A stretch of DNA of 64,000 bases from assembly GCA_001414345.1 (NCBI GenBank), contig LLCB01000115.1, positions 102,185 to 166,184 on the forward strand, written 5' to 3'. This stretch comes from Hymenoscyphus infarciens. Lineage: Eukaryota > Ascomycota > Leotiomycetes > Helotiales > Helotiaceae. Each line of letters begins with the position of its first letter. The stretch's first letter is position 1. Positions 1 to 64,000 of this stretch are shown here, in pieces. A model generated the notes under the pieces. That model saw nothing but the letters and a program-made list of their open reading frames with translations, ran no database searches and was not told where the DNA came from. A program made the translations under genes and the position numbers.

Positions 1-88
1 AGAAGTAAGTTAATATCTCTTTATAGCTACTAAACCGATTAATAGTATTAAACTTATATCTTAGGTAAATATAGTTTTAGACTCTTTT

Positions 89-451
89 TATAACGACACG
101 AAATACACACAACTACAGTAGAGGCATATGGGAGTGCGTATAGTAGAATAACGTATATAGATACTAGGCTCTAATATAGAAGAAAACAATAACTGGCCTT
201 TTCTAACTCTAGGAGTAGGCTACTATATATAAGAGGTTTTAGATAATATAAAAGGGGTACGAAACCAAATAACAATATACGTTAGCTAATATAAAAGCCT
301 GAACCCTACAAAGTACGTCCGAAAGTCTAGACAGACGTACGGACGTACGTAACCTTCCTAAATTAGATAATGTAAAACAACAACTACTAAAACCTTATAT
401 ATACAGCATATGCCATATAATCTCAGCTATACAGGACGGTATACTATCACA
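89..451 (-). repeat. LTR (3' LTR in element orientation) of copy 1
   Basis: 363 bp, direct repeat of 3706-4068. It starts TATAACGA (from TGTAA) and ends CTATCACA. It is followed at once by the pyrimidine run 452-463, which is the polypurine tract of the opposite strand. Confidence 0.88.
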
Positions 452-3400
452 TCCCCCTCCCTTAAAAAAGACTCGTCCCGAGTCTTCTCTCTCTTATCGT
501 TTAAGGCTAAATCGGGATAGCGTAAGTATTACAATTGTTATATTGTCGTAAGTTAGTTAGGGTCTAAATCGTAGCTGACCCAGGTTTAAAGATTCTTTGT
601 TTATCGTAATATCGTAAGTAAGACAAGATGTTAGGATGGGTTCTAAATCGTAACCAACCCAATTTATAGATGCTTACAAAATAAAGACTTCGTTTCTAAT
701 CCTTCAATATTAAAGCAAGTATTCGCGTTCGCTAAAAGAGTGTAGTCTAATCTGTCTAGCAGTCGGAGAAAGTTTAAAGTAAAATCAGAAAAAGTTTAAA
801 ATAGAGTCAGAGGCAAACATCGAGAAGTAACGTTATAGGTAACAGTGATGTCTCAGCTAAGAGTTTACTTCAAGGGTATACCGATTCGTATCTAATTCAA
901 ATTCGAATAAAAAGGAGGTTCGAAAAAGTTTAAAAGTCGAAAGTGAATTCAGAGTAAAGTCAGAAGTCGTTCAGTCGTGATTAACAGTAATAACTTAGTT
1001 AAGAGCTTACTTCAAGAGCATACTAATTCGTATCTGATTCGAATTCGAATGAAAAAAGAACTTCTAGCCCGGCTAGAAGTGAAAGAAAGTAGGAAAGAAA
1101 AGACTATAAGACTCTTATTAGAGTCGGTGGCGTTTCAGCTAGTCAAATAAACTTAATACCGAATATTATCAAAGTTTTACTGTCCGAAGTTCAGGACAAT
1201 AAAAAGGGGCGTTTTAGCTAGTCAAAAGAGTTATTGCCAAAGTTGTCGTATTAAAATTCTTGTCTAAGTAACCAGGGATAATAAAAGGGGTGGTTTCAGC
1301 TAGTTAAAAGAGTTATTGCTAAATGTTAAAAACGCTATCTAAAGTTTAGGATAACAAAAAAGGGGTGTAGTCTAATCCGTCTAGCAGGTCAGAGAAAAAT
1401 TTCAAAAGTTAAAGGTAAATTTAGAGTAGAGTCAGAAGTAAACATCAAGAGGTAACGTTGTAAGTAACAGTGATAACTTAGTAAAGAGCTTACTTCAAGA
1501 GTATACTAATTCGCATCCGATTCAAAGAATTTAGAATAAAAAAAAAGAGTATAAGTTCGTCTAAACTAAGGTCGGCTGGTTTTCAGAGTAAAGTCTAAAC
1601 TGAAAAGTCGATAATGTTATAGACAGTAATAACTCAGCTAAGAGATCACTATCCTTTCAAGAGTATACCGATTCGATTCGTATCTGATTTAAAAGTTCAA
1701 ATAAAAAAAAGGACTTCTGGCTCTACTAGAAGTAAAAGAAAGTAAAGAATATAAGAAAGACTCTATACCAGAGTCGGTAGGGTTTCAGCTAGTTAAAAGC
1801 GAAGTTGTTGCTAAGTTATCTTACTATCCGAAGTTCAGGACAACAGAAGGAGGGGTACAGTTTCAGATACAACAGTATCTAAGTTCAGATATAGGTGTGT
1901 AGTTATATAACTATATTGCTCAGGCCCGTAGGCCGCCTCGTTCCCTTCAGTAATTTAGGTCTAAATCAGAGTACTTAAGGACTTATTTATCTTCTGATTT
2001 CGAAGAAAGAGTTGCTATTAGGTCGTAGGGATTTCAGAGCTAGATAGAGGGGTATTCTAAACCGAAGTGCTGATATCAACAAGCTTGGTTGTTTCGTTAG
2101 CGGTTAACCTAGCGTTTTAGTATATCTCCTTATCTATAGTTAAAAGATCGTTCACCATTTTAGCAAAGTTGTAATTCTAGCGTCTCTTAAGAGCAGCAGA
2201 CGCGTTTCGGAGCTAAGGTATATGTCCTATATATAGAAGAACCTTTCTGACTCTAGTATCTCCCCGAGTATAGCTATACTTAAAAGGCGACCTTTTGAAG
2301 TCGGCAAAAGTTTCTTCAGCGTATTCTTCTCCTAATTCTACTTCCATCTCTTTCATAACCTTTGTACCAGCGGCTAGGACTTAGTCCGTAACTATAGTCT
2401 TTTAAATATTCGCTAGTAGAGGTATTTTCGAAGGAAAAGTTTAGAGTTAGATAATGTTTAGTTAGGATTAACAGTGATAACTTAGCTAAGAGCTTACTTC
2501 TTTAGTCCTAATAGAAAGCGTATTTTAACTAATTCGTATCCGATTTAAGGGTTGAGAAGTAGTAGGAAGGCATCAGAGGCAGCTGCCTATAGCCGAAAGA
2601 GGTATGAATTAGAGCTTTAAAAGTAAAGAAGGGTTTAAACGAAAAGGTTTAAAAGAAGGTTAGATCGGTAAGGGTTTAGAGGTAGAGTGTTTTTAACTTT
2701 AAAGTTCGCTTGTAATTTTGTCCTCTATCTCTCGACTAACCGATTGTTTTATTCTTTGTTTTTTTTTTTTTATGCCACTATCTCGTTAATATATTGTCTA
2801 CATCTGAGAAGTCTTACTTATTGTTTTGTCGAGATCTTCTAGGTCTTGGTATACGGTTATAGATTAGAGAGGGTTTAGAGGGTCTTTTAAAAAGGGGAGT
2901 GGCTCTAGAAGGGGTTATTACTCAACGCCATTTGACAGAACTAGGTTCAACATTTCGAAGATGTTAATAAGAGGTCTATTAAAAGGTATTAAAGGTAGCT
3001 GCCTATGGCTAAAAAGGGTAATTAAGGCTTTAAAGCAAGAGAGGGTTTAATCAAAGGTTCGAAAGAGGATCGGATTAAGGAGGGTTTAAAGTAGCGATTT
3101 ATTAACTTTAAATGTCGCTTATCTATCTTTCTAGCTTAGCTAGCTAATTCCTTATTTCTTGATTTTCTACTTCTAAAGCTTATATAACTAACTATATCTA
3201 GTCTACATTTAAGAAGTCTTACTAGTCTCTTTAACCGTTGTTGTTTCTTTAGAATCTTCTAGATCTTAGTATATAGGTACTATTTAGGCGGCTTTTAAGA
3301 AGGGGAGTAGCCCTAGAAGGTCGTTTAACGTCTTATAGCAGAACTAGTTTCAACATCTTTATTAATTTAAGAGAGGGGGGGGGTAAGGTTAGATTTAGAA

Positions 3401-3705
3401 GCCTTCTAGATAACTATTATAAGTTAACTTATTCACTAAATCTAGGGTTATTAAGACTCTCAAGAACACTTAGTATATTCTAATCTCTTAATATATACTA
3501 AAACACGATTTTTACTAGCTATCTATATAGATACTAAACTCTAGTATTACTAGCTGTCTAAGTAGTCTCTAATTACCTAGCTATATAAGAATATCGTTAT
3601 GATATTCTAAATCAAGAGTAAATCGACTTCTAAATAAAGAGCAGTAACAAGCTTAAAAGAGATATTATTAAGGCTATTACTAGCAAAGAAGAGTTATTAT
3701 TTTTA

Positions 3706-4068
3706 TATAATAGTATAAAATATATATAACTATAGTAGAGGCATATAGGAGTATATATAGTAGAATGACGTATATAGATACTAGGCTCTAATATAGAAGA
3801 AAATAATAACTAGTCTTTTCTAACTCTAGGAGTAGGCTACTATATATAAGAGATTTCAGACGATATAAAAGAGGTACGAAACTGAATAACAATATACGTT
3901 AGCTAATATAAAAGCCCGAACTCTACGAAGTACGTCTGAAAGTCTAGATAGACGTATAGACGTACGTAACCTTTCTAAATTAGATAATATAAAACAACAA
4001 CTACTCAAACCTTATATATATAGTATATGCTATATAATCTCGGCTATATAGAATAGTATACTATTACA
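3706..4068 (-). repeat. LTR (5' LTR in element orientation) of copy 1
   Basis: 363 bp, same length as the partner at 89-451. The differences between the two are almost all C-to-T or G-to-A, as expected from RIP. It ends CTATTACA and is followed by the target duplication CTTTT. Confidence 0.88.
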
Positions 4069-4788
4069 CTTTTAAAAGTATAGTAGTAGATTAAATTTAT
4101 CTTTACTTTCTTAGACTTAAAGTAGTTAGTATTAATAGATAACTTTACTATAATTTTAGTTTCTTAGGTTATATAAGTAAATTTATCTTTTATAGTAAAT
4201 TAGTAAAGATTAGCTATTCTACTTATCTTCTTTAATAATAGAACTATAGAAGAGAAACGAGTTATATTAAGAGTTTATAGCTAAGTAGAGGTATATTAAT
4301 AAGAAGTATTAGCTATATTTAAAGTATTTACTTTAAGTTTATAAACTTTACTTATTAATAAAGTTATTATTTTAAGGATTTATTATAAGATAGAGTTAAG
4401 TAGAGGTAATTTAGAGATCTTATACTATAAGGAACTAGTAGTTACCTTAGTAGGAGGAGGTAGTAGTAGTATAGTAATAGCTAGTATATATGTTTTAGTA
4501 GGTTAAGTTCTTAAGCTAGATTAGAATATAATATTAATAGAAGAGAAAAGAGAGATTAGCTCTACTAACTCTAAAGTAGAGTAGAATAGTTCTTAGGTTA
4601 ATAGGTTACCTTTAAAGGACTTAGTATAGCTAATAGAAGAATACTAGACCTTACTACTTAATATAAATAGGTTAAGCTTTATAAAGGAGAATAGTAAATT
4701 TAGAGGATTTAATATAAGTAAATATATATATTATTATTAGGATATTAATAAAAGCCTTCCTAAGTAAAGAGAGAGAGTTTAGTTTTAG

Positions 4789-4979
4789 TATAATAGCTCT
4801 CTATAAATATATAAAGAGAGTACTTATAGAATAGTATCTAATATTAAAGAAAACTGAACTAAAGAGAAAAGTAAAGAGTATAAGTACTCTAGCTTTATTT
4901 ATATATATTAAGTAAAGCTTTAACAAAGCCTTAAAATAACCTAGTTACGTAAGTAACGTATATAACTAGGACTGTCACA
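4789..4979 (-). repeat. 191-bp LTR of the Gypsy fragment
   Basis: It starts TATAATAG and ends CTGTCACA, so the TGTNA...TNACA ends are partly preserved. It aligns base for base in length with the two LTRs at 55518-55708 and 61111-61301. Confidence 0.85.
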
Positions 4980-5321
4980 GAATTAGCTAACTAGATAGCT
5001 TATAAGTAAATTAGGTATTTATTTAACGATAATTAGATATAAAAACTAATATTATTAATAATATATTAGAGAAATATCTAATAATTATTATATTAATATT
5101 AATAAAAGATTAATCTTTATAAATCTATTAAGTTATATAATTATAAGTTACTTACTCTAAGCTAGTAAGCTACTTATATTATAAGACGTTTTAGTCTTTT
5201 TTTTAAACTTAAACTTATATTTAATACTATTAAATCTTTTAAACTCTACTTATATTATAAAATTTTAAACTATATCTAAAGTATTCTAATTTATCTCTTA
5301 TCTAGCTTTATTACTTTAGAA
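4980..5321. other. AT-rich spacer, nothing recognised
   Basis: RIP-type sequence between the Gypsy LTR and LTR copy 2. No open frame or repeat of known class was seen. Its last five bases TAGAA (5317-5321) are the target duplication of the next element. Confidence 0.6.
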
Positions 5322-5660
5322 TATAATAGCTCGTTATCTAGGCTATCCTAGATAGTAGGTAGTACCTGCTATATATAAGGTTTTAGCTATAATTGTTATT
5401 TTAGCTACTATTATCTTATATCTATTTTAGAAAGGTTATATAGGTTTAAGCTTTTATATTAGCTAACGTATAACGTTAGTCGGTTTTAGACCTCTTTTTA
5501 TACTATCTAAACCTCTTATATATAGTAGCCTACTTCTAGAGTTAGAGAGAGATAGTTTTTCCTTTTCTTCTATATTAGAGTCTAGTATTTATATATGTTA
5601 TTCTACTAAACGTACTCTTATATACCTCTTCTATAGTTATATATATTTTATACTATTATA
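5322..5660 (+). repeat. 5' LTR of copy 2
   Basis: Starts TATAATAG and ends CTATTATA (RIPed TGTAATAG...CTATTACA). Direct repeat of 7980-8321. Confidence 0.87.
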
Positions 5661-7979
5661 TAAAAAGGAAAAACTCTTCTTCGCTAGTAATAGTATTTAT
5701 AATATCTCTTTTAAGCTTATTATCGCTTTTTATTTTAAATTCGATTTAGCTTAGATTTAGCTTATTATAATACTATTCTTAAATAGCCGAGTAATTAGAG
5801 ACTACTTAGACAGCTAGTAATACTAGGGTTTAGTGTCTATATAGATAGCTAGTAAAAATCGTGTTTTATATATTAAGAAAGTAGAATATACTAAGTGTCC
5901 TCGAGGCTTCTAATAACTCTCTTAGTATAGAGACTACTATATATAGGTTCGGTGAATAAGTTGATATACTATAGTTATCGCGAAGGCTTCTAAATCTAAT
6001 CTTACTCTTCACTTCTCTAAATCGATATTATATTAAATTTCCGAGAGACCTTAGGTCTCTCTAAACCTATTCTACTACGAGGTATTAAACTCTCTTCTAG
6101 AGCTACTCTTCTTTCTAAAAGCCGTCTGAATAGTATCTATATACTAAGATCTAGAAGATCTCGACGAAATAAAGATAAGCGAGGCTTCTTAAAAATAGAC
6201 TAGATATAGTCGATTATATAAGCTTTAGAAGTAGAGAATTAGGAAATAAAGGATTAGCTAGCTAAGCTAGAAAAGAGAATAAGTAAGCTTATATTTTAAA
6301 GTTAATAACTCGTTTCGCCTTCGAACTCTCTCTAATCTAACTCTCTTTTAAACCTTTGAATAAACTCTCTTCTACTTCTAAGCTCGAATTTATATCTCTT
6401 TCAGCTATAGACAGCTGTCTCTAATACCTTCTAATATTTCTCTCTTATCTAATATAGTACTAAAGCCTCTTTAAATACTCTCTAAGCTTAATAGAAAAGT
6501 AAGCTAAAAAGATCGAACTTTTAGATAATAGTATTTTATCTATATACTAATAATAGAAGATATTAGTACGTAATAGATTCTATATAAATACTAATTATTA
6601 TAACTCCTCTCTAATTTAAAAAGCTCTTATTTAGAGTATAATAACTAGCTTTACTAGAAACTACCTAGAGCTTAGATATAAGTTAGACTCGGTTTAGAAT
6701 ACTTTTAAAGATTAAGAAGATATAGTTACTCTTTTAAATACTTACTTTTTAACTAGTTATAAGAAGGAGGATACTTAGAACGCTTTTAAGTTCTTATAAA
6801 TAGGTAGAATAGACGCTAAAGAAACTTTTATCGATTTTAAGAGTTACTTTTTAAGTATAGCTATACTTAGAGATATACTAGAATTAGAATAGTTCTATTA
6901 AATATAGAATAAGATTATACTATAGCTATAAAACTTAGCTACTTTAAGAAAGAGATAATAGAATTATAACTTTATTAAAATAGTATCTAATCTTTTAGCC
7001 TTAGATAAGAAGATATACTAAAACGCTAAGTTATATAATATTAGTACTTTAGTCTAAAATACTCTTTTCTTCTTATCTGATTTAGCTCTAAACTCTCTAT
7101 AATTTAATAGTAAATCTTCTACTACTTCTAAAGTAGAATTAGAATTAGAAGATAACGATTAAGTCTTTAAGTACTCTAATTTAGACCTAAATCGTAAAAG
7201 GGAATAAGGTAATATAATAACTTCGGCTTTAACTTCGCTTTTAACTAGCTAAAACTACTCTTTTTATTATTCTAAACTTTAGATAGTAAAACTCTAATAA
7301 CTTCGGCTATAACTTCGCTTTTAACTAGCTAAAACTACTCTTTTTATTATTCTAAACTTTAGATAATAAGATAACTTTAGTAATAACTTCGCTTTTAAAT
7401 AGCTAAAACCTTACTAACTCTAGTATAGAGTTTTATATTCTTTACTTTCTTACTTTCTTTTAGTTCTAGCTAGGCTAGAAGTTCTTTTTTATTGAATTCT
7501 TTGAATTAGATACGAATTAGTACGCTCTTAAAGTAAGCTCTTAACTAAGTTATTACTATCTCTTAACTAAACAACTTCTAACTCTACTCTAAACCTTTAA
7601 ATTTACTTTAAACTTTTCTAATTTTACTTTAAACTTTTTCTAACCTACTAGACGGATTAGACTATACTCTTTTAGTAAACGCGAATACTTGTTTTTAATA
7701 TAGAAGGATTAGAAACGAAGTCTATTTTATAAATATCTACGAATTAGTTCGATTATAATTTAGATCTAAAAATCGATATCTTAACGTCTTATTTATAATA
7801 AATTATAATAAACAAAGCATTTATAAACTCGGGTTAGCTACGATTTAGACTCTAATCTACTTTCTCGTTTATAATAAAATTAATAAATACGACTAATATA
7901 ATAACTTATACTATCTCGATTCGACTTTAAATAATAAGTAATAGAAGACTTAGAACGAGTCTTTTTTAAAAGAGAGAGA

Positions 7980-8321
7980 TATAATAGCCTATTATCTAGG
8001 CTATTCTAGATAGCTAGTAGTATCTGCTATATATAAGATTTCAGCTATAGTTGTTATTTTAGCTACTATTATCTTATATTATCTATTTTAGAAAGATTAT
8101 ATAGGTTTAGGCTTTTATATTAGCTAACGTATAACGTTAGTCGGTTTTAGACCTCTTTTTATACTATTCGAACCTCTTATATATAGTAGTCTACTTCTAG
8201 AGTTAGAGAGAGATAGTTTTTCCTTTTCTTCTATATTAGAGCCTAGTATTTATATATATTATTCTGCTAAACGCACTTCTATATACTTCTTCTATAGTTA
8301 TATATATTTCGTACTATTATA
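7980..8321 (+). repeat. 3' LTR of copy 2
   Basis: Direct repeat of 5322-5660. Preceded by the polypurine tract and followed by the target duplication TAGAA. Confidence 0.87.
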
Positions 8322-9662
8322 TAGAATACTCTTAAAAAGTAAGAAACGTTACTAAAAAGAACTTTATCTAATATAATAAGTATATAACTTATTATATTAT
8401 AAAATTATTAAAAACTAGCTTCTAAGCTAAAGACTACTAACTTATACTTATTTAAGAAGTTTTATTCTATTATAACTAATATTATTAAAAACTAATATTT
8501 ATATATATAAAGATATAATATATATAAGTAATTAGTAATTCTAAACTATATTACTAGAAATACTATTCTAGTATTCTATTAAATACTAATAATAAAGAAA
8601 GGTCTTTAGACTAAGTATAATAAAAAGACTTATTTTAAGAATTCTTAAAAAAGCTAAAAATAGAATTAATAGTACTATCTTCTCTTTCTAAACTTTATAG
8701 ATAAGAAGAATTAGTATAAGTATAAATTACTTAATTAATTAATTATTAATCTAATTAATAATTAGTACTTATATAATTAGATTAGATTAATTAAATTATT
8801 TCAATTATTAATTAAGTAATAAATATAGTTAATATACTATATATAGTAGATATATAGTAGATATAAAGCTTATAAAGCTTAGAAAGCTTAAAATTAGTAG
8901 TTAGATCTATTATTAATATTTATTTATTACTATATAACTAATAGCTAATTTATTAAAACTTAAAATAATAAAGTTACTTTATAAAAAAATCTCTTTAGAA
9001 AGTCTCGCTTAAGCTCTTAATAGTACTAGAACGCTACTCCGAGGCTATCTTAAGACTTATCTTAGTCTCTAATAATCTTAAGCTAGCTACGTACTATATT
9101 AATTAGTTAATTAATTAATAATCTAAATAATAAGTTTTAGTTAGACTAATTAATTATTAGAACTCTATTAATCTATAAATTTATTAACTATAGATTATTA
9201 ATCTAATCTAATCTAATTATTTCTTATACTAAGAATAGTCTATCTTTTAATATTAATTCTTAAGAAGAGACTAAACTTTATATAAAGGTTACTTATAGTT
9301 ACTAAATATATTAATATTATAAAAGCTATTCTATTAATTACTGAAAATAATATAAAGTTAAATAATAATATATTAGACTTCTTTTAATTAAAGATTATAT
9401 AGTATTTCTAACCTAGGTATTTAAACTAGTAAACTTATCTAATTCTTATATATTCTATAGTAATTTATTAATAAATTTATAATATTTAAAAGTATTAAAG
9501 CTATATCTTAAAACATATCTAGTAAATATATCTAGTTAAATAATAATACTACTTCTTCTTTTCTTAGTAAGAATAAGTTCTAAGAACTTAATATCTTTTA
9601 TATAATATATTATCTATATATAGTATTTAAGCTTTATAAGCTTCTATATATATAACTAAACT
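8322..9662. other. RIP-degraded AT-rich stretch, unidentified
   Basis: It holds TTAA/TTAATTAA-rich segments (for example 8728-8830 and 9100-9210) but no LTR, terminal repeat or coding remnant that I can name. Confidence 0.5.
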
Positions 9663-10483
9663 ATATATATAATAGTACGCTATTCTAAATTGCCGGTATT
9701 TATAAAACTGCTAATATCTCGAGGCTAAGATTATAAATAACTAATACTTATATAACTGAAGGTTATAATAGTACCAAAAATAACACTACTACTAAAGAGG
9801 TATATAAGAGTACGTTTAGAGTAGAATAATATATATAATTACTAGGCTCTAGTATAGAAGAAAAGGAAAAACTATCTCTCTTCTATACTAAATATAAACG
9901 TCTATATATAAGAGGTTAAAAGCTACTAAGTTCTAATAATAATAATAACCGAGCTCTGCCTAATATAGCTAATACTAAATAATAAGAGCTAAAAAGCTAA
10001 ATATATAATATCTAAACCTTAATCTCTTCTATATATAAATATTAGATATTAATACCTTTAGCACTTTCGATTATATAAGTATTAGTTATTTATAATCTTA
10101 GCCTAGAGGTATTAGTAGTGCTTAGAGGTATCGGTAGTTTTACGAATACTAGTAATTTAGAATAGCGTGCTATTATAAAGGTGCTAAAGATATTAATATC
10201 TAATATTTATATATAGAAGTGATTAAGGTTTAGATATTATATATTTAGCTTTTCAGCTCTTATTATTTAGTATTAGCTATATTAGATAGAGCTCGGTTAT
10301 TATTATTATTAAGACTTAGTAGTTTCTAATCTTCTATATATAAATGTTTATATTTACTATATAGAAGAGAGATAGTTCTTCCTTTTCTTCTATACTAGAG
10401 CCTAGTATTTATATATATTATTCTACTCTAAACGTACTCTTATATATCTGTTTAGTAGTAATATTATATTTCGTACTATTATA
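9663..10483. repeat. Compound inverted repeat built from head-to-head LTRs and a second inverted unit
   Basis: The segment 9764 to about 10055 is the reverse complement of about 10192-10483. Both share the 3' half of the copy 1-4 LTR family, including the part reading AGAGCCTAGTATTTATATA, and end in TATAATAG/CTATTATA. A second unit at 9665-9757 is repeated inverted at about 10071-10176, between the LTR arms. No matching short duplication was found at the outer ends. Boundaries of the inner units are approximate. Confidence 0.7.
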
Positions 10484-11639
10484 ATATATATAACGCTCTT
10501 AAAATTAACTATCTTTAATTAGCTTATAATATACTAGTAAGAGAGAGTTCTACTAATTATATAATATAAATAATAAATAAAATAGAAGATATAATAAGTT
10601 TAGTTTTAGTAATATAATACTATAATAAATCTATTTATATATATAAAATATTTAACTTAAATAACTAATAGATATATAAAGAGATAGTAAAGTTCTTTAC
10701 TATGTTTATATATCTAGTAAAATAAATATAACTTAGAGCTTATTTAGTACGTATATAATTTAATTTAGATCTATAAGATCTATATATATTTATATAGAGT
10801 TAAAAGATACTTATATATATCTATTTATATTATAAGTTTAATCTTAAATATATTTATTTTTATTTAACTTATATATATATTTTAGTATATATTTTATTAA
10901 CTCTAGACTAAGTCGCTAGTAGTTATAGTTATAATAGTAGTATAAAAAGAACGAATATATATATATATAAAAGTTAAAGATTAAAAGATTAAAAGAGTAT
11001 ATTCTTTAATTTTAGTAGTCTATATTTTTATATATATATATTTAAAGAATAAATAAGCAAAAGTATATACTATTATATATACTAGCTAAACGTTCGTATA
11101 TATTATATTTTCTTTAGTAGTATATATATTAAGAAGTATTTTATATTTTATAACTTAATTTCAAAAAATCTTTTTATTACTTATTAGCTTAATATATAAT
11201 AAGATCTAGAAGTATTATAAGAAGTATATTACTACTTAGTAAGCTTTTATAATAATTATATATAATTTATAATATAAACTAAGAATTCATAACTATCTCT
11301 ATAATACTACTAGAAAGATAAATACTCTTAACTATAAAAGAGCTAACTCTTACTTTCTAGTAAATACTAGATAAAAGTATAATATTTAAATAAATTTAAA
11401 AATAAATAATAAAATAATAAATCTTATAATTATACTAAGAAGCTTAAAAAGTAATAACTACTAGAAGTAATAGCTAAGATAGAAGTTAATAAATAAAAAG
11501 ATTAGAAGATTAATTCTTATTATAAGTATATCTTTCTAGAACTAGCTAGTCTTACTTTATCTCTTTTTGATTTACTTAATTATAAGAGAGAATATTAGTT
11601 TAAGAAGCTAGTTATTACTTAAGTAAGTAATAGAAGAGA
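10484..11639. other. RIP-degraded AT-rich stretch, unidentified
   Basis: Dominated by TATA runs. No terminal repeat or coding remnant was recognised. The purine-rich strand character typical of the LINE to the right begins near 11.6 kb. Confidence 0.5.
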
Positions 11640-14600
11640 CTACTAAAAGGAATTAATAAAGTAACTCTAAAAGCCTTGAAATACGTTTAGACGACTATTA
11701 GACAGTCTAGAAAGAGACTAAAGTACTCTACGATTATGCTAAATAATTATAGTAGTAGTAGTAGTAGAGAAAAGAGAGGCTTATAGAGAGCCTCTATTTC
11801 TCTCTCTAGAGTACTAGCGACTAATAAAGATAGTATAATAAACTAAGAAGAGTAGAGTATAAGAGAATAGAAGAGAGTATTAGACTACGTAGACGTAATA
11901 GAGAAGAGCTTAATCTAAATAATACTTAACTTAGTAATAGAGAAGAGAGGTATTAAAGTAATTATTAAAGTAGTAGGAAAAGTGCTTAAGTATAAGAGAA
12001 CTAGGAAAAGAGAGAATAATAAAATTATATATAGAATCTTATAAGAGAAGCTTACTATTATAGTTAAGAGAATAGAAGGAATAAAGAAGTATAGTCTAAT
12101 ATAGATAGAGAGAGCTAGAACTAGGAGACTATAGAGAGAGGTAGTAACTATATTATAGAAGGAATATATAGTACTAGCTAAATATATTAGAGAGATTATA
12201 GTCTAAGTACTAGAGATAGATAAAGAAAAGAATAAGCTATTACTAAAAGAAGTAATTAAAGCTATAAATATAAGTAGATATAGAGTAGAAGTAATAGTAG
12301 CTTAAAAGCTTTAAAGTAGAGAGATTATTATAAGATTTAAAAAAGAGAAGTAAGTAGAATATATATAAGATAATAGCTAGATAAAGAAGGTATTTAGATA
12401 AGGAATAGTAGTAGTAGTAAGAATACTTATAATACTTATAAAAAGAGCTTTAATAAATATACTTAAGAATAGATAAGAGAGTATACTATAGAGTATCTCT
12501 TAAACCTCTAGTATAAGGATACTAAAGATTATATAATAAGAAAATATATATAGAGAGTATTAGAGATAAGAGAGACTAGTCTAAAGAAACTATATTCTTA
12601 AAGTAGTAATAATAGAGGAAGTAAGAAGGCTATATATAAGAGAGATACTATAAAAGGTATAATACTTCTTATATAAAAGATACGTCTTAGAAGTAGTAGT
12701 ATAGAGGTGCTATAAGTACTAAAAGTAGAGGTATATAGTATACTTCTATAAATAAGATAAGAGATATACCTAGTATATATATAAGAGATATAAAGAGAGT
12801 AAGGAAGAGTACTTTAGTAAGAAGAACTTAAAAGAATACTTAGTAAAGTATAGAAATTATAGAAGAGAATATCTAGTATTTATAAAAGAGTACTATATAA
12901 GAGAGTAATACTATAAGTAAGTAAGAGAATAATATCTTAATAAGATAACTATATTTATAAACCTATAAAGACTCTTAAAAGAGAGTAAGGTAGAGACACC
13001 TTACCTATTTACCTTTAGCTAAAAAGAGGGCTTATAAAGCTTAAAGAAGAGATAGAGATAGAGATCTATATTAGAGAGGCTAATAGATATAAATAAAGTA
13101 GGATATATAAATAGTAGTAACCTAACCTAGTTCTTAGAGAGGTTAAGAAGCTCTTTTAATATAATAAGAGATCTAACTAGAGAAGAAATAGAAGTAATCT
13201 AAACTCTACTTATAAGACTATTATAAGTATAATAGTACTATACTAGAATATAAGGAAGATACTAGAAGCTCTTAATATAGCTCTAAATTATAAGAAGGAA
13301 TATAATATATTAATAATCTAAGAACTAGTATAGAATAGTATAAGAGACTCTCTTAGCTACTTCTTAAGCTTAAGATATAATATAATCTAGTTAAATAAAG
13401 TAGTAGTACTCTTTATATATAAAAGATATTTAAAAGTAAGTTAGACGTATACTATAAGTAAGAACTAGGTAAGTATAATAATAGAGAAAGGAGTAGATAA
13501 GATAATAGTCTACTTAGTCTATAACCTATAAATAAAGTAGATACTAATTAAGAATATACTCTAGTAAGTAAGACTAAGAAGAGTACTTATAATAAGTAAT
13601 CTAAATACTTATTACTCTTTATAAGATATATATAAAAGATATAATAAGAATATAGACCTTGTTCTTAAACTTACGATACTATAGGTACTAGAAAGAGATA
13701 TACTCTATAGTAAAGCTATATAGAGAAGAAAAGGCTTTTATAACTCTATAATTAATCTTACCTTCTCTACTAAGAACGTAGCGACTTAGTAAAGGTTTCT
13801 AGACCTACTAAGATTAGACTATATAGCTTAACTTCTTATAATAAAAGTAGAAGAAGAGAGAAAGGTACTATAGATACCTAGATTTAGTTAAAGACTAATA
13901 GATAAAATCCTAGTTAAAGTAGAAGCCTCTTACTTAGAAATACTTATAATCTAAAAGATATAAGAACTTAAGAAAGTAGTATAAAGACTTATAAAAGACT
14001 TTTAAAAGATAGTAAAGGCTTTAATACTACTCTAAAAACTAGATAGAGAGAGGGTATAGTTCTAGTAGAATATAGAGGTTAAAGAAGTATTAAGAAAGAT
14101 AAGGAAATATAAAAGGACTTAGAAAAAGTACTAAATAAAGAGCTTAAAGTAGTAGCTTAATAACGCTTTTTAGAAACTTTAAATAGTAAGTAGAAAGGTA
14201 AAGATAAAGAGCTAGAAAGAGGTACTAGTAGAGGTAGTAAAAGATAAAAGGAAACTCTAAATACTTAAAAAGTAGATACGCTTTAAAAGATATATAAGAC
14301 TAAAAGTACTAGTACTACTAATACTTATATTACTTAATAGAATAAAAGGTAAGACTTATTAAAAGAAAGCCTATATTCTTATAGAAAAGTTCTTTCTAAA
14401 GTTAATAGCTAACTACTTAAGTATTCTTAATAGAGACTAGAATACTAAGAGCTTCTCTAAAAGGTACTTAGTAAGCTAATATATAACTAAGAAGTATATT
14501 AAAATAGTTATAAGATTAGTATTATAGAAAGTACTAGGATTTAATATACTAGTAAATAGCTTCTTAAAAGCTTATAATAAACTACTTTATAAAGTACTTA

Positions 14601-16830
14601 CTATAATAGTAGAAGTAAGCTTCTACTTATAATACTTCCTATTCTACTTCTACTATATAAAGGTAGTAGTACTAAGAAAACTAGGTAAAATAATTAAGGA
14701 GTAGAGTAAGATAGAGGCCTACTAGCTAATAATACTACTCTTAACTATAGATAAGATCTTTAAAAAAGTAATAGTATAAAAGCTTATATAGCTTATAGAG
14801 GAAATAGTAATACTACTAAGACTATAGATAGGTAACTAGAAGTACTAAAATATAGAGCTAGTAATTAGAATAGTAATAGAGAGTATATATATAATATAGG
14901 AAAATAAGAGCTATATATCTTTAGCCTAACTAGATATAGTAGAAGCTTTTAACTAAGTAGACTATATATAGCTACTTTATATATTAAGAGAGAAGAAGGT
15001 TCTATAATAAGTAATAATATAAATAAAGAGCTTTCTCTTTAGATAAAAAGCTATACTATTCTTTAATAAATAATTAGTAGATAAAAAAGACTTTAAATAA
15101 AGTATTTTATAAGGATTAGTACTATTACTAATACTATTTATTCTCTTTATCTTAATACTAGATAAGAACTTATAAGAACCTAGTAAGAATTAATAAGCTT
15201 ATTATAGTAGACTTTATAAATAATATAAATCTACTTATAATATTAAAAAGTATAATAGTAAACTATAGAATACTTAAGATAGCTTAAAGAGTATATAATA
15301 AGTAGGTAAATAAGTAAGAGATAGCTTTTAGCTTAGAAAAGATAGTACTTATATACTTTATAAGAATAAGATTACTATAAAGAGAGATAGTCTAGTTTAA
15401 GAAGATAAGGCTTATACTAGTTAAGTATATAAGGTTCTTAGAAAGAGAGTTTAATAGAAAACTAAACTAGAAAGTATACTAAGAAAGAGTTTAAAAGAAG
15501 CTTATAATATAGACCTTTATACTTATAAAGCTTACTAGAAAGATATAGAGAGTAGATTACTACTAAGTAAGATAGATATATATAGTAGTAATAAGGAGTA
15601 TAATAGTATATAGAGTATTAGCGTAGTACTATACTATACTAAAAGAAGGGAATATAAAGGGAATAGTAAGAAGCTTCTCTATATAATAATTAAGATACTT
15701 ATAAGTAGTAATAAGAGTATATAAAGCTACTCTAGTTTAAAGCTTAAAAGTTAAAGTAGACTATATACTAATTAACCTATATCTTAACTTATAAGTAGCT
15801 ACTTTTAAGAGGAAGTTCTAAAGGTCTAAGCTAGAGAAACTAATCTAAAACACTTATAGATATATAGTAATATAACTAAAAAGGAGAAGAAGAGATAGAC
15901 TAATAAAGGTAAAGAAGGTAATACTATACTTATAGATAGTAAAGTAGGAGTAAGAAGTGAAGTAGAAAGTAGAAGAAGCGGGATTTAAGTATAATATTAT
16001 ACTTATAGAATAGAAGAACTATCTAAAGACTTAAAAGAGAAGGACTTAAGAGAGGAACTTAACGTAATATATAGAAGCGTTAGACGAAGTAGACCTAAAT
16101 AAGTAGGAGCTATAAAAGGTCTATAAGAGGCTTACTAAGGCGAAGAGCTTACTACTTGTCTAAGTATAAATAAGAGTAATAAGACTAAACGCTTTCCTCT
16201 TTATAAGAAGGGTACTAAACTAGGTTATATTATAGTATATTTATATAAGTAGTAGGAAGATAGTAAGACACTTAGTCCTATTTTACTAGAATATTCTATA
16301 AAAAAGAGATATACTTATAAGGGCTTTAAAAAAGAGGATTAAGGATCTATAAGAGCTAAGAGAAGTACTAGTAGATAAGAAACTAATATTAAGAGTAACT
16401 ACTTAGCTACTTAGGCTAGAGAGACTCTAAGAGTATAAGCTAGTACTAGAATTATTTAAGGAGAAAGAGGAGAGTAAGAAAGAGATAAAAGAAAGAGAGG
16501 AATAAGAGGAGAAAGCTAAGGTATACTAGAAGGTAAGACCTTAACTCTAATAATTCTAGAAGTAAATATACCTCTTATACTACTAATATATACCTTAGTA
16601 GATTAAATATACTAACCTACTATACTCTTCTACTATATTACTAAGTTAAAGAGATAAGCTCTAAATAGATAGTAGTAAGAACTAAAGAAAAGGAGAATCG
16701 TACTTATAAGAAAGCTTAAAAGGTAAAAAAGAATAAGTTAAAAGGCTATATAAACTAGAACAGAAGATATACTACTTACTCTTAGAGCTTAGCCTATAGC
16801 CTACGTAGCGTAAGAATAATAATAATAATA
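11640..16830 (+). mobile_element. Tad1-like non-LTR retrotransposon (LINE), RIP-inactivated
   Basis: Plus-strand coding remnants follow LINE order. An ORF1-like stretch lies at about 11.7-12.9 kb. An endonuclease-like segment includes an IIQEPAQNS-like stretch near 13.3 kb, comparable to the AIQEPW motif. The reverse transcriptase shows an A*LDIVEAFN*VDY stretch at 14919-14960 (family: LDxxxAFDxVxH). At 15207-15236 it reads VDFINNINLL, the RIPed form of GFVDDTNLL in which both catalytic Asp codons have become AAT. A C-terminal segment at about 16.1-16.3 kb resembles the conserved tail of fungal Tad elements. Stops are mostly TAA where CAA is expected. Ends are approximate; no target duplication was identified. 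It was once autonomous and is now dead. Confidence 0.8.
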
Positions 16831-17520
16831 CTTAAATAATATTCTATAAAATAATTAGATTATATCTTATTTTAAAAAAGTATAGCTTCTCTTTTATAAC
16901 TTAAATAATACTTAAATATCTTATAACTAAATATTAAATACTCTATTTTAGTATATATTTAGTAAAAAGAGAACTTATTTATAATAAAAATATTTATTAT
17001 AAATTAATATCTCTAAAGTGAAAATATAATTAATAATAGTAATAAGACTAGTATAATAATTATATAAAATAATTCTTCTAGAGTTACTAATATTACTTAA
17101 ATTTACTTAAAACTACTTATCTTTTTATTTTATCTTTTATTTTAAAGTTTATCTTAAATTTTATACTCTTCTCTTTACTCTTTTAAACTCTAAATTTATT
17201 TTAAAATCGTTAAATATTTTTTAAAAAAAAGTAATATATAGTAATAATTAAGTCTTTTTAGCTAATAATTACTAAAAGTATATTCTCTAAATCGTATTAA
17301 TTATAAAAAGTATTAATTTATATTAAAAGCTGTTAATTAAGAATCTCTTAATATAAAAGTATTAGTATCTAAGTCTAATAATAATTAAGAAGGATTTTAA
17401 TATAAGAAGATAGTTCTTAAGATATTAATAGTCTAAATTACTATATTAAAAGTAAAAAGACCTTTAATACTAAAGCTATTACTATAGAATCTTAGACTCT
17501 TATAGAAGAAGCGCGTTCTA
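16831..17520. other. AT-rich stretch between LINE and retroposon
   Basis: No element recognised. It ends with GAAGCGCGTTCTA (17508-17520), the left target duplication of the retroposon that follows. Confidence 0.5.
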
Positions 17521-18600
17521 GAATACGAAGACTTAATATCTATATACGATATATTCTATAAACCTCTAGTACTTCTATTCGTCTCTGGAACTATCTATAG
17601 AGCTAAGTTTTAGTTAAAACTCGACGTAGTAATACTTCTTTTTATAACTACTAGAGTTTTAGGCCTCTCGACCTTTTATAAAGAAACTACGTTACTATAG
17701 TAATATACTAGTATCGACGACAAAGTTATATAGTTTATTTACTCGATAGTAGTATCTATAGACTACTAAACTAACTAAACTAATTAAGAAAGCCTCTAAA
17801 GTCGATACTATATACTCGTTAATACTAGAGGACTTCTACTCTAGATAGACTATAGAATTATATACGACTTTAAGAAGATAAGAGCTATATACCGACCTAA
17901 GATTAGAGGTGATATCTGTAGTAGTTATTCTATATAGTTAGTATAATACTATATTCGAGTTAAAAGAATTACTAAAAGAGGTAAAGAACTCTTAATAATA
18001 GTAATAGAGTGATTAGAAGAGGCCTAGGTAGTACGAATAGAAGTATAAACATAGAGAGGTCTTTATAACTAAAGAATAGATTCTCTACTATTTATAATCG
18101 TTATAAGTAGATATTTAAAGCGCGTTTAGCAGCTCTTAGATAAAGTAGTAGAAATACCTCTTAGAAGATATATAAACTATAGAGTAGAGAGAATAGAAGA
18201 TAGAAATAGAAGACTTAGGTTAGAGATATATTAGAAGATAGTTCTATATAAGATAGTATACTAGAAGACGATTATTATTAGTCTTCGTTATTAGTCCTAT
18301 ATAGAGAAGAGCTAACTAAGCTCTTACGAGAGCTATTATAATAAACTAAATTTAGTTGTTTATAAGAATAACTAAAATATTAAAATATTAAATTAAAACA
18401 GTGAGAATAGAAGGAGATATTAAGCTATTACTAGAAAGAGAAGCCAGGTGTATATAAAATGGCGGGCTTAGTAATAAGCACTCTAAGAAGTGTATAAGCT
18501 ACTTTTAGATAAAACCCTATAAATAAGTGCGTCTATATAGCGCCTCTCTAGTAGCTAAAAAGACTAGATAAATATAAATAAAAAAAAATAAAAAATAAAA
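17521..18600 (+). mobile_element. 1.1-kb poly(A)-tailed retroposon, copy A (RIP-damaged)
   Basis: It aligns along its whole length with 37656-38846, starts at the homologous nucleotide, and ends in an A-rich tail with interspersed T (about 18571-18600). A 13-bp flanking duplication is seen at 17508-17520 and 18601-18613. The two flanks differ at three sites, all transitions (G/A or C/T), as expected if the left flank was RIPed. No open frame is present. The first 95 nt correspond to the ribozyme-like 5' end of copy B; the GAGCTAAG segment and the P4-like hairpin are still recognisable, but several pairs are damaged. It is a retroposon by structure (poly(A) tail plus target duplication without terminal repeats). 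Confidence 0.85.
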
Positions 18601-18801
18601 GAGGCGCGTTCCGTACTACTTATCTATTATAAATGAAGCTAGGCTTACTTTATGAAAATGTCACAGCGGTTCGTCATATGAGAGGCTGACAACCCCGCCC
18701 CCTCCCCTCTCTTAACTAGCAACCCCTATTACGGAGGTAGGTAAACTCCAACCCCATCCCTTCTCACACGAACCTCTCATTCGAAGGCAAGACTCTACGC
18801 A

Positions 18802-20228
18802 ATGTCGTTTGGCTGGAGCGCAGGTGATATTGCTTCTGCCATCGGTCTTCTCATCAAAATATCGAAGGCTCTCAACGATGCGCAAGGCAGCGTAGAAGAT
18901 TTCAGAAGGACGGCCGGCTACCTCAAATCCGCAGAGATCGTTTTGAGACAAGTCAAAGTTACAATTGAGACGCAAAATGATGGCACTACCATGTTGACAC
19001 CTGAAGAGTTGTCTAGCCTGGAGGACATCATCAAACCCCTACACGCATTATTCGATCAACTAGCTGCCAAAGTTGTTAAATTCGCAGAGTTCGAAGCGAC
19101 CGAAACATCGTTATATACGAGGACCGTGCGTGAATTCTCCAAGATTAAATGGGATTTCATGGTGAAAGGCGAGGTCAAGGCTATTGTGGAAGGAATAAAT
19201 CGTCAAATTGCCCTCTGGGCTGGGTTGTGGAATATGATAAGTTTCCGGATGATCATGTGAGTGTACACCGACTGAAGTAGTCGACGCTCCCGGTATAATA
19301 ATAATTTATCAGGTCTAAGATACAGAGATTTGAAGAGGTATTGGGTATATACCAGCAGGATAGTCTCTCTTCACACCAGCTGATCCTTCAGCACCTCACA
19401 TCTGCGGATTCAAAATATCCACCGGGCCTTCTTAATGTTGGTCCACAGGAAGGAGTTCCTCAAACTGCACAGTCCTCTAGCGAGACACCACCTACCAATT
19501 TCGATGTCGAGTCAGCACTCTTACATTGTGGGAAATGCAAACAGCCAAATATGACGGACTTAGTATCTGTGAGAGTCAGGACCATGAAGTTTGACGGGGT
19601 ACTAGTACGCGCGATCGACCAGTGGTTGAAAGGAGAGAGCGCTCCGCGTTTATGGTTCTATGGCCGAGCGGCTTCAACGGTTTCTGCCACGATATTTTCC
19701 ACAGCTTTCAAGCGCAACCGTCACGTCGTCGCATATTCGTGCCGTTTTACACATGGGGATAACCCCATGGGTCTTGAAATGGCAGTGGTCGGCTTAGCAT
19801 ACTCGTTTCTCTTTCAGATGTTGCAGCAGGTCTCGGAGCAGACAAGCATTCTCTTGCCTACACCAGCTGTAGACGTTAACAAACTTGATGGCACCTTTGG
19901 AAGTGTGGACGTCGCCATAAGTCTCATTAAGCATATACTTGACACGATTCATGACTTTGTGTTCATCATCGATGGTTTCCAATGGCTGGCTGTTGATTCC
20001 TCCTCTGTCCAGGCACGAGAGTTCATTTCTTCGATTTTGGATATCTTCGAGATGGACATCGACAGAGAATATATGGAAATGGGGCCAAGGTTGCTTCTGA
20101 CAACTATGGGAAATGTTCCGCTCATCAATAAAAAGGACACCAAATATCTCGTGAGACTTTCTGTCGATGACTATAAAGACAAAGGCCAATTTGCGCTGGC
20201 ACATGAGATGCTTGGAATTGAATGGTGA
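18802..20228 (+). CDS. STAND/NACHT-like protein with fungal N-terminal domain and degenerate P-loop
   Basis: Two exons, 18802-19256 and 19313-20228, joined over a 56-bp intron (GTGAGT...ATCAG). The splice keeps frame and gives 456 aa. The start at 18802 (context CGCAATGTCG) fits the family, whose members often begin MSFGxSxGD. Residues 1-150 form the helical fungal N-terminal domain found on STAND and related proteins. Residues 250-456 look like a NACHT-type core. A Walker B-like FVFIIDGFQWL lies at 367-377 and an RLLLTT sensor-like strand at about 411-416. The Walker A position (269-277, GRAASTVSA) lacks the GK[ST] needed to bind phosphate. There are no C-terminal WD40, ankyrin or TPR repeats. 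Such proteins act in fungal non-self recognition; without a P-loop this one is more likely a regulatory or decoy form, or decaying. It is convergent with the AAA+ gene, 95 bp apart. Not RIPed. Confidence 0.72.
19257..19312 (+). other. Intron of the STAND-like gene
   Basis: GTGAGT donor and ATCAG acceptor, 56 bp. Removing it fuses the reading frame of the N-terminal domain to that of the NACHT-like part. Without splicing, translation stops at 19258-19260. Confidence 0.75.
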
Positions 20229-20323
20229 CATCGAAATCGGATTTATGACTTTCATCTAGGCAGTAATTATACATGATAGAGTTCTTCAACATGACACGAA
20301 CACTATCCCATATCAGGAATTTT

Positions 20324-23300
20324 TTAGCTTTCCTTCTCATGATTATCAGGTGCCCGATGGAAACTTTGAGTAGCGAATGCATCTTCTGTCATCCCATGGG
20401 TCTCGATGAACTCTGTCATAAACGTGGCCTTGTTTTTCAACACCGAGTCAAAATGAGTATCCCTCACGACGACAGTTTTAGTTTCGGGGTCGTCTTGCAG
20501 TACATCATATTGAGCATAATTGATAGCACTCATGAGGGCTAGTATATGATCAGTAATCGTGTGATGATGATTGCGGTGTACCTTACCATTGCGTATGTCC
20601 CTCCCATTCATATTAAAATTTGGAGGTGTAGTGTTTGCATACGTGTCTTTATCTTGGTAATCAATCCAACCCACGAGCTTCTTTGCGCTCTTGCTAAGCT
20701 TGATGGCGACCGGAGATGTCGTTGGCTCCATTGCGTTTATGCTAGGCTCTTCTTGCTTCTGGTCAGCCTCAAGTCTGTTGATCAGATTTGTCCACATCTG
20801 GCACTGCTGCTTCGCGTCCGGTCTTTCATATTTGACAGCGATATGAATTCGTGACCTGACAGCTTCGTCTAATCTTCCTGGTCGATTTGTAGTCTGTGTG
20901 ATTAGCGAAATTTGGTCCAAGCATGCGGCGACTTACCAGAAATAGTAACCCCGGATAGTATTCTATGGTTCGGAGAAACGCTATCAATGTTAGATTATAA
21001 GCCTTCGAACATGGTGAGATTGTTTACCTGTAACAAGGGCATTTCTTGCCAAGTCCCGATCTTGTCTTGATTCAAGGTAGACTTCTGCTTCATCAATCAT
21101 AACAATAGCTCCCCACAGGGCTGCCCGTGCGAGACAATCGGAGAGTTTCTTCTCCATTTCCGCTTCACGAATGCCTAGATCTGCGACAGAGAGCCAAAGT
21201 AGAGGTCTCCTGGCCTCACTTGCAATACATTCTTTTGGATCAAACCTTGATTAGCTGTAATTTTGATGAAGATGACTTGGAGGTAGTTTAGATCATTGTA
21301 CGTACCCACGGTAAAGGTCTTTCCAGTTCCAGGGGCACCTTCGCTTAAATTAGCTTTCACGTAGACTTCGAAGTCACCCAAAAGCTTACCATGTAGTAGC
21401 ACAACTTTTCCCACCCCTTTGCCGTTGATTAGGTCAGCATTCCACGACTTGAACTTTGCCGTCAAGTGACTAGTTGCCATGGCTGATACCAACTCCTTTG
21501 TCTTCTCGTCCAGAATAAGATTTTTCATGGGCGAAATTTTAGGCTCTTCGACCAATTTTATATGATCCATGTTGAATATCACAGCGCAAGGTTAGCAGTT
21601 TATAATTGACAAGAGAGTCGCAAACTTACTCCATTCTTTTTTCCCCAAAGCGTATCCTAAAACATATCCTAGCAGAAGAAGATATTGAGACTCCTCAAGC
21701 TGGACTCCAGGCGTGCACTCCATGTCGTTGAATTTAGAGAATCTTTTTCCACCGCCGTAGTCTTGGGGCTGCTCTGAAGAGATGAAGTCGTTGCTGCCTG
21801 CCCTTGTTGCACTTGCCTGCTCGATAGGGTTCCTGATCCTGTAGGACAGACTTGGTCTCTTCTCCGCGAATAAGAGATAGCTTTGAAAGTCAATCATGAT
21901 ATCGCCGGTATACTAAAACAAAAAAATCCCACATTCAGTCAATGTAGAACAAGGTGAGAAAGAAACTTACATTTTTCGGTGTTTCATCGATGACCTGCCC
22001 ATCGTATTTGTGGTATGCTGGGAGGTTACAAATTATGTCGTAATATCTCTTACCACGCTTGATGAGGTTTTCAGGAGACGCCCTCCCATCTTTCAAGTAC
22101 TTCGTTGGGAACACGTCCAAGGTTGAAATTTCTTTCTCACCTTGAAATCGCTCAATCGAGTATGTCGAGGCCTGTCGTGTGAGTTTCGCCCCAGTATAAC
22201 CCAGATTCCAGAGAAAGATTAACCATTTATCCTTCGTACTCTTCGTATCGTTGTCAACTTGACTCAACAAAACCCTCCCAACAACGAACCCGGCAAGTTC
22301 ACCCCTGACGTTTGCAAAAACAATCTCCCCAGGTTTGAAAAGAAACCAAAGATTGTCAAAGGAAGCGCGGCCATTTTGATACAACGCAAGTTCCTTGAGA
22401 GCTGTGTCTTTGTAGTAATGGCTATCCAGGAAACTGATGATTTGTGATAAATGAGCGGAAAGTTCTTTAGAGCATGTGAATTCATCGTCGTGGCCTTGGA
22501 TTTTGATCTTCTTTTCGACTTCCTGTTCATCATATACATCTCTAATCTGACACAACTCGGCATAATGGTGTACTAATATGCGGTATGGATGCATATGTGC
22601 GACCTCATTTCCCTCTAGGTCATAACCGGGATAGTACGTGACGAGTTTTCGGATCAGATCATTCACAAGAGGCGAGTGGAGACGAATACTAGGAAATGTA
22701 TGTAGTCGAGCAATGAAATCTCGGCCAAACACAAACGGCTCTTCGCTATCATTTCCGGGTTGATAGAAACTATCTCGAAGTTGATTTCTTCTCGGTTCCC
22801 CGGGCCAAGTTCCAGTGACGTTGTAACATGCGTCCATGATCGCATATGGCTTCCGAGATTTTCCACTTGGTATAGGTTCATCCACCAAGTTTTCAAAGGG
22901 CGTGAAAGAGTATCGCGATACGACAGCGCTGGGTTTCTCAGGATCAGTCATCCTCGCCCGGTAGATGATGGGAACAGTATCTGTGTCCCAGGAAGTGCCA
23001 ACTGTTTAATCGTCAGAAATTTCACCGAAAGAGAGACTTTGGTTCGGGATTACAAGTAGAAGCTTTGCCTGGTTCAGAATTTACTGATAATTTGTCATTC
23101 TCGATGTTGGAAGTGTCTTCTTCGGTGAGAGGATTCCCTATCGCAATATTGGCGTTGTCTAAGGGTGGAGTTTCTTCATCAGATAACCCTTCTTCATCTA
23201 GTCCTTTGGTTGCCACCACAATAGCCGATCGTTCCAAACGCCTATCAGCAAGTGGGGTTGGTATATCTTCCAAATCTCCCATAGAAGTGGTGCCAGACAA

Positions 23301-23543
23301 GCTGACAGCCGAGTCGTAATCACGACCAAACTTTTCGAGATTCGATCTTGTCAACTGAACATGCAAGCTTGATCGTTTGGGTCGAGGTGGTGGAGTTTTC
23401 GGCACTGAACTCTCGCCGCCCAGCATTGTTACCGATAAAGGGTTGGAATGTCCAACGGATGGGGAGGGTCGAAGGAGTACTCTTTGATCAAATAGTTCCT
23501 TGCTCGAGTCACCTGACTCAATTTCTCGAGGTGGTTGAGACAT
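20324..23543 (-). CDS. AAA+ ATPase with N-terminal DUF7025-type domain
   Basis: Eight exons on the minus strand: 23543-23054, 23001-21971, 21912-21630, 21581-21390, 21338-21306, 21231-21028, 20980-20937 and 20893-20324, giving 948 aa. The first in-frame ATG is at 23543; the longer frame upstream opens only with GTG. Residues 1-160 are Ser/Pro-rich and disordered. About 170-520 is the conserved N-terminal region of this fungal AAA family (DUF7025-like). The ATPase core shows Walker A GAPGTGKT (666-673), Walker B IVMIDEA (719-725), sensor 1 TTN (760-762) and arginines near RSR (772-774). All catalytic residues look intact. Every intron but one is GT-AG with a clear branch site; intron 3 (21582-21629) appears to end in TG. 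The substrate of the family is unknown; remodelling of protein complexes is inferred from the fold. Confidence 0.85.
21582..21629 (-). other. Intron 3 of the AAA+ gene with apparent GT-TG ends
   Basis: On the minus strand it starts GTAAGT and has a GCTAAC branch site about ten bases before its end GCGCTG. This 48-bp size matches the neighbouring introns and the join gives KKEW-MIFNMDHIK, as the family alignment would predict. The only in-frame canonical alternative is an AG at 21546-21547, which gives an 84-bp intron and removes about twelve residues, including MDHIK. Confidence 0.5.
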
Positions 23544-24541
23544 CAATTTCTTGGTTTTTCCTTGCTGAAATTGACCAAAAGGAAACACAGGAACGAATGG
23601 GATATAATTTAGGAGCCAAATTGTGGAATTGAAATCTCAGATGGGGGTTCTTGTCAAAAACGTTTAGACGGGAAGTAAAAGGAGTTAAATAATTACGTTG
23701 GCTTTGATTTGGCCGCTTTGACAACCCACTGGTATGAGTGCTCAGCTCGAATGGACATCCCTAAATCCTTTGAAATTCCTAACATAAGAGCGTGGCGGGT
23801 AATCATTAATGGCGTCCAGTAAAAATTGCTCATTGTTTGGTTTTGGGGGTTCAATATAAGGCTGAAACGCAAGAGCCGCAGTGAGCATTACATGATCTTA
23901 CTGGAAGGAAGCCACCCGTGCCTATTCTAAAAAAGACCAAGACTACCTACGGTTTTGTCCAATCTTAATAACTCAACAAGCCTCTTTTGAAGTATTTACC
24001 GCCATCGGGCTGCAGCCCTTCGGCCCTACAGCCGCAGAGTAATCAAACTTCCTAGTTGTGCAACCATCCATCTTTGCCCCTTTTATGGCCCCCGGATGCA
24101 GGTCCGTTCCTCACAGCCTCGCTGACAAGTCTCCTAATAGATTTGAAACTGATATACGAGTCTCTTCTAGCGCTAATTAAGATGATTGCATTCGAGTGGT
24201 TAACAAAATCTTGCAATCATCAGCTAGAAAGGCAATCGTGGTGTTAACAAATCTTGCGTCCGTGGCTATCTCGGCTATTTATATAGGGGTAAACTTATTT
24301 CCGTCCGGGATTAATTATAACCGGCTTCAGAAAATAAACATTCTTGAAGTTCAACATACCAATTCATTCCGAGTTCTTTTTTGAAACTGGCGGCTACTCC
24401 GTGCGTACACACACACTCTGATAAACATACTTGATTACATTTTAGAGAATACTCCCACTGTTGTGCGTAGCACTTTTAAGCTGGGAGTTGACCACAAATC
24501 GAGTTAGAAAAAAAAGGATAGTCAGTTAACTTTTGGAAGTC
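23544..24541. other. Intergenic region upstream of the AAA+ gene
   Basis: Normal base composition; presumably holds the AAA+ promoter (leftward). It contains the perfect 12-bp palindrome GGGCTGCAGCCC (24007-24018). A hairpin has 10-bp arms GATGATTGCA (24181-24190) and TGCAATCATC (24212-24221). Two similar GTTAAC-containing segments lie near 24198 and 24240. No gene was found. Confidence 0.5.
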
Positions 24542-24928
24542 ATGTCGAAGAAAGCAAGGGGCGAAGGAGAGTTAAAGACCCAGAAAGGAAAATTTCGTTC
24601 TCCCCAGACTTATGAAAGTTCGACAGAAAGTGGGAGGCGTGGTAACGTTCAACTGTTAGATCCGTTTGGCAGCTTTCTCGACTTCTGCAGCATGATGAAA
24701 GCGAACGGCTCTCTCAAGTCAGAGAAACTGTATAAATTGGCTTCACGATCGAAGATTAACTCGTTATCGAAACTAGATTACAACTGGATACAACAAGAAA
24801 AGTACCACGTGGCAGAGCATGATCTCACTCTGAACGAGACGTTTCTGTATTTTCAAAAAGGGGTTAAGAGGAGGGTTATACTAAGATGTCCTCCACGTGG
24901 AAATGCGCGATCAATAATGGTTGTGTGA
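24542..24928 (+). CDS. Hypothetical small protein (weak ORF)
   Basis: An uninterrupted 128-aa frame from ATG at 24542 to TGA at 24926. The product is basic (pI clearly high, many Lys/Arg) with no signal peptide, membrane segment or family motif I recognise. It stands alone between the AAA+ promoter region and a RIPed remnant, with no intron evident. Codon use is unremarkable. It may be a chance frame in unique DNA or a lineage-specific gene; nothing in the sequence decides this. Confidence 0.25.
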   Translation: MSKKARGEGELKTQKGKFRSPQTYESSTESGRRGNVQLLDPFGSFLDFCSMMKANGSLKSEKLYKLASRSKINSLSKLDYNWIQQEKYHVAEHDLTLNETFLYFQKGVKRRVILRCPPRGNARSIMVV

Positions 24929-25309
24929 GCTTTCTATAGAAGGCGCTTGGAAGACTTGACCTCACAAGAGTCAAGTCAAGCAGGTACACGTGAAAATGCC
25001 CCAAGACCAGAGGTTACAATTTCCTATTTGCCTTGTCTGAGACTTATTTCGCTTCATTACTGCTGCCGACAACCTCAGCCACCCCCCCCCCCCCCAAAAG
25101 TTGCAAAAACATCATGTGCTCTTATAACAACTAACACCGTGTATTGCTGACTCGACTACCCACTAAAAAAGAAAGATACAACTGGTAATCAATTTTTTGC
25201 TGACTTTCAGCTAACTTGGTAAAGTTTGTAACCAGAAGCTCTTGCGAATACATCAACATCTGCAGATGAAATGTCTAAAAGCCACGTTTACAGATTATTC
25301 CTCTTCACT
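24929..25309. other. Unique spacer with a poly(C) tract
   Basis: Contains a run of about 14 C at 25082-25095. No gene seen. Confidence 0.5.
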
Positions 25310-26340
25310 TTAATATATCTAATTTCTAGATATTAAAAGTTACTGCCGAAACAAAACCCACCTTTGCTTTAAAGACTATCAATTCTTACTAAATAATAAG
25401 ACTACTTATAAGAAAAGAGCTACTCTTTCTTTTCTCTTAGAATAAGGGAGCGACAGCCTAAACCTCTAACTTAATATCTAAATCCTTCGACTTCATACCT
25501 AGAAGTATATCTTCGTTACTACTATTATTATTTTTTAGTTTATAACGAAGGAAGAAAACCCTAGAACTAAAGAATAACTAGTAAAAATAGCGACCTTAGA
25601 CATCTTAAATGTTTTATATTAAGTCTACTATTGAAAACCATATTACGTAAAAAGCGGTGGGATAGTTAACAGCGGCTATTAAAATTGCTTATATAGTAGA
25701 AAGCGATTATAAGACAGATTCTCCTTAAATATAATCGGAACGGATTAGACTACTATAAGCCCTCTATTTATCTATGCTTATACCTCCTCTACTGTTTAAG
25801 CTTCTATTAAACCACCTCGAAGAGTTTAAGTAAGAAGCTATACGTGCCTAAGCAGATTGAAAGGAGGAGGGCGGTTCGGGTTCCGATCTTTAAGAGTAGA
25901 CGAGAAGATATTAAAATTCTTGTCGGAAGACATAATAGAAAGCGTCTAATTATAGTAAGCGTATAAAATCAGATTTAAAGGTAGAAGCATATTAACTAAC
26001 AAACATGGCCAAAATCCAAAGCTACCGTCGAAAGGAACTCTACCGAAACACTCTTAATATGCGAGAGGGTACACAGGACAGTTTTTTCTTTAGGGTAAAC
26101 TAGTAGAATAAGCTAGTAGTCTAATCTACACTGTATACTACACAGCTGGGTTATGTTAATTAAAATTGAGCTCGCTTAACTTCCTCAGCTTTAAGTCTAC
26201 TCTCAATCTCAGGGACAAACCAAGTTTTATTCTAGGACTCCGCAGATTCGAGAAGCCAAAAATGGAGAATGTTAGAAAAGGAGAGTATAAGAGGGAGCTA
26301 CACCCTATACAGTAATATAGTAGAATATGATGTGTTAACT
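25310..26340. repeat. Partly RIPed repeat remnant inside the gene island
   Basis: AT content rises and CpA/TpG fall between about 25.3 and 26.3 kb, more mildly than in the large blocks. Plus-strand frames are broken by many TAA/TAG codons. I could not name the element, and neither terminal repeats nor target duplications were found. Confidence 0.45.
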
Positions 26341-29300
26341 TTTAACTTTTGAGACCCACGGACTGAAGCAACAACAGAGAGGAGAGAAATTCCAATCTCC
26401 TATCCTATCAGCTGTCTATAACCCATAAGTAGATCCTTACAAATGAAGGATCAATACAAGAGTAACACCAAAATGGATCCTTGCGATTACTCGGAGTCGC
26501 AAGACCCTCAAGGAAAACCCAAATAAGTCGTAGAATTCTTCTCAAGATATTAAACATCTCTTAATTCGCAAAACACCCCACCTCCCCTCTAAGCAAGACT
26601 TTCAGTCTAGCATTATCAAAACCTCGAAGCTACCATCGATTCCAGAACTACCGTCGAAACTATCCATAATATTTGATCTCTAAAACAACCTCGAGCTGTT
26701 CCTTTTTTTTACCCAATGGACAACCACAACATCGAGAGAAGCTCTAGAACTATTCTTGCCTCTTCAGTGCTTTACGAACCCGATCAGCTTCCCCCATGCT
26801 TTGCCGAATGGCGACATCAATAATGCTGTATTTACCTTATTACATTTTAGCTCATTGAGTGTTTTATCTTAACAAAAGACTCGATATTCTATACATAGAA
26901 GCAAGAAATCCCAGCCCAGAAGCCCCAGGAAGGTCTATGAAGGGTTAGAAGAACCAAGAATTCGATTCCCTTGACGATAACGAACCCCTCTCCTCATACT
27001 TGAGGGTGTCGAGGTTGCAGAGAGAACAAGAGACTAAATGAAGCCTGTTCTTCTTTTCTTTTCCCTTTCCTAACCAAGCGAAACCAACTCTTGAGATCCA
27101 CAAGGAAGGAAGGAACGAGTAACAATTTCAGCGAAAAGTAATTCCTCCCCTCTAGAGAACATATGTATCCTCATTCTGCTCACTCTTCCCCTCATTCCCG
27201 TGGTTGGCTAAGATATCTCGAGCCCCTAACGTCTACCGAGAAGATAAAAAGCGATCAGTTTAACACCAAACTCACAGTCCAAAAAACACCAACCAGCTTA
27301 CCCCCAACCCTCCATCACTCCCAAAAACCCTTACCAATTCCAATAACGTAACACAAATGATCATGATCCCCCGACCTCACCACCCGTCGCACTCAATCCG
27401 CCCTGCCAAGCGAACCGAAACATCCCCTACGCCCCTCCCGTCACCGCCAAGCGAACTCCCAAAACTGCCGACGAGAATCCTGGGCAGGGGAATCCCTCAA
27501 TAAAACTGGAAAATAAGGACCAGGTCAGGGTAGAATCAGTACACCGCCAAGAGATCTCCAATGATAAGCCAAGACTTGAGATATAACGACTTTGAGATAT
27601 GGGGAGGGGGGGGGAGTGATCGATGCCCGCCAAGCTTTTATGTAACGACGATCGAGGGATCGATGTTGGTTAAGTGCCAGTGAGTGCTTAGGTTAAAAGA
27701 GAGGGACGAAAAAGGTCCAGACCTCGAAGACTTGGACGCACTTCCTGCTTACTATTCCACAAAACCACAGCACAAATGGAAATACCAAAGTACGAAAGCA
27801 CAGAGATGCAGAGATGGAGGACAACCTCAAAGTTTTGTACAAGGAGTCAAGGACCGCTACTTCTCAAACCAACTGCCCCCTAAAACCCCAAAATCAGGAG
27901 AATGCAGAGTCCAGAGAAGCGGTGAACCAACAAATCCCCGACGAAAGAATGTCTTAAAAATATGACTTTAGGAAACACAAGGAGGATTTGTGGGGAAGAA
28001 AGAGAAACACAAAGGAAAATGTAACACTTACACCAAAAGAGAGACTTGACTCCAAAAGCAAGGTGTCCCCTCGCAAGTCTGACAAAACCGCTAGTTAGTT
28101 GCCGTCCTCCCGATCCTTGGGGTAAAGAGTGAGTGAGGAACTAGTTAGAAAGGGCAATACACGCTGCTTTACCCAGTAAATGTCTCCCATCCCAACCACA
28201 ACTCTTGCAGAAGTGAAATCTAACATACCTTCCCATAACCCCCCTCTGCAGGCCTAACTCGATGGGACCGAACAAATCATTTGATACCATCCCCGCCGTG
28301 GGCGTCCTCAACGTGTCGCTCTCATTCTTACCAACGCCCAAATGCCGGATTTCCCATCCGTCCCCCCATATCTTGACACGAAGAAATCAAAGATTGGTCC
28401 CCTCCCTTCCAAAATCAAGCTCCAAGAAAATCCCGCATGCAAGAAACCCAAGGAATCGATTGATTTGGTCGATCGACACACCAACCACTAATACAAAAAA
28501 TATCTCCTCCCATTCGTTGGAGCCATCCACGAAATGAACGCCAACTTTGACCAAGGAACCGGGCTGAGAATTTCAAGCTTTCGGGGAAGCAAAGCCAAGA
28601 CCACTTGAGGCTCCCATCTTCCCGGGGATGTCGCCGATGTTCACTGGATCAGGGAGTTGATATATAGTTTTCTCCGGAAAAGCAGGCAGAGGTTCCTGAT
28701 ATGTGTTGAGGGTATGGAAAGTCCAACATGCATCAACTGAGTCGTAACAATCAGCAAGCCAGCCAACTCAACCACTTCGATTCATTACCCAGCCGAGTCG
28801 AGCCTGCATTTGTTGGGTTCCCCCACGGGTTCACACAACGGCCAAATGACAAAACCCCTCAACTAAACAGTAAGCCATCTCCCCTTCATTCGCACCATTC
28901 CAAACAATCCCTGTGAAAAAAGACCTCCCATTGCAGCGTGCGTTTCAATACTGCAACAAGAAAATCTTCTTCTCCAGAGACCAGCGCCATACCTCGAGAG
29001 AGAGAGAGAGAGAGAGGCGTCCGATTCTCACCAACGAGAAACCTTTTCCACAAAGGCCGCGTCAATGAGTGTAACACAGAAAAAACCGAAAACAGACATC
29101 ACCCACGCGACGATCTGCATAGGTGAAATGCACAACTCTATGGTCCTTCCAATCCAAGGCTGTCTGTCGGCTCCAAATCCCACGTCGACCCAGATTCCCC
29201 ACGTACGAACCTTCCCCGTATTATGAATAGAAACAGGAGAAAAAAGACCCGAAAGGTGCAAAGAGAAGATCAAACACACCGACTCGCCGTACCCCGTATT

Positions 29301-30840
29301 CACAGTCAAGTGGTTGGAGAGTTTCCAACTGAAGGCTGGCTGGCTTGCTGGCAGGTTACGCGACTGACGATGGTGGTGCATCGAGGCATCTGCACTGCAG
29401 ACGGCGTAAATCCCTCATACCTACCTACTAGTAATCCAAATTAGAAATGAGCGCGTGACCACCTACCTGCCTCTCAACAACGTGGGGGCTCGGTTCCGTT
29501 CCGTCAATCTCGCTTTCTTCAACTTGACATCCTAAAACCAAATCATCCAGAACTTGCCACAAAAATATATGAGGCTCTTGACCTCTATACTCCTCTCCAC
29601 CATAATATTAAGCCTAAGCCAAGATCTTCCAAACACCAAACTCAAACTAGCTGATCCGCTTAACCGCCAGAGAAAGGCCGTAAATAACGTGATGAGGCAA
29701 TATATCCAGTCCAGGATTGGATGGAGGCGTTTCTTCGTTTCTTGGCTGCAACCCAATCACGAATAGCTTCCTGCACCACTCCACGATCTGGCTGCATCGA
29801 GCAAGGTGCAGCCCCATATCTCGACGTTGAAAACCCTGTCAAACCCGCGTAAGCGAAGGCTTGGAAAACGCCCAGCGGGAGGAATTCCGCGTTATATGCA
29901 GTTATATAAAAATTTTCTGCAGGGCGTGGGGATGCTCGCTTCGATTTTCATATTTTTATATTTCATTTTTCATTTTTCATAACTTGAGGTTTGTCGTTGT
30001 CGTTGTCGTTGTCGTTTGGAGTAGAAATCCAAAAAACAATCATTCCTTTCTCCGGCGGAAATTGGAGACGCGGAATAATGGAGACAGGTTGCTTGAAACA
30101 GAAACGCCAAAGATGGGGGAAAAGAGAGGCACATACCGACCTCCTTTCCCCGGGATCGGATCAAAGCTTAGACGTGTTTTCAACCAGCAGGCAGGGGAAG
30201 AAAAAAAACCCCTTGATAAAAGGCGCCATAGCCGTGACTTGTATTTTGGGAAATGCCGCGCCGGGTCTGGACTCTGAATTTTATCATGCGGGCTTATCTT
30301 TTTCGGTGGGATGGCTGAAGAGAATGTTTAGTTGGAATGGAAGAAGCAGATGTACTTAAGAATGTCAAGGTAAGATCTTACTTCCCAGACGTTGGGAAAC
30401 TAAGGATGCACTCGACTCGTTGTCGTTGAAGCGGAGATAATGAGGCATTTCTGATTGAACAACACAACAACAACCAGGAGCACCTGTCAAGAAAAGATGG
30501 ATATCAAAAATGGATCCCGCATCGGAGATCATGTCCTCCCGCTGAAAGTAAAGAAAGGCTGGGGAGTAAGTACTGAGGTGGGGTGGGGTGGGGGCTTCTC
30601 ATCGCCTCAAAACCAAGGCGGAGAGTGGGAAAATGAAAGAAACCCCGCCACGCCAGTCGCTCGCTGCTTTACCCGAATCCGCGATATCAAAAAGCCCGCA
30701 TTTCCATACTCCAAAACCCACCCACATATAGACATCGATCCCGGAAAGCGTCCATCCATCATGTAGGTAGGTAAGTGGTGGCTCCAAAACCAGAGGCGGA
30801 GAAATGACTAGGTAGATAGAACCACAGAAACATAACGAGA
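26341..30840. other. 4.5-kb non-RIPed region without a recognisable gene
   Basis: Base composition like the genic islands, with CpA and TpG common, but only short frames lacking family features. It has local low-complexity tracts: G-rich at 27601-27616, (GA)n at 28999-29016, and GTTGTC repeats at 29993-30014. It may be regulatory or UTR sequence of a gene interrupted by the 31-36 kb insertion, or a decayed gene. Confidence 0.5.
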
Positions 30841-31481
30841 ATTCTAAGTATAAATTATTTTCCTATTATCAGAAAATCGGAGAAAGTGGTTAGTTAGTTT
30901 ACCTTGACATAATTACGTTGATCCTACTAGTACTGCTTAATTAATATAAAAAGTAAAGTAAAGAAAACTATATTAAATTAAATTATATTAAATCAAATCA
31001 AACTACATAAATATTTCATAAGAATTAAATACTAAAGTAGAGTGAAATAAGACATCCACGCTTTATCTTAATACTGAAAAAGCTAAGCTTCTTACAACTC
31101 ACCGTAGCAAATGCAAGTCTAGTTCGTAATTACTCCACTCAAAAAGCAGTTGAAATGTCGGCCGGCAGTCTTTGAGACCCTCTCTCGCGTATCTAAGACA
31201 GGGGAGGGAAAGAACGGAGAAACTCCCGCGGAAATATAATATTAATAAACTCTATTTTTAATATAAAGTCATATCCTCCGAGATAGAATAGAAAGAAAGA
31301 AAGTGGTTTTCTTATATTATAAAGGTTGGAGTTTAGTAAGTATTAAGAGGTTATATAATATACTACTTAGTACTCTTAAAAAACGAGATAGAAAGTATCT
31401 AAAGAGAAGAGGAGAGAAGAGAAGAGGAGAGAAGAGAAGAGGAGAGGAGTAAGAAGTTAAAACCTAAACTAGGACGCCTAG
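30841..31481. other. AT-rich transition with a 15-bp purine tandem repeat
   Basis: Base composition shifts to AT-rich at about 30.85 kb. At 31407-31450 the unit AAGAGGAGAGAAGAG is repeated about three times. A short GC-richer patch (31085-31230) shows no coding signal. Confidence 0.5.
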
Positions 31482-31799
31482 TATAATAGTATACCGTTAT
31501 CCTAGACAGCTAAGAGTACCTGCTATATATAAGGTTTTAGTAGTTATTATTTTATATTATCTATTTTAGAAAGGTTACGTAGGTTTAGGCTTTTATATTA
31601 GCCGACGTATAACGTTAGTCGGTTTTAGACTCTTTTATATAGTCTAAACCTCTTATATATAGCAGCCTACTCTCCTAGAGTTAGAAAAGGCTAGTTTAGC
31701 CTTTTCTTCTATATTAGAGCCTAGTATTTATATACGTTATTTTACTAAACGTACTTCTATATATCTCTTCTATAGTTATATATATTTCATACTATTATA
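31482..31799 (+). repeat. 5' LTR of copy 3
   Basis: 318 bp, from TATAATAG to CTATTATA, homologous to 35720-36037. Confidence 0.86.
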
Positions 31800-33141
31800 T
31801 AAAAAGGCTAAACTCTTCTTCGCTAGTAATAGCTTAAATAATATCTCTTTTAAGCTTTTTATTACTTCTTTTATTTTAAATTCAAAGTCGATAATATACC
31901 TATTTCGCTTTAAGCTAGAATTAGACTAGAAAGATAATATTCTTAAATAGCTAGGTAATTAGAGACTACTTAGATAGCTAGTAATACTAGGGTTTAGTAT
32001 CTATATAGATAGCTAGTAAAAATCGTATTATAGACACGTTAAGAGATTAGAATACGCTAAGTGTTTCTAAGAATCCTAATAACTCTCTTAGTATAGAGAA
32101 TACTACTCTAGATTTAGTAAATAAGTCGATATACTATAGTTATCGCGAAGGCTTCCGAATCTAATCTTACCTCTCTCTCTCTAAATCGATATCTTCGAAA
32201 TATCGGAACTAGTTCCGCTACGAGGCGTTAAACGACCTTCTAGGGCTACCTCTCTTTCTAAAAGACACCTCTCTAAACCCTTTCTGAATTATACTCGTAT
32301 ACTAAGATCTAGAAGATTCTAAAGAAATAATAACAGTTAAAGAGACTAGTAAGACTTCTCAAATATAGATAATATATAGAAGAGATAGTAGTATATAAAG
32401 AATAAAACGATTAGTTAGAGAGATAGAGGATAAAATTACAAGCGAACTCTAAAGTTAATAACTTAAAAAACACTTCGCCTCTAAACTCTCTCTAATCTAA
32501 CTCTCTTTCGAACCTTCGTTTAAACCCTTCTTTACTTTTAAAGTTCTAATTCAGACCTCTTTTACTTAAGAGACATAGCTACCTCTAATACCTTCTAACT
32601 TATATAATATAGTATCGAAGCCTCTTCGAATACTCTCTAACCTTAACGAAAAAGTAAGATATCTAAAAAGATTAAACCTTTAAAATAATAGTATTTTACT
32701 TATATACTAATAATAGAAGATATTAGTATAAGATAGAGTCTATATAAATACTAACTACTACGGTTTACCTCTAATATATAAAGCTCTTATTTAAGGTATA
32801 ATAACTAGACTAGCTAGGAACTACTTAGAGCCTAGATACGAGTTAGAGTTAGTTTAGAATACTTTCTAAGATTAAAAAGAGATAGTTGCCTTTTTAGATA
32901 CTTACTTTTTAACTAGTTATAAGATAGAGGATACTTGAAACGCTTTCAAATCCTTATAATTAGATAACGAAGATATTAAATTTAGTTCTACTACGAAGCG
33001 TTAAGCGATAACCCTCTTCTAGAGCTACTTCTCTTTTTGAAAGACTCTTTGAACTCTCTTTAATTATACCTATATACTAAGACTTAGAAGATCTTAATAA
33101 AATAATAAAATAATAAGTAAGACTTCTTAAATATAGATAAT

Positions 33142-33777
33142 TATAACGGTATACCGTCTTATATAGCCGAGATTATATAGTATATACTATATATATAAGG
33201 TTTTAGTAGTTGTTGTTTTATATTATCTAATTTAGGAAGGTTATATACGTCTATACGTCTGTCCGGACTTTTAGACGTACTTTATAGAGTTTAGGCTTTT
33301 GTATTAGCTAATATATATCGTTGTTCGGTTTCGTACCTCTTTTTATCGTCTAAACCTCTTGTATATAGTAGCCTACTCTCCTAGAGTTAGAAAAGGCTAG
33401 TTTAGCCTTTTTATATAATAGTACGAAATACACACAACTATAGAAGATGTATATAAGAGTGCGTTTAGCAGAATGACGTATGTAAATACTAGGCTCTGAT
33501 ACGGAAGAAAAGGCTAAACTAGCCTTTTCTGACTCTAGGAGAGTAGGCTGCTATATATAAGAGGTTCGGATAACAAAAAGGGGTACGAAACCGAACAACG
33601 ACATACGTCGGCTAATACAAAAGCCTGAACTCTATAAAGTACGTCCGAAAGTCCGGACGGACGTACGGACGTACGTAACCTTCCTAAATTAGATAATATA
33701 AAATAATAACTACTGAAACCTTATATATATAGCATATGCTATATAATCTCGGCTATATAGGACGGCATGCTATTATA
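33142..33777. mobile_element. Fold-back element made of two head-to-head LTRs
   Basis: The left arm (33142 to about 33405) is the reverse complement of the right arm (about 33415-33777). Each is an LTR of the same family as copies 1-4 and still carries the palindromic CCGGAC/GTCCGG region. A perfect 5-bp duplication ATAAT (33137-33141 and 33778-33782) flanks the whole structure, so it inserted as one unit. It is less RIPed than its host, since CpG and CpA are retained. It is not known to encode anything. Confidence 0.8.
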
Positions 33778-35719
33778 ATAATATATAGATAAGATAGAGA
33801 TATAAAAATAAAGAATAAATAATTAGTTAGATAAGATAGATATAATTATAAGTAAACTTTAAAGTTAATAACTTAAAAAATACTCTATCTTTAAACTCTT
33901 ACTAATCTAACTCTTCTTTACTTTTATATCTGAATTTAGACCTCTTTCGCTTAAGAGACGCTACTACTTCTAATACCTTTCTACTACTTCCTAACTCTTA
34001 AATTAGATATAAATCAGTTAAAATATACTTTCTATTAAGACTAAAGAAGTAAGCTCTTAGCTAAGTTATTACTGTTAATTCTAACTAAATATTATTTAAA
34101 AGAGATAGAAGTAGAATTAAGATAAGATTACGTTAAAGAAACTTTTACTAACTTTAAAAGATTACTTTTCGAGTATAGCTATACTTAGAGAGAGACTAGA
34201 ATCGGAACACTTCTTCTATATATAGGATATATACCTTAGCTTTAAAATGCGTCTGCTACGCTTAAGAGACGCTAGAATTATAACTTTAGATAAAAAGAGA
34301 CACTAAAGTACTAAATATTTAGAAATAACCACGCTTATTAATATTAGCACTTTAGTTTAAAATACCTCTTCTTTCTTATCTAATTTAGCTTTAAACTCCT
34401 TATAATCTAATAGTAACTCTTTTTCTAAAATTAGAAGATAAATAAGTCTTTAAGTACCTTAAAGAGAATAAGATAGCCTACGAGCCTAAGTAATATAGTT
34501 TCTACGATAGTACTAATAAATATTATACTTAAAACTATACTCTCTTTTTGTTATCTTAAATATTAGACAGTATTTATAACTTTGGTATTAACTCTTTTAA
34601 CTAGCTAAAACTACTTCTTTTATTCTCTCTAGATACTCGAATAATTTAAACTTTAATAACTTAGCTATAACCTTGTCTTTAACTAGCTAAAACTATCTCT
34701 TTATTATCTTAAACTTTAGATAATATTTTCAACTTTAACAAATTCAATAACAACTTCGCCTTTAACTAGCTAAAACTCCTTCTTTTATTATCTTAAACTT
34801 TAGATAGTATTTTTAATATTTAGTAATAACTAGGTATTAAGTTTATTTAACTAGCTAAAACTCCTTCTTTTATTATTCTAAACTTTAAATAGTAAGATAA
34901 CTTTAGTAATAACTTCGCTTTTAACTAGCTAAAACTATATCTTTTATTATCCTAAACTTTAGATAACGAAACTCTAATAACTTAGCTATAACTTCACCTT
35001 CGACTAGCTAAAACCCTACTAACTCTAGTAAAGAGTCTTATATTCTTTACTTTCTTTTTACTCTTAGCTAGGCTAGAAGTCCTTTTTTCACTTTTTAAAT
35101 TCGAATTAGATATAAATCAGTACGCTCTTAAAGTAAGCTCTTAACTAAGTTATTACTACTAATTATAACTAAACGACTTCTAACTCTATTTCACTTTCAA
35201 CTTTTAAACTTTTTCAAACCTATACTCTTTTTTATTCGAATTTAAATCAGATACGAATCAGTACGCTCTTAAAGTGAACTCTTAGCTAAGTTATTACTAC
35301 CTTTTAACTAAACAACTTCCGACTCTACTCTAAATTCACTTTCGACTCTACTTTAAACTTTTTCTAATTTTACTTTAAACTTTAAACTTTCTCTAACCTA
35401 CTAGATAGATTAGACTACACTCTTTTAGTAGACGTAAATACTTACCTTTAATATTAAAGGATTAGAAACGAAGTCTCTTTATAAGTATCTATAGTTATAA
35501 TTTAGACTTAAAATCGATATCTTAATATCTCGTCTTACTTATAACTAATTTTTAATAAACAAAGTATCTTTAAACTAGGTTAGCTATAATTTAGATCACC
35601 TTCTCGCTTATAATAAAATTAATAAAATATAACGAATATAATAACTTATACTATCTCGATTTAACCTTAAATAATAAAAGAGAGAAGACTTAAGATAAGT
35701 CTTTTTTAAGAGAGAGAGA

Positions 35720-36037
35720 TATAATAGTATACTATTATCCTAGATAGCTAGGAGTATCTACTATATATAAGGTTTTAGTAGTTATTATCTTATATTATCT
35801 ATTTTAGAAAGGTTATATAGGTTCAGGCTTTTATATTAGCTAACGTATAACGTTAGTCGGTTTCGAACTCTTTTATATAGTTTAAACCTCTTATATATAG
35901 TAGTCTACTCTTCTAGAGTTAGAAAAGGCTAGTTTAGCCTTTTCTTCTATATTAGAGCCTAGTATTTATATACGTTATTCTACTAAACGCACTTCTATAT
36001 ACCTCTTCTATAGTTATATATATTTCGTACTATTATA
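35720..36037 (+). repeat. 3' LTR of copy 3
   Basis: 318 bp; polypurine tract immediately before it and target duplication CTTAG immediately after. Confidence 0.86.
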
Positions 36038-36420
36038 CTTAGTTTAGAAAAGGCGGCTAGGCTACTTAGTATATTCTATTAAGTGAGATATCTATAGAAT
36101 ATATAGAAATACTTCTATTATTTATTTATTTTTATTATTTTTTAGAGGTATTTTACTAGTATTATATCTTCTCTATATTATCGAGTAAGTAGAGAAGATA
36201 CGCGGTCCTAAGGTTCTTCTTAGTCTCCCCCGCTATCTATCTTATTACTAGCTTGTAGTGGGATTAGATTAGCTTGGATTAGAGTCTTTAGATATCGAAT
36301 TCGCCTTATGAGAGGAATCTCGTAACGATCTATCTATATACTATAGTTCTAGTATAAAAGATCGGTTACTCGGCATAAACACATGTATAGTACGTTATTA
36401 TATCCATTACCTCGACCCGA
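36038..36420. other. RIPed flank of LTR copy 3, unidentified
   Basis: AT-rich to about 36.2 kb, then grading into normal DNA. No recognisable feature. Confidence 0.45.
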
Positions 36421-37639
36421 CTCAAGCTTACCTACTATTCTTTTTTGTAGATAAGAGGTGGATAAGTGGCGAGGAGAGTTGCGTGGGTTATGAGTTGCGT
36501 ATAAACACTAATTCAAGAAATTTAGATAGGACGGAGATTCGCTGCCGTGTCCGAACCATCAATCAATCCCACGGAAGCGAGAAAAAGAAAAAAGGAAAGG
36601 CCTTGGTTCTTATTTGTGCTACCTACCTGCCTGGGTGGAATGTTCTTTGTCCCTTCCATCCGCCTTGGATTGCGGCACCATCGCATCATCGGGGAAAAGC
36701 TGGCTGGCTGGCTGGCTGGCTGGCTAGCTGGCTGTACCTGCTTCTTAACAGCTTAATATCTTACTCCTCTGCTGCGATGCCAACGACCCAACGACCTTTA
36801 CCTTTGCGAGTGAGTGAGTGTACACGGAGAGATAGATGCACACCCTTAGGAAAGAGATGCACACCCTTAGGTAGGATTCTAGGAAATGGTTGGACTGGAA
36901 GTATCTCGGTGAGCTAGATAGCAGCCCCATTTTACTTTAGAGTTGTCGAGGACTTAGCTGCATATTTCCCATCCATCCTCTTCTTTTTGGTATTCGCGTC
37001 GTCTGGGTGGACCAAGACTAACCAGATGTTGAAGATGCCGGGTGCGTGGGAAATCGCATCGGATTCCTGGGATCCACTTAAAGGGACGGTCGGTAAAGGC
37101 GGGCGATGGATTTTTATACTGTAACAAGGAGCGTATGTATGTAATTCGTTGTCACATCATAGGTACTTGCGACAGACGCAATACCAGGAAGTGATAAGAA
37201 CGGAAGTGTGCTTGTATATCACGATTGACAGACAGCTCGATTTCCACGACGAGCCAAACTAAGCTGGCCGAGGTTGATCAATATTGAAGATGGAATGATC
37301 CAAGACTTTCTTGGATCCTTCCCGCGGGGGAATTCTCACCTCTTCTGAGTCTTCTCTCTCCAAGTGACCGCCAAGATCGTGTTATGTCTTGGACGGTCAC
37401 TCTCTAGAGGCTAGCGGAGGGATCTGGGTATTACTGAATGCTACCTAGGCACTATGGTGACTGTGGTTGTAGATTGTACTCTACTCGACTAAGAAAGGAG
37501 AAACGCCTTGATTTCCTCCATTTGCTTATTTGCTCATTTGCTCCCCCGATTTCTTGGGAGCAGCGCCTGCCGACAGCTGTGACCCCTTGGCATCGCGTTT
37601 GGAGGTGGAAATGTTGGCAGTAATAGCGATATCTCCCTT
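36421..37639. other. Non-RIPed spacer with GGCT microsatellite
   Basis: Ordinary composition. A (GGCT)n tract of about eight units lies at 36699-36732 (one unit altered). An 18-19 bp direct repeat, GATGCACACCCTTAGG, occurs at 36834 and 36856. Short frames here run through these repeats and are not credible genes. Confidence 0.5.
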
Positions 37640-37655
37640 GGAGGTCATACCTGAG
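37640..37655. repeat. Left target-site duplication of retroposon copy B
   Basis: GGAGGTCATACCTGAG, identical to 38847-38862. Confidence 0.95.
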
Positions 37656-37751
37656 GGATGCGAAGACTCAACACCTGTACGCGGTGCATCCTACGAACCT
37701 CTAGTAGTTCTATTTCGCCTCTAGAACTATCTACAGAGCTAAGTTTAAGTC
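37656..37751 (+). ncRNA. Candidate HDV-like self-cleaving ribozyme at the retroposon 5' end
   Basis: The manual fold gives all helices in the right nesting. P1: 37656-37661 (GGATGC) with 37686-37691 (GCATCC). P2: 37665-37672 (GACTCAAC) with 37743-37751, containing a bulge and one mismatch. P3: ACC 37673-37675 with GGT 37683-37685, closing a 7-nt loop TGTACGC. P1.1: loop GT with AC at 37693-37694. P4: 37699-37712 with 37722-37738, an eight-pair core TAGTTCTA/TAGAACTA plus a CTCT/AGAG base. The J4/2 strand reads CTAA (37739-37742), so C37739 would be the catalytic cytosine. Cleavage would release a transcript starting at the first base of the element. Ribozymes of this class occur at the 5' ends of R2 and other non-LTR elements. 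Activity is not shown. Confidence 0.68.
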
Positions 37752-38846
37752 AAAAGGGCGACGTAGCGATACCCCTTTTTACAACTATTAGAGTTTTTAG
37801 CCTCTTAACCTTCTATAAAGAAGCCACGTTATATATAGTAATATACTAGATATTAACAAAAAAGACCTATATAGCTTATTTACTTAATAGTAGTATTTAT
37901 AGACTACTAAAACGAACTAATTAAGAAAGCTCTTAAAGTTGATTCTATATATCCGCTAACACTAGAGGACTTCTACTCTAGATATACTATAGAATTATAC
38001 ACGACTCTAAGAAGGCGAGAGCTATATACTAACCTAAGATTAAAGGTAATACCTATAGTAGTTATTCTATATAGTTAGTATATACTATATTTAAGTTAAG
38101 AGAATTACTAGAAGAGGTAAAGGACCTCTAATAATAGTAATAGAGTAATTAGAAGAGGCCTAGGTAGCACGAATAAGAGTATAAACGTAGAAGGGTTTTT
38201 ATAACTAAATAATAGACTCTCTACTATTTATATTAGGATATTTAAAGTACGTTTAATAGTGTTTTAATAAAGTAGCGAAATATCTCTTAAGAGGTATAGG
38301 ACTATAGAGTAGAGAACTAATTCTCTAGTTAGTTATAGAGAACTAATTCTCTACTATTTATATTAGTAGATATTTAAAGCGTATTTAACAGCTCTTAGAT
38401 AAAGTAGCGAAATACCTTTTAAGAGGTATAAGACTATAGAGTAGAGAGAATAGAAGATAGAACTAGGAAACTTAGGTTAGAGATATATTAGAGGATAGTT
38501 CTTAAGATAGTATACTAGAAGACGATTATTATTAGTTCTATATAAGAGAGAGCTAACTAAGCCCTTTTTATAAGAGTTGTTATAAAGTACTAAATTAATC
38601 GTCTATAAGAATAACTAAAAATATTAAATTTAAATTAGAATAGAGGGAATAGAAGGAGATACTAAGCTATTACTAGGATATAAAGCTAGGAGCGTAGAGG
38701 TATATATATATAGCGGGCCTAGTAATAAGCACTCTAAGGAGTATATAAACTACTTTTAGATAAAACCCTATAAATAGTACGTCTACATAGCACCGGCTTT
38801 AGGCAGCTAAAAAGACTATTTAAATATAAAAAAAAAAAAAAAAAAA
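37656..38846 (+). mobile_element. 1.2-kb poly(A)-tailed retroposon, copy B, with ribozyme-like 5' end
   Basis: It is bounded by perfect 16-bp target duplications (37640-37655 and 38847-38862) and ends in a run of 18 A (38829-38846). There are no terminal repeats, so it moved by target-primed reverse transcription. Its 5' end coincides with that of copy A (17521), so both are full-length and not 5'-truncated. No open frame or pol motif is present; it must borrow a LINE machinery, perhaps from a Tad1-like element. A segment of about 130 bp is duplicated in tandem (about 38205-38335 and 38338-38450). RIP is moderate, and the first 100 bases are nearly untouched. It lies about 1.3 kb upstream of the kinase start. 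Confidence 0.9.
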
Positions 38847-38862
38847 GGAGGTCATACCTGAG
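38847..38862. repeat. Right target-site duplication of retroposon copy B
   Basis: GGAGGTCATACCTGAG, identical to 37640-37655, directly after the A tract. Confidence 0.95.
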
Positions 38863-38944
38863 CATTTACCGTGCAACTTGTGTCTTCTATCTTCTGTCTT
38901 CTATCTTCTGTCTTGTCTTCTGTCTTGTCTTTTGTTCTCGTGGG

Positions 38945-39002
38945 CCAGCATCCAGCATCCAGCATCCAGCATCCAGCACCCAGCACCCAGCATCCAGCAT
39001 GC
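38945..39002. repeat. 7-bp minisatellite CCAGCAT
   Basis: About eight tandem copies of CCAGCAT/CCAGCAC. Its reverse-strand reading yields a repetitive Cys/Trp-rich frame that is not a gene. Confidence 0.85.
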
Positions 39003-39990
39003 AGATGATGGAGAGTTTGCCCAGTGATACTCTTGTGGGGGTCTCTCTTGCCTCGTACTGGCTGGCAATGCAATGGCTCCCAGACAGCTACTTACAAGCC
39101 TACTTACAAGCCCATATAAAACACCTCTCTGGCCCATGATGAGGCATAAGCTGCGGAAGAATACAAACGTGCCAACCAATTCTCTTGCAATTGACACGCG
39201 TAGACAGTAGACTGCATTACACTACACTATAGTACAGTACAGTACACTACACTACACTACACTCCCAGTCTTTGATCTCCAGATCCCCTGAAACCCTCTC
39301 TCGCCGCTAGAAACAAGCCAAGCATTCTACGGCGGCTCACTCGGTCGCTGCACAAAAATAGCTGGTGGGGGAAAAGGGAAAATCGATTACGGGAACCATC
39401 ATCAGCCATCAGCCATCAAATCGGCCACTTTACCGCTCGCACTGAGCTGAGGTGACAGAAAGGGCGAAGTGGGGGAAGACACTAAGACTAACTAACACTA
39501 ACACACTACTGTACAATCGCTGCAGACATCTGGATTCTGCACTGCACTGCACTGCAATGCACTTACAGGGAACCTTGATACCGTATATTTGACCCTTCCT
39601 CCCCCCCCCAGAAACACAACACCCCCCGCCAAGTCCCGTCTTTAAAGAATCTTGATTCCACAACCACAATTCCAACCACAATTCCAACCGCAATTCGACA
39701 AACACGAATTGTGCTGTACAACACAATACAACACAATACAATACAATACAGTATTTGCTGGCGATTACTTCCTTACAATCACACATCGTCACCCGACGGT
39801 CACGTTACGTTCCTCTCTCTTTTAAAAGCTAGTGATGAGATCATTCTACAGCTTTGTTCGCCCTTAGCCCGCTGTCATCATTCGCCAGCGTCAGATTGGA
39901 TCATTCAGCATAGCACTTGACATCGAATCTTCCACCAGCCTCTCTCCTCACGCAATCGACGCCTCGTGGACGAAAAACCGGAAAAGTTGA

Positions 39991-40008
39991 ATGAAAAAAG
40001 ATTGGTAA
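39991..40008 (+). promoter_or_regulatory. Possible upstream ORF of the kinase mRNA
   Basis: ATG AAA AAA GAT TGG TAA, encoding five residues, 138 bp before the kinase start. There is no other ATG between it and 40146. It matters only if transcription starts upstream of it, which cannot be seen here. Confidence 0.35.
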
Positions 40009-40145
40009 TCTAATCCTATTCATTCACATTCGACATTCGATTACTTCATTCACCAACAATTGCATTGTTGTTGTTGGTTGAATAAGTCAATACCTTGGTC
40101 AGCACTCGCATTCCTGCACCCCCAAAGCCCGACCGAACCTCAGCC

Positions 40146-42453
40146 ATGCCCGCCATCACTTCAGCCCCGCCATCCGCGGCTCCTTCCTTCCACCACATCT
40201 CATACGACCCTTACCACCACCACCTCCACCACTCCAATCCACCTACAAGTACAACTCTTCATCAACTACCCAAATTGCAGACCGACAACACCTCCACCAC
40301 CTCCACCACCTCCACCACCTTCACCACCTCCACTACCTCCTCTTCCGCCGACACCAGTCTCTCCTCGTCGCCAGAGTCGCGACCCCTCGATCTTCGAAGT
40401 CCCATACCCGAAGAAGAGGAAGATGAAACTAGCAGTGAGGCCGCCAACGAGCCAATAACTCCTACAGATAACCACCATCCCTACAATTTTCAAGATAGGA
40501 TGAATGGCATGAAGCATGAGAATCTCAACCCTTTTGAATTGAGCCATTCACAGCCGCCGCCGCCGTTGATATTGAATACCGCAGCCACCCCTCCACCTAC
40601 CGCCAACAAAACCCCTTCCACTCCCTCGAACGAGCAGACCCCCAAGACACCTGCACCCAAACGACCCGGTTCTTCGTCCAAGGACTCGGGCATCAAACGT
40701 GCAATGTCGGGTTTCTTCCGCCGGTCGAATTCACATGGCGCGAACGCTCACGATGTGGTACCCGTACCGCGGTTGGAGAATAATGCGCTTGCCGGAGCAG
40801 ACATCAACTTGAGCAAGGAGGCTCGCAGATTGTCAATTAGGCGCATGTCGGCAAATAATTCACCATACACCACTCGGTCGAATTCACCACCCTCGCCCGG
40901 CTCCCCTGCGGATATCTCGAATGGCAAGTCGCAACCACAACCACAACCTCATCTTCAGGTCCAAGAACCTTCCAAGGACGAACTATTCCACAATCGAAAG
41001 AAGAACCGTTCTTCGACGGGTCTAGGACATGGAATCAGAGACAGATTCTCAAGACATAAGCACTCCCACCACGAAAAGGCACCAGACCATGAGCACCGCG
41101 ATCGTGCTACCAGTGTTGACCTCGATACTTCATTACAAAACTGCGACGAAAACGCCAACGCGAAGCTCCCACAGAGAGCCATCTGGGCCCTGCCTGCGGA
41201 AACTGGCATCGGTCTCAAGTCAAGGCGGATGAGTTTGAGCCTCCCTGACGACTTTACGGTGGATGTCGCAGAGCTATACAGCGAATTCCAAGACCAGAGT
41301 AAGATGGTGGGTAAGCGGGGAAAGAGCATCGGCAAGGGTGCTACTTCAAAGGTGAAATTGATGAACCGAAAAGGCTTCCCTGGTGAAGTCTTTGCGGTCA
41401 AGGAATTTCGCGGAAAGTCGTCCAACGAAAAGGCGGAAGATTACGAACAAAAGGTCAAGTCGGAATATTCGATTGCCAAGAGCGTACATCACCCCAATAT
41501 CGTGGAAACTTTTCGACTTTGCGTACACGCTGGGAAGTGGAATCACGTCATGGAGTACTGCGACCAAGGGGATCTCTTCAGTCTTGTCAGCCAGAAATAC
41601 CTCTCGAGACCGGAAAGAATGGCGGATCGATTATGCTTGTTCAAGCAGTTGGTTCAAGGAATTAATTACCTCCACAACAATGGAATCGCCCACCGCGATA
41701 TCAAGCTCGAGAATCTCTTAATCACCAAGGATAGCAAGCTGAAGATTACCGATTTTGGAGTCTCGGAAGTCTTTGCCGGTATTCACCCTGGATTGAAAGC
41801 TGCAGCAGGACAATGTGGAAAAGACATGGGGGAGGTAAGACTATGTGCCCCAGGCATGTGTGGTAGCCCTCCCTACGTCGCCCCCGAGGTCCTGGAGAAG
41901 AATGGTGAGAGTTCAACAAGACTTTTCCTGTCACAGATGCTAATAAAAACCAGGCGAATACGATCCACGTCCCTTGGATGTCTGGGGCGCCGCCGTCGTG
42001 ATGTTATGCCTATGCGCCAACGGCTGTCTCTGGACCGAAGCACGAAATGGCAGCTCACCCCTCTACGACGACCTCGTCCGCGGCTGGACGAAGTGGAATG
42101 CGAAACATCCCGAGGGGGAAGTTCCCAATATCTCGGAAACGGATTACCCGCATGTTGCGTTCTTTGATCAGCATATTAATCCTCCTGCCCTCCGTCGTAT
42201 CCTGCTCACTATGCTCAATCCCGAACCCTCGAGAAGAGCTACCATGGCGACCATCGCGAAGAATCGGTGGTTGAAGAATGTCGAGTGCTGTCAGATTGAT
42301 AGCTATGATGATCCTACTACGACGGTGGATGCGACCAAGATGCGGAGTTGCTCTTCAAAGGGGATTGTGAAGGTTGTGAGTCATAACCATCTCCCGCCTA
42401 GCCAACACTTTGGGCATAAGCTTGTGAGACTTCCGGGGAGTACGGATATGTAG
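40146..42453 (+). CDS. Serine/threonine protein kinase, Hal4/Sat4/Hrk1 type
   Basis: Two exons, 40146-41904 and 41954-42453, separated by a 49-bp GT-AG intron, giving 752 aa. ATG 40146 (CAGCCATGCC) is the first ATG of the frame. Residues 1-380 are low-complexity and probably disordered: His/Thr/Ser/Pro-rich, with a Thr-Ser repeat at about 45-68 and many SP/TP sites. The kinase domain runs from about 390 to 700: GKGATSKV loop (396-403), VAIK-type Lys419 in VFAVKEF, HRDIKLEN with catalytic Asp518, DFG 536-538, and SPPYVAPE with APE 579-581. All catalytic residues are present. The family in yeast controls potassium transport and the plasma-membrane proton pump, acting in the cytoplasm at the membrane; that role is inferred. 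The upstream region has received retroposon copy B, and the gene itself shows no RIP. Confidence 0.93.
41905..41953 (+). other. Intron of the kinase gene
   Basis: GTGAGA donor, TGCTAAT branch site, CCAG acceptor. Splicing yields EKNG-EYDPRPLDVWG, the expected subdomain IX sequence. Confidence 0.92.
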
Positions 42454-43050
42454 ACTGAACTTCTTTCTGGACTTTGTTTGGCACATTTTATACCTTTGGT
42501 TTTTTAGCGGGCTCTTGCATTGGAATTGGGATGGAATGGAATAGGAACCTTGTGACTTTAGGCCTATTTGTTGTTTGAACAGGCGTTTCCTTGGTTCTTT
42601 ATTACACCGACTTGAATTTGGGATGGGGTTGGGCGGGGTATACCGATTATGATTTGATGGTACTGGGCCGGATCATCTGGGATGGGTTCTTTGGGCCTGG
42701 GAAGATTTGATGGCGAATACATACTTCTTTTCTGAGCCCTTTTTTTGATACCATCCATGGCGTGAGAGTGCCTTGGCAGTTTATTGGTTTGATGGATGAT
42801 GGGTGATGGGTTAATTTGAAGTTTATGAATTGTTGGTGATGGGAAAGGAGGGTAGGTGGGTTGAAATTGTAAATTTTTGGGGGGGAGTTGGGAGGATGAT
42901 TGATGGGAGGATGATTGATAGATGGGTGTGGGGAAGGTTGAAAGGGTGTTGGATAGATAGGATACTCCTGGGAGGTTTGAGATGACTTTATCCTAATACG
43001 AAAGAGAGAATGAGAGAAAGAGAGAAAATGAAATGAAATGAAATGAAAGA
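42454..43050 (+). other. 3' flank of the kinase gene
   Basis: Normal composition with G/T-rich low complexity. Short repeats around GATGGGTGATGG and GGAGGATGATTGAT occur, and five GAAAT repeats lie at 43026-43047. It probably includes the 3' UTR; no polyadenylation site can be fixed. Confidence 0.45.
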
Positions 43051-43590
43051 AAAAAGAAGTTGAGACTTCTTATGTTTTGATTTGAAGACTTAGAATCGAA
43101 TACTTGATTTGAATACTTGATTTAAATTATAATAGCTAGCTATCTTAAATAACCGAGGTTACGTACTATTTAAGCTTAAGACTTTTATCTCAGCCGACGA
43201 ACATCATTTCTTTAATTTTACTTTCATAGACTTAGACTCAGACACCGCTACTTTTATCTCGATAAATTATCAATACTAGTACATAGCTTTTAATATAAAT
43301 CGATACTTTTTTTACTCTCCTAGAACTAGCGCGATAGATCGTTTGTAAAAAAGAGACGAATATTAAGATATATATATTATATTAGCTTTTTTTAAAACTC
43401 GTAGTTCTATGTAGTAAGTTAAAAGTAAGATAAGATAATATAACTTACTCTTTTTTTTTAAAAAAAAAATAAAAATAAAAAAAATAATAAAAATAAAAAT
43501 AAAAATAAAAATAAAAAAAGGCTGGTTTTCTTTTATATAAAGGTTAGATTAAGAATTTGAGATTAGGAGTTAAGTACTTAGTTATCTTAT

Positions 43591-43675
43591 ATTATTAGAT
43601 TATTAGATTATTAGATTATTAGATTATTCGATTATTAGATTATTAGATTATTCGATTATTAGATTATTAGATTAC
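43591..43675. repeat. 8-bp tandem repeat ATTATTAG
   Basis: About ten copies, with ATTATTCG variants. Confidence 0.85.
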
Positions 43676-44396
43676 TAAGAAAGTAGAGAACTTTACTTAA
43701 AGTAGAGCGTATTAACTCTAGTAGCTATTAGCTTAGAATAACTGATTTATAATTACGTGATCTAATAGATTAATAGAGATCGATATATCGCTAGTAACTA
43801 ATATATTAGTTATCTACTTCTACTTAATACGATAATCGTTAGATACTCTCTTAATATTTTATTAGTAGTTTTAGTATCTAAGTCTATAGATACTAAACTT
43901 CTATATCTATATATATATATATATATATACTTACTCTCTCTCTAAAAGAGAGGCTAATCTATTCTTTTTCTTAGTATTAAGTCTAAGTACTCGTATACGT
44001 TCTACGTTATTTTATATATATACTTTTATTAATCTCTTTATTAGATAGAAGTATATAGTTCGTACTATTATTTAGAGACTTGGATTTAATATGTTTTTTA
44101 AGTAAGTATATAGTTCTTTATTCTTTATATAGAGTTTTTAGTAATCGTTAGATCTACTAACTATTTACTAAGACTCTACTTATAAAAGAGTTATACTTTA
44201 TGATTCGTTATACTTTTTAATTTATTATACTTTTTAATTCGTTACTTTTTAATTCGTTACTTTTTAATAGAGTATACTAGATAATAGAGTATACTAGATA
44301 ATAGTAAATCTAGAGCTCTAGCTTCTAAGAAAACATTAGTCTTAGTAGATATTAGAATATAGTAAACTTTAAGAACTACTAGCTAGAGATAGCTAT

Positions 44397-44468
44397 ACTA
44401 CTAGCTATACTACTAGCTATACTACTAGCTATATTACTAGTTATATTACTAGTTATATTACTAGTTAT
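44397..44468. repeat. 12-bp tandem repeat, two halves differing by transitions
   Basis: Three copies of ACTACTAGCTAT are followed by three copies of ATTACTAGTTAT; the two versions differ only by C-to-T changes. Confidence 0.85.
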
Positions 44469-44995
44469 AGTTTTAATAAATATATAATAAAAGTTAATTC
44501 TTAAGTTTTTTTAGTTAAAAACTTAAGAGGAAAAAAAGATTTAATAGTTAGTAGTAGTTAATAGAAAGGTTTAATAGTTTATAGTTAAGAGCTTTTAGCT
44601 TTTTATTTCTATACTAGACGTAGTATTTTTTAAACGTCTCTTAGCTTATTACTATTTTCTTAGCACGCCTTTAGTACTAAAACTAAGTAATAACTACTTA
44701 TATATCTACTTTTATTCTTATAATTAATTAATAACTATAATATAAAATAGCAAAGAAACACTGAATATCTAAAGAGTACTAGGCCTTTAAACGAAATACT
44801 TCTCGATATAAGGTTCTAGTTTAGTAGCGTGCTATTATTATTAGTAGAAGTAGATAGAATACTACTAAGTAAGAGTTATTTCTTTAGATATAAGATAACC
44901 TAGATTACGTATCTATTTTAGAGAGTAGTATTAGAGACCTTAGTTTCTATTACTTTTTATATACTAATACTTAATTTTATATAATATATTTATTA

Positions 44996-45597
44996 GTAAT
45001 TAACTAATTTACTCTCTAATTAATTCAAAAGAACTAATTTACCTCTCTTACTAAAAAAGAGGTATTTAGATTAGAAAAGAGAGATATTCTAATTAGCTAA
45101 ATATTTCTATTATTTATTAGTTTCGTTATATTAATATACTAAAAATATAATAAATATAATAAATTAACCTACTTCTATACTATCTACTTCCTACTTCGTA
45201 AGCTACTTCGTAATAGCTTTACTTATAATAGTCTCTTACTCTTACTCTAACTATTAGCTTTACGTAAGCTATAGATAAGATACTCTTTCGTATATCTCTT
45301 CGTAGTAGTTCTCTTAAAAACGCTTTCTCTTAATATACTAGTCTATTAGTAGTAGTAGTAAATAACTAGTATAATAGTTAAGTAATTAAGTTCTACTATC
45401 TTAATATATAAGCTTTTATTTACTAAAATTAAGGTTTAAATATATATAGAAAATAGTAAATAATTACTAACTAGAATATCTCTCTTTTCTAACTTAAATA
45501 CCTCTCTTTTAGTAAGAGAGATAAATTAGTTCTTTTGAATTAATTAGAGAGTAAAATAGTTCTTTTAAATTAATTAGAGAGTAAATTAGTTAATTAC
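44996..45597. mobile_element. MITE-like element with long terminal inverted repeats
   Basis: The left arm, about 105 bp from 44996 (GTAATTAACTAATTTACTCT), is the reverse complement of the right arm ending at 45597. The right arm is longer because a 36-bp piece containing AATTAATT and AAAGAACTA is duplicated in it. The centre of about 360 bp is AT-rich and non-coding. No clear target duplication was found. It lies directly left of LTR copy 4. Confidence 0.7.
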
Positions 45598-45890
45598 CGT
45601 ATATATATAATAGTATACTATCCTAGATAGCTAGGAGTATCTGCTATATATAAGGTTTTAGCTATAGTTGTTATTTCAGCTGCTATTATCTTATATTATC
45701 TATTTTAGAAAGGTTATATAGGCGATGTATAACGTTAGTCGGTTTTAGACTCTTTTATACTATCTAAACCTCTTATATATAGTAGTCTACTTCTAGAGTA
45801 GAAGAGGGATAGTTTTTCCTTTTCTTCTATATTAGAGCCTAGTATTTATATATATTATTCTATTAAACGTACTCTTATATACCTCTTTTA

Positions 45891-46575
45891 TCTCTTTAGT
45901 TATTCTTATATCCCACGTATAGACGCGTTTAGTAGTCCGGTTTAAAACTACTCTTATTTAAGGTAGTTTTAGACTAAAATCTAGGTAGCTTTAAACTACG
46001 ATACTACTAAGCTAGTTTAGAAGTACTAAGATATCAAAATCTAAAGTAAAGCTCTTTCTACCTCTTTCTACTATAAATAAGTATATTACACTGCTTATAC
46101 TAGCTCTTAGTTTAACGTATATAAGATAGGCGCGCCGCGTACTTAAGAGGCCTTCTCTTTAAGAGGCCTTCTCTTTAAGAGGCCTTCTCTTTGAGAGGAC
46201 TTTTTTAGTAGCTTTTAAGGCTCTTTTAGTAGACTTTTTCGTCCTAGCTTATTAGTATTAGCCTTACGCTATCCTAGAGAAGGCATATTAATTAAAAAGA
46301 AGGATAAAAGAGTATAAAAGTAGCGGTAGAAGTGGTAGAAGTAGTAGAAGTAGGTATTATAAGCTAACTTATACTAAAATAATCATTTTTTTAATAGAGC
46401 TTTTTAAACATAAGATTATAGGTAAATCATCGTTGAATTTCAGCATTGTTATATACTTTAGTAGAGTTTAAAGAATAAGATAATAATTTAAATATTTAGT
46501 TATATTAGAGCTAGAAATATAAGATTAGAACCGCGTTCTACTAAATTACGTAGAGTATAAGAATAACTGAAGAGA
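45891..46575. mobile_element. 685-bp TIR DNA element inside an LTR
   Basis: The ends TCTCTTTAGTTATTCTTATA (45891-45910) and its inverted partner at 46556-46575 match at 19 of 20 positions. TA dinucleotides flank both ends, compatible with a Tc1/mariner-pogo (Fot1-like) non-autonomous element. The intact LTR reads CTTCTATAGTTAT at this place, so a clean TA duplication is not proven. Inside is a 16-bp repeat AAGAGGCCTTCTCTTT, three copies from 46145, plus a partial. It encodes no protein. Confidence 0.78.
46145..46200. repeat. 16-bp tandem repeat within the TIR element
   Basis: AAGAGGCCTTCTCTTT repeated at 46145, 46161 and 46177, followed by a diverged partial copy. The repeat retains GGCC and is not RIPed. 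Confidence 0.85.
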
Positions 46576-49212
46576 TAGTTATATATATTTTATACTATTA
46601 TATAAAAAGGCTAAACTCTACTTTACTAGTAATAGTATTTATAATATCTCTTTTAAGCTTATTATTGCTTTTATTTCTTTTTTAAGCTAGAATTAAACTT
46701 AAATAATATTATTCTTAAATAGTTAGGATTCTAGAAATCTCCTAGATAGCTAGTAATACTAGGGTTTAGTATTTATATAGATAGCTAGTAAAAATTATAT
46801 ATTATATATTAAGAAAGTAGAAATACGCTAAGTGTTTTAGAGGCTTCTAATAACTCTCTTAGTATAGAGACTACTATATATAGGTTTAGTAATTAAGTCG
46901 ACTATTACTAAAAGTTATTATAAAGGCTTCTAAATCTAATCTTACTCTTCTTTCTCTCTCTCTAAATCGATATTATTATATTGAATTTCTAAGAGACCTT
47001 AGGTCTCTTTAAACCTATTCTACTATAAGATATTAAACCCTCTTCTAGAGCTACCTCTCTTACTAAAAGACATCTTTCTAAAAGCCGCTTAAATAGTATC
47101 TATATACTAAGATCTAGAAGATTCTAATAAAATAATAATAGTCGAAGAGACTAGCGAGACTTCTTAAATATAGACTAGATATAGTTAGTTATATAAGCTT
47201 TAGAAGTAGAAAATTAAGAAATAGAGGATTAGCTAGCTAAGCTAGAAAGGAGAGTAAGCGAACTTATAATTTAAAGTTAATAAAGTTAATATCTCGCTTC
47301 GCTTTCGAACTCTCTTCTAAACTCTCTCTAATCTAACTCTCTTTTAAACCTTTAATTAAACCCTCTTCTACTTCTAAGCCTGAATTTATACCTCTTTTAG
47401 TAAAGAGACGTAGCTGCTTCTAATACCTTCTAATATTCTACTCTTACCTAATATAGTACTAAAGCTACTTCGAATACTCTCTAACTTTAACGAAAAAGTA
47501 AGATAACTAAAAAGAGTAAACCTTTAGATAATAGTATTTTACTTATATACTAATAATAGAAGATATTAGTATAAGATAGACTCTATATAAATACTAACTA
47601 CTATAGTTTACCTCTAATATATAAAGCTCTTATTTAAGATATACTAACTAGACTAGCTAAGAACTACCTAGAGCCTAGATATAAGTTAGACTTAGTTTAG
47701 AATACTTTTAAAGATTAAGAAGATATAGTTACTCTTTTAGATATCTACTTTTTAACTAGTTATAAAATAGAGAATACTTAGAATACTTTTGTAGTCTTAT
47801 AAATAGAAGAAGAAGAAGATAAAGCTAAAGAAACTTTTACTGATTTTAAGAGTCGCTTTTCGAGTATAGCTATACTTAGAAGTATACTAGAATTAGAATA
47901 GTTCTTTTAAATATAAGATAAGATTATACTATAGCTCTAAAACTTAGCTACTTTAAGAAAGAGATAATAAGACTATAACTTTATTAAAATAGTAGCTAAT
48001 CTTTTAGCTTTAGATAAAAAGATATACTAAAACGCTAAGTTATATATTATTAGTACTTTAGTCTAAAATACCCTCTCTTTAAACTCTCTATAATCTAATA
48101 ACGAATCTACTACTTCTAAAGTAGAAATAGAATTAAAAGATAATAAATAAAGTTCTTAAGTACCTCGATTTAGAATTACTAAAGAGAACGAGGTAGCTTA
48201 TAGGTCTAAGTAATATAGTTTTATATAGCTAGACATCTGAACTTAGATACTACTATATTAGTAACTATCCTTTTTATTATTCTAAACTTTAGATAATAAT
48301 TTTAACTTCGATAATATTTAGTAATAACTCTTTTGTTTTAACTAGCTAAAACTCTCTCTTAACTCTAGTATAGAGTCTTATATTCTTTATCTTCTTTTTA
48401 CTTCTAGCTAAGCTAGAAGTTCTTTTTTTATTTAAATTCGAATTAGATACGAATTAGTACGCTTTTGACGTAAGCTCTTAACTAAGTTATTACTATCTCT
48501 TAACTAAACAACTTCTAACTCTACTTTAAATTTATCTTCGACTTTTCTAATTTTACTTTAAACTTTCTCTAATCTACTAGCTAGATTAGACTATACTCTT
48601 TTAGTAAACGCTTACTTTTAATATTAAAGGATTAGAAACGAAGTCTCTTTTATAAATATTTATAAACTAGGTTAGTTATAATTTAGACCTAAAACTAATA
48701 TCTTAATATCTCGCTTACGATTTTAATAAATAAAGCATCTTTGAACTCGAGTTAGCTACGATTTAGACCTTGACTTTCTTACTTATAATAAAATTAATAA
48801 TATAATAAATACTTTAACCTTAATAATAATATTATAATATCTTGATTTAGCTCTTAATAATAAGATAGATAGACTTAAGAACGAGTCTTTTTTTAAGAGA
48901 AGAGGATATAATAGTATACTATCTTAGATAGCTAGAAGTATCTACTATATATAAGGTTTTAGTAGTTATTATCTTATATTATCTATTTTAGAAAGATTAT
49001 ATAAGTTTAAGCTTTTATATTAGCTAAGGTTATTTAGTTTTAGACCTTTTTATATAGTCTAAACCTCTTATATATAGCAGCCTACTCCTAGAGTAGAAGA
49101 GAGATAGTTTTTCCTTTTCTTCTATATTAGAGCCTAGTATTTATATATATTATTCTATTAAACGTACTCCTATATATCTCTTCTATAGTTATATATATTT
49201 CGTACTATTATA

Positions 49213-49213
49213 A

Positions 49214-49246
<33 letters not shown>

Positions 49247-52200
49247 AATTATTATTTTCTTAATATAAAGAGATAAAATAAAATAAAATAAAATAAAAGA
49301 GATTAAAATACTTAATTTAAATACTTTATTTTAAGTAGAATAATTATAGTAGAAGTAATATAACCTTTTTTAAAAATCAGCTAAAAATCCTAGTAGTCTA
49401 TAAAAGCTATAGTAATTATTAGAACTAGAATAAAGTACTTAGAGTTAAATAGTTAGATTTAGATATTTATATTTAGATATTTAAATACTTAGATTTAAAT
49501 TAGACTTTAGTACTATTAATACGATTAAGTCTAAGCTATTTATATAAACTCTACTAAGAATCAACGTTTTCTCTAGTTTAGAATAACCTATAACTTTATA
49601 AGAAATAAATAAAATGTTTTATTCCTCTTATATATATAAATCTAACTAGTATCTTAACCTCTCTATATAAGTATATCGTATTATAAGCTTACTCTTTTAT
49701 AATAATTCTCGCGATCTTATAAAGAACTCGATTTTAGAACTAGAGTTTAGCCTTTTTTTAGTATTAAATACTACTTTTATAAAATAAAAATAAAAACTTT
49801 AAAGAGATGTTTTTCTTCTATAAACTATAATCTCTATCTAGCTATAGTATTCTGAATATACTAAAAAGTTAGATTAACTAAATCGTAAATAGTAAATCGT
49901 AAATCGTAAAGCTTAGAGCTTATTTAACTTACTATAAGATAATATTAAATTATCTAATAAATATATCGCGACCTTTTAAAAGTAGCTTAGTATATATTTA
50001 TTTAATTATCTAATTATCTAATAATAAATTCTATAATCGTTTAACTCTTTATTATAATTATTAGTAAGATTAATAATAGCCTCTAGTACTAGTATTAATA
50101 GTAGAAGAGTAAAAGATATACTAGGATATATTCTAATTATCGTAGTTTTAATAATAATAGAATATTTACCTTTTTTTTTTAGTAGATTAAGATAATCTTT
50201 TATATAAATATTAGATTATTTAGTAAAATAATCTAGCTTGAAAAATATACGAGCTAAATAATTTAGTATATATTAAAGTGTTAAATATATTAAATTACCT
50301 AATATTATTATAATGTCTTTTTAGTAGTATATATACTAAATTATCTAAAAAAATATACTAGCTAAATAGACTCTTAATTATAAATTAGTAGTTTTCTAAA
50401 GAGACTTTCTTTCTATACTTATTTTATAACTTCCTTTATATCTTCTAATCTTATCTCTAGTTCCTAGCCTTCTCTCTAGTTTCTAGGCTTCTAGGCTTCT
50501 AGGCTTCTTTCTTCTTTACTTCTATATTATACTTTCTAAAGTCTTTACTCTTAACGCTTTTATTCTTAGAAAGTACTTATAATTATAAAAGTAGAAGAGT
50601 TATACTCTCTTCTCTCTCTTTAAATAAAATATAAGTCGATAGCTACTATATAATATTATATTATACTATATTATACTAAAAGTCTCTATACTCTCTATTT
50701 TATATTTTATATTTTATTTAAGAGAGAGAGTAGAGTATAAGAGAGAGAGAGAGAGTAGAGCACTTCTACCTTCTATAAATACTTCTCTTAGAAGATAATA
50801 GAAAGATTCTATAATACGTTTAAAAAGGCTTAGGTAGTAACTATAAAAATCTAATCCTCTAGTCTCTTTTTTCTCTTTCTATCTTTCTTTCTCCGCGCGC
50901 TCTTATTCTCTTTCTATCTTTATAAAAGAATAGACGAAATATAAGAAGTAAAGAAGATAGAAAGAGAGAAGAGAGAAGAGAGAGAGAAGAGAGAGCTAAA
51001 GATAAAGAGAGTTATTAGAAACTAGGTTTTATCTAGTAATTTATAAGTGGAAATTTATAAAGTATAGCTTTATTATCTATTCTCTATTCTATAGATATAT
51101 AGATACCTTAGAGTAGCTTTTCTACTTTTAAGGTTCTAGTACTTAGTTATTAGTATAATACTTGTTATTTAGTTAGTTTTTTTAGTTTTTTTGTTAGTTT
51201 TTTTTTAGTCTTAGCCTCTGGTTTTATACTTACTTATTCTATCTTATTTAGGTGTTTAATATAGAGCGAGCGTTAGAAGTTAGAAAGTAGAAGTTAGAAG
51301 TTAGAAGTTAGATATATTAGGAGTTAGATAAGTTTAGTTTTATAATAGAGATCTAGGTGAAGTAGATTAGAGATATAGAAGATATTAGTCTTGAAATAGT
51401 AAGGTTCTTTAGAAGTAGAAGTAGATCTAGGTAGGAGTTTAGTAGCGAGGTAAATTAAGAGTTTTTTATTCTTTATTTCTTTTTATCTTCTTTTAGTAGT
51501 TTTCTTTTTTATAGTTTTCTTCTTTAGACTAGAGATATTAATTTCTCTTTAGTTTTCTTAGGTTAGAGACCTTAAATTAATAATTTAGTGTCTATATATA
51601 AAATAGACAAGATTATAGATAGATAGTATAGCTTTTGATTTTTTAGTTTAGATATAATTTTATTAGATTTAAGATTAAGTAGAAGAAGAAGTAATTCCTA
51701 GTATTATTAATAAAAGCTAAACTTAAATCTATAATAGCTAATAGACAGAAGTAGATTAAAGCTAATATAAAATCAAAGACTAAATCGAAGGCTAAGAAAG
51801 CTATAAATATACTAAGTAAAGAGAAAAGAGCTAAAGTTAACTTAGATACTAACTTATTAATACTTTTTAAAATAGCTTTAGATATTATACTAAGTAAGAA
51901 AGATAAAGAGCTAAGATATATAATAAGAAGCTAAAGAGAGATATATAAAGATTTTAGAAGTAGTTAATAAAAGATTAATACTCTATCTAAGACTAACTAA
52001 AAGAAGGAGTTACTAACTAAGATAACTAGATTACTAAAAGCTAGTCTAATAAAGAAGCGTAAGCTATTATTAGATAGTAGTAATTTTAAGACCTAGGTTA
52101 AAGCTAATACTAGCTATTAGAATAAGGCTATTAATAATCTATAAACACGAGTTAATACTCTAGAAAATACTCTTATAGCTTAAATAATAAAGATATACCT

Positions 52201-55200
52201 AGTATATATATATATAGAATAAAATTAGTATTTCTTATAAAGTCTTTCTAGAAATTACTAATTAAGCTAAAAAAGATAGAGAACGCTAATAAAGTACTAA
52301 GTAAAGTAATAATAAAGATAGAGAAAGACAGCTAAATAAAAGAGAAGACTAATATAAATAAAGAGAATTTTTATAAGCTTAAGAGCCTACTATTAAGACT
52401 ATAAGCTATAGAATAGACTATAGAAATTAATAATAAATCTTTAGTAGATTAAGAGAATTTTTTTAAGAAGTTAGTCTTAGAAAGTAATAGAGAACTAATA
52501 GAGGAGGTTATAAAGTACTTAGCTAGGTTAATAATATAACGCTTAGATTAAGAGTTATAAGTAAAGAGAGTTTATAGCTCTTTAATAATATTAGAAACCG
52601 CGGCTATTAGCTGATTACTCTATAAACTACTATAGAAAAGAGGCTATTATTAATCTATTTTATTTCCTTATTATTCTTATTTTCTTATTTCTTTATTATA
52701 GTCTTTTAATACTAGAAACTATAGCTATTAGTCGATTACTCTATAAACTACTATAGATAGAGCTAGATAAAAGCTATTTATTATATATCTTTAGATTAAA
52801 GAACTTTAGATAAGAGATATCTATAATAGATAGAGCTATTATATAACTAACTAGAGACTCGGACCTCTAGTCGAGTAAATAGTTAGAAGCCTCTAGACTA
52901 GTTAGCTAGCTATCTAAGATTATTATACTACTATATAGAGTATCTGACGTGTCTCTTATTAATATAAATAGTTAGAATATATACTACTAAAAAAAGATTT
53001 AGATCTCTAGAGATATAACTTTTTAAAACTTTATATATATATATTTTCTTACTACTTCGTACTATTAAGACATCTATCTATACTATATACTAAGTATATA
53101 AGAATATATACCTTAATATATACTACTAGCTAAACGTTTACTTAATATATTAAGAAATAATTAATAATATATTCTAACTTATATAAGATTACTATTTAAG
53201 ATATCTTATTAAATCTCTATATATATATTTAATTAATTTATACGAGCTAAATAAGCTCTAAGTTAAGGTCTATATAGTAATTAAAGAGTAAAGCTAATTA
53301 TATAATTAAAATATTCTTAAATCTTTTTTTTAGGTTTTTTTAAGATTTCTAGCTAGCTTTTTATAAACTTAGTCTTATTAACTATAACTAAATACTTTAA
53401 TACTCTAAAATATATACTAATTCTATTATAAATATAATAGTTTACTAATATATCTTTAATTATATCTTAAAATTAATATCTTCTAACTATTAGTTATTAA
53501 GTTACTAAATCTTATACTAAGATAATTAGATTTAGTAAGTAGTTAGAGTTAGTAAAACTAACGTAGATATATATTAGCTAGACTTCTTTGAAATAAATAT
53601 TATTTATTTAAAAAATCTAAATTATATAATTAGCTAAGATCTTAACTTACTATTTATATTTCTTTTAAAAGAAAACTTATAAAAGCTTATTATATACTAT
53701 ACTTCGAAGCTAACTAGTCGATATCTTAAGACTTTATTTAGCTTATATATCTAAAGTTAATTATTTATTATTACTTTATAAAAAAGTAATTACTATATTT
53801 AGTATCTTTATCTAAAGTAGCTAGTTTTATAAGTAATTTATATATACGTGTTTTATATCTTTTATATATTACTAAAATAAGTAATAAGTCTACTCTAGTC
53901 TCTTTTCTAGTTACTTCTATAAATCTCTACTTATAAAATAAAGTTATGTCTATCTACTACTACTACTATTATTATTATAATAAAGTCTTTTTTTTTCTTC
54001 CTAATATTAGCTTAGAAAGTAGAAATATAAGCTCTCTTTTATTAAAATAGTAATTAGTATATATTATATATATTATATATAGAATTACTAGAGAATTATT
54101 ATATAGAGACTTAAGTAGATATAAGAGCTTATAAAAGATTATCTAAATCGTCTATTTAATAGCTTTTTAAAACGCTATTAATATACTTAAAAACATAGTA
54201 GTTTTATTAAAATTATATAAGAATCTAAATAAAACTAGTTATATCGACTATTTTAGTACTAAATCTAGACTAATTATATTATATTCTTAGCTAGACTTAT
54301 TTCTAAGTTAGTTTCTTAAATAAGACTTTTTATAATAGTCTCTATTTAAAGAGCTATTTTCTAGACTTTTTTTATTTTTATATTTTTTAAAGAACTTAAA
54401 CTATATAAAACTAGATCTAAATTAAGAAAATCTTCTATAAAACTTCTTCTTCTTTTTAATATTATATACTTAATAAAAGAAAGAGATAAGTTTTCTTTTT
54501 ATACTACTTAATAGCTATTTTCTTATTTCTATACTAATTTATAATAGAACTTATTAAATTATCTATTAGTCTTATTTATTTAAAATTATAAAGTAAACTT
54601 CTAGTATAATAGATCGCTTATTTATTACTCTTCTACTAGTAGTATTAAAGTATACTTATATAAAACTTAATTAAGAATAATCGTAGTAGTAGATTAATAC
54701 TTAGACTTAGACTTAGAAGTAGAAGTTTAAGTAATAGAAGATCTTAGAGAATTATTAGCTCTTTTATATATTCTTACTTTATTTCTATCTAAGAAATCTT
54801 AAGAAATTAGTTTATTTGAAGTAGATAATAACTTATATCTTTTACTTCTAAAGTTCTAACTTTTTTTAAATCTAAATCTTTTTATTCTTATTTTCTACTT
54901 TCTTAGATTAGATTATAACTCTATAGTAGTAGTTTAAAATAAGCTAGTTCTTCTAGCTAGTTATAGATATATTTATTCTAAGTTTTTATAAATATCTCTA
55001 AAATAATCTATTTAAACTATCTACTTATTATCTATTAATATACTATTACTTTTATTAATAAATTAGATTTCTTTAGCTCTTAAAACTCTTCTTTAATAAA
55101 AAAGAACTATATAAACCAAGTTCTTAAATTATATATAACCTCTTTATATTAAGTATACTTTTATAGTAAAAAGCGAAAGTTTAAGTAGATTATTAATTAG

Positions 55201-55517
55201 AAGAAGTGATTTAAAAGTAACTTCGTAGATAAATTAAAAGATATTTTTATAGAAAAGTATATATCTATAATAGAAGACGTAAATACTAATAAGTATAGAA
55301 TTCTTAATTACTATATATAAAACTTTTAAGTATTCTAGAAATTAAGTTATAAAGAGATGTTTTTTATATTAAAGTCGTATTTATTAGAAATTTTAACTTA
55401 GTAAATAGTATTATTATTACTTCTTTTATAGTTTATTATCTATTTTAGTATCTAAATCTTAAACTAAATAAGTATAAAAATACCTTAGCTATAAATCTTA
55501 CTAAGTATTCTAAGTAG
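49213..55517. other. 6.3-kb RIP-degraded block, unidentified
   Basis: It starts with a CT microsatellite (49214-49252) and AAAAT repeats (49275-49299). Purine-rich GA tracts lie at 50720-50760 and 50940-51000. A 44-bp direct repeat occurs at 52592-52635 and 52713-52756. From 51.65 to 52.55 kb the plus strand is Lys/Glu-rich in one frame, and from 53.6 to 55.4 kb the minus strand has longer runs between stops; these may be transposon coding remnants. No motif is good enough to name a class. Confidence 0.5.
52592..52756. repeat. 44-bp direct repeat pair, 121 bp apart
   Basis: The segments beginning TAGAAAC at 52592 and 52713 share GATTACTCTATAAACTAC. Their differences are mainly transitions. 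Confidence 0.75.
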
Positions 55518-55708
55518 TATAACAGCTCTCTATAACTATACAAAGAGAGTACTTATAGAATAGTACCTAATATTAAGGAAAACTAAACTAAAGAGAAAAG
55601 CGAAGAGTATAAGTACTCTAGCTTTATTTATATATATTAAGCAAAGCCTTAATAAAGCCTTAAGATAACCTAGTTATATAAGTAACGTATATAACTAGGA
55701 CTATTATA
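55518..55708 (-). repeat. 3' LTR (element orientation) of the Gypsy element
   Basis: 191 bp, from TATAACAG to CTATTATA, direct repeat of 61111-61301. Confidence 0.88.
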
Positions 55709-58700
55709 CTACTCTCTCTTTAAACGAGCCTTTTATAACTAAGCGGTTTTATTCTTCTTTAATATAGAAGTATTAATCTCTAGCTTATTATAATCCTCTC
55801 TCCTAGCCTTATATACTACTTTCTATAATAGAAGAGCTTCTAAGAGACTAGCTATCTTTAGCTTCTCTAAATAAAACTTCTCTACTAGTTATAACATATA
55901 TATTAGTTATTAAGCTAGGTACTAATTAAGGTCTTTATTATAGCCTTTCTACTTAATTTAGTAATAGAGAGACTACTATCTCTTTTTACTAACTAGTATT
56001 TCTTTAACCTCCTATTCCTCTTCTTTATTTATAATAATTAGTAGAGGTAGTATAACTACTTATCCTAGTAAGAGATCGTCTATAGCCTTATATAACTTCT
56101 TAGAAGCGAAGATAGAGTAGACTTTAATAGAAGCTAGTAGTTATAATTAGAAAGTAAAACCTACTTCCTTAAGAATCTTAAAAGAGCTAGCTATCTAGTA
56201 GTCTAGCTTTTAGCTTAGTTATTAAGTTACCTAGTCCTTTATTATAATAAAAACTATATCTCCTACTCTAAAATCAACGTCTTATCTATATTTATTTATA
56301 TCTTATTCCTTCTTCTATTAAGCTTTTAATATATTTACTTAGCTAACGTTTAAGACCTCCTAGATTATCTTTATAACTACTATAGCCTTTTCTTATAATA
56401 GCTATTCTTTTATATTAGCTAGTTCTAGTATTTACTAGTTAAATAAGGTTCTTAGTATATATCTCTTTTATAGCTTAAAAGGTAATATTCTAATAGTATT
56501 ATAAAGTAGTATTAACTATATATAGTCTATTATTAAAAGGATCTTAGACTAATTAGTATAATAATAATTAATATATAGCTATAAGTACTAATTAAGGTAT
56601 TAATTTATAATCTTAGTCTAGTTATTAGTTTAAGTATAGTTTATAATAGAGAGTTAAAGCTAAATATCTAGGATTTAAGTAAACTCCTTCTAAAATATAG
56701 TCTTAAAGTAAGAGCCTCTATCTAATATTATACTTTCTAGAATCCTATAATATTATAGAACGTATTTAATATATAACCTTATTATCTATTTAAAAGTATT
56801 ATTCTTATAATAGAGTATTAAAATAGACTACTTAGATAAGTAGTCTATTACTATAAATATATTATTATAACTATACTTATTAACTAGAAAGGACTTAAAA
56901 TCTATAGCTATATATTACTATATATATAATAGTACTAGAAGTAGATATAGATAGCTAGGTATTTTATCTTAAGAAATATTTACTCTTCTATATTTAAAGT
57001 AGTTTTATATATATCTTATAATATTAGCTTTTATATTTTACTAGATATATCTTAAATATAGAATCTAGTAGATCTTATCTCTCTCTAGATAAGCTAAAAG
57101 TATTTAATTATAAGCCTTATAAATATATCTATATCTAGTACTACTAAGTAGTCTTAGTAAAGTAAAAAGCCTTCTTCTAAGGTATATAAAGAATTAGTAT
57201 TAGTTTTAGCTTATATTTATATAGCTTAAAGTATTATAGTATTCTTATTTACTTAGTAGATTTATTCTAAAAGTATAAATAATTCTTAGAAGTAGTCTTT
57301 ATTAACTAGAGCTAGTATAATTAAGCTTATTTTAACCTCTAGGTCTTTAAACACTTCTATATTAACTTATTCCTTTATTAAGAGTATATAGGTCTAGTAC
57401 TACTCTTTAAGTTCCTTCTATAAGTATATCTTATTTACTTTATAAGTTAAAGTATTTATCTTCTTATTCTTATATCTTAAATAGAATATAATAATAAAAT
57501 AGTACTTAGCTAAGGCTTTAGCCTATCTTACTTAATAGGTAGTAAGTTACTTAGTAGTTATAAAGTACTTAAGCGCCTTATAATTAGTATAAATATAGAT
57601 CTTTAAATAAGTACTTTATAGTTTTAGTCTCTATTTTATAAGTAAATATATAATAGTAAGTAGCTCTTTATTATATATTTTATAGTTATACTTAGTTAGA
57701 GATATAGTCTTACTAAAGTAGGCTATAGAGTACTATTCTCTATTAGCTTATTATTATTATAATACTTTAGTAATAATTCTATTTAAAGCTTCTATCTTAA
57801 TTATAATAGAAAGATTAGAAGAGTAGTAGTAAAGGATTAGTATAAAAGTAAGTACTACTTTTAGGTCTTTAAACACTTCTTAATACTCTTTATTAAAATT
57901 AAAAAGTATATTATTTTATATTAGGTATACTAAGAGCTTTATAATTATACTATAGTTTTAGATAAACTTTTAATAGAAGTTATAAAAACTAAGGAAGCTC
58001 TAAACGCTTTTTACTATCTTTAGAGCTTACTATTTCTATACTACTAAGACCTTTTTAAGGTCTACTTTAATACTATTAATACTAATAATAAACCTAAGAT
58101 ATTTTATCTTTTTAATATTAAACTTATACTTCTTAATATTAATCTATAACCGAGTATCTTTAAGACGTTAAAAGACTTTTTATATATACTTTTTATATTT
58201 AAGAACATTTAATAAGTAAATAAGGATATTATCTAAATAAGTAGAGTAGAAGTTATCTAAATAGTTAAATAAGACGTTATTTATATAATACTAGTAGGTA
58301 GATAGGCTATTTATTAGACTAAATAGTAAGACCTTATACTTATATGTTTTATAATAAGTATAAAAGGTAGTTAATTTCTTAGTATCTAGATCTATTTATA
58401 TATAATAGAAGGCTTACTAGATATCTAGCTTAGTAAAAATATAAGCTTAACTAATATATATAAGTGTTTTATTAATTAGAGGTAATAGATAGTAGTCTTT
58501 TTAAGTAAGATTATTAAGTTTTTAGAAGTTAATATAGAAATATAGCCTTCTATTTACTTTCTTTATAAATAGAATAAGAGTAGTAAAAAAAGACTAGCTA
58601 TATTTAATAAACCCTTTATAGAGATTCTCTAAGATATATTCCTTTATAACTAATAACTCTTCTATAAATATCTTATATAGAGAGGAATATCTAAGAGTGT

Positions 58701-61110
58701 TTAGACCTTTAAGATTAATCTTATAGTTATAGTATTAGTAAGATAAGAAAGTATCTAAGACTACTTTAGAAAATACCTTTTTAAAGTCCTAGTACTTATT
58801 AAGAAAAGTAATATTAGAGGCTATATCTAGCTCTTAATTAGCTATAATAGTATTAATTTTATATATACTTATAGTAAATATCTTACTATCTTTTTAAAGT
58901 AAGTAATAATATATTCTTATAACTAAAATAGCTAAAATATTAATAATAGAGTCTAACTTCTTTAAGATAAAGAGTTTCTAATAGTATACTAGAGTAAGTA
59001 CTTTCTTTATAATACTTTTAAGTTCTCTCTTTATAACCTAGTATTATACTTATATTAAGGACTTATAGCCTTCTCTATTATATATAGTTAAAGTATAACT
59101 AGTTAAGGTTATAGTATTAATTTTAAAGTAATCTATAGGTTCTAAGAGTCTTCTATCTTATTAGTACTATTTATCTATTTCTATAGCTTAGTTATAAGTA
59201 TTAGCTTTATCCTAGTAAGAGAGTATAAAGTCTTTTAGTTATATAGCGTCTTAAGAAAGAAGAGTTAGCTATTAAGTAGAGAAGTAAGGCTTAAGGTTAT
59301 TAAACTAGAGTAGTTTCTAATAAGTTATATTAATATTAATATAAAAGTACTTAAAGAACCTTTAACTAAGAATAATATTATATAAACCTAAGTCTAAGAG
59401 AATAAATAAGATATTAAAGAATTTATAACTATCTAAGATATAATTTAAAAGGAGATAGTATATAGCTTTTCTTTTAATTTCTTTATTATATCTATAAATC
59501 TTAATAAAAGTAAGAAGTCTTTTAGTCTTTAAACTATAGAACTTTATAAGGTTATAACTAAGTTATATATTTATAAAAGAAAAGGTATTTACTCTAAGGT
59601 TACTAAGAGTAGTAGTTTATATACTAAATCTATTAATAGTTATTATACTAGGTAAAGTAAACGCTTTTCTACTAATTAATAACTATAGATTAATCTTAGA
59701 GAGATTAATCCTATATTTACTTAAAAAGAAGTCTTCTCTTAGACTTCTTCGTTTTCTAACTCTAAGCTAGTATCTTCTCTTTTAAGCTTTTTAAGATTAA
59801 CTCTATATATCTTTAGCTTTAGATAATTCTTTATATAATAACTAGGCTTACTATAGTTAAAGTAATTATTTAATAGTTCTAAGGTTAAGTAGTTATTTAT
59901 AGTAGAGGCGTTAAAGCGTCTAAGAGAGATAAAAGAGGTTATAAAGGAAGAAGAGCTAGTAGACGTAGAAGTAAGTATATACTAGTTTAAAGTAAAAGGA
60001 AAGTTTATTACTTATACTCTTTAAGAAGTAAGATTTTAAAGGTTACTATTAATACTACTTATAAGATTATAAAAAGAGTTTATATCTCTCTTAGCTTAAA
60101 ACTTAGTAATAATAAGAGATTAATATAATATAAGAGTTAACTTATTCTATAAGTCTTCTATCTAGTCTTATTAAAGAACTTTAGCTTTATTTATAATTTA
60201 TTAAAACTCGATATAAAAGTTATAGAAAGTTTCTCTCTTTAATATAATAAGGTCTTAATATTAGATATAAGCTTCTTAGTATATATAAGAGCTAATAGTA
60301 ATATTTTAGAGATAAGTTAATATCTCTTTATAACTATTAAACTAATTAATAGTATTAAACTTATCTCTTAGGTAAATATAGTTTTAAGCTCTTCTAGAAG
60401 TATAGTAGTAGATTAAATTTATCCTTACTTCTTTAGACTTAAAGTAGTTAGTATTAATAGATAACTTTATTATAATTTTAGTTTCTTAGGTTATATAAGT
60501 GAATTCGTCTTCTATAGTAAATTAGTAAGAATTAGCTATTCTACTTATCTTCTTTAATAATAGAACTATAGAAGAGGAACGAGTTATATTAAGAGTTTAT
60601 AGCTAAGTAGAGGTATATTAATAAGAAGTATTAACTATATTTAAAGTATTTACTTTAAGTTTATAAACTTTACTTATTAATAAGGTTATTACTTTAAGGA
60701 TTTATTATAAGGTAGAGTTAAGTAGAGGTAATTTAGAGATCTTATACTATAAGAAACTAGTAGTTACCTTAGTAAGAGGAGGTAGTAGTAGTATAGTAAT
60801 AGCTAGTATATAGGTTTTAGTAGATCGAGTTCTTAAGCTAGATTAAGATATAACGTTAATAGAAGAGAGAAGAGGGATTAGCTCTACTAACTCTAAAGTA
60901 AGATAGAATAGTTCTTAGGTTAATAGGTTACCTTTAAAGAACTTAACATAGCTAATAGAAGAACGCTAGACCTTACTACTTAATATAAATAGATTAGGCT
61001 TTATAGAAGAGAATAGTAAATTTAGAGGATTTAATATAAGTAAATATATATATTATTATTAAGATATTAGTAAAAGCCTTTCTAAGTAAAGAGAGAGAGT
61101 TTAGTTTTAG

Positions 61111-61301
61111 TATAATAGCTCTCTATAACTATATAAAGAGAGTACTTATAGAATAGTACCTAATATTAAGGAAAACTAAACTAAAGAGAAAAGCGAAGAG
61201 TATAAGTACTCTAGCTTTATTTATATATATTAAGCGAAGCCTTAGCAAAGCCTCGAGATAACCTAGTTACGTAAGTAACGTATATAACTAGAACTGTTAT
61301 A
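61111..61301 (-). repeat. 5' LTR (element orientation) of the Gypsy element
   Basis: 191 bp, from TATAATAG to CTGTTATA. Followed by the target duplication AGTAG. Confidence 0.88.
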
Positions 61302-61306
61302 AGTAG

Positions 61307-62510
61307 TCTTTTATTATAAACTAGTTTTATTTACTATTAATACTTTTAATAATAGTTAATATATAATTTTTATATTCTTAAATTTCTTTTTAATAATCTT
61401 CTATACTTAAGATATATTAGTAAGAATAGTATTAAAATAGTTTAAAGGCTTTTTCTTATTATATTACTTCTTAAATATTATATTCTAAAAAGAAGTTTTT
61501 ATATAACTACTCTTATTCTTTATTTAGTAAAAGCTTTATTAAAGCTTTCTTATATTCTTTACTTATTCTTCTCTAGCTAAATTATATATAAACTTAGAAA
61601 GACTTATTTTATATATTTATAAAATACTACTTTTAACTCTTCTCTCTCTCTTTTAATATAAGTATCTAGTAAATCACTAGAATTTAATTATTAGTAATAA
61701 GATTAATAGTTATATAAAGTTTAATCTAATAATACTAACTAGATTAGGAAAAACTATAAAATAATAGATATAATAATTCTAAATTTTATACTTCTATTAT
61801 ACTTATTTTACTTTTATCTTAAGTATAGTTATATTCTATTATCTATAAAAGAGCTAATTATAATTATACTTATAAAGAAGTAGAATAAGAATAATAGAAG
61901 TAAATATATAGTATAAATTATATATATAAAGTAGCTTATATAGACTTAGATATAGAAGACTTTCTATAAAGTAAATCTTTTCTTAGTTACTTAATTTATT
62001 ATCTTCTACTTTTTTATACTTCTTTATTTTTTTTAGTATTTAGATATATATAAAGAAGTAGAATAGTTAAATAGTTATATAATTATATAATTCTAGAGCT
62101 TAGTAGACGAATTAGTCTTAGTACTAAGAGTACTAAAGCTAACTTTTATTATATATAAGACTAATTACTTAGTATATACTCTAGAGCTACTTTATAAAAT
62201 ACTATATATATTATATATAGCTACTATAGCTAGCTATCTATATTTTAATATATATATAATATACTTATTATATCTAGTACTAGACTTTTCTACTTTTATA
62301 TAAAACCTTTATATAATATAAGTATAGATTACTAACTATAGTATAAAGTTGTTCTAAAGTAATAAATAACTTTTTAAATAAGTAAGCTATTTTATTAATT
62401 TATAGATATATATATAATAGAAAAAAGAACTAAATATATTGTTTTTCTTTTTTCTACTTTTATAATATTGATTTTTAACTAATTAGTATCACTTTTTTTT
62501 ACTAGCGTCT
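61307..62510. other. RIP-degraded AT-rich stretch, unidentified
   Basis: No terminal repeats or coding remnant recognised. Confidence 0.5.
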
Positions 62511-63130
62511 AGTGTAGCTTATGTTTGTCACTTAGACGTAAGCTATATATGCTGTTTAAATATAAACAACTAATTAAGTATATCTACTCTCAGTAGTATG
62601 CCACGCCTATTTGAAGCTGGCTTGTTTTTGGAATAACCTCCTCTCTCAGACCTGCTGGCATAGCTGTTTCTTGGTGAATAAATGGGGAATTAGATCAGGT
62701 GGTTAATTAGAGTTGGATATGTTGGCCCCGGATTGCTTTGGAGTTTGGTAGCGAGGAAATCAGGGTCTTGCATTGGTTTTGTCACCTTGGTTTTTTCTTC
62801 GTTTTATTCTATTCCGTTCTAGAAATTGCGGGCTGAAATATGTTTGTAGATATAGCTACGAACGTTAATACTATGAGTGCAGTCTTCCCTTGATACTCCT
62901 CGTATTCTCCTTTTTGTTATCGTACTCGTATCTCTATCCCATCGACAAATATATTGCGGAATTAAACTGGTATTCGGATTCCCATTCTAGGATTTTTTGC
63001 TGCTGGCGTGTGCTAGAAACTTGATTTTCCGGAATTTCTGGGGGTGGCGACTTAACTTTTTGGGTCCGCTGGCACCTCACGCATGCGGACCTTATCTCTA
63101 CTAACCCTTGTTAAGGCCGCGCGTTACGAT
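62511..63130. other. Small non-RIPed patch
   Basis: About 600 bp of ordinary composition (CpA, TpG and GG/CC abundant) between two AT-rich blocks. The edges are sharp near 62.5 and 63.12 kb. There is no open frame of note and no RNA gene recognised. It may be a slice of former unique DNA. Confidence 0.55.
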
Positions 63131-63172
63131 AAGATACGACCCTTAGAGGGCTATAAGGTCCTATATAACATA

Positions 63173-64000
63173 TTATCTATTTAATAGATAATTCGAGAAA
63201 ATACTAAAGACTAAAGTTATAGCTTAAATAATATATAAAGAGGTCTATATTTTTAGTATATAAAGCTTATAATTATATTTATTTATTAAATATATAGTAA
63301 ATAAAAGGTTTTTATATTTAACTTATAAAATAAATAACTATAGTTATCTATTAAATAGATATTTAAAGTAAGGTTTTATTATTATATTAAAAAGCGAATT
63401 ATTATATTTATTTATTAGATAGATAAATAATTAACTATTTTTCTATATAACTTAAAAAGCTAGCTACTTTATTTATTAATTAAATAAATATTTAAACTAA
63501 AGTCTTAATATATCTTATAACTCTAAATACTTAATTTATCTATTAAATATATATATATTTTATATAGTTAAATACTATTTTTATCTATTAAATAGATAAT
63601 AAGAGTAAATCTATTATATATAGCTTATAAAGCTAAATACTTATTTTATCTATTAAATAGATAATTAGAGAGAAGTGTTTATATATAGCTTATAAAGCTA
63701 AATACATATTTTATCTATTAAATAGATAATTAGAGTAGACTTATTATATATAGCTTATAAAGCTAAATACTCTTTTTATCTATTAAATAGATAATTAGAG
63801 TAAAGTCTATAAATATAGCTTATAAAGCTAAATATATATTTTATCTATTAAATAGATAATTAGAGTAGACTTATTATATATAGCTTATAAAGCTAAATAC
63901 TCTTTTTATCTATTAAATAGATAATTAGAGTAAAGTCTATATATATATTATAGAAAGCTAAATACTCTTTTTATCTATTAAATAGATAATAAGAGTAAAG
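63173..64000. repeat. 65-bp palindrome-containing tandem repeat array, running off the window
   Basis: The palindrome TATCTATTAAATAGATA recurs with its TCTATTAA core at 63584, 63649, 63714, 63779, 63844, 63909 and 63974, exactly 65 bp apart. Each unit also holds TAGCTTATAAAGCTA, a second near-palindrome. Units alternate between two types, so the period is 130 bp over 63714-63973. Upstream, to about 63173, degenerate copies are irregularly spaced. The array continues past the right edge. Confidence 0.88.

Follow-up and report, generated by a model that had tools for sequence, protein, structure and literature searches.

Why does a retroposon with no recognizable coding capacity begin with an RNA fold of the HDV ribozyme type, and does the first base of the inserted DNA coincide with the base at which such a ribozyme would cut? 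This question is raised by a locus in a 64-kb stretch of a contig of the helotialean fungus Hymenoscyphus infarciens (64,000 nucleotides; hereafter, the window). A preliminary description of this stretch had noted an HDV-like fold at the exact 5′ end of a non-coding element.

Ribozyme-headed retroposons are known from other eukaryotes. According to excerpts of the original reports, the R2 SIDEs and R2/R1 hybrid SIDEs of Drosophila are short, non-autonomous elements with a 5′ HDV-like ribozyme that are mobilized in trans by target-primed reverse transcription (TPRT) (PMC3414825), and the trypanosomatid NARTc, RIME, and SIDER elements are dispersed, short, non-autonomous retroposons with a 5′ HDV-like ribozyme, several of which were shown to self-cleave in vitro (PMC4035085). 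In fungi, a survey of HDV variants reported 230 representatives in 26 species, with cleavage shown for two, against 11 earlier canonical examples; the string "transpos" does not occur in the main text of that survey, which therefore supplies no element context (PMC5640933). Among the matches listed in our search of the open literature, none described a fungal retroposon that begins with an HDV-like ribozyme.

Genomic setting of the locus

The genome assembly comprises 65.6 Mb in 742 contigs and displays RIP-like decay, with a TpA excess, CpA/TpG depletion, and AT-rich tracts. In the window, RIP-like AT-rich tracts (1–18000, 31000–36000, and 43000–64000; mostly 18–37% G+C) alternate with gene-bearing stretches (mostly 40–53%). 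A protein kinase encoded at 40095–42167 shared 77% identity with a protein kinase of Hymenoscyphus fraxineus (Helotiales) in an alignment covering 86% of the query; the next named match was from Cudoniella acicularis (Helotiales). The interval 63234–63939 contains a tandem array with a 65-nt period, whose copies are 86–90% alike in its later part.

The element opens with a complete HDV-type double pseudoknot

The 5′ end of the element, which we assign to family A, can be drawn as a complete nested double pseudoknot of the HDV type comprising P1, P2, P3, P1.1, and P4 (Table 1). When G37655 is numbered 1, P1 is formed by 1–7/32–38, P2 by 11–18/89–97, P3 by 19–21/29–31, and P1.1 by 23–24/39–40, with P4 at 45–84 and C37739 as C85. 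All the parts named in the preliminary description were present in the sequence. P1, which had been given as the six pairs GGATGC/GCATCC, was there as well and proved to be a 7-bp helix, GGGATGC/GCATCCT, with the G37655–U37692 pair at the predicted cut. P2 (GACTCAAC/GTTTAAGTC) contained one bulge and one mismatch as described, namely a bulged T and, in the window copy, C15–A93.

The HDV ribozyme has a G–U pair at the cut and a 7-nt L3 with a U and a G; its P1.1 is formed by L3 positions 2–3 and the two bases after P1, and a C opens J4/2. The window fold displays these features one for one. A cytosine in the first place of J4/2 is named as a feature of HDV-like ribozymes in an excerpt of PMC10879173, as are an R–Y pair at the cleavage site and a cut at the P1 base in PMC5640933. 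Two details qualify this drawing: C37672 could pair with G37743 across the bulge or be an extra base between P2 and P3, and P4 contains an internal loop.

Table 1. Coordinates of the family-A element and its predicted ribozyme in the window
Feature	Position	Strand	Basis or remark
Family-A non-coding retroposon	37655..38846	+	Duplication and A-run; no Pfam domain above cut-off
5′ target duplication copy	37640..37654	.	15 bp; next base G37655 matches too
3′ target duplication copy	38847..38861	.	Identical to 37640–37654
HDV-like ribozyme	37655..37751	+	Predicted cleavage 37654/37655; structure, copies, descriptor, duplications
P1 5′ strand	37655..37661	+	Structure and copy alignment
P2 5′ strand	37665..37672	+	Structure and copy alignment
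P3 5′ strand	37673..37675	+	Structure and copy alignment
L3 loop UGUACGC	37676..37682	+	37677–37678 form P1.1 with 37693–37694
P3 3′ strand	37683..37685	+	Structure and copy alignment
P1 3′ strand	37686..37692	+	U37692 pairs with G37655
P1.1 3′ strand	37693..37694	+	Structure and copy alignment
P4 hairpin	37699..37738	+	Structure and genome matches
J4/2 CUAA, presumed catalytic C37739	37739..37742	+	C in 40/40 best copies
P2 3′ strand, one bulged T	37743..37751	+	Structure and copy alignment

Target duplications place the first inserted base at the predicted cut

The window copy is 1,192 nt long when its 19-nt A-run (38828–38846) is counted, which corrects an earlier estimate of ~1.1 kb. Its target duplication, previously given as 16 bp, consists of 15 bp plus an ambiguous G that matches on both sides. 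To place the boundary, we used other copies: 217 candidate family-A copies were found in the genome, and the 40 best were scored and all used, a choice by which decayed copies are under-represented. A supported target duplication was present in 29 of these 40 copies, being perfect in 21, and absent in 11. The 5′ duplication copy stopped directly before alignment column 1 in 18 of the 29; it overran the start of column 1 in seven (by one base in five copies, by two in one, and by three in one) and fell short of it by 1, 1, 3, and 5 bases in the other four. The seven longer duplications are consistent with one-in-four chance continuation. One duplication-bearing copy, L002, sits in a simple repeat.

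Since the duplications end before column 1, the element starts with the G or A that pairs with U38. Column 1 was G in 29 of the 40 copies and A in 11, A being what RIP would yield, and the pair at the predicted cut was accordingly G–U (29/40) or A–U (11/40), that is, an R–Y pair. The window element thus begins with G37655, which extends P1 to seven pairs. The preliminary description had rightly placed the boundary at the predicted cut, but had read the start one base late, at 37656, because, in the window copy, the target carries a G at this position as well. Judged from these junctions, the inserted DNA and the predicted ribozyme product would share their first base, and cleavage is expected at 37654/37655.

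Each family-A copy that we read was one unit, carrying a lone ribozyme and an A-tail and bounded by target duplications; the flanks differed among the 40 best copies. Within the element, 38218–38315 and 38348–38447 form a direct duplication of ~98–100 nt (85% identical), which recurs in many copies. At another locus, L062, the match to family A is limited to the first 162 nt, beyond which the sequence is different, AT-rich, and free of Pfam domains; this locus is a chimera or an insertion.

Pairing is conserved among copies, and P4 provides the better covariation evidence

The 40 best copies aligned gap-free over 105 columns covering the ribozyme, and 95.0% of the 1360 pair cells held standard pairs, P1.1 being lowest at 83.8%. 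When the partners were slid by 1–3 columns, standard pairs dropped to 21–45%. The first U of L3 was kept in all 40 copies and its G in 36, and the P2 mismatch A was replaced by G in six copies, where its partner was C in three and U in three. The expectation that genomic copies keep P1, P2, and P4 was therefore borne out in this best-copy sample, except that the second P1 pair was broken by G-to-A in 12 of the 40.

We then compared the substitutions with shuffled controls. There were 40 cells changed on both sides; the shuffles averaged 19.0, and none of 500 was as high. Seven pairs displayed a both-side change, a value matched by 69 of 500 shuffles, and the 22 further pair types were matched by 480 of 500. 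RIP targets CpA on both strands. Since a CpA on one side of a helix is paired with a TpG on the other, changes of RIP form in P1 and P2 prove little, and the apparent covariation there can largely be RIP damage. Changes in P4 are better evidence, as columns 54–55 and 71–72 lie outside a CpA/TpG context. Among 53 genome matches with the P4 length of the window copy, columns 55–71 were T–A in 29, C–G in 16, T–G in two, and unpaired in six; columns 54–72 were T–A in 52 and C–G in one; and columns 56–70 were C–G in 46, T–A in one, T–G in one, and unpaired in five.

Other possible marks of selection were not decisive. In the ribozyme, 184 of 440 cells retained the CpA/TpG site, compared with 342 of 2031 in the body. 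We rejected selection as the cause of this sparing, because the last 90 nt of the element were likewise spared (0.31–0.34 on five sites), so that an edge effect suffices. The idea that RIP-hit copies serve as sources was unsupported, the sharing of RIP states lying within the null (37/40 copies; top-20 mean 2.37 versus a null mean of 1.95 and a highest value of 2.55 in 200). The ribozyme was free of gap cells, as were 216 of 944 body blocks; its single transversion cell compares with a mean of 6.1, yet 111 of 940 blocks had a count as low.

A descriptor singles out the fold in the window

We built a descriptor of the HDV fold (7-bp P1, P3, P1.1, the base of P4, the catalytic C, and P2 with at least four of five pairs) and ran it over both strands of the window. 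Its single match with the catalytic C fell exactly at 37655, and substituting A, T, or G in the catalytic place yielded one (at 10201), zero, and zero matches, respectively. In 60 dinucleotide-shuffled windows there were two matches in total, a figure that measures the chance level and not a blind discovery, because the descriptor was composed with the candidate already in view. Over 95 loci of the same genome, some of which were the same place fetched twice and some without a ribozyme, it gave 26 catalytic-C matches, all within the family ribozyme, against one, one, and zero for A, T, and G. The strict form was passed by just 13 of the 40 best family-A copies.

While an HDV-like fold was thus recovered by descriptor, Rfam models did not report one: there was no HDV-family match in the whole window at the gathering threshold, nor at E ≤ 10 in 37600–37850 and loci L077, L083, and L085. 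The library may lack coverage of R2-type and fungal HDV variants. The minimum free energy (MFE) folding of the ribozyme was unexceptional (z −0.45), which is uninformative because the pseudoknot cannot be drawn by this method.

A second non-coding family and a mini-element carry the same ribozyme core

A pattern for the ribozyme core matched 61 places in the genome, and a longer P2′/J4/2 pattern matched 97, with zero matches in the reversed control in both cases. Ten further places fetched with a J4/2–P2 pattern comprised eight of family A and two of a second family, B. Six of the 61 core-pattern places had a different, shorter P4, and all six preceded the body of family B, a non-coding family with its own P4, body, and 3′ end that keeps the ribozyme core. 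In one B copy (C556), this P4 is fully paired: CTACAG, CTCTT, loop, AAGAG, T, CTGTAG. The B copies L056 and L072 matched the window copy over ribozyme columns 1–46, and L056 also over 76–96; beyond the ribozyme, the matches were A-tail stretches and one 16-nt opposite-strand match (E ~0.005). On these alignments, families A and B appear to have in common just the ribozyme core and the A-tail.

Among 13 loci regarded as B or as odd forms, 11 had a recognizable ribozyme (10 B and one A), and the expression used to search for it had no match in L082 and L084. Target duplications of family B were found at L056 (12 of 13 bases), L072, and L076, and none was seen at L046, L079, and L083, the remaining loci with a readable A-run. 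The L056 element (~480–1248) includes a ~770-nt block that is absent from L072 and has pieces elsewhere in the genome, i.e., a nested repeat.

The shortest form, the mini-element L047, is 166 nt long and consists of the ribozyme and 69 nt, 28 of which are the A-tail. It is flanked by a perfect 16-bp duplication, AGCAGTCGGAAATATA, that ends exactly before G1 (GGGATAC).

The elements resemble LINE-dependent retroposons, and no partner LINE was detected

The absence of a recognizable coding domain, implied by the earlier statement that the element has no ORF, was upheld. No Pfam domain exceeded the cut-off in the window copy (six frames) or in L029 (three frames), the family-A search giving three weak matches below the cut-offs (E 0.046–0.15), and none did so in the three sense frames of family B; Sua5 domains in the B search belong to a downstream gene. 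With L062 likewise negative in six frames, we rejected the view that the A or B body is a decayed LINE. Both families thus have the hallmarks of LINE-dependent retroposons, namely an A-tail, target duplications, and no coding capacity by Pfam. A strict Pol III A or B box, as in classical SINEs, was absent from the first 400 nt of five copies, where weak boxes may be present, and a T5 run lies at about position 122, just behind the ribozyme; together, these features speak for Pol II read-through. The insertion in 28S rDNA typical of the R2 clade was not seen, as the flanks differ and the window has no rRNA match (Rfam at gathering).

Profile searches of the genome with PF14529, PF00075, PF03372, and PF00078 (150 of 323 reverse transcriptase [RT] candidates scored) detected no LINE partner. 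PF14529 had no match. The four PF00075 matches, none with stops, were read from ORF lists as host RNase H genes, and the seven PF03372 matches, six without stops, look like host genes. At one locus (L075; G000:C137:17500-23000), two RNase H domain matches lie in adjacent ORFs, perhaps as part of a small cluster. All 150 scored PF00078 matches contained stops; they were 270–489 bases long and, from length alone, were taken as LTR-type and not as LINEs. Many duplications of families A and B are perfect, the 21 in family A suggesting recent mobility, yet no intact enzyme is visible in the genome, all 150 scored RT matches (of 323) having stop codons. The partner may be absent from the assembly, may have been lost or have decayed beyond the reach of the models, or may be one of the 173 unscored RT candidates.

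Discussion

The fold noted in the preliminary description was confirmed with a one-base correction, and its interpretation as an HDV-like ribozyme heading a non-coding retroposon is supported by the sequence comparisons above. Where copy ends are readable, they lie mostly at the predicted cut, which suggests that the ribozyme trims the element RNA from host transcripts. We consider it very probable that the ribozyme has this role and that the element is then mobilized in trans by an RT, most likely that of a LINE. In the pathway that we infer, a host transcript would read through a copy and the RNA would cut itself just before G37655, releasing an A-tailed RNA whose 5′ end is well defined. A trans-acting RT, most likely that of a LINE, would then use target-primed reverse transcription to copy this RNA from the A-tail into another site, leaving an insertion flanked by target duplications of 12–19 bp. 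No promoter or ORF of its own would be needed; the ribozyme and the A-tail may suffice.

The 5′ fold could instead be a structural or regulatory module of RNA or DNA, such as a promoter or a binding site for a protein or the RT, that resembles an HDV ribozyme without cutting. There is a precedent for such a second function, since trypanosomatid Pr77 is reported to act as both promoter and ribozyme; this alternative nevertheless seems improbable to us, given that the presumed catalytic C is kept in all 40 best copies, that the first inserted base is the predicted cut, and that family B has replaced P4 as a whole while retaining the ribozyme core. It is still less likely, and in our judgment very unlikely, that the conserved 5′ end of a repeat merely happens to fit the HDV fold. 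The descriptor was tuned after the fact and found two matches in 60 shuffled windows, and the core pattern alone matched at least 120 stretches in a very large collection of viral contigs, which we took as chance; however, the fit begins at the very base where the duplications set the start of the element, pairing survives in the P4 variants, and the second family has just this stretch in common. A retrozyme-like role, in which the ribozyme would make circular RNA monomers from tandem copies, is the least probable of all, because, although non-coding hammerhead retroelements that accumulate as RNA circles exist (PMC7761336, excerpted), each copy read here is one unit with a lone ribozyme and an A-tail, enclosed by target duplications.

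Trimming of a linear retroposon RNA, the reading that we prefer, has parallels in the excerpted descriptions of known systems. Like the R2/R1 hybrid SIDEs, families A and B join unrelated 3′ parts to the same ribozyme; unlike these Drosophila SIDEs, which lie in 28S genes, derive from known LINEs, and require a particular 3′ end, they occur at many sites and end with just an A-tail in common, and no parent LINE was found (PMC3414825). They share with NARTc, RIME, and SIDER a dispersed, short, non-autonomous nature and an HDV-like fold at the 5′ end, known here from sequence, but the Pr77 of those elements is a promoter common to the LINE L1Tc/ingi, and no such LINE was found here (PMC4035085). 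With the R2 ribozymes, the fold has in common a P1 of ~7 nt, the P3/L3/P1.1 core, and the L3 G and U, which pair with each other in R2, where the G is conserved; P1 of R2 often uses flanking 28S sequence, whereas P1 of family A lies wholly inside the element (PMC3774820). The fungal HDV variants typically have C–G at the cut (PMC5640933), in contrast to the G–U or A–U pair found here (C in column 1 in none of the 40 best copies), and the window ribozyme is nearer to the general HDV consensus than to those variants. Further marks of the fungal variants are an additional nucleotide between P2 and P3, a place that C37672 may or may not fill here, and a loop E in P4. Ribozyme-headed retroposons and fungal HDV ribozymes were thus already known; what is new is the host, a fungus, together with the two unrelated bodies and the missing partner.

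Across many copies, the predicted cut coincides with the first base of the element. This gives the ribozyme a concrete role, offers a cleavage site that can be tested directly, and adds a helotialean fungus to the hosts of ribozyme-headed non-autonomous retroposons, which are known from R2 LINEs and those of trypanosomatids. The ribozyme core appears as a swappable module, and which RT moves these elements becomes a sharp question. More tentatively, and with somewhat more doubt than confidence, we propose that fungal HDV-like ribozymes are largely the heads of promoter-less, ORF-less retroposons in which nothing but the ribozyme core is shared and portable, this core being joined to unrelated bodies and, in one case, almost directly to the A-tail, and that these elements are moved by an RT yet to be named. 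If this is true, such elements would leave RIP almost nothing to destroy.
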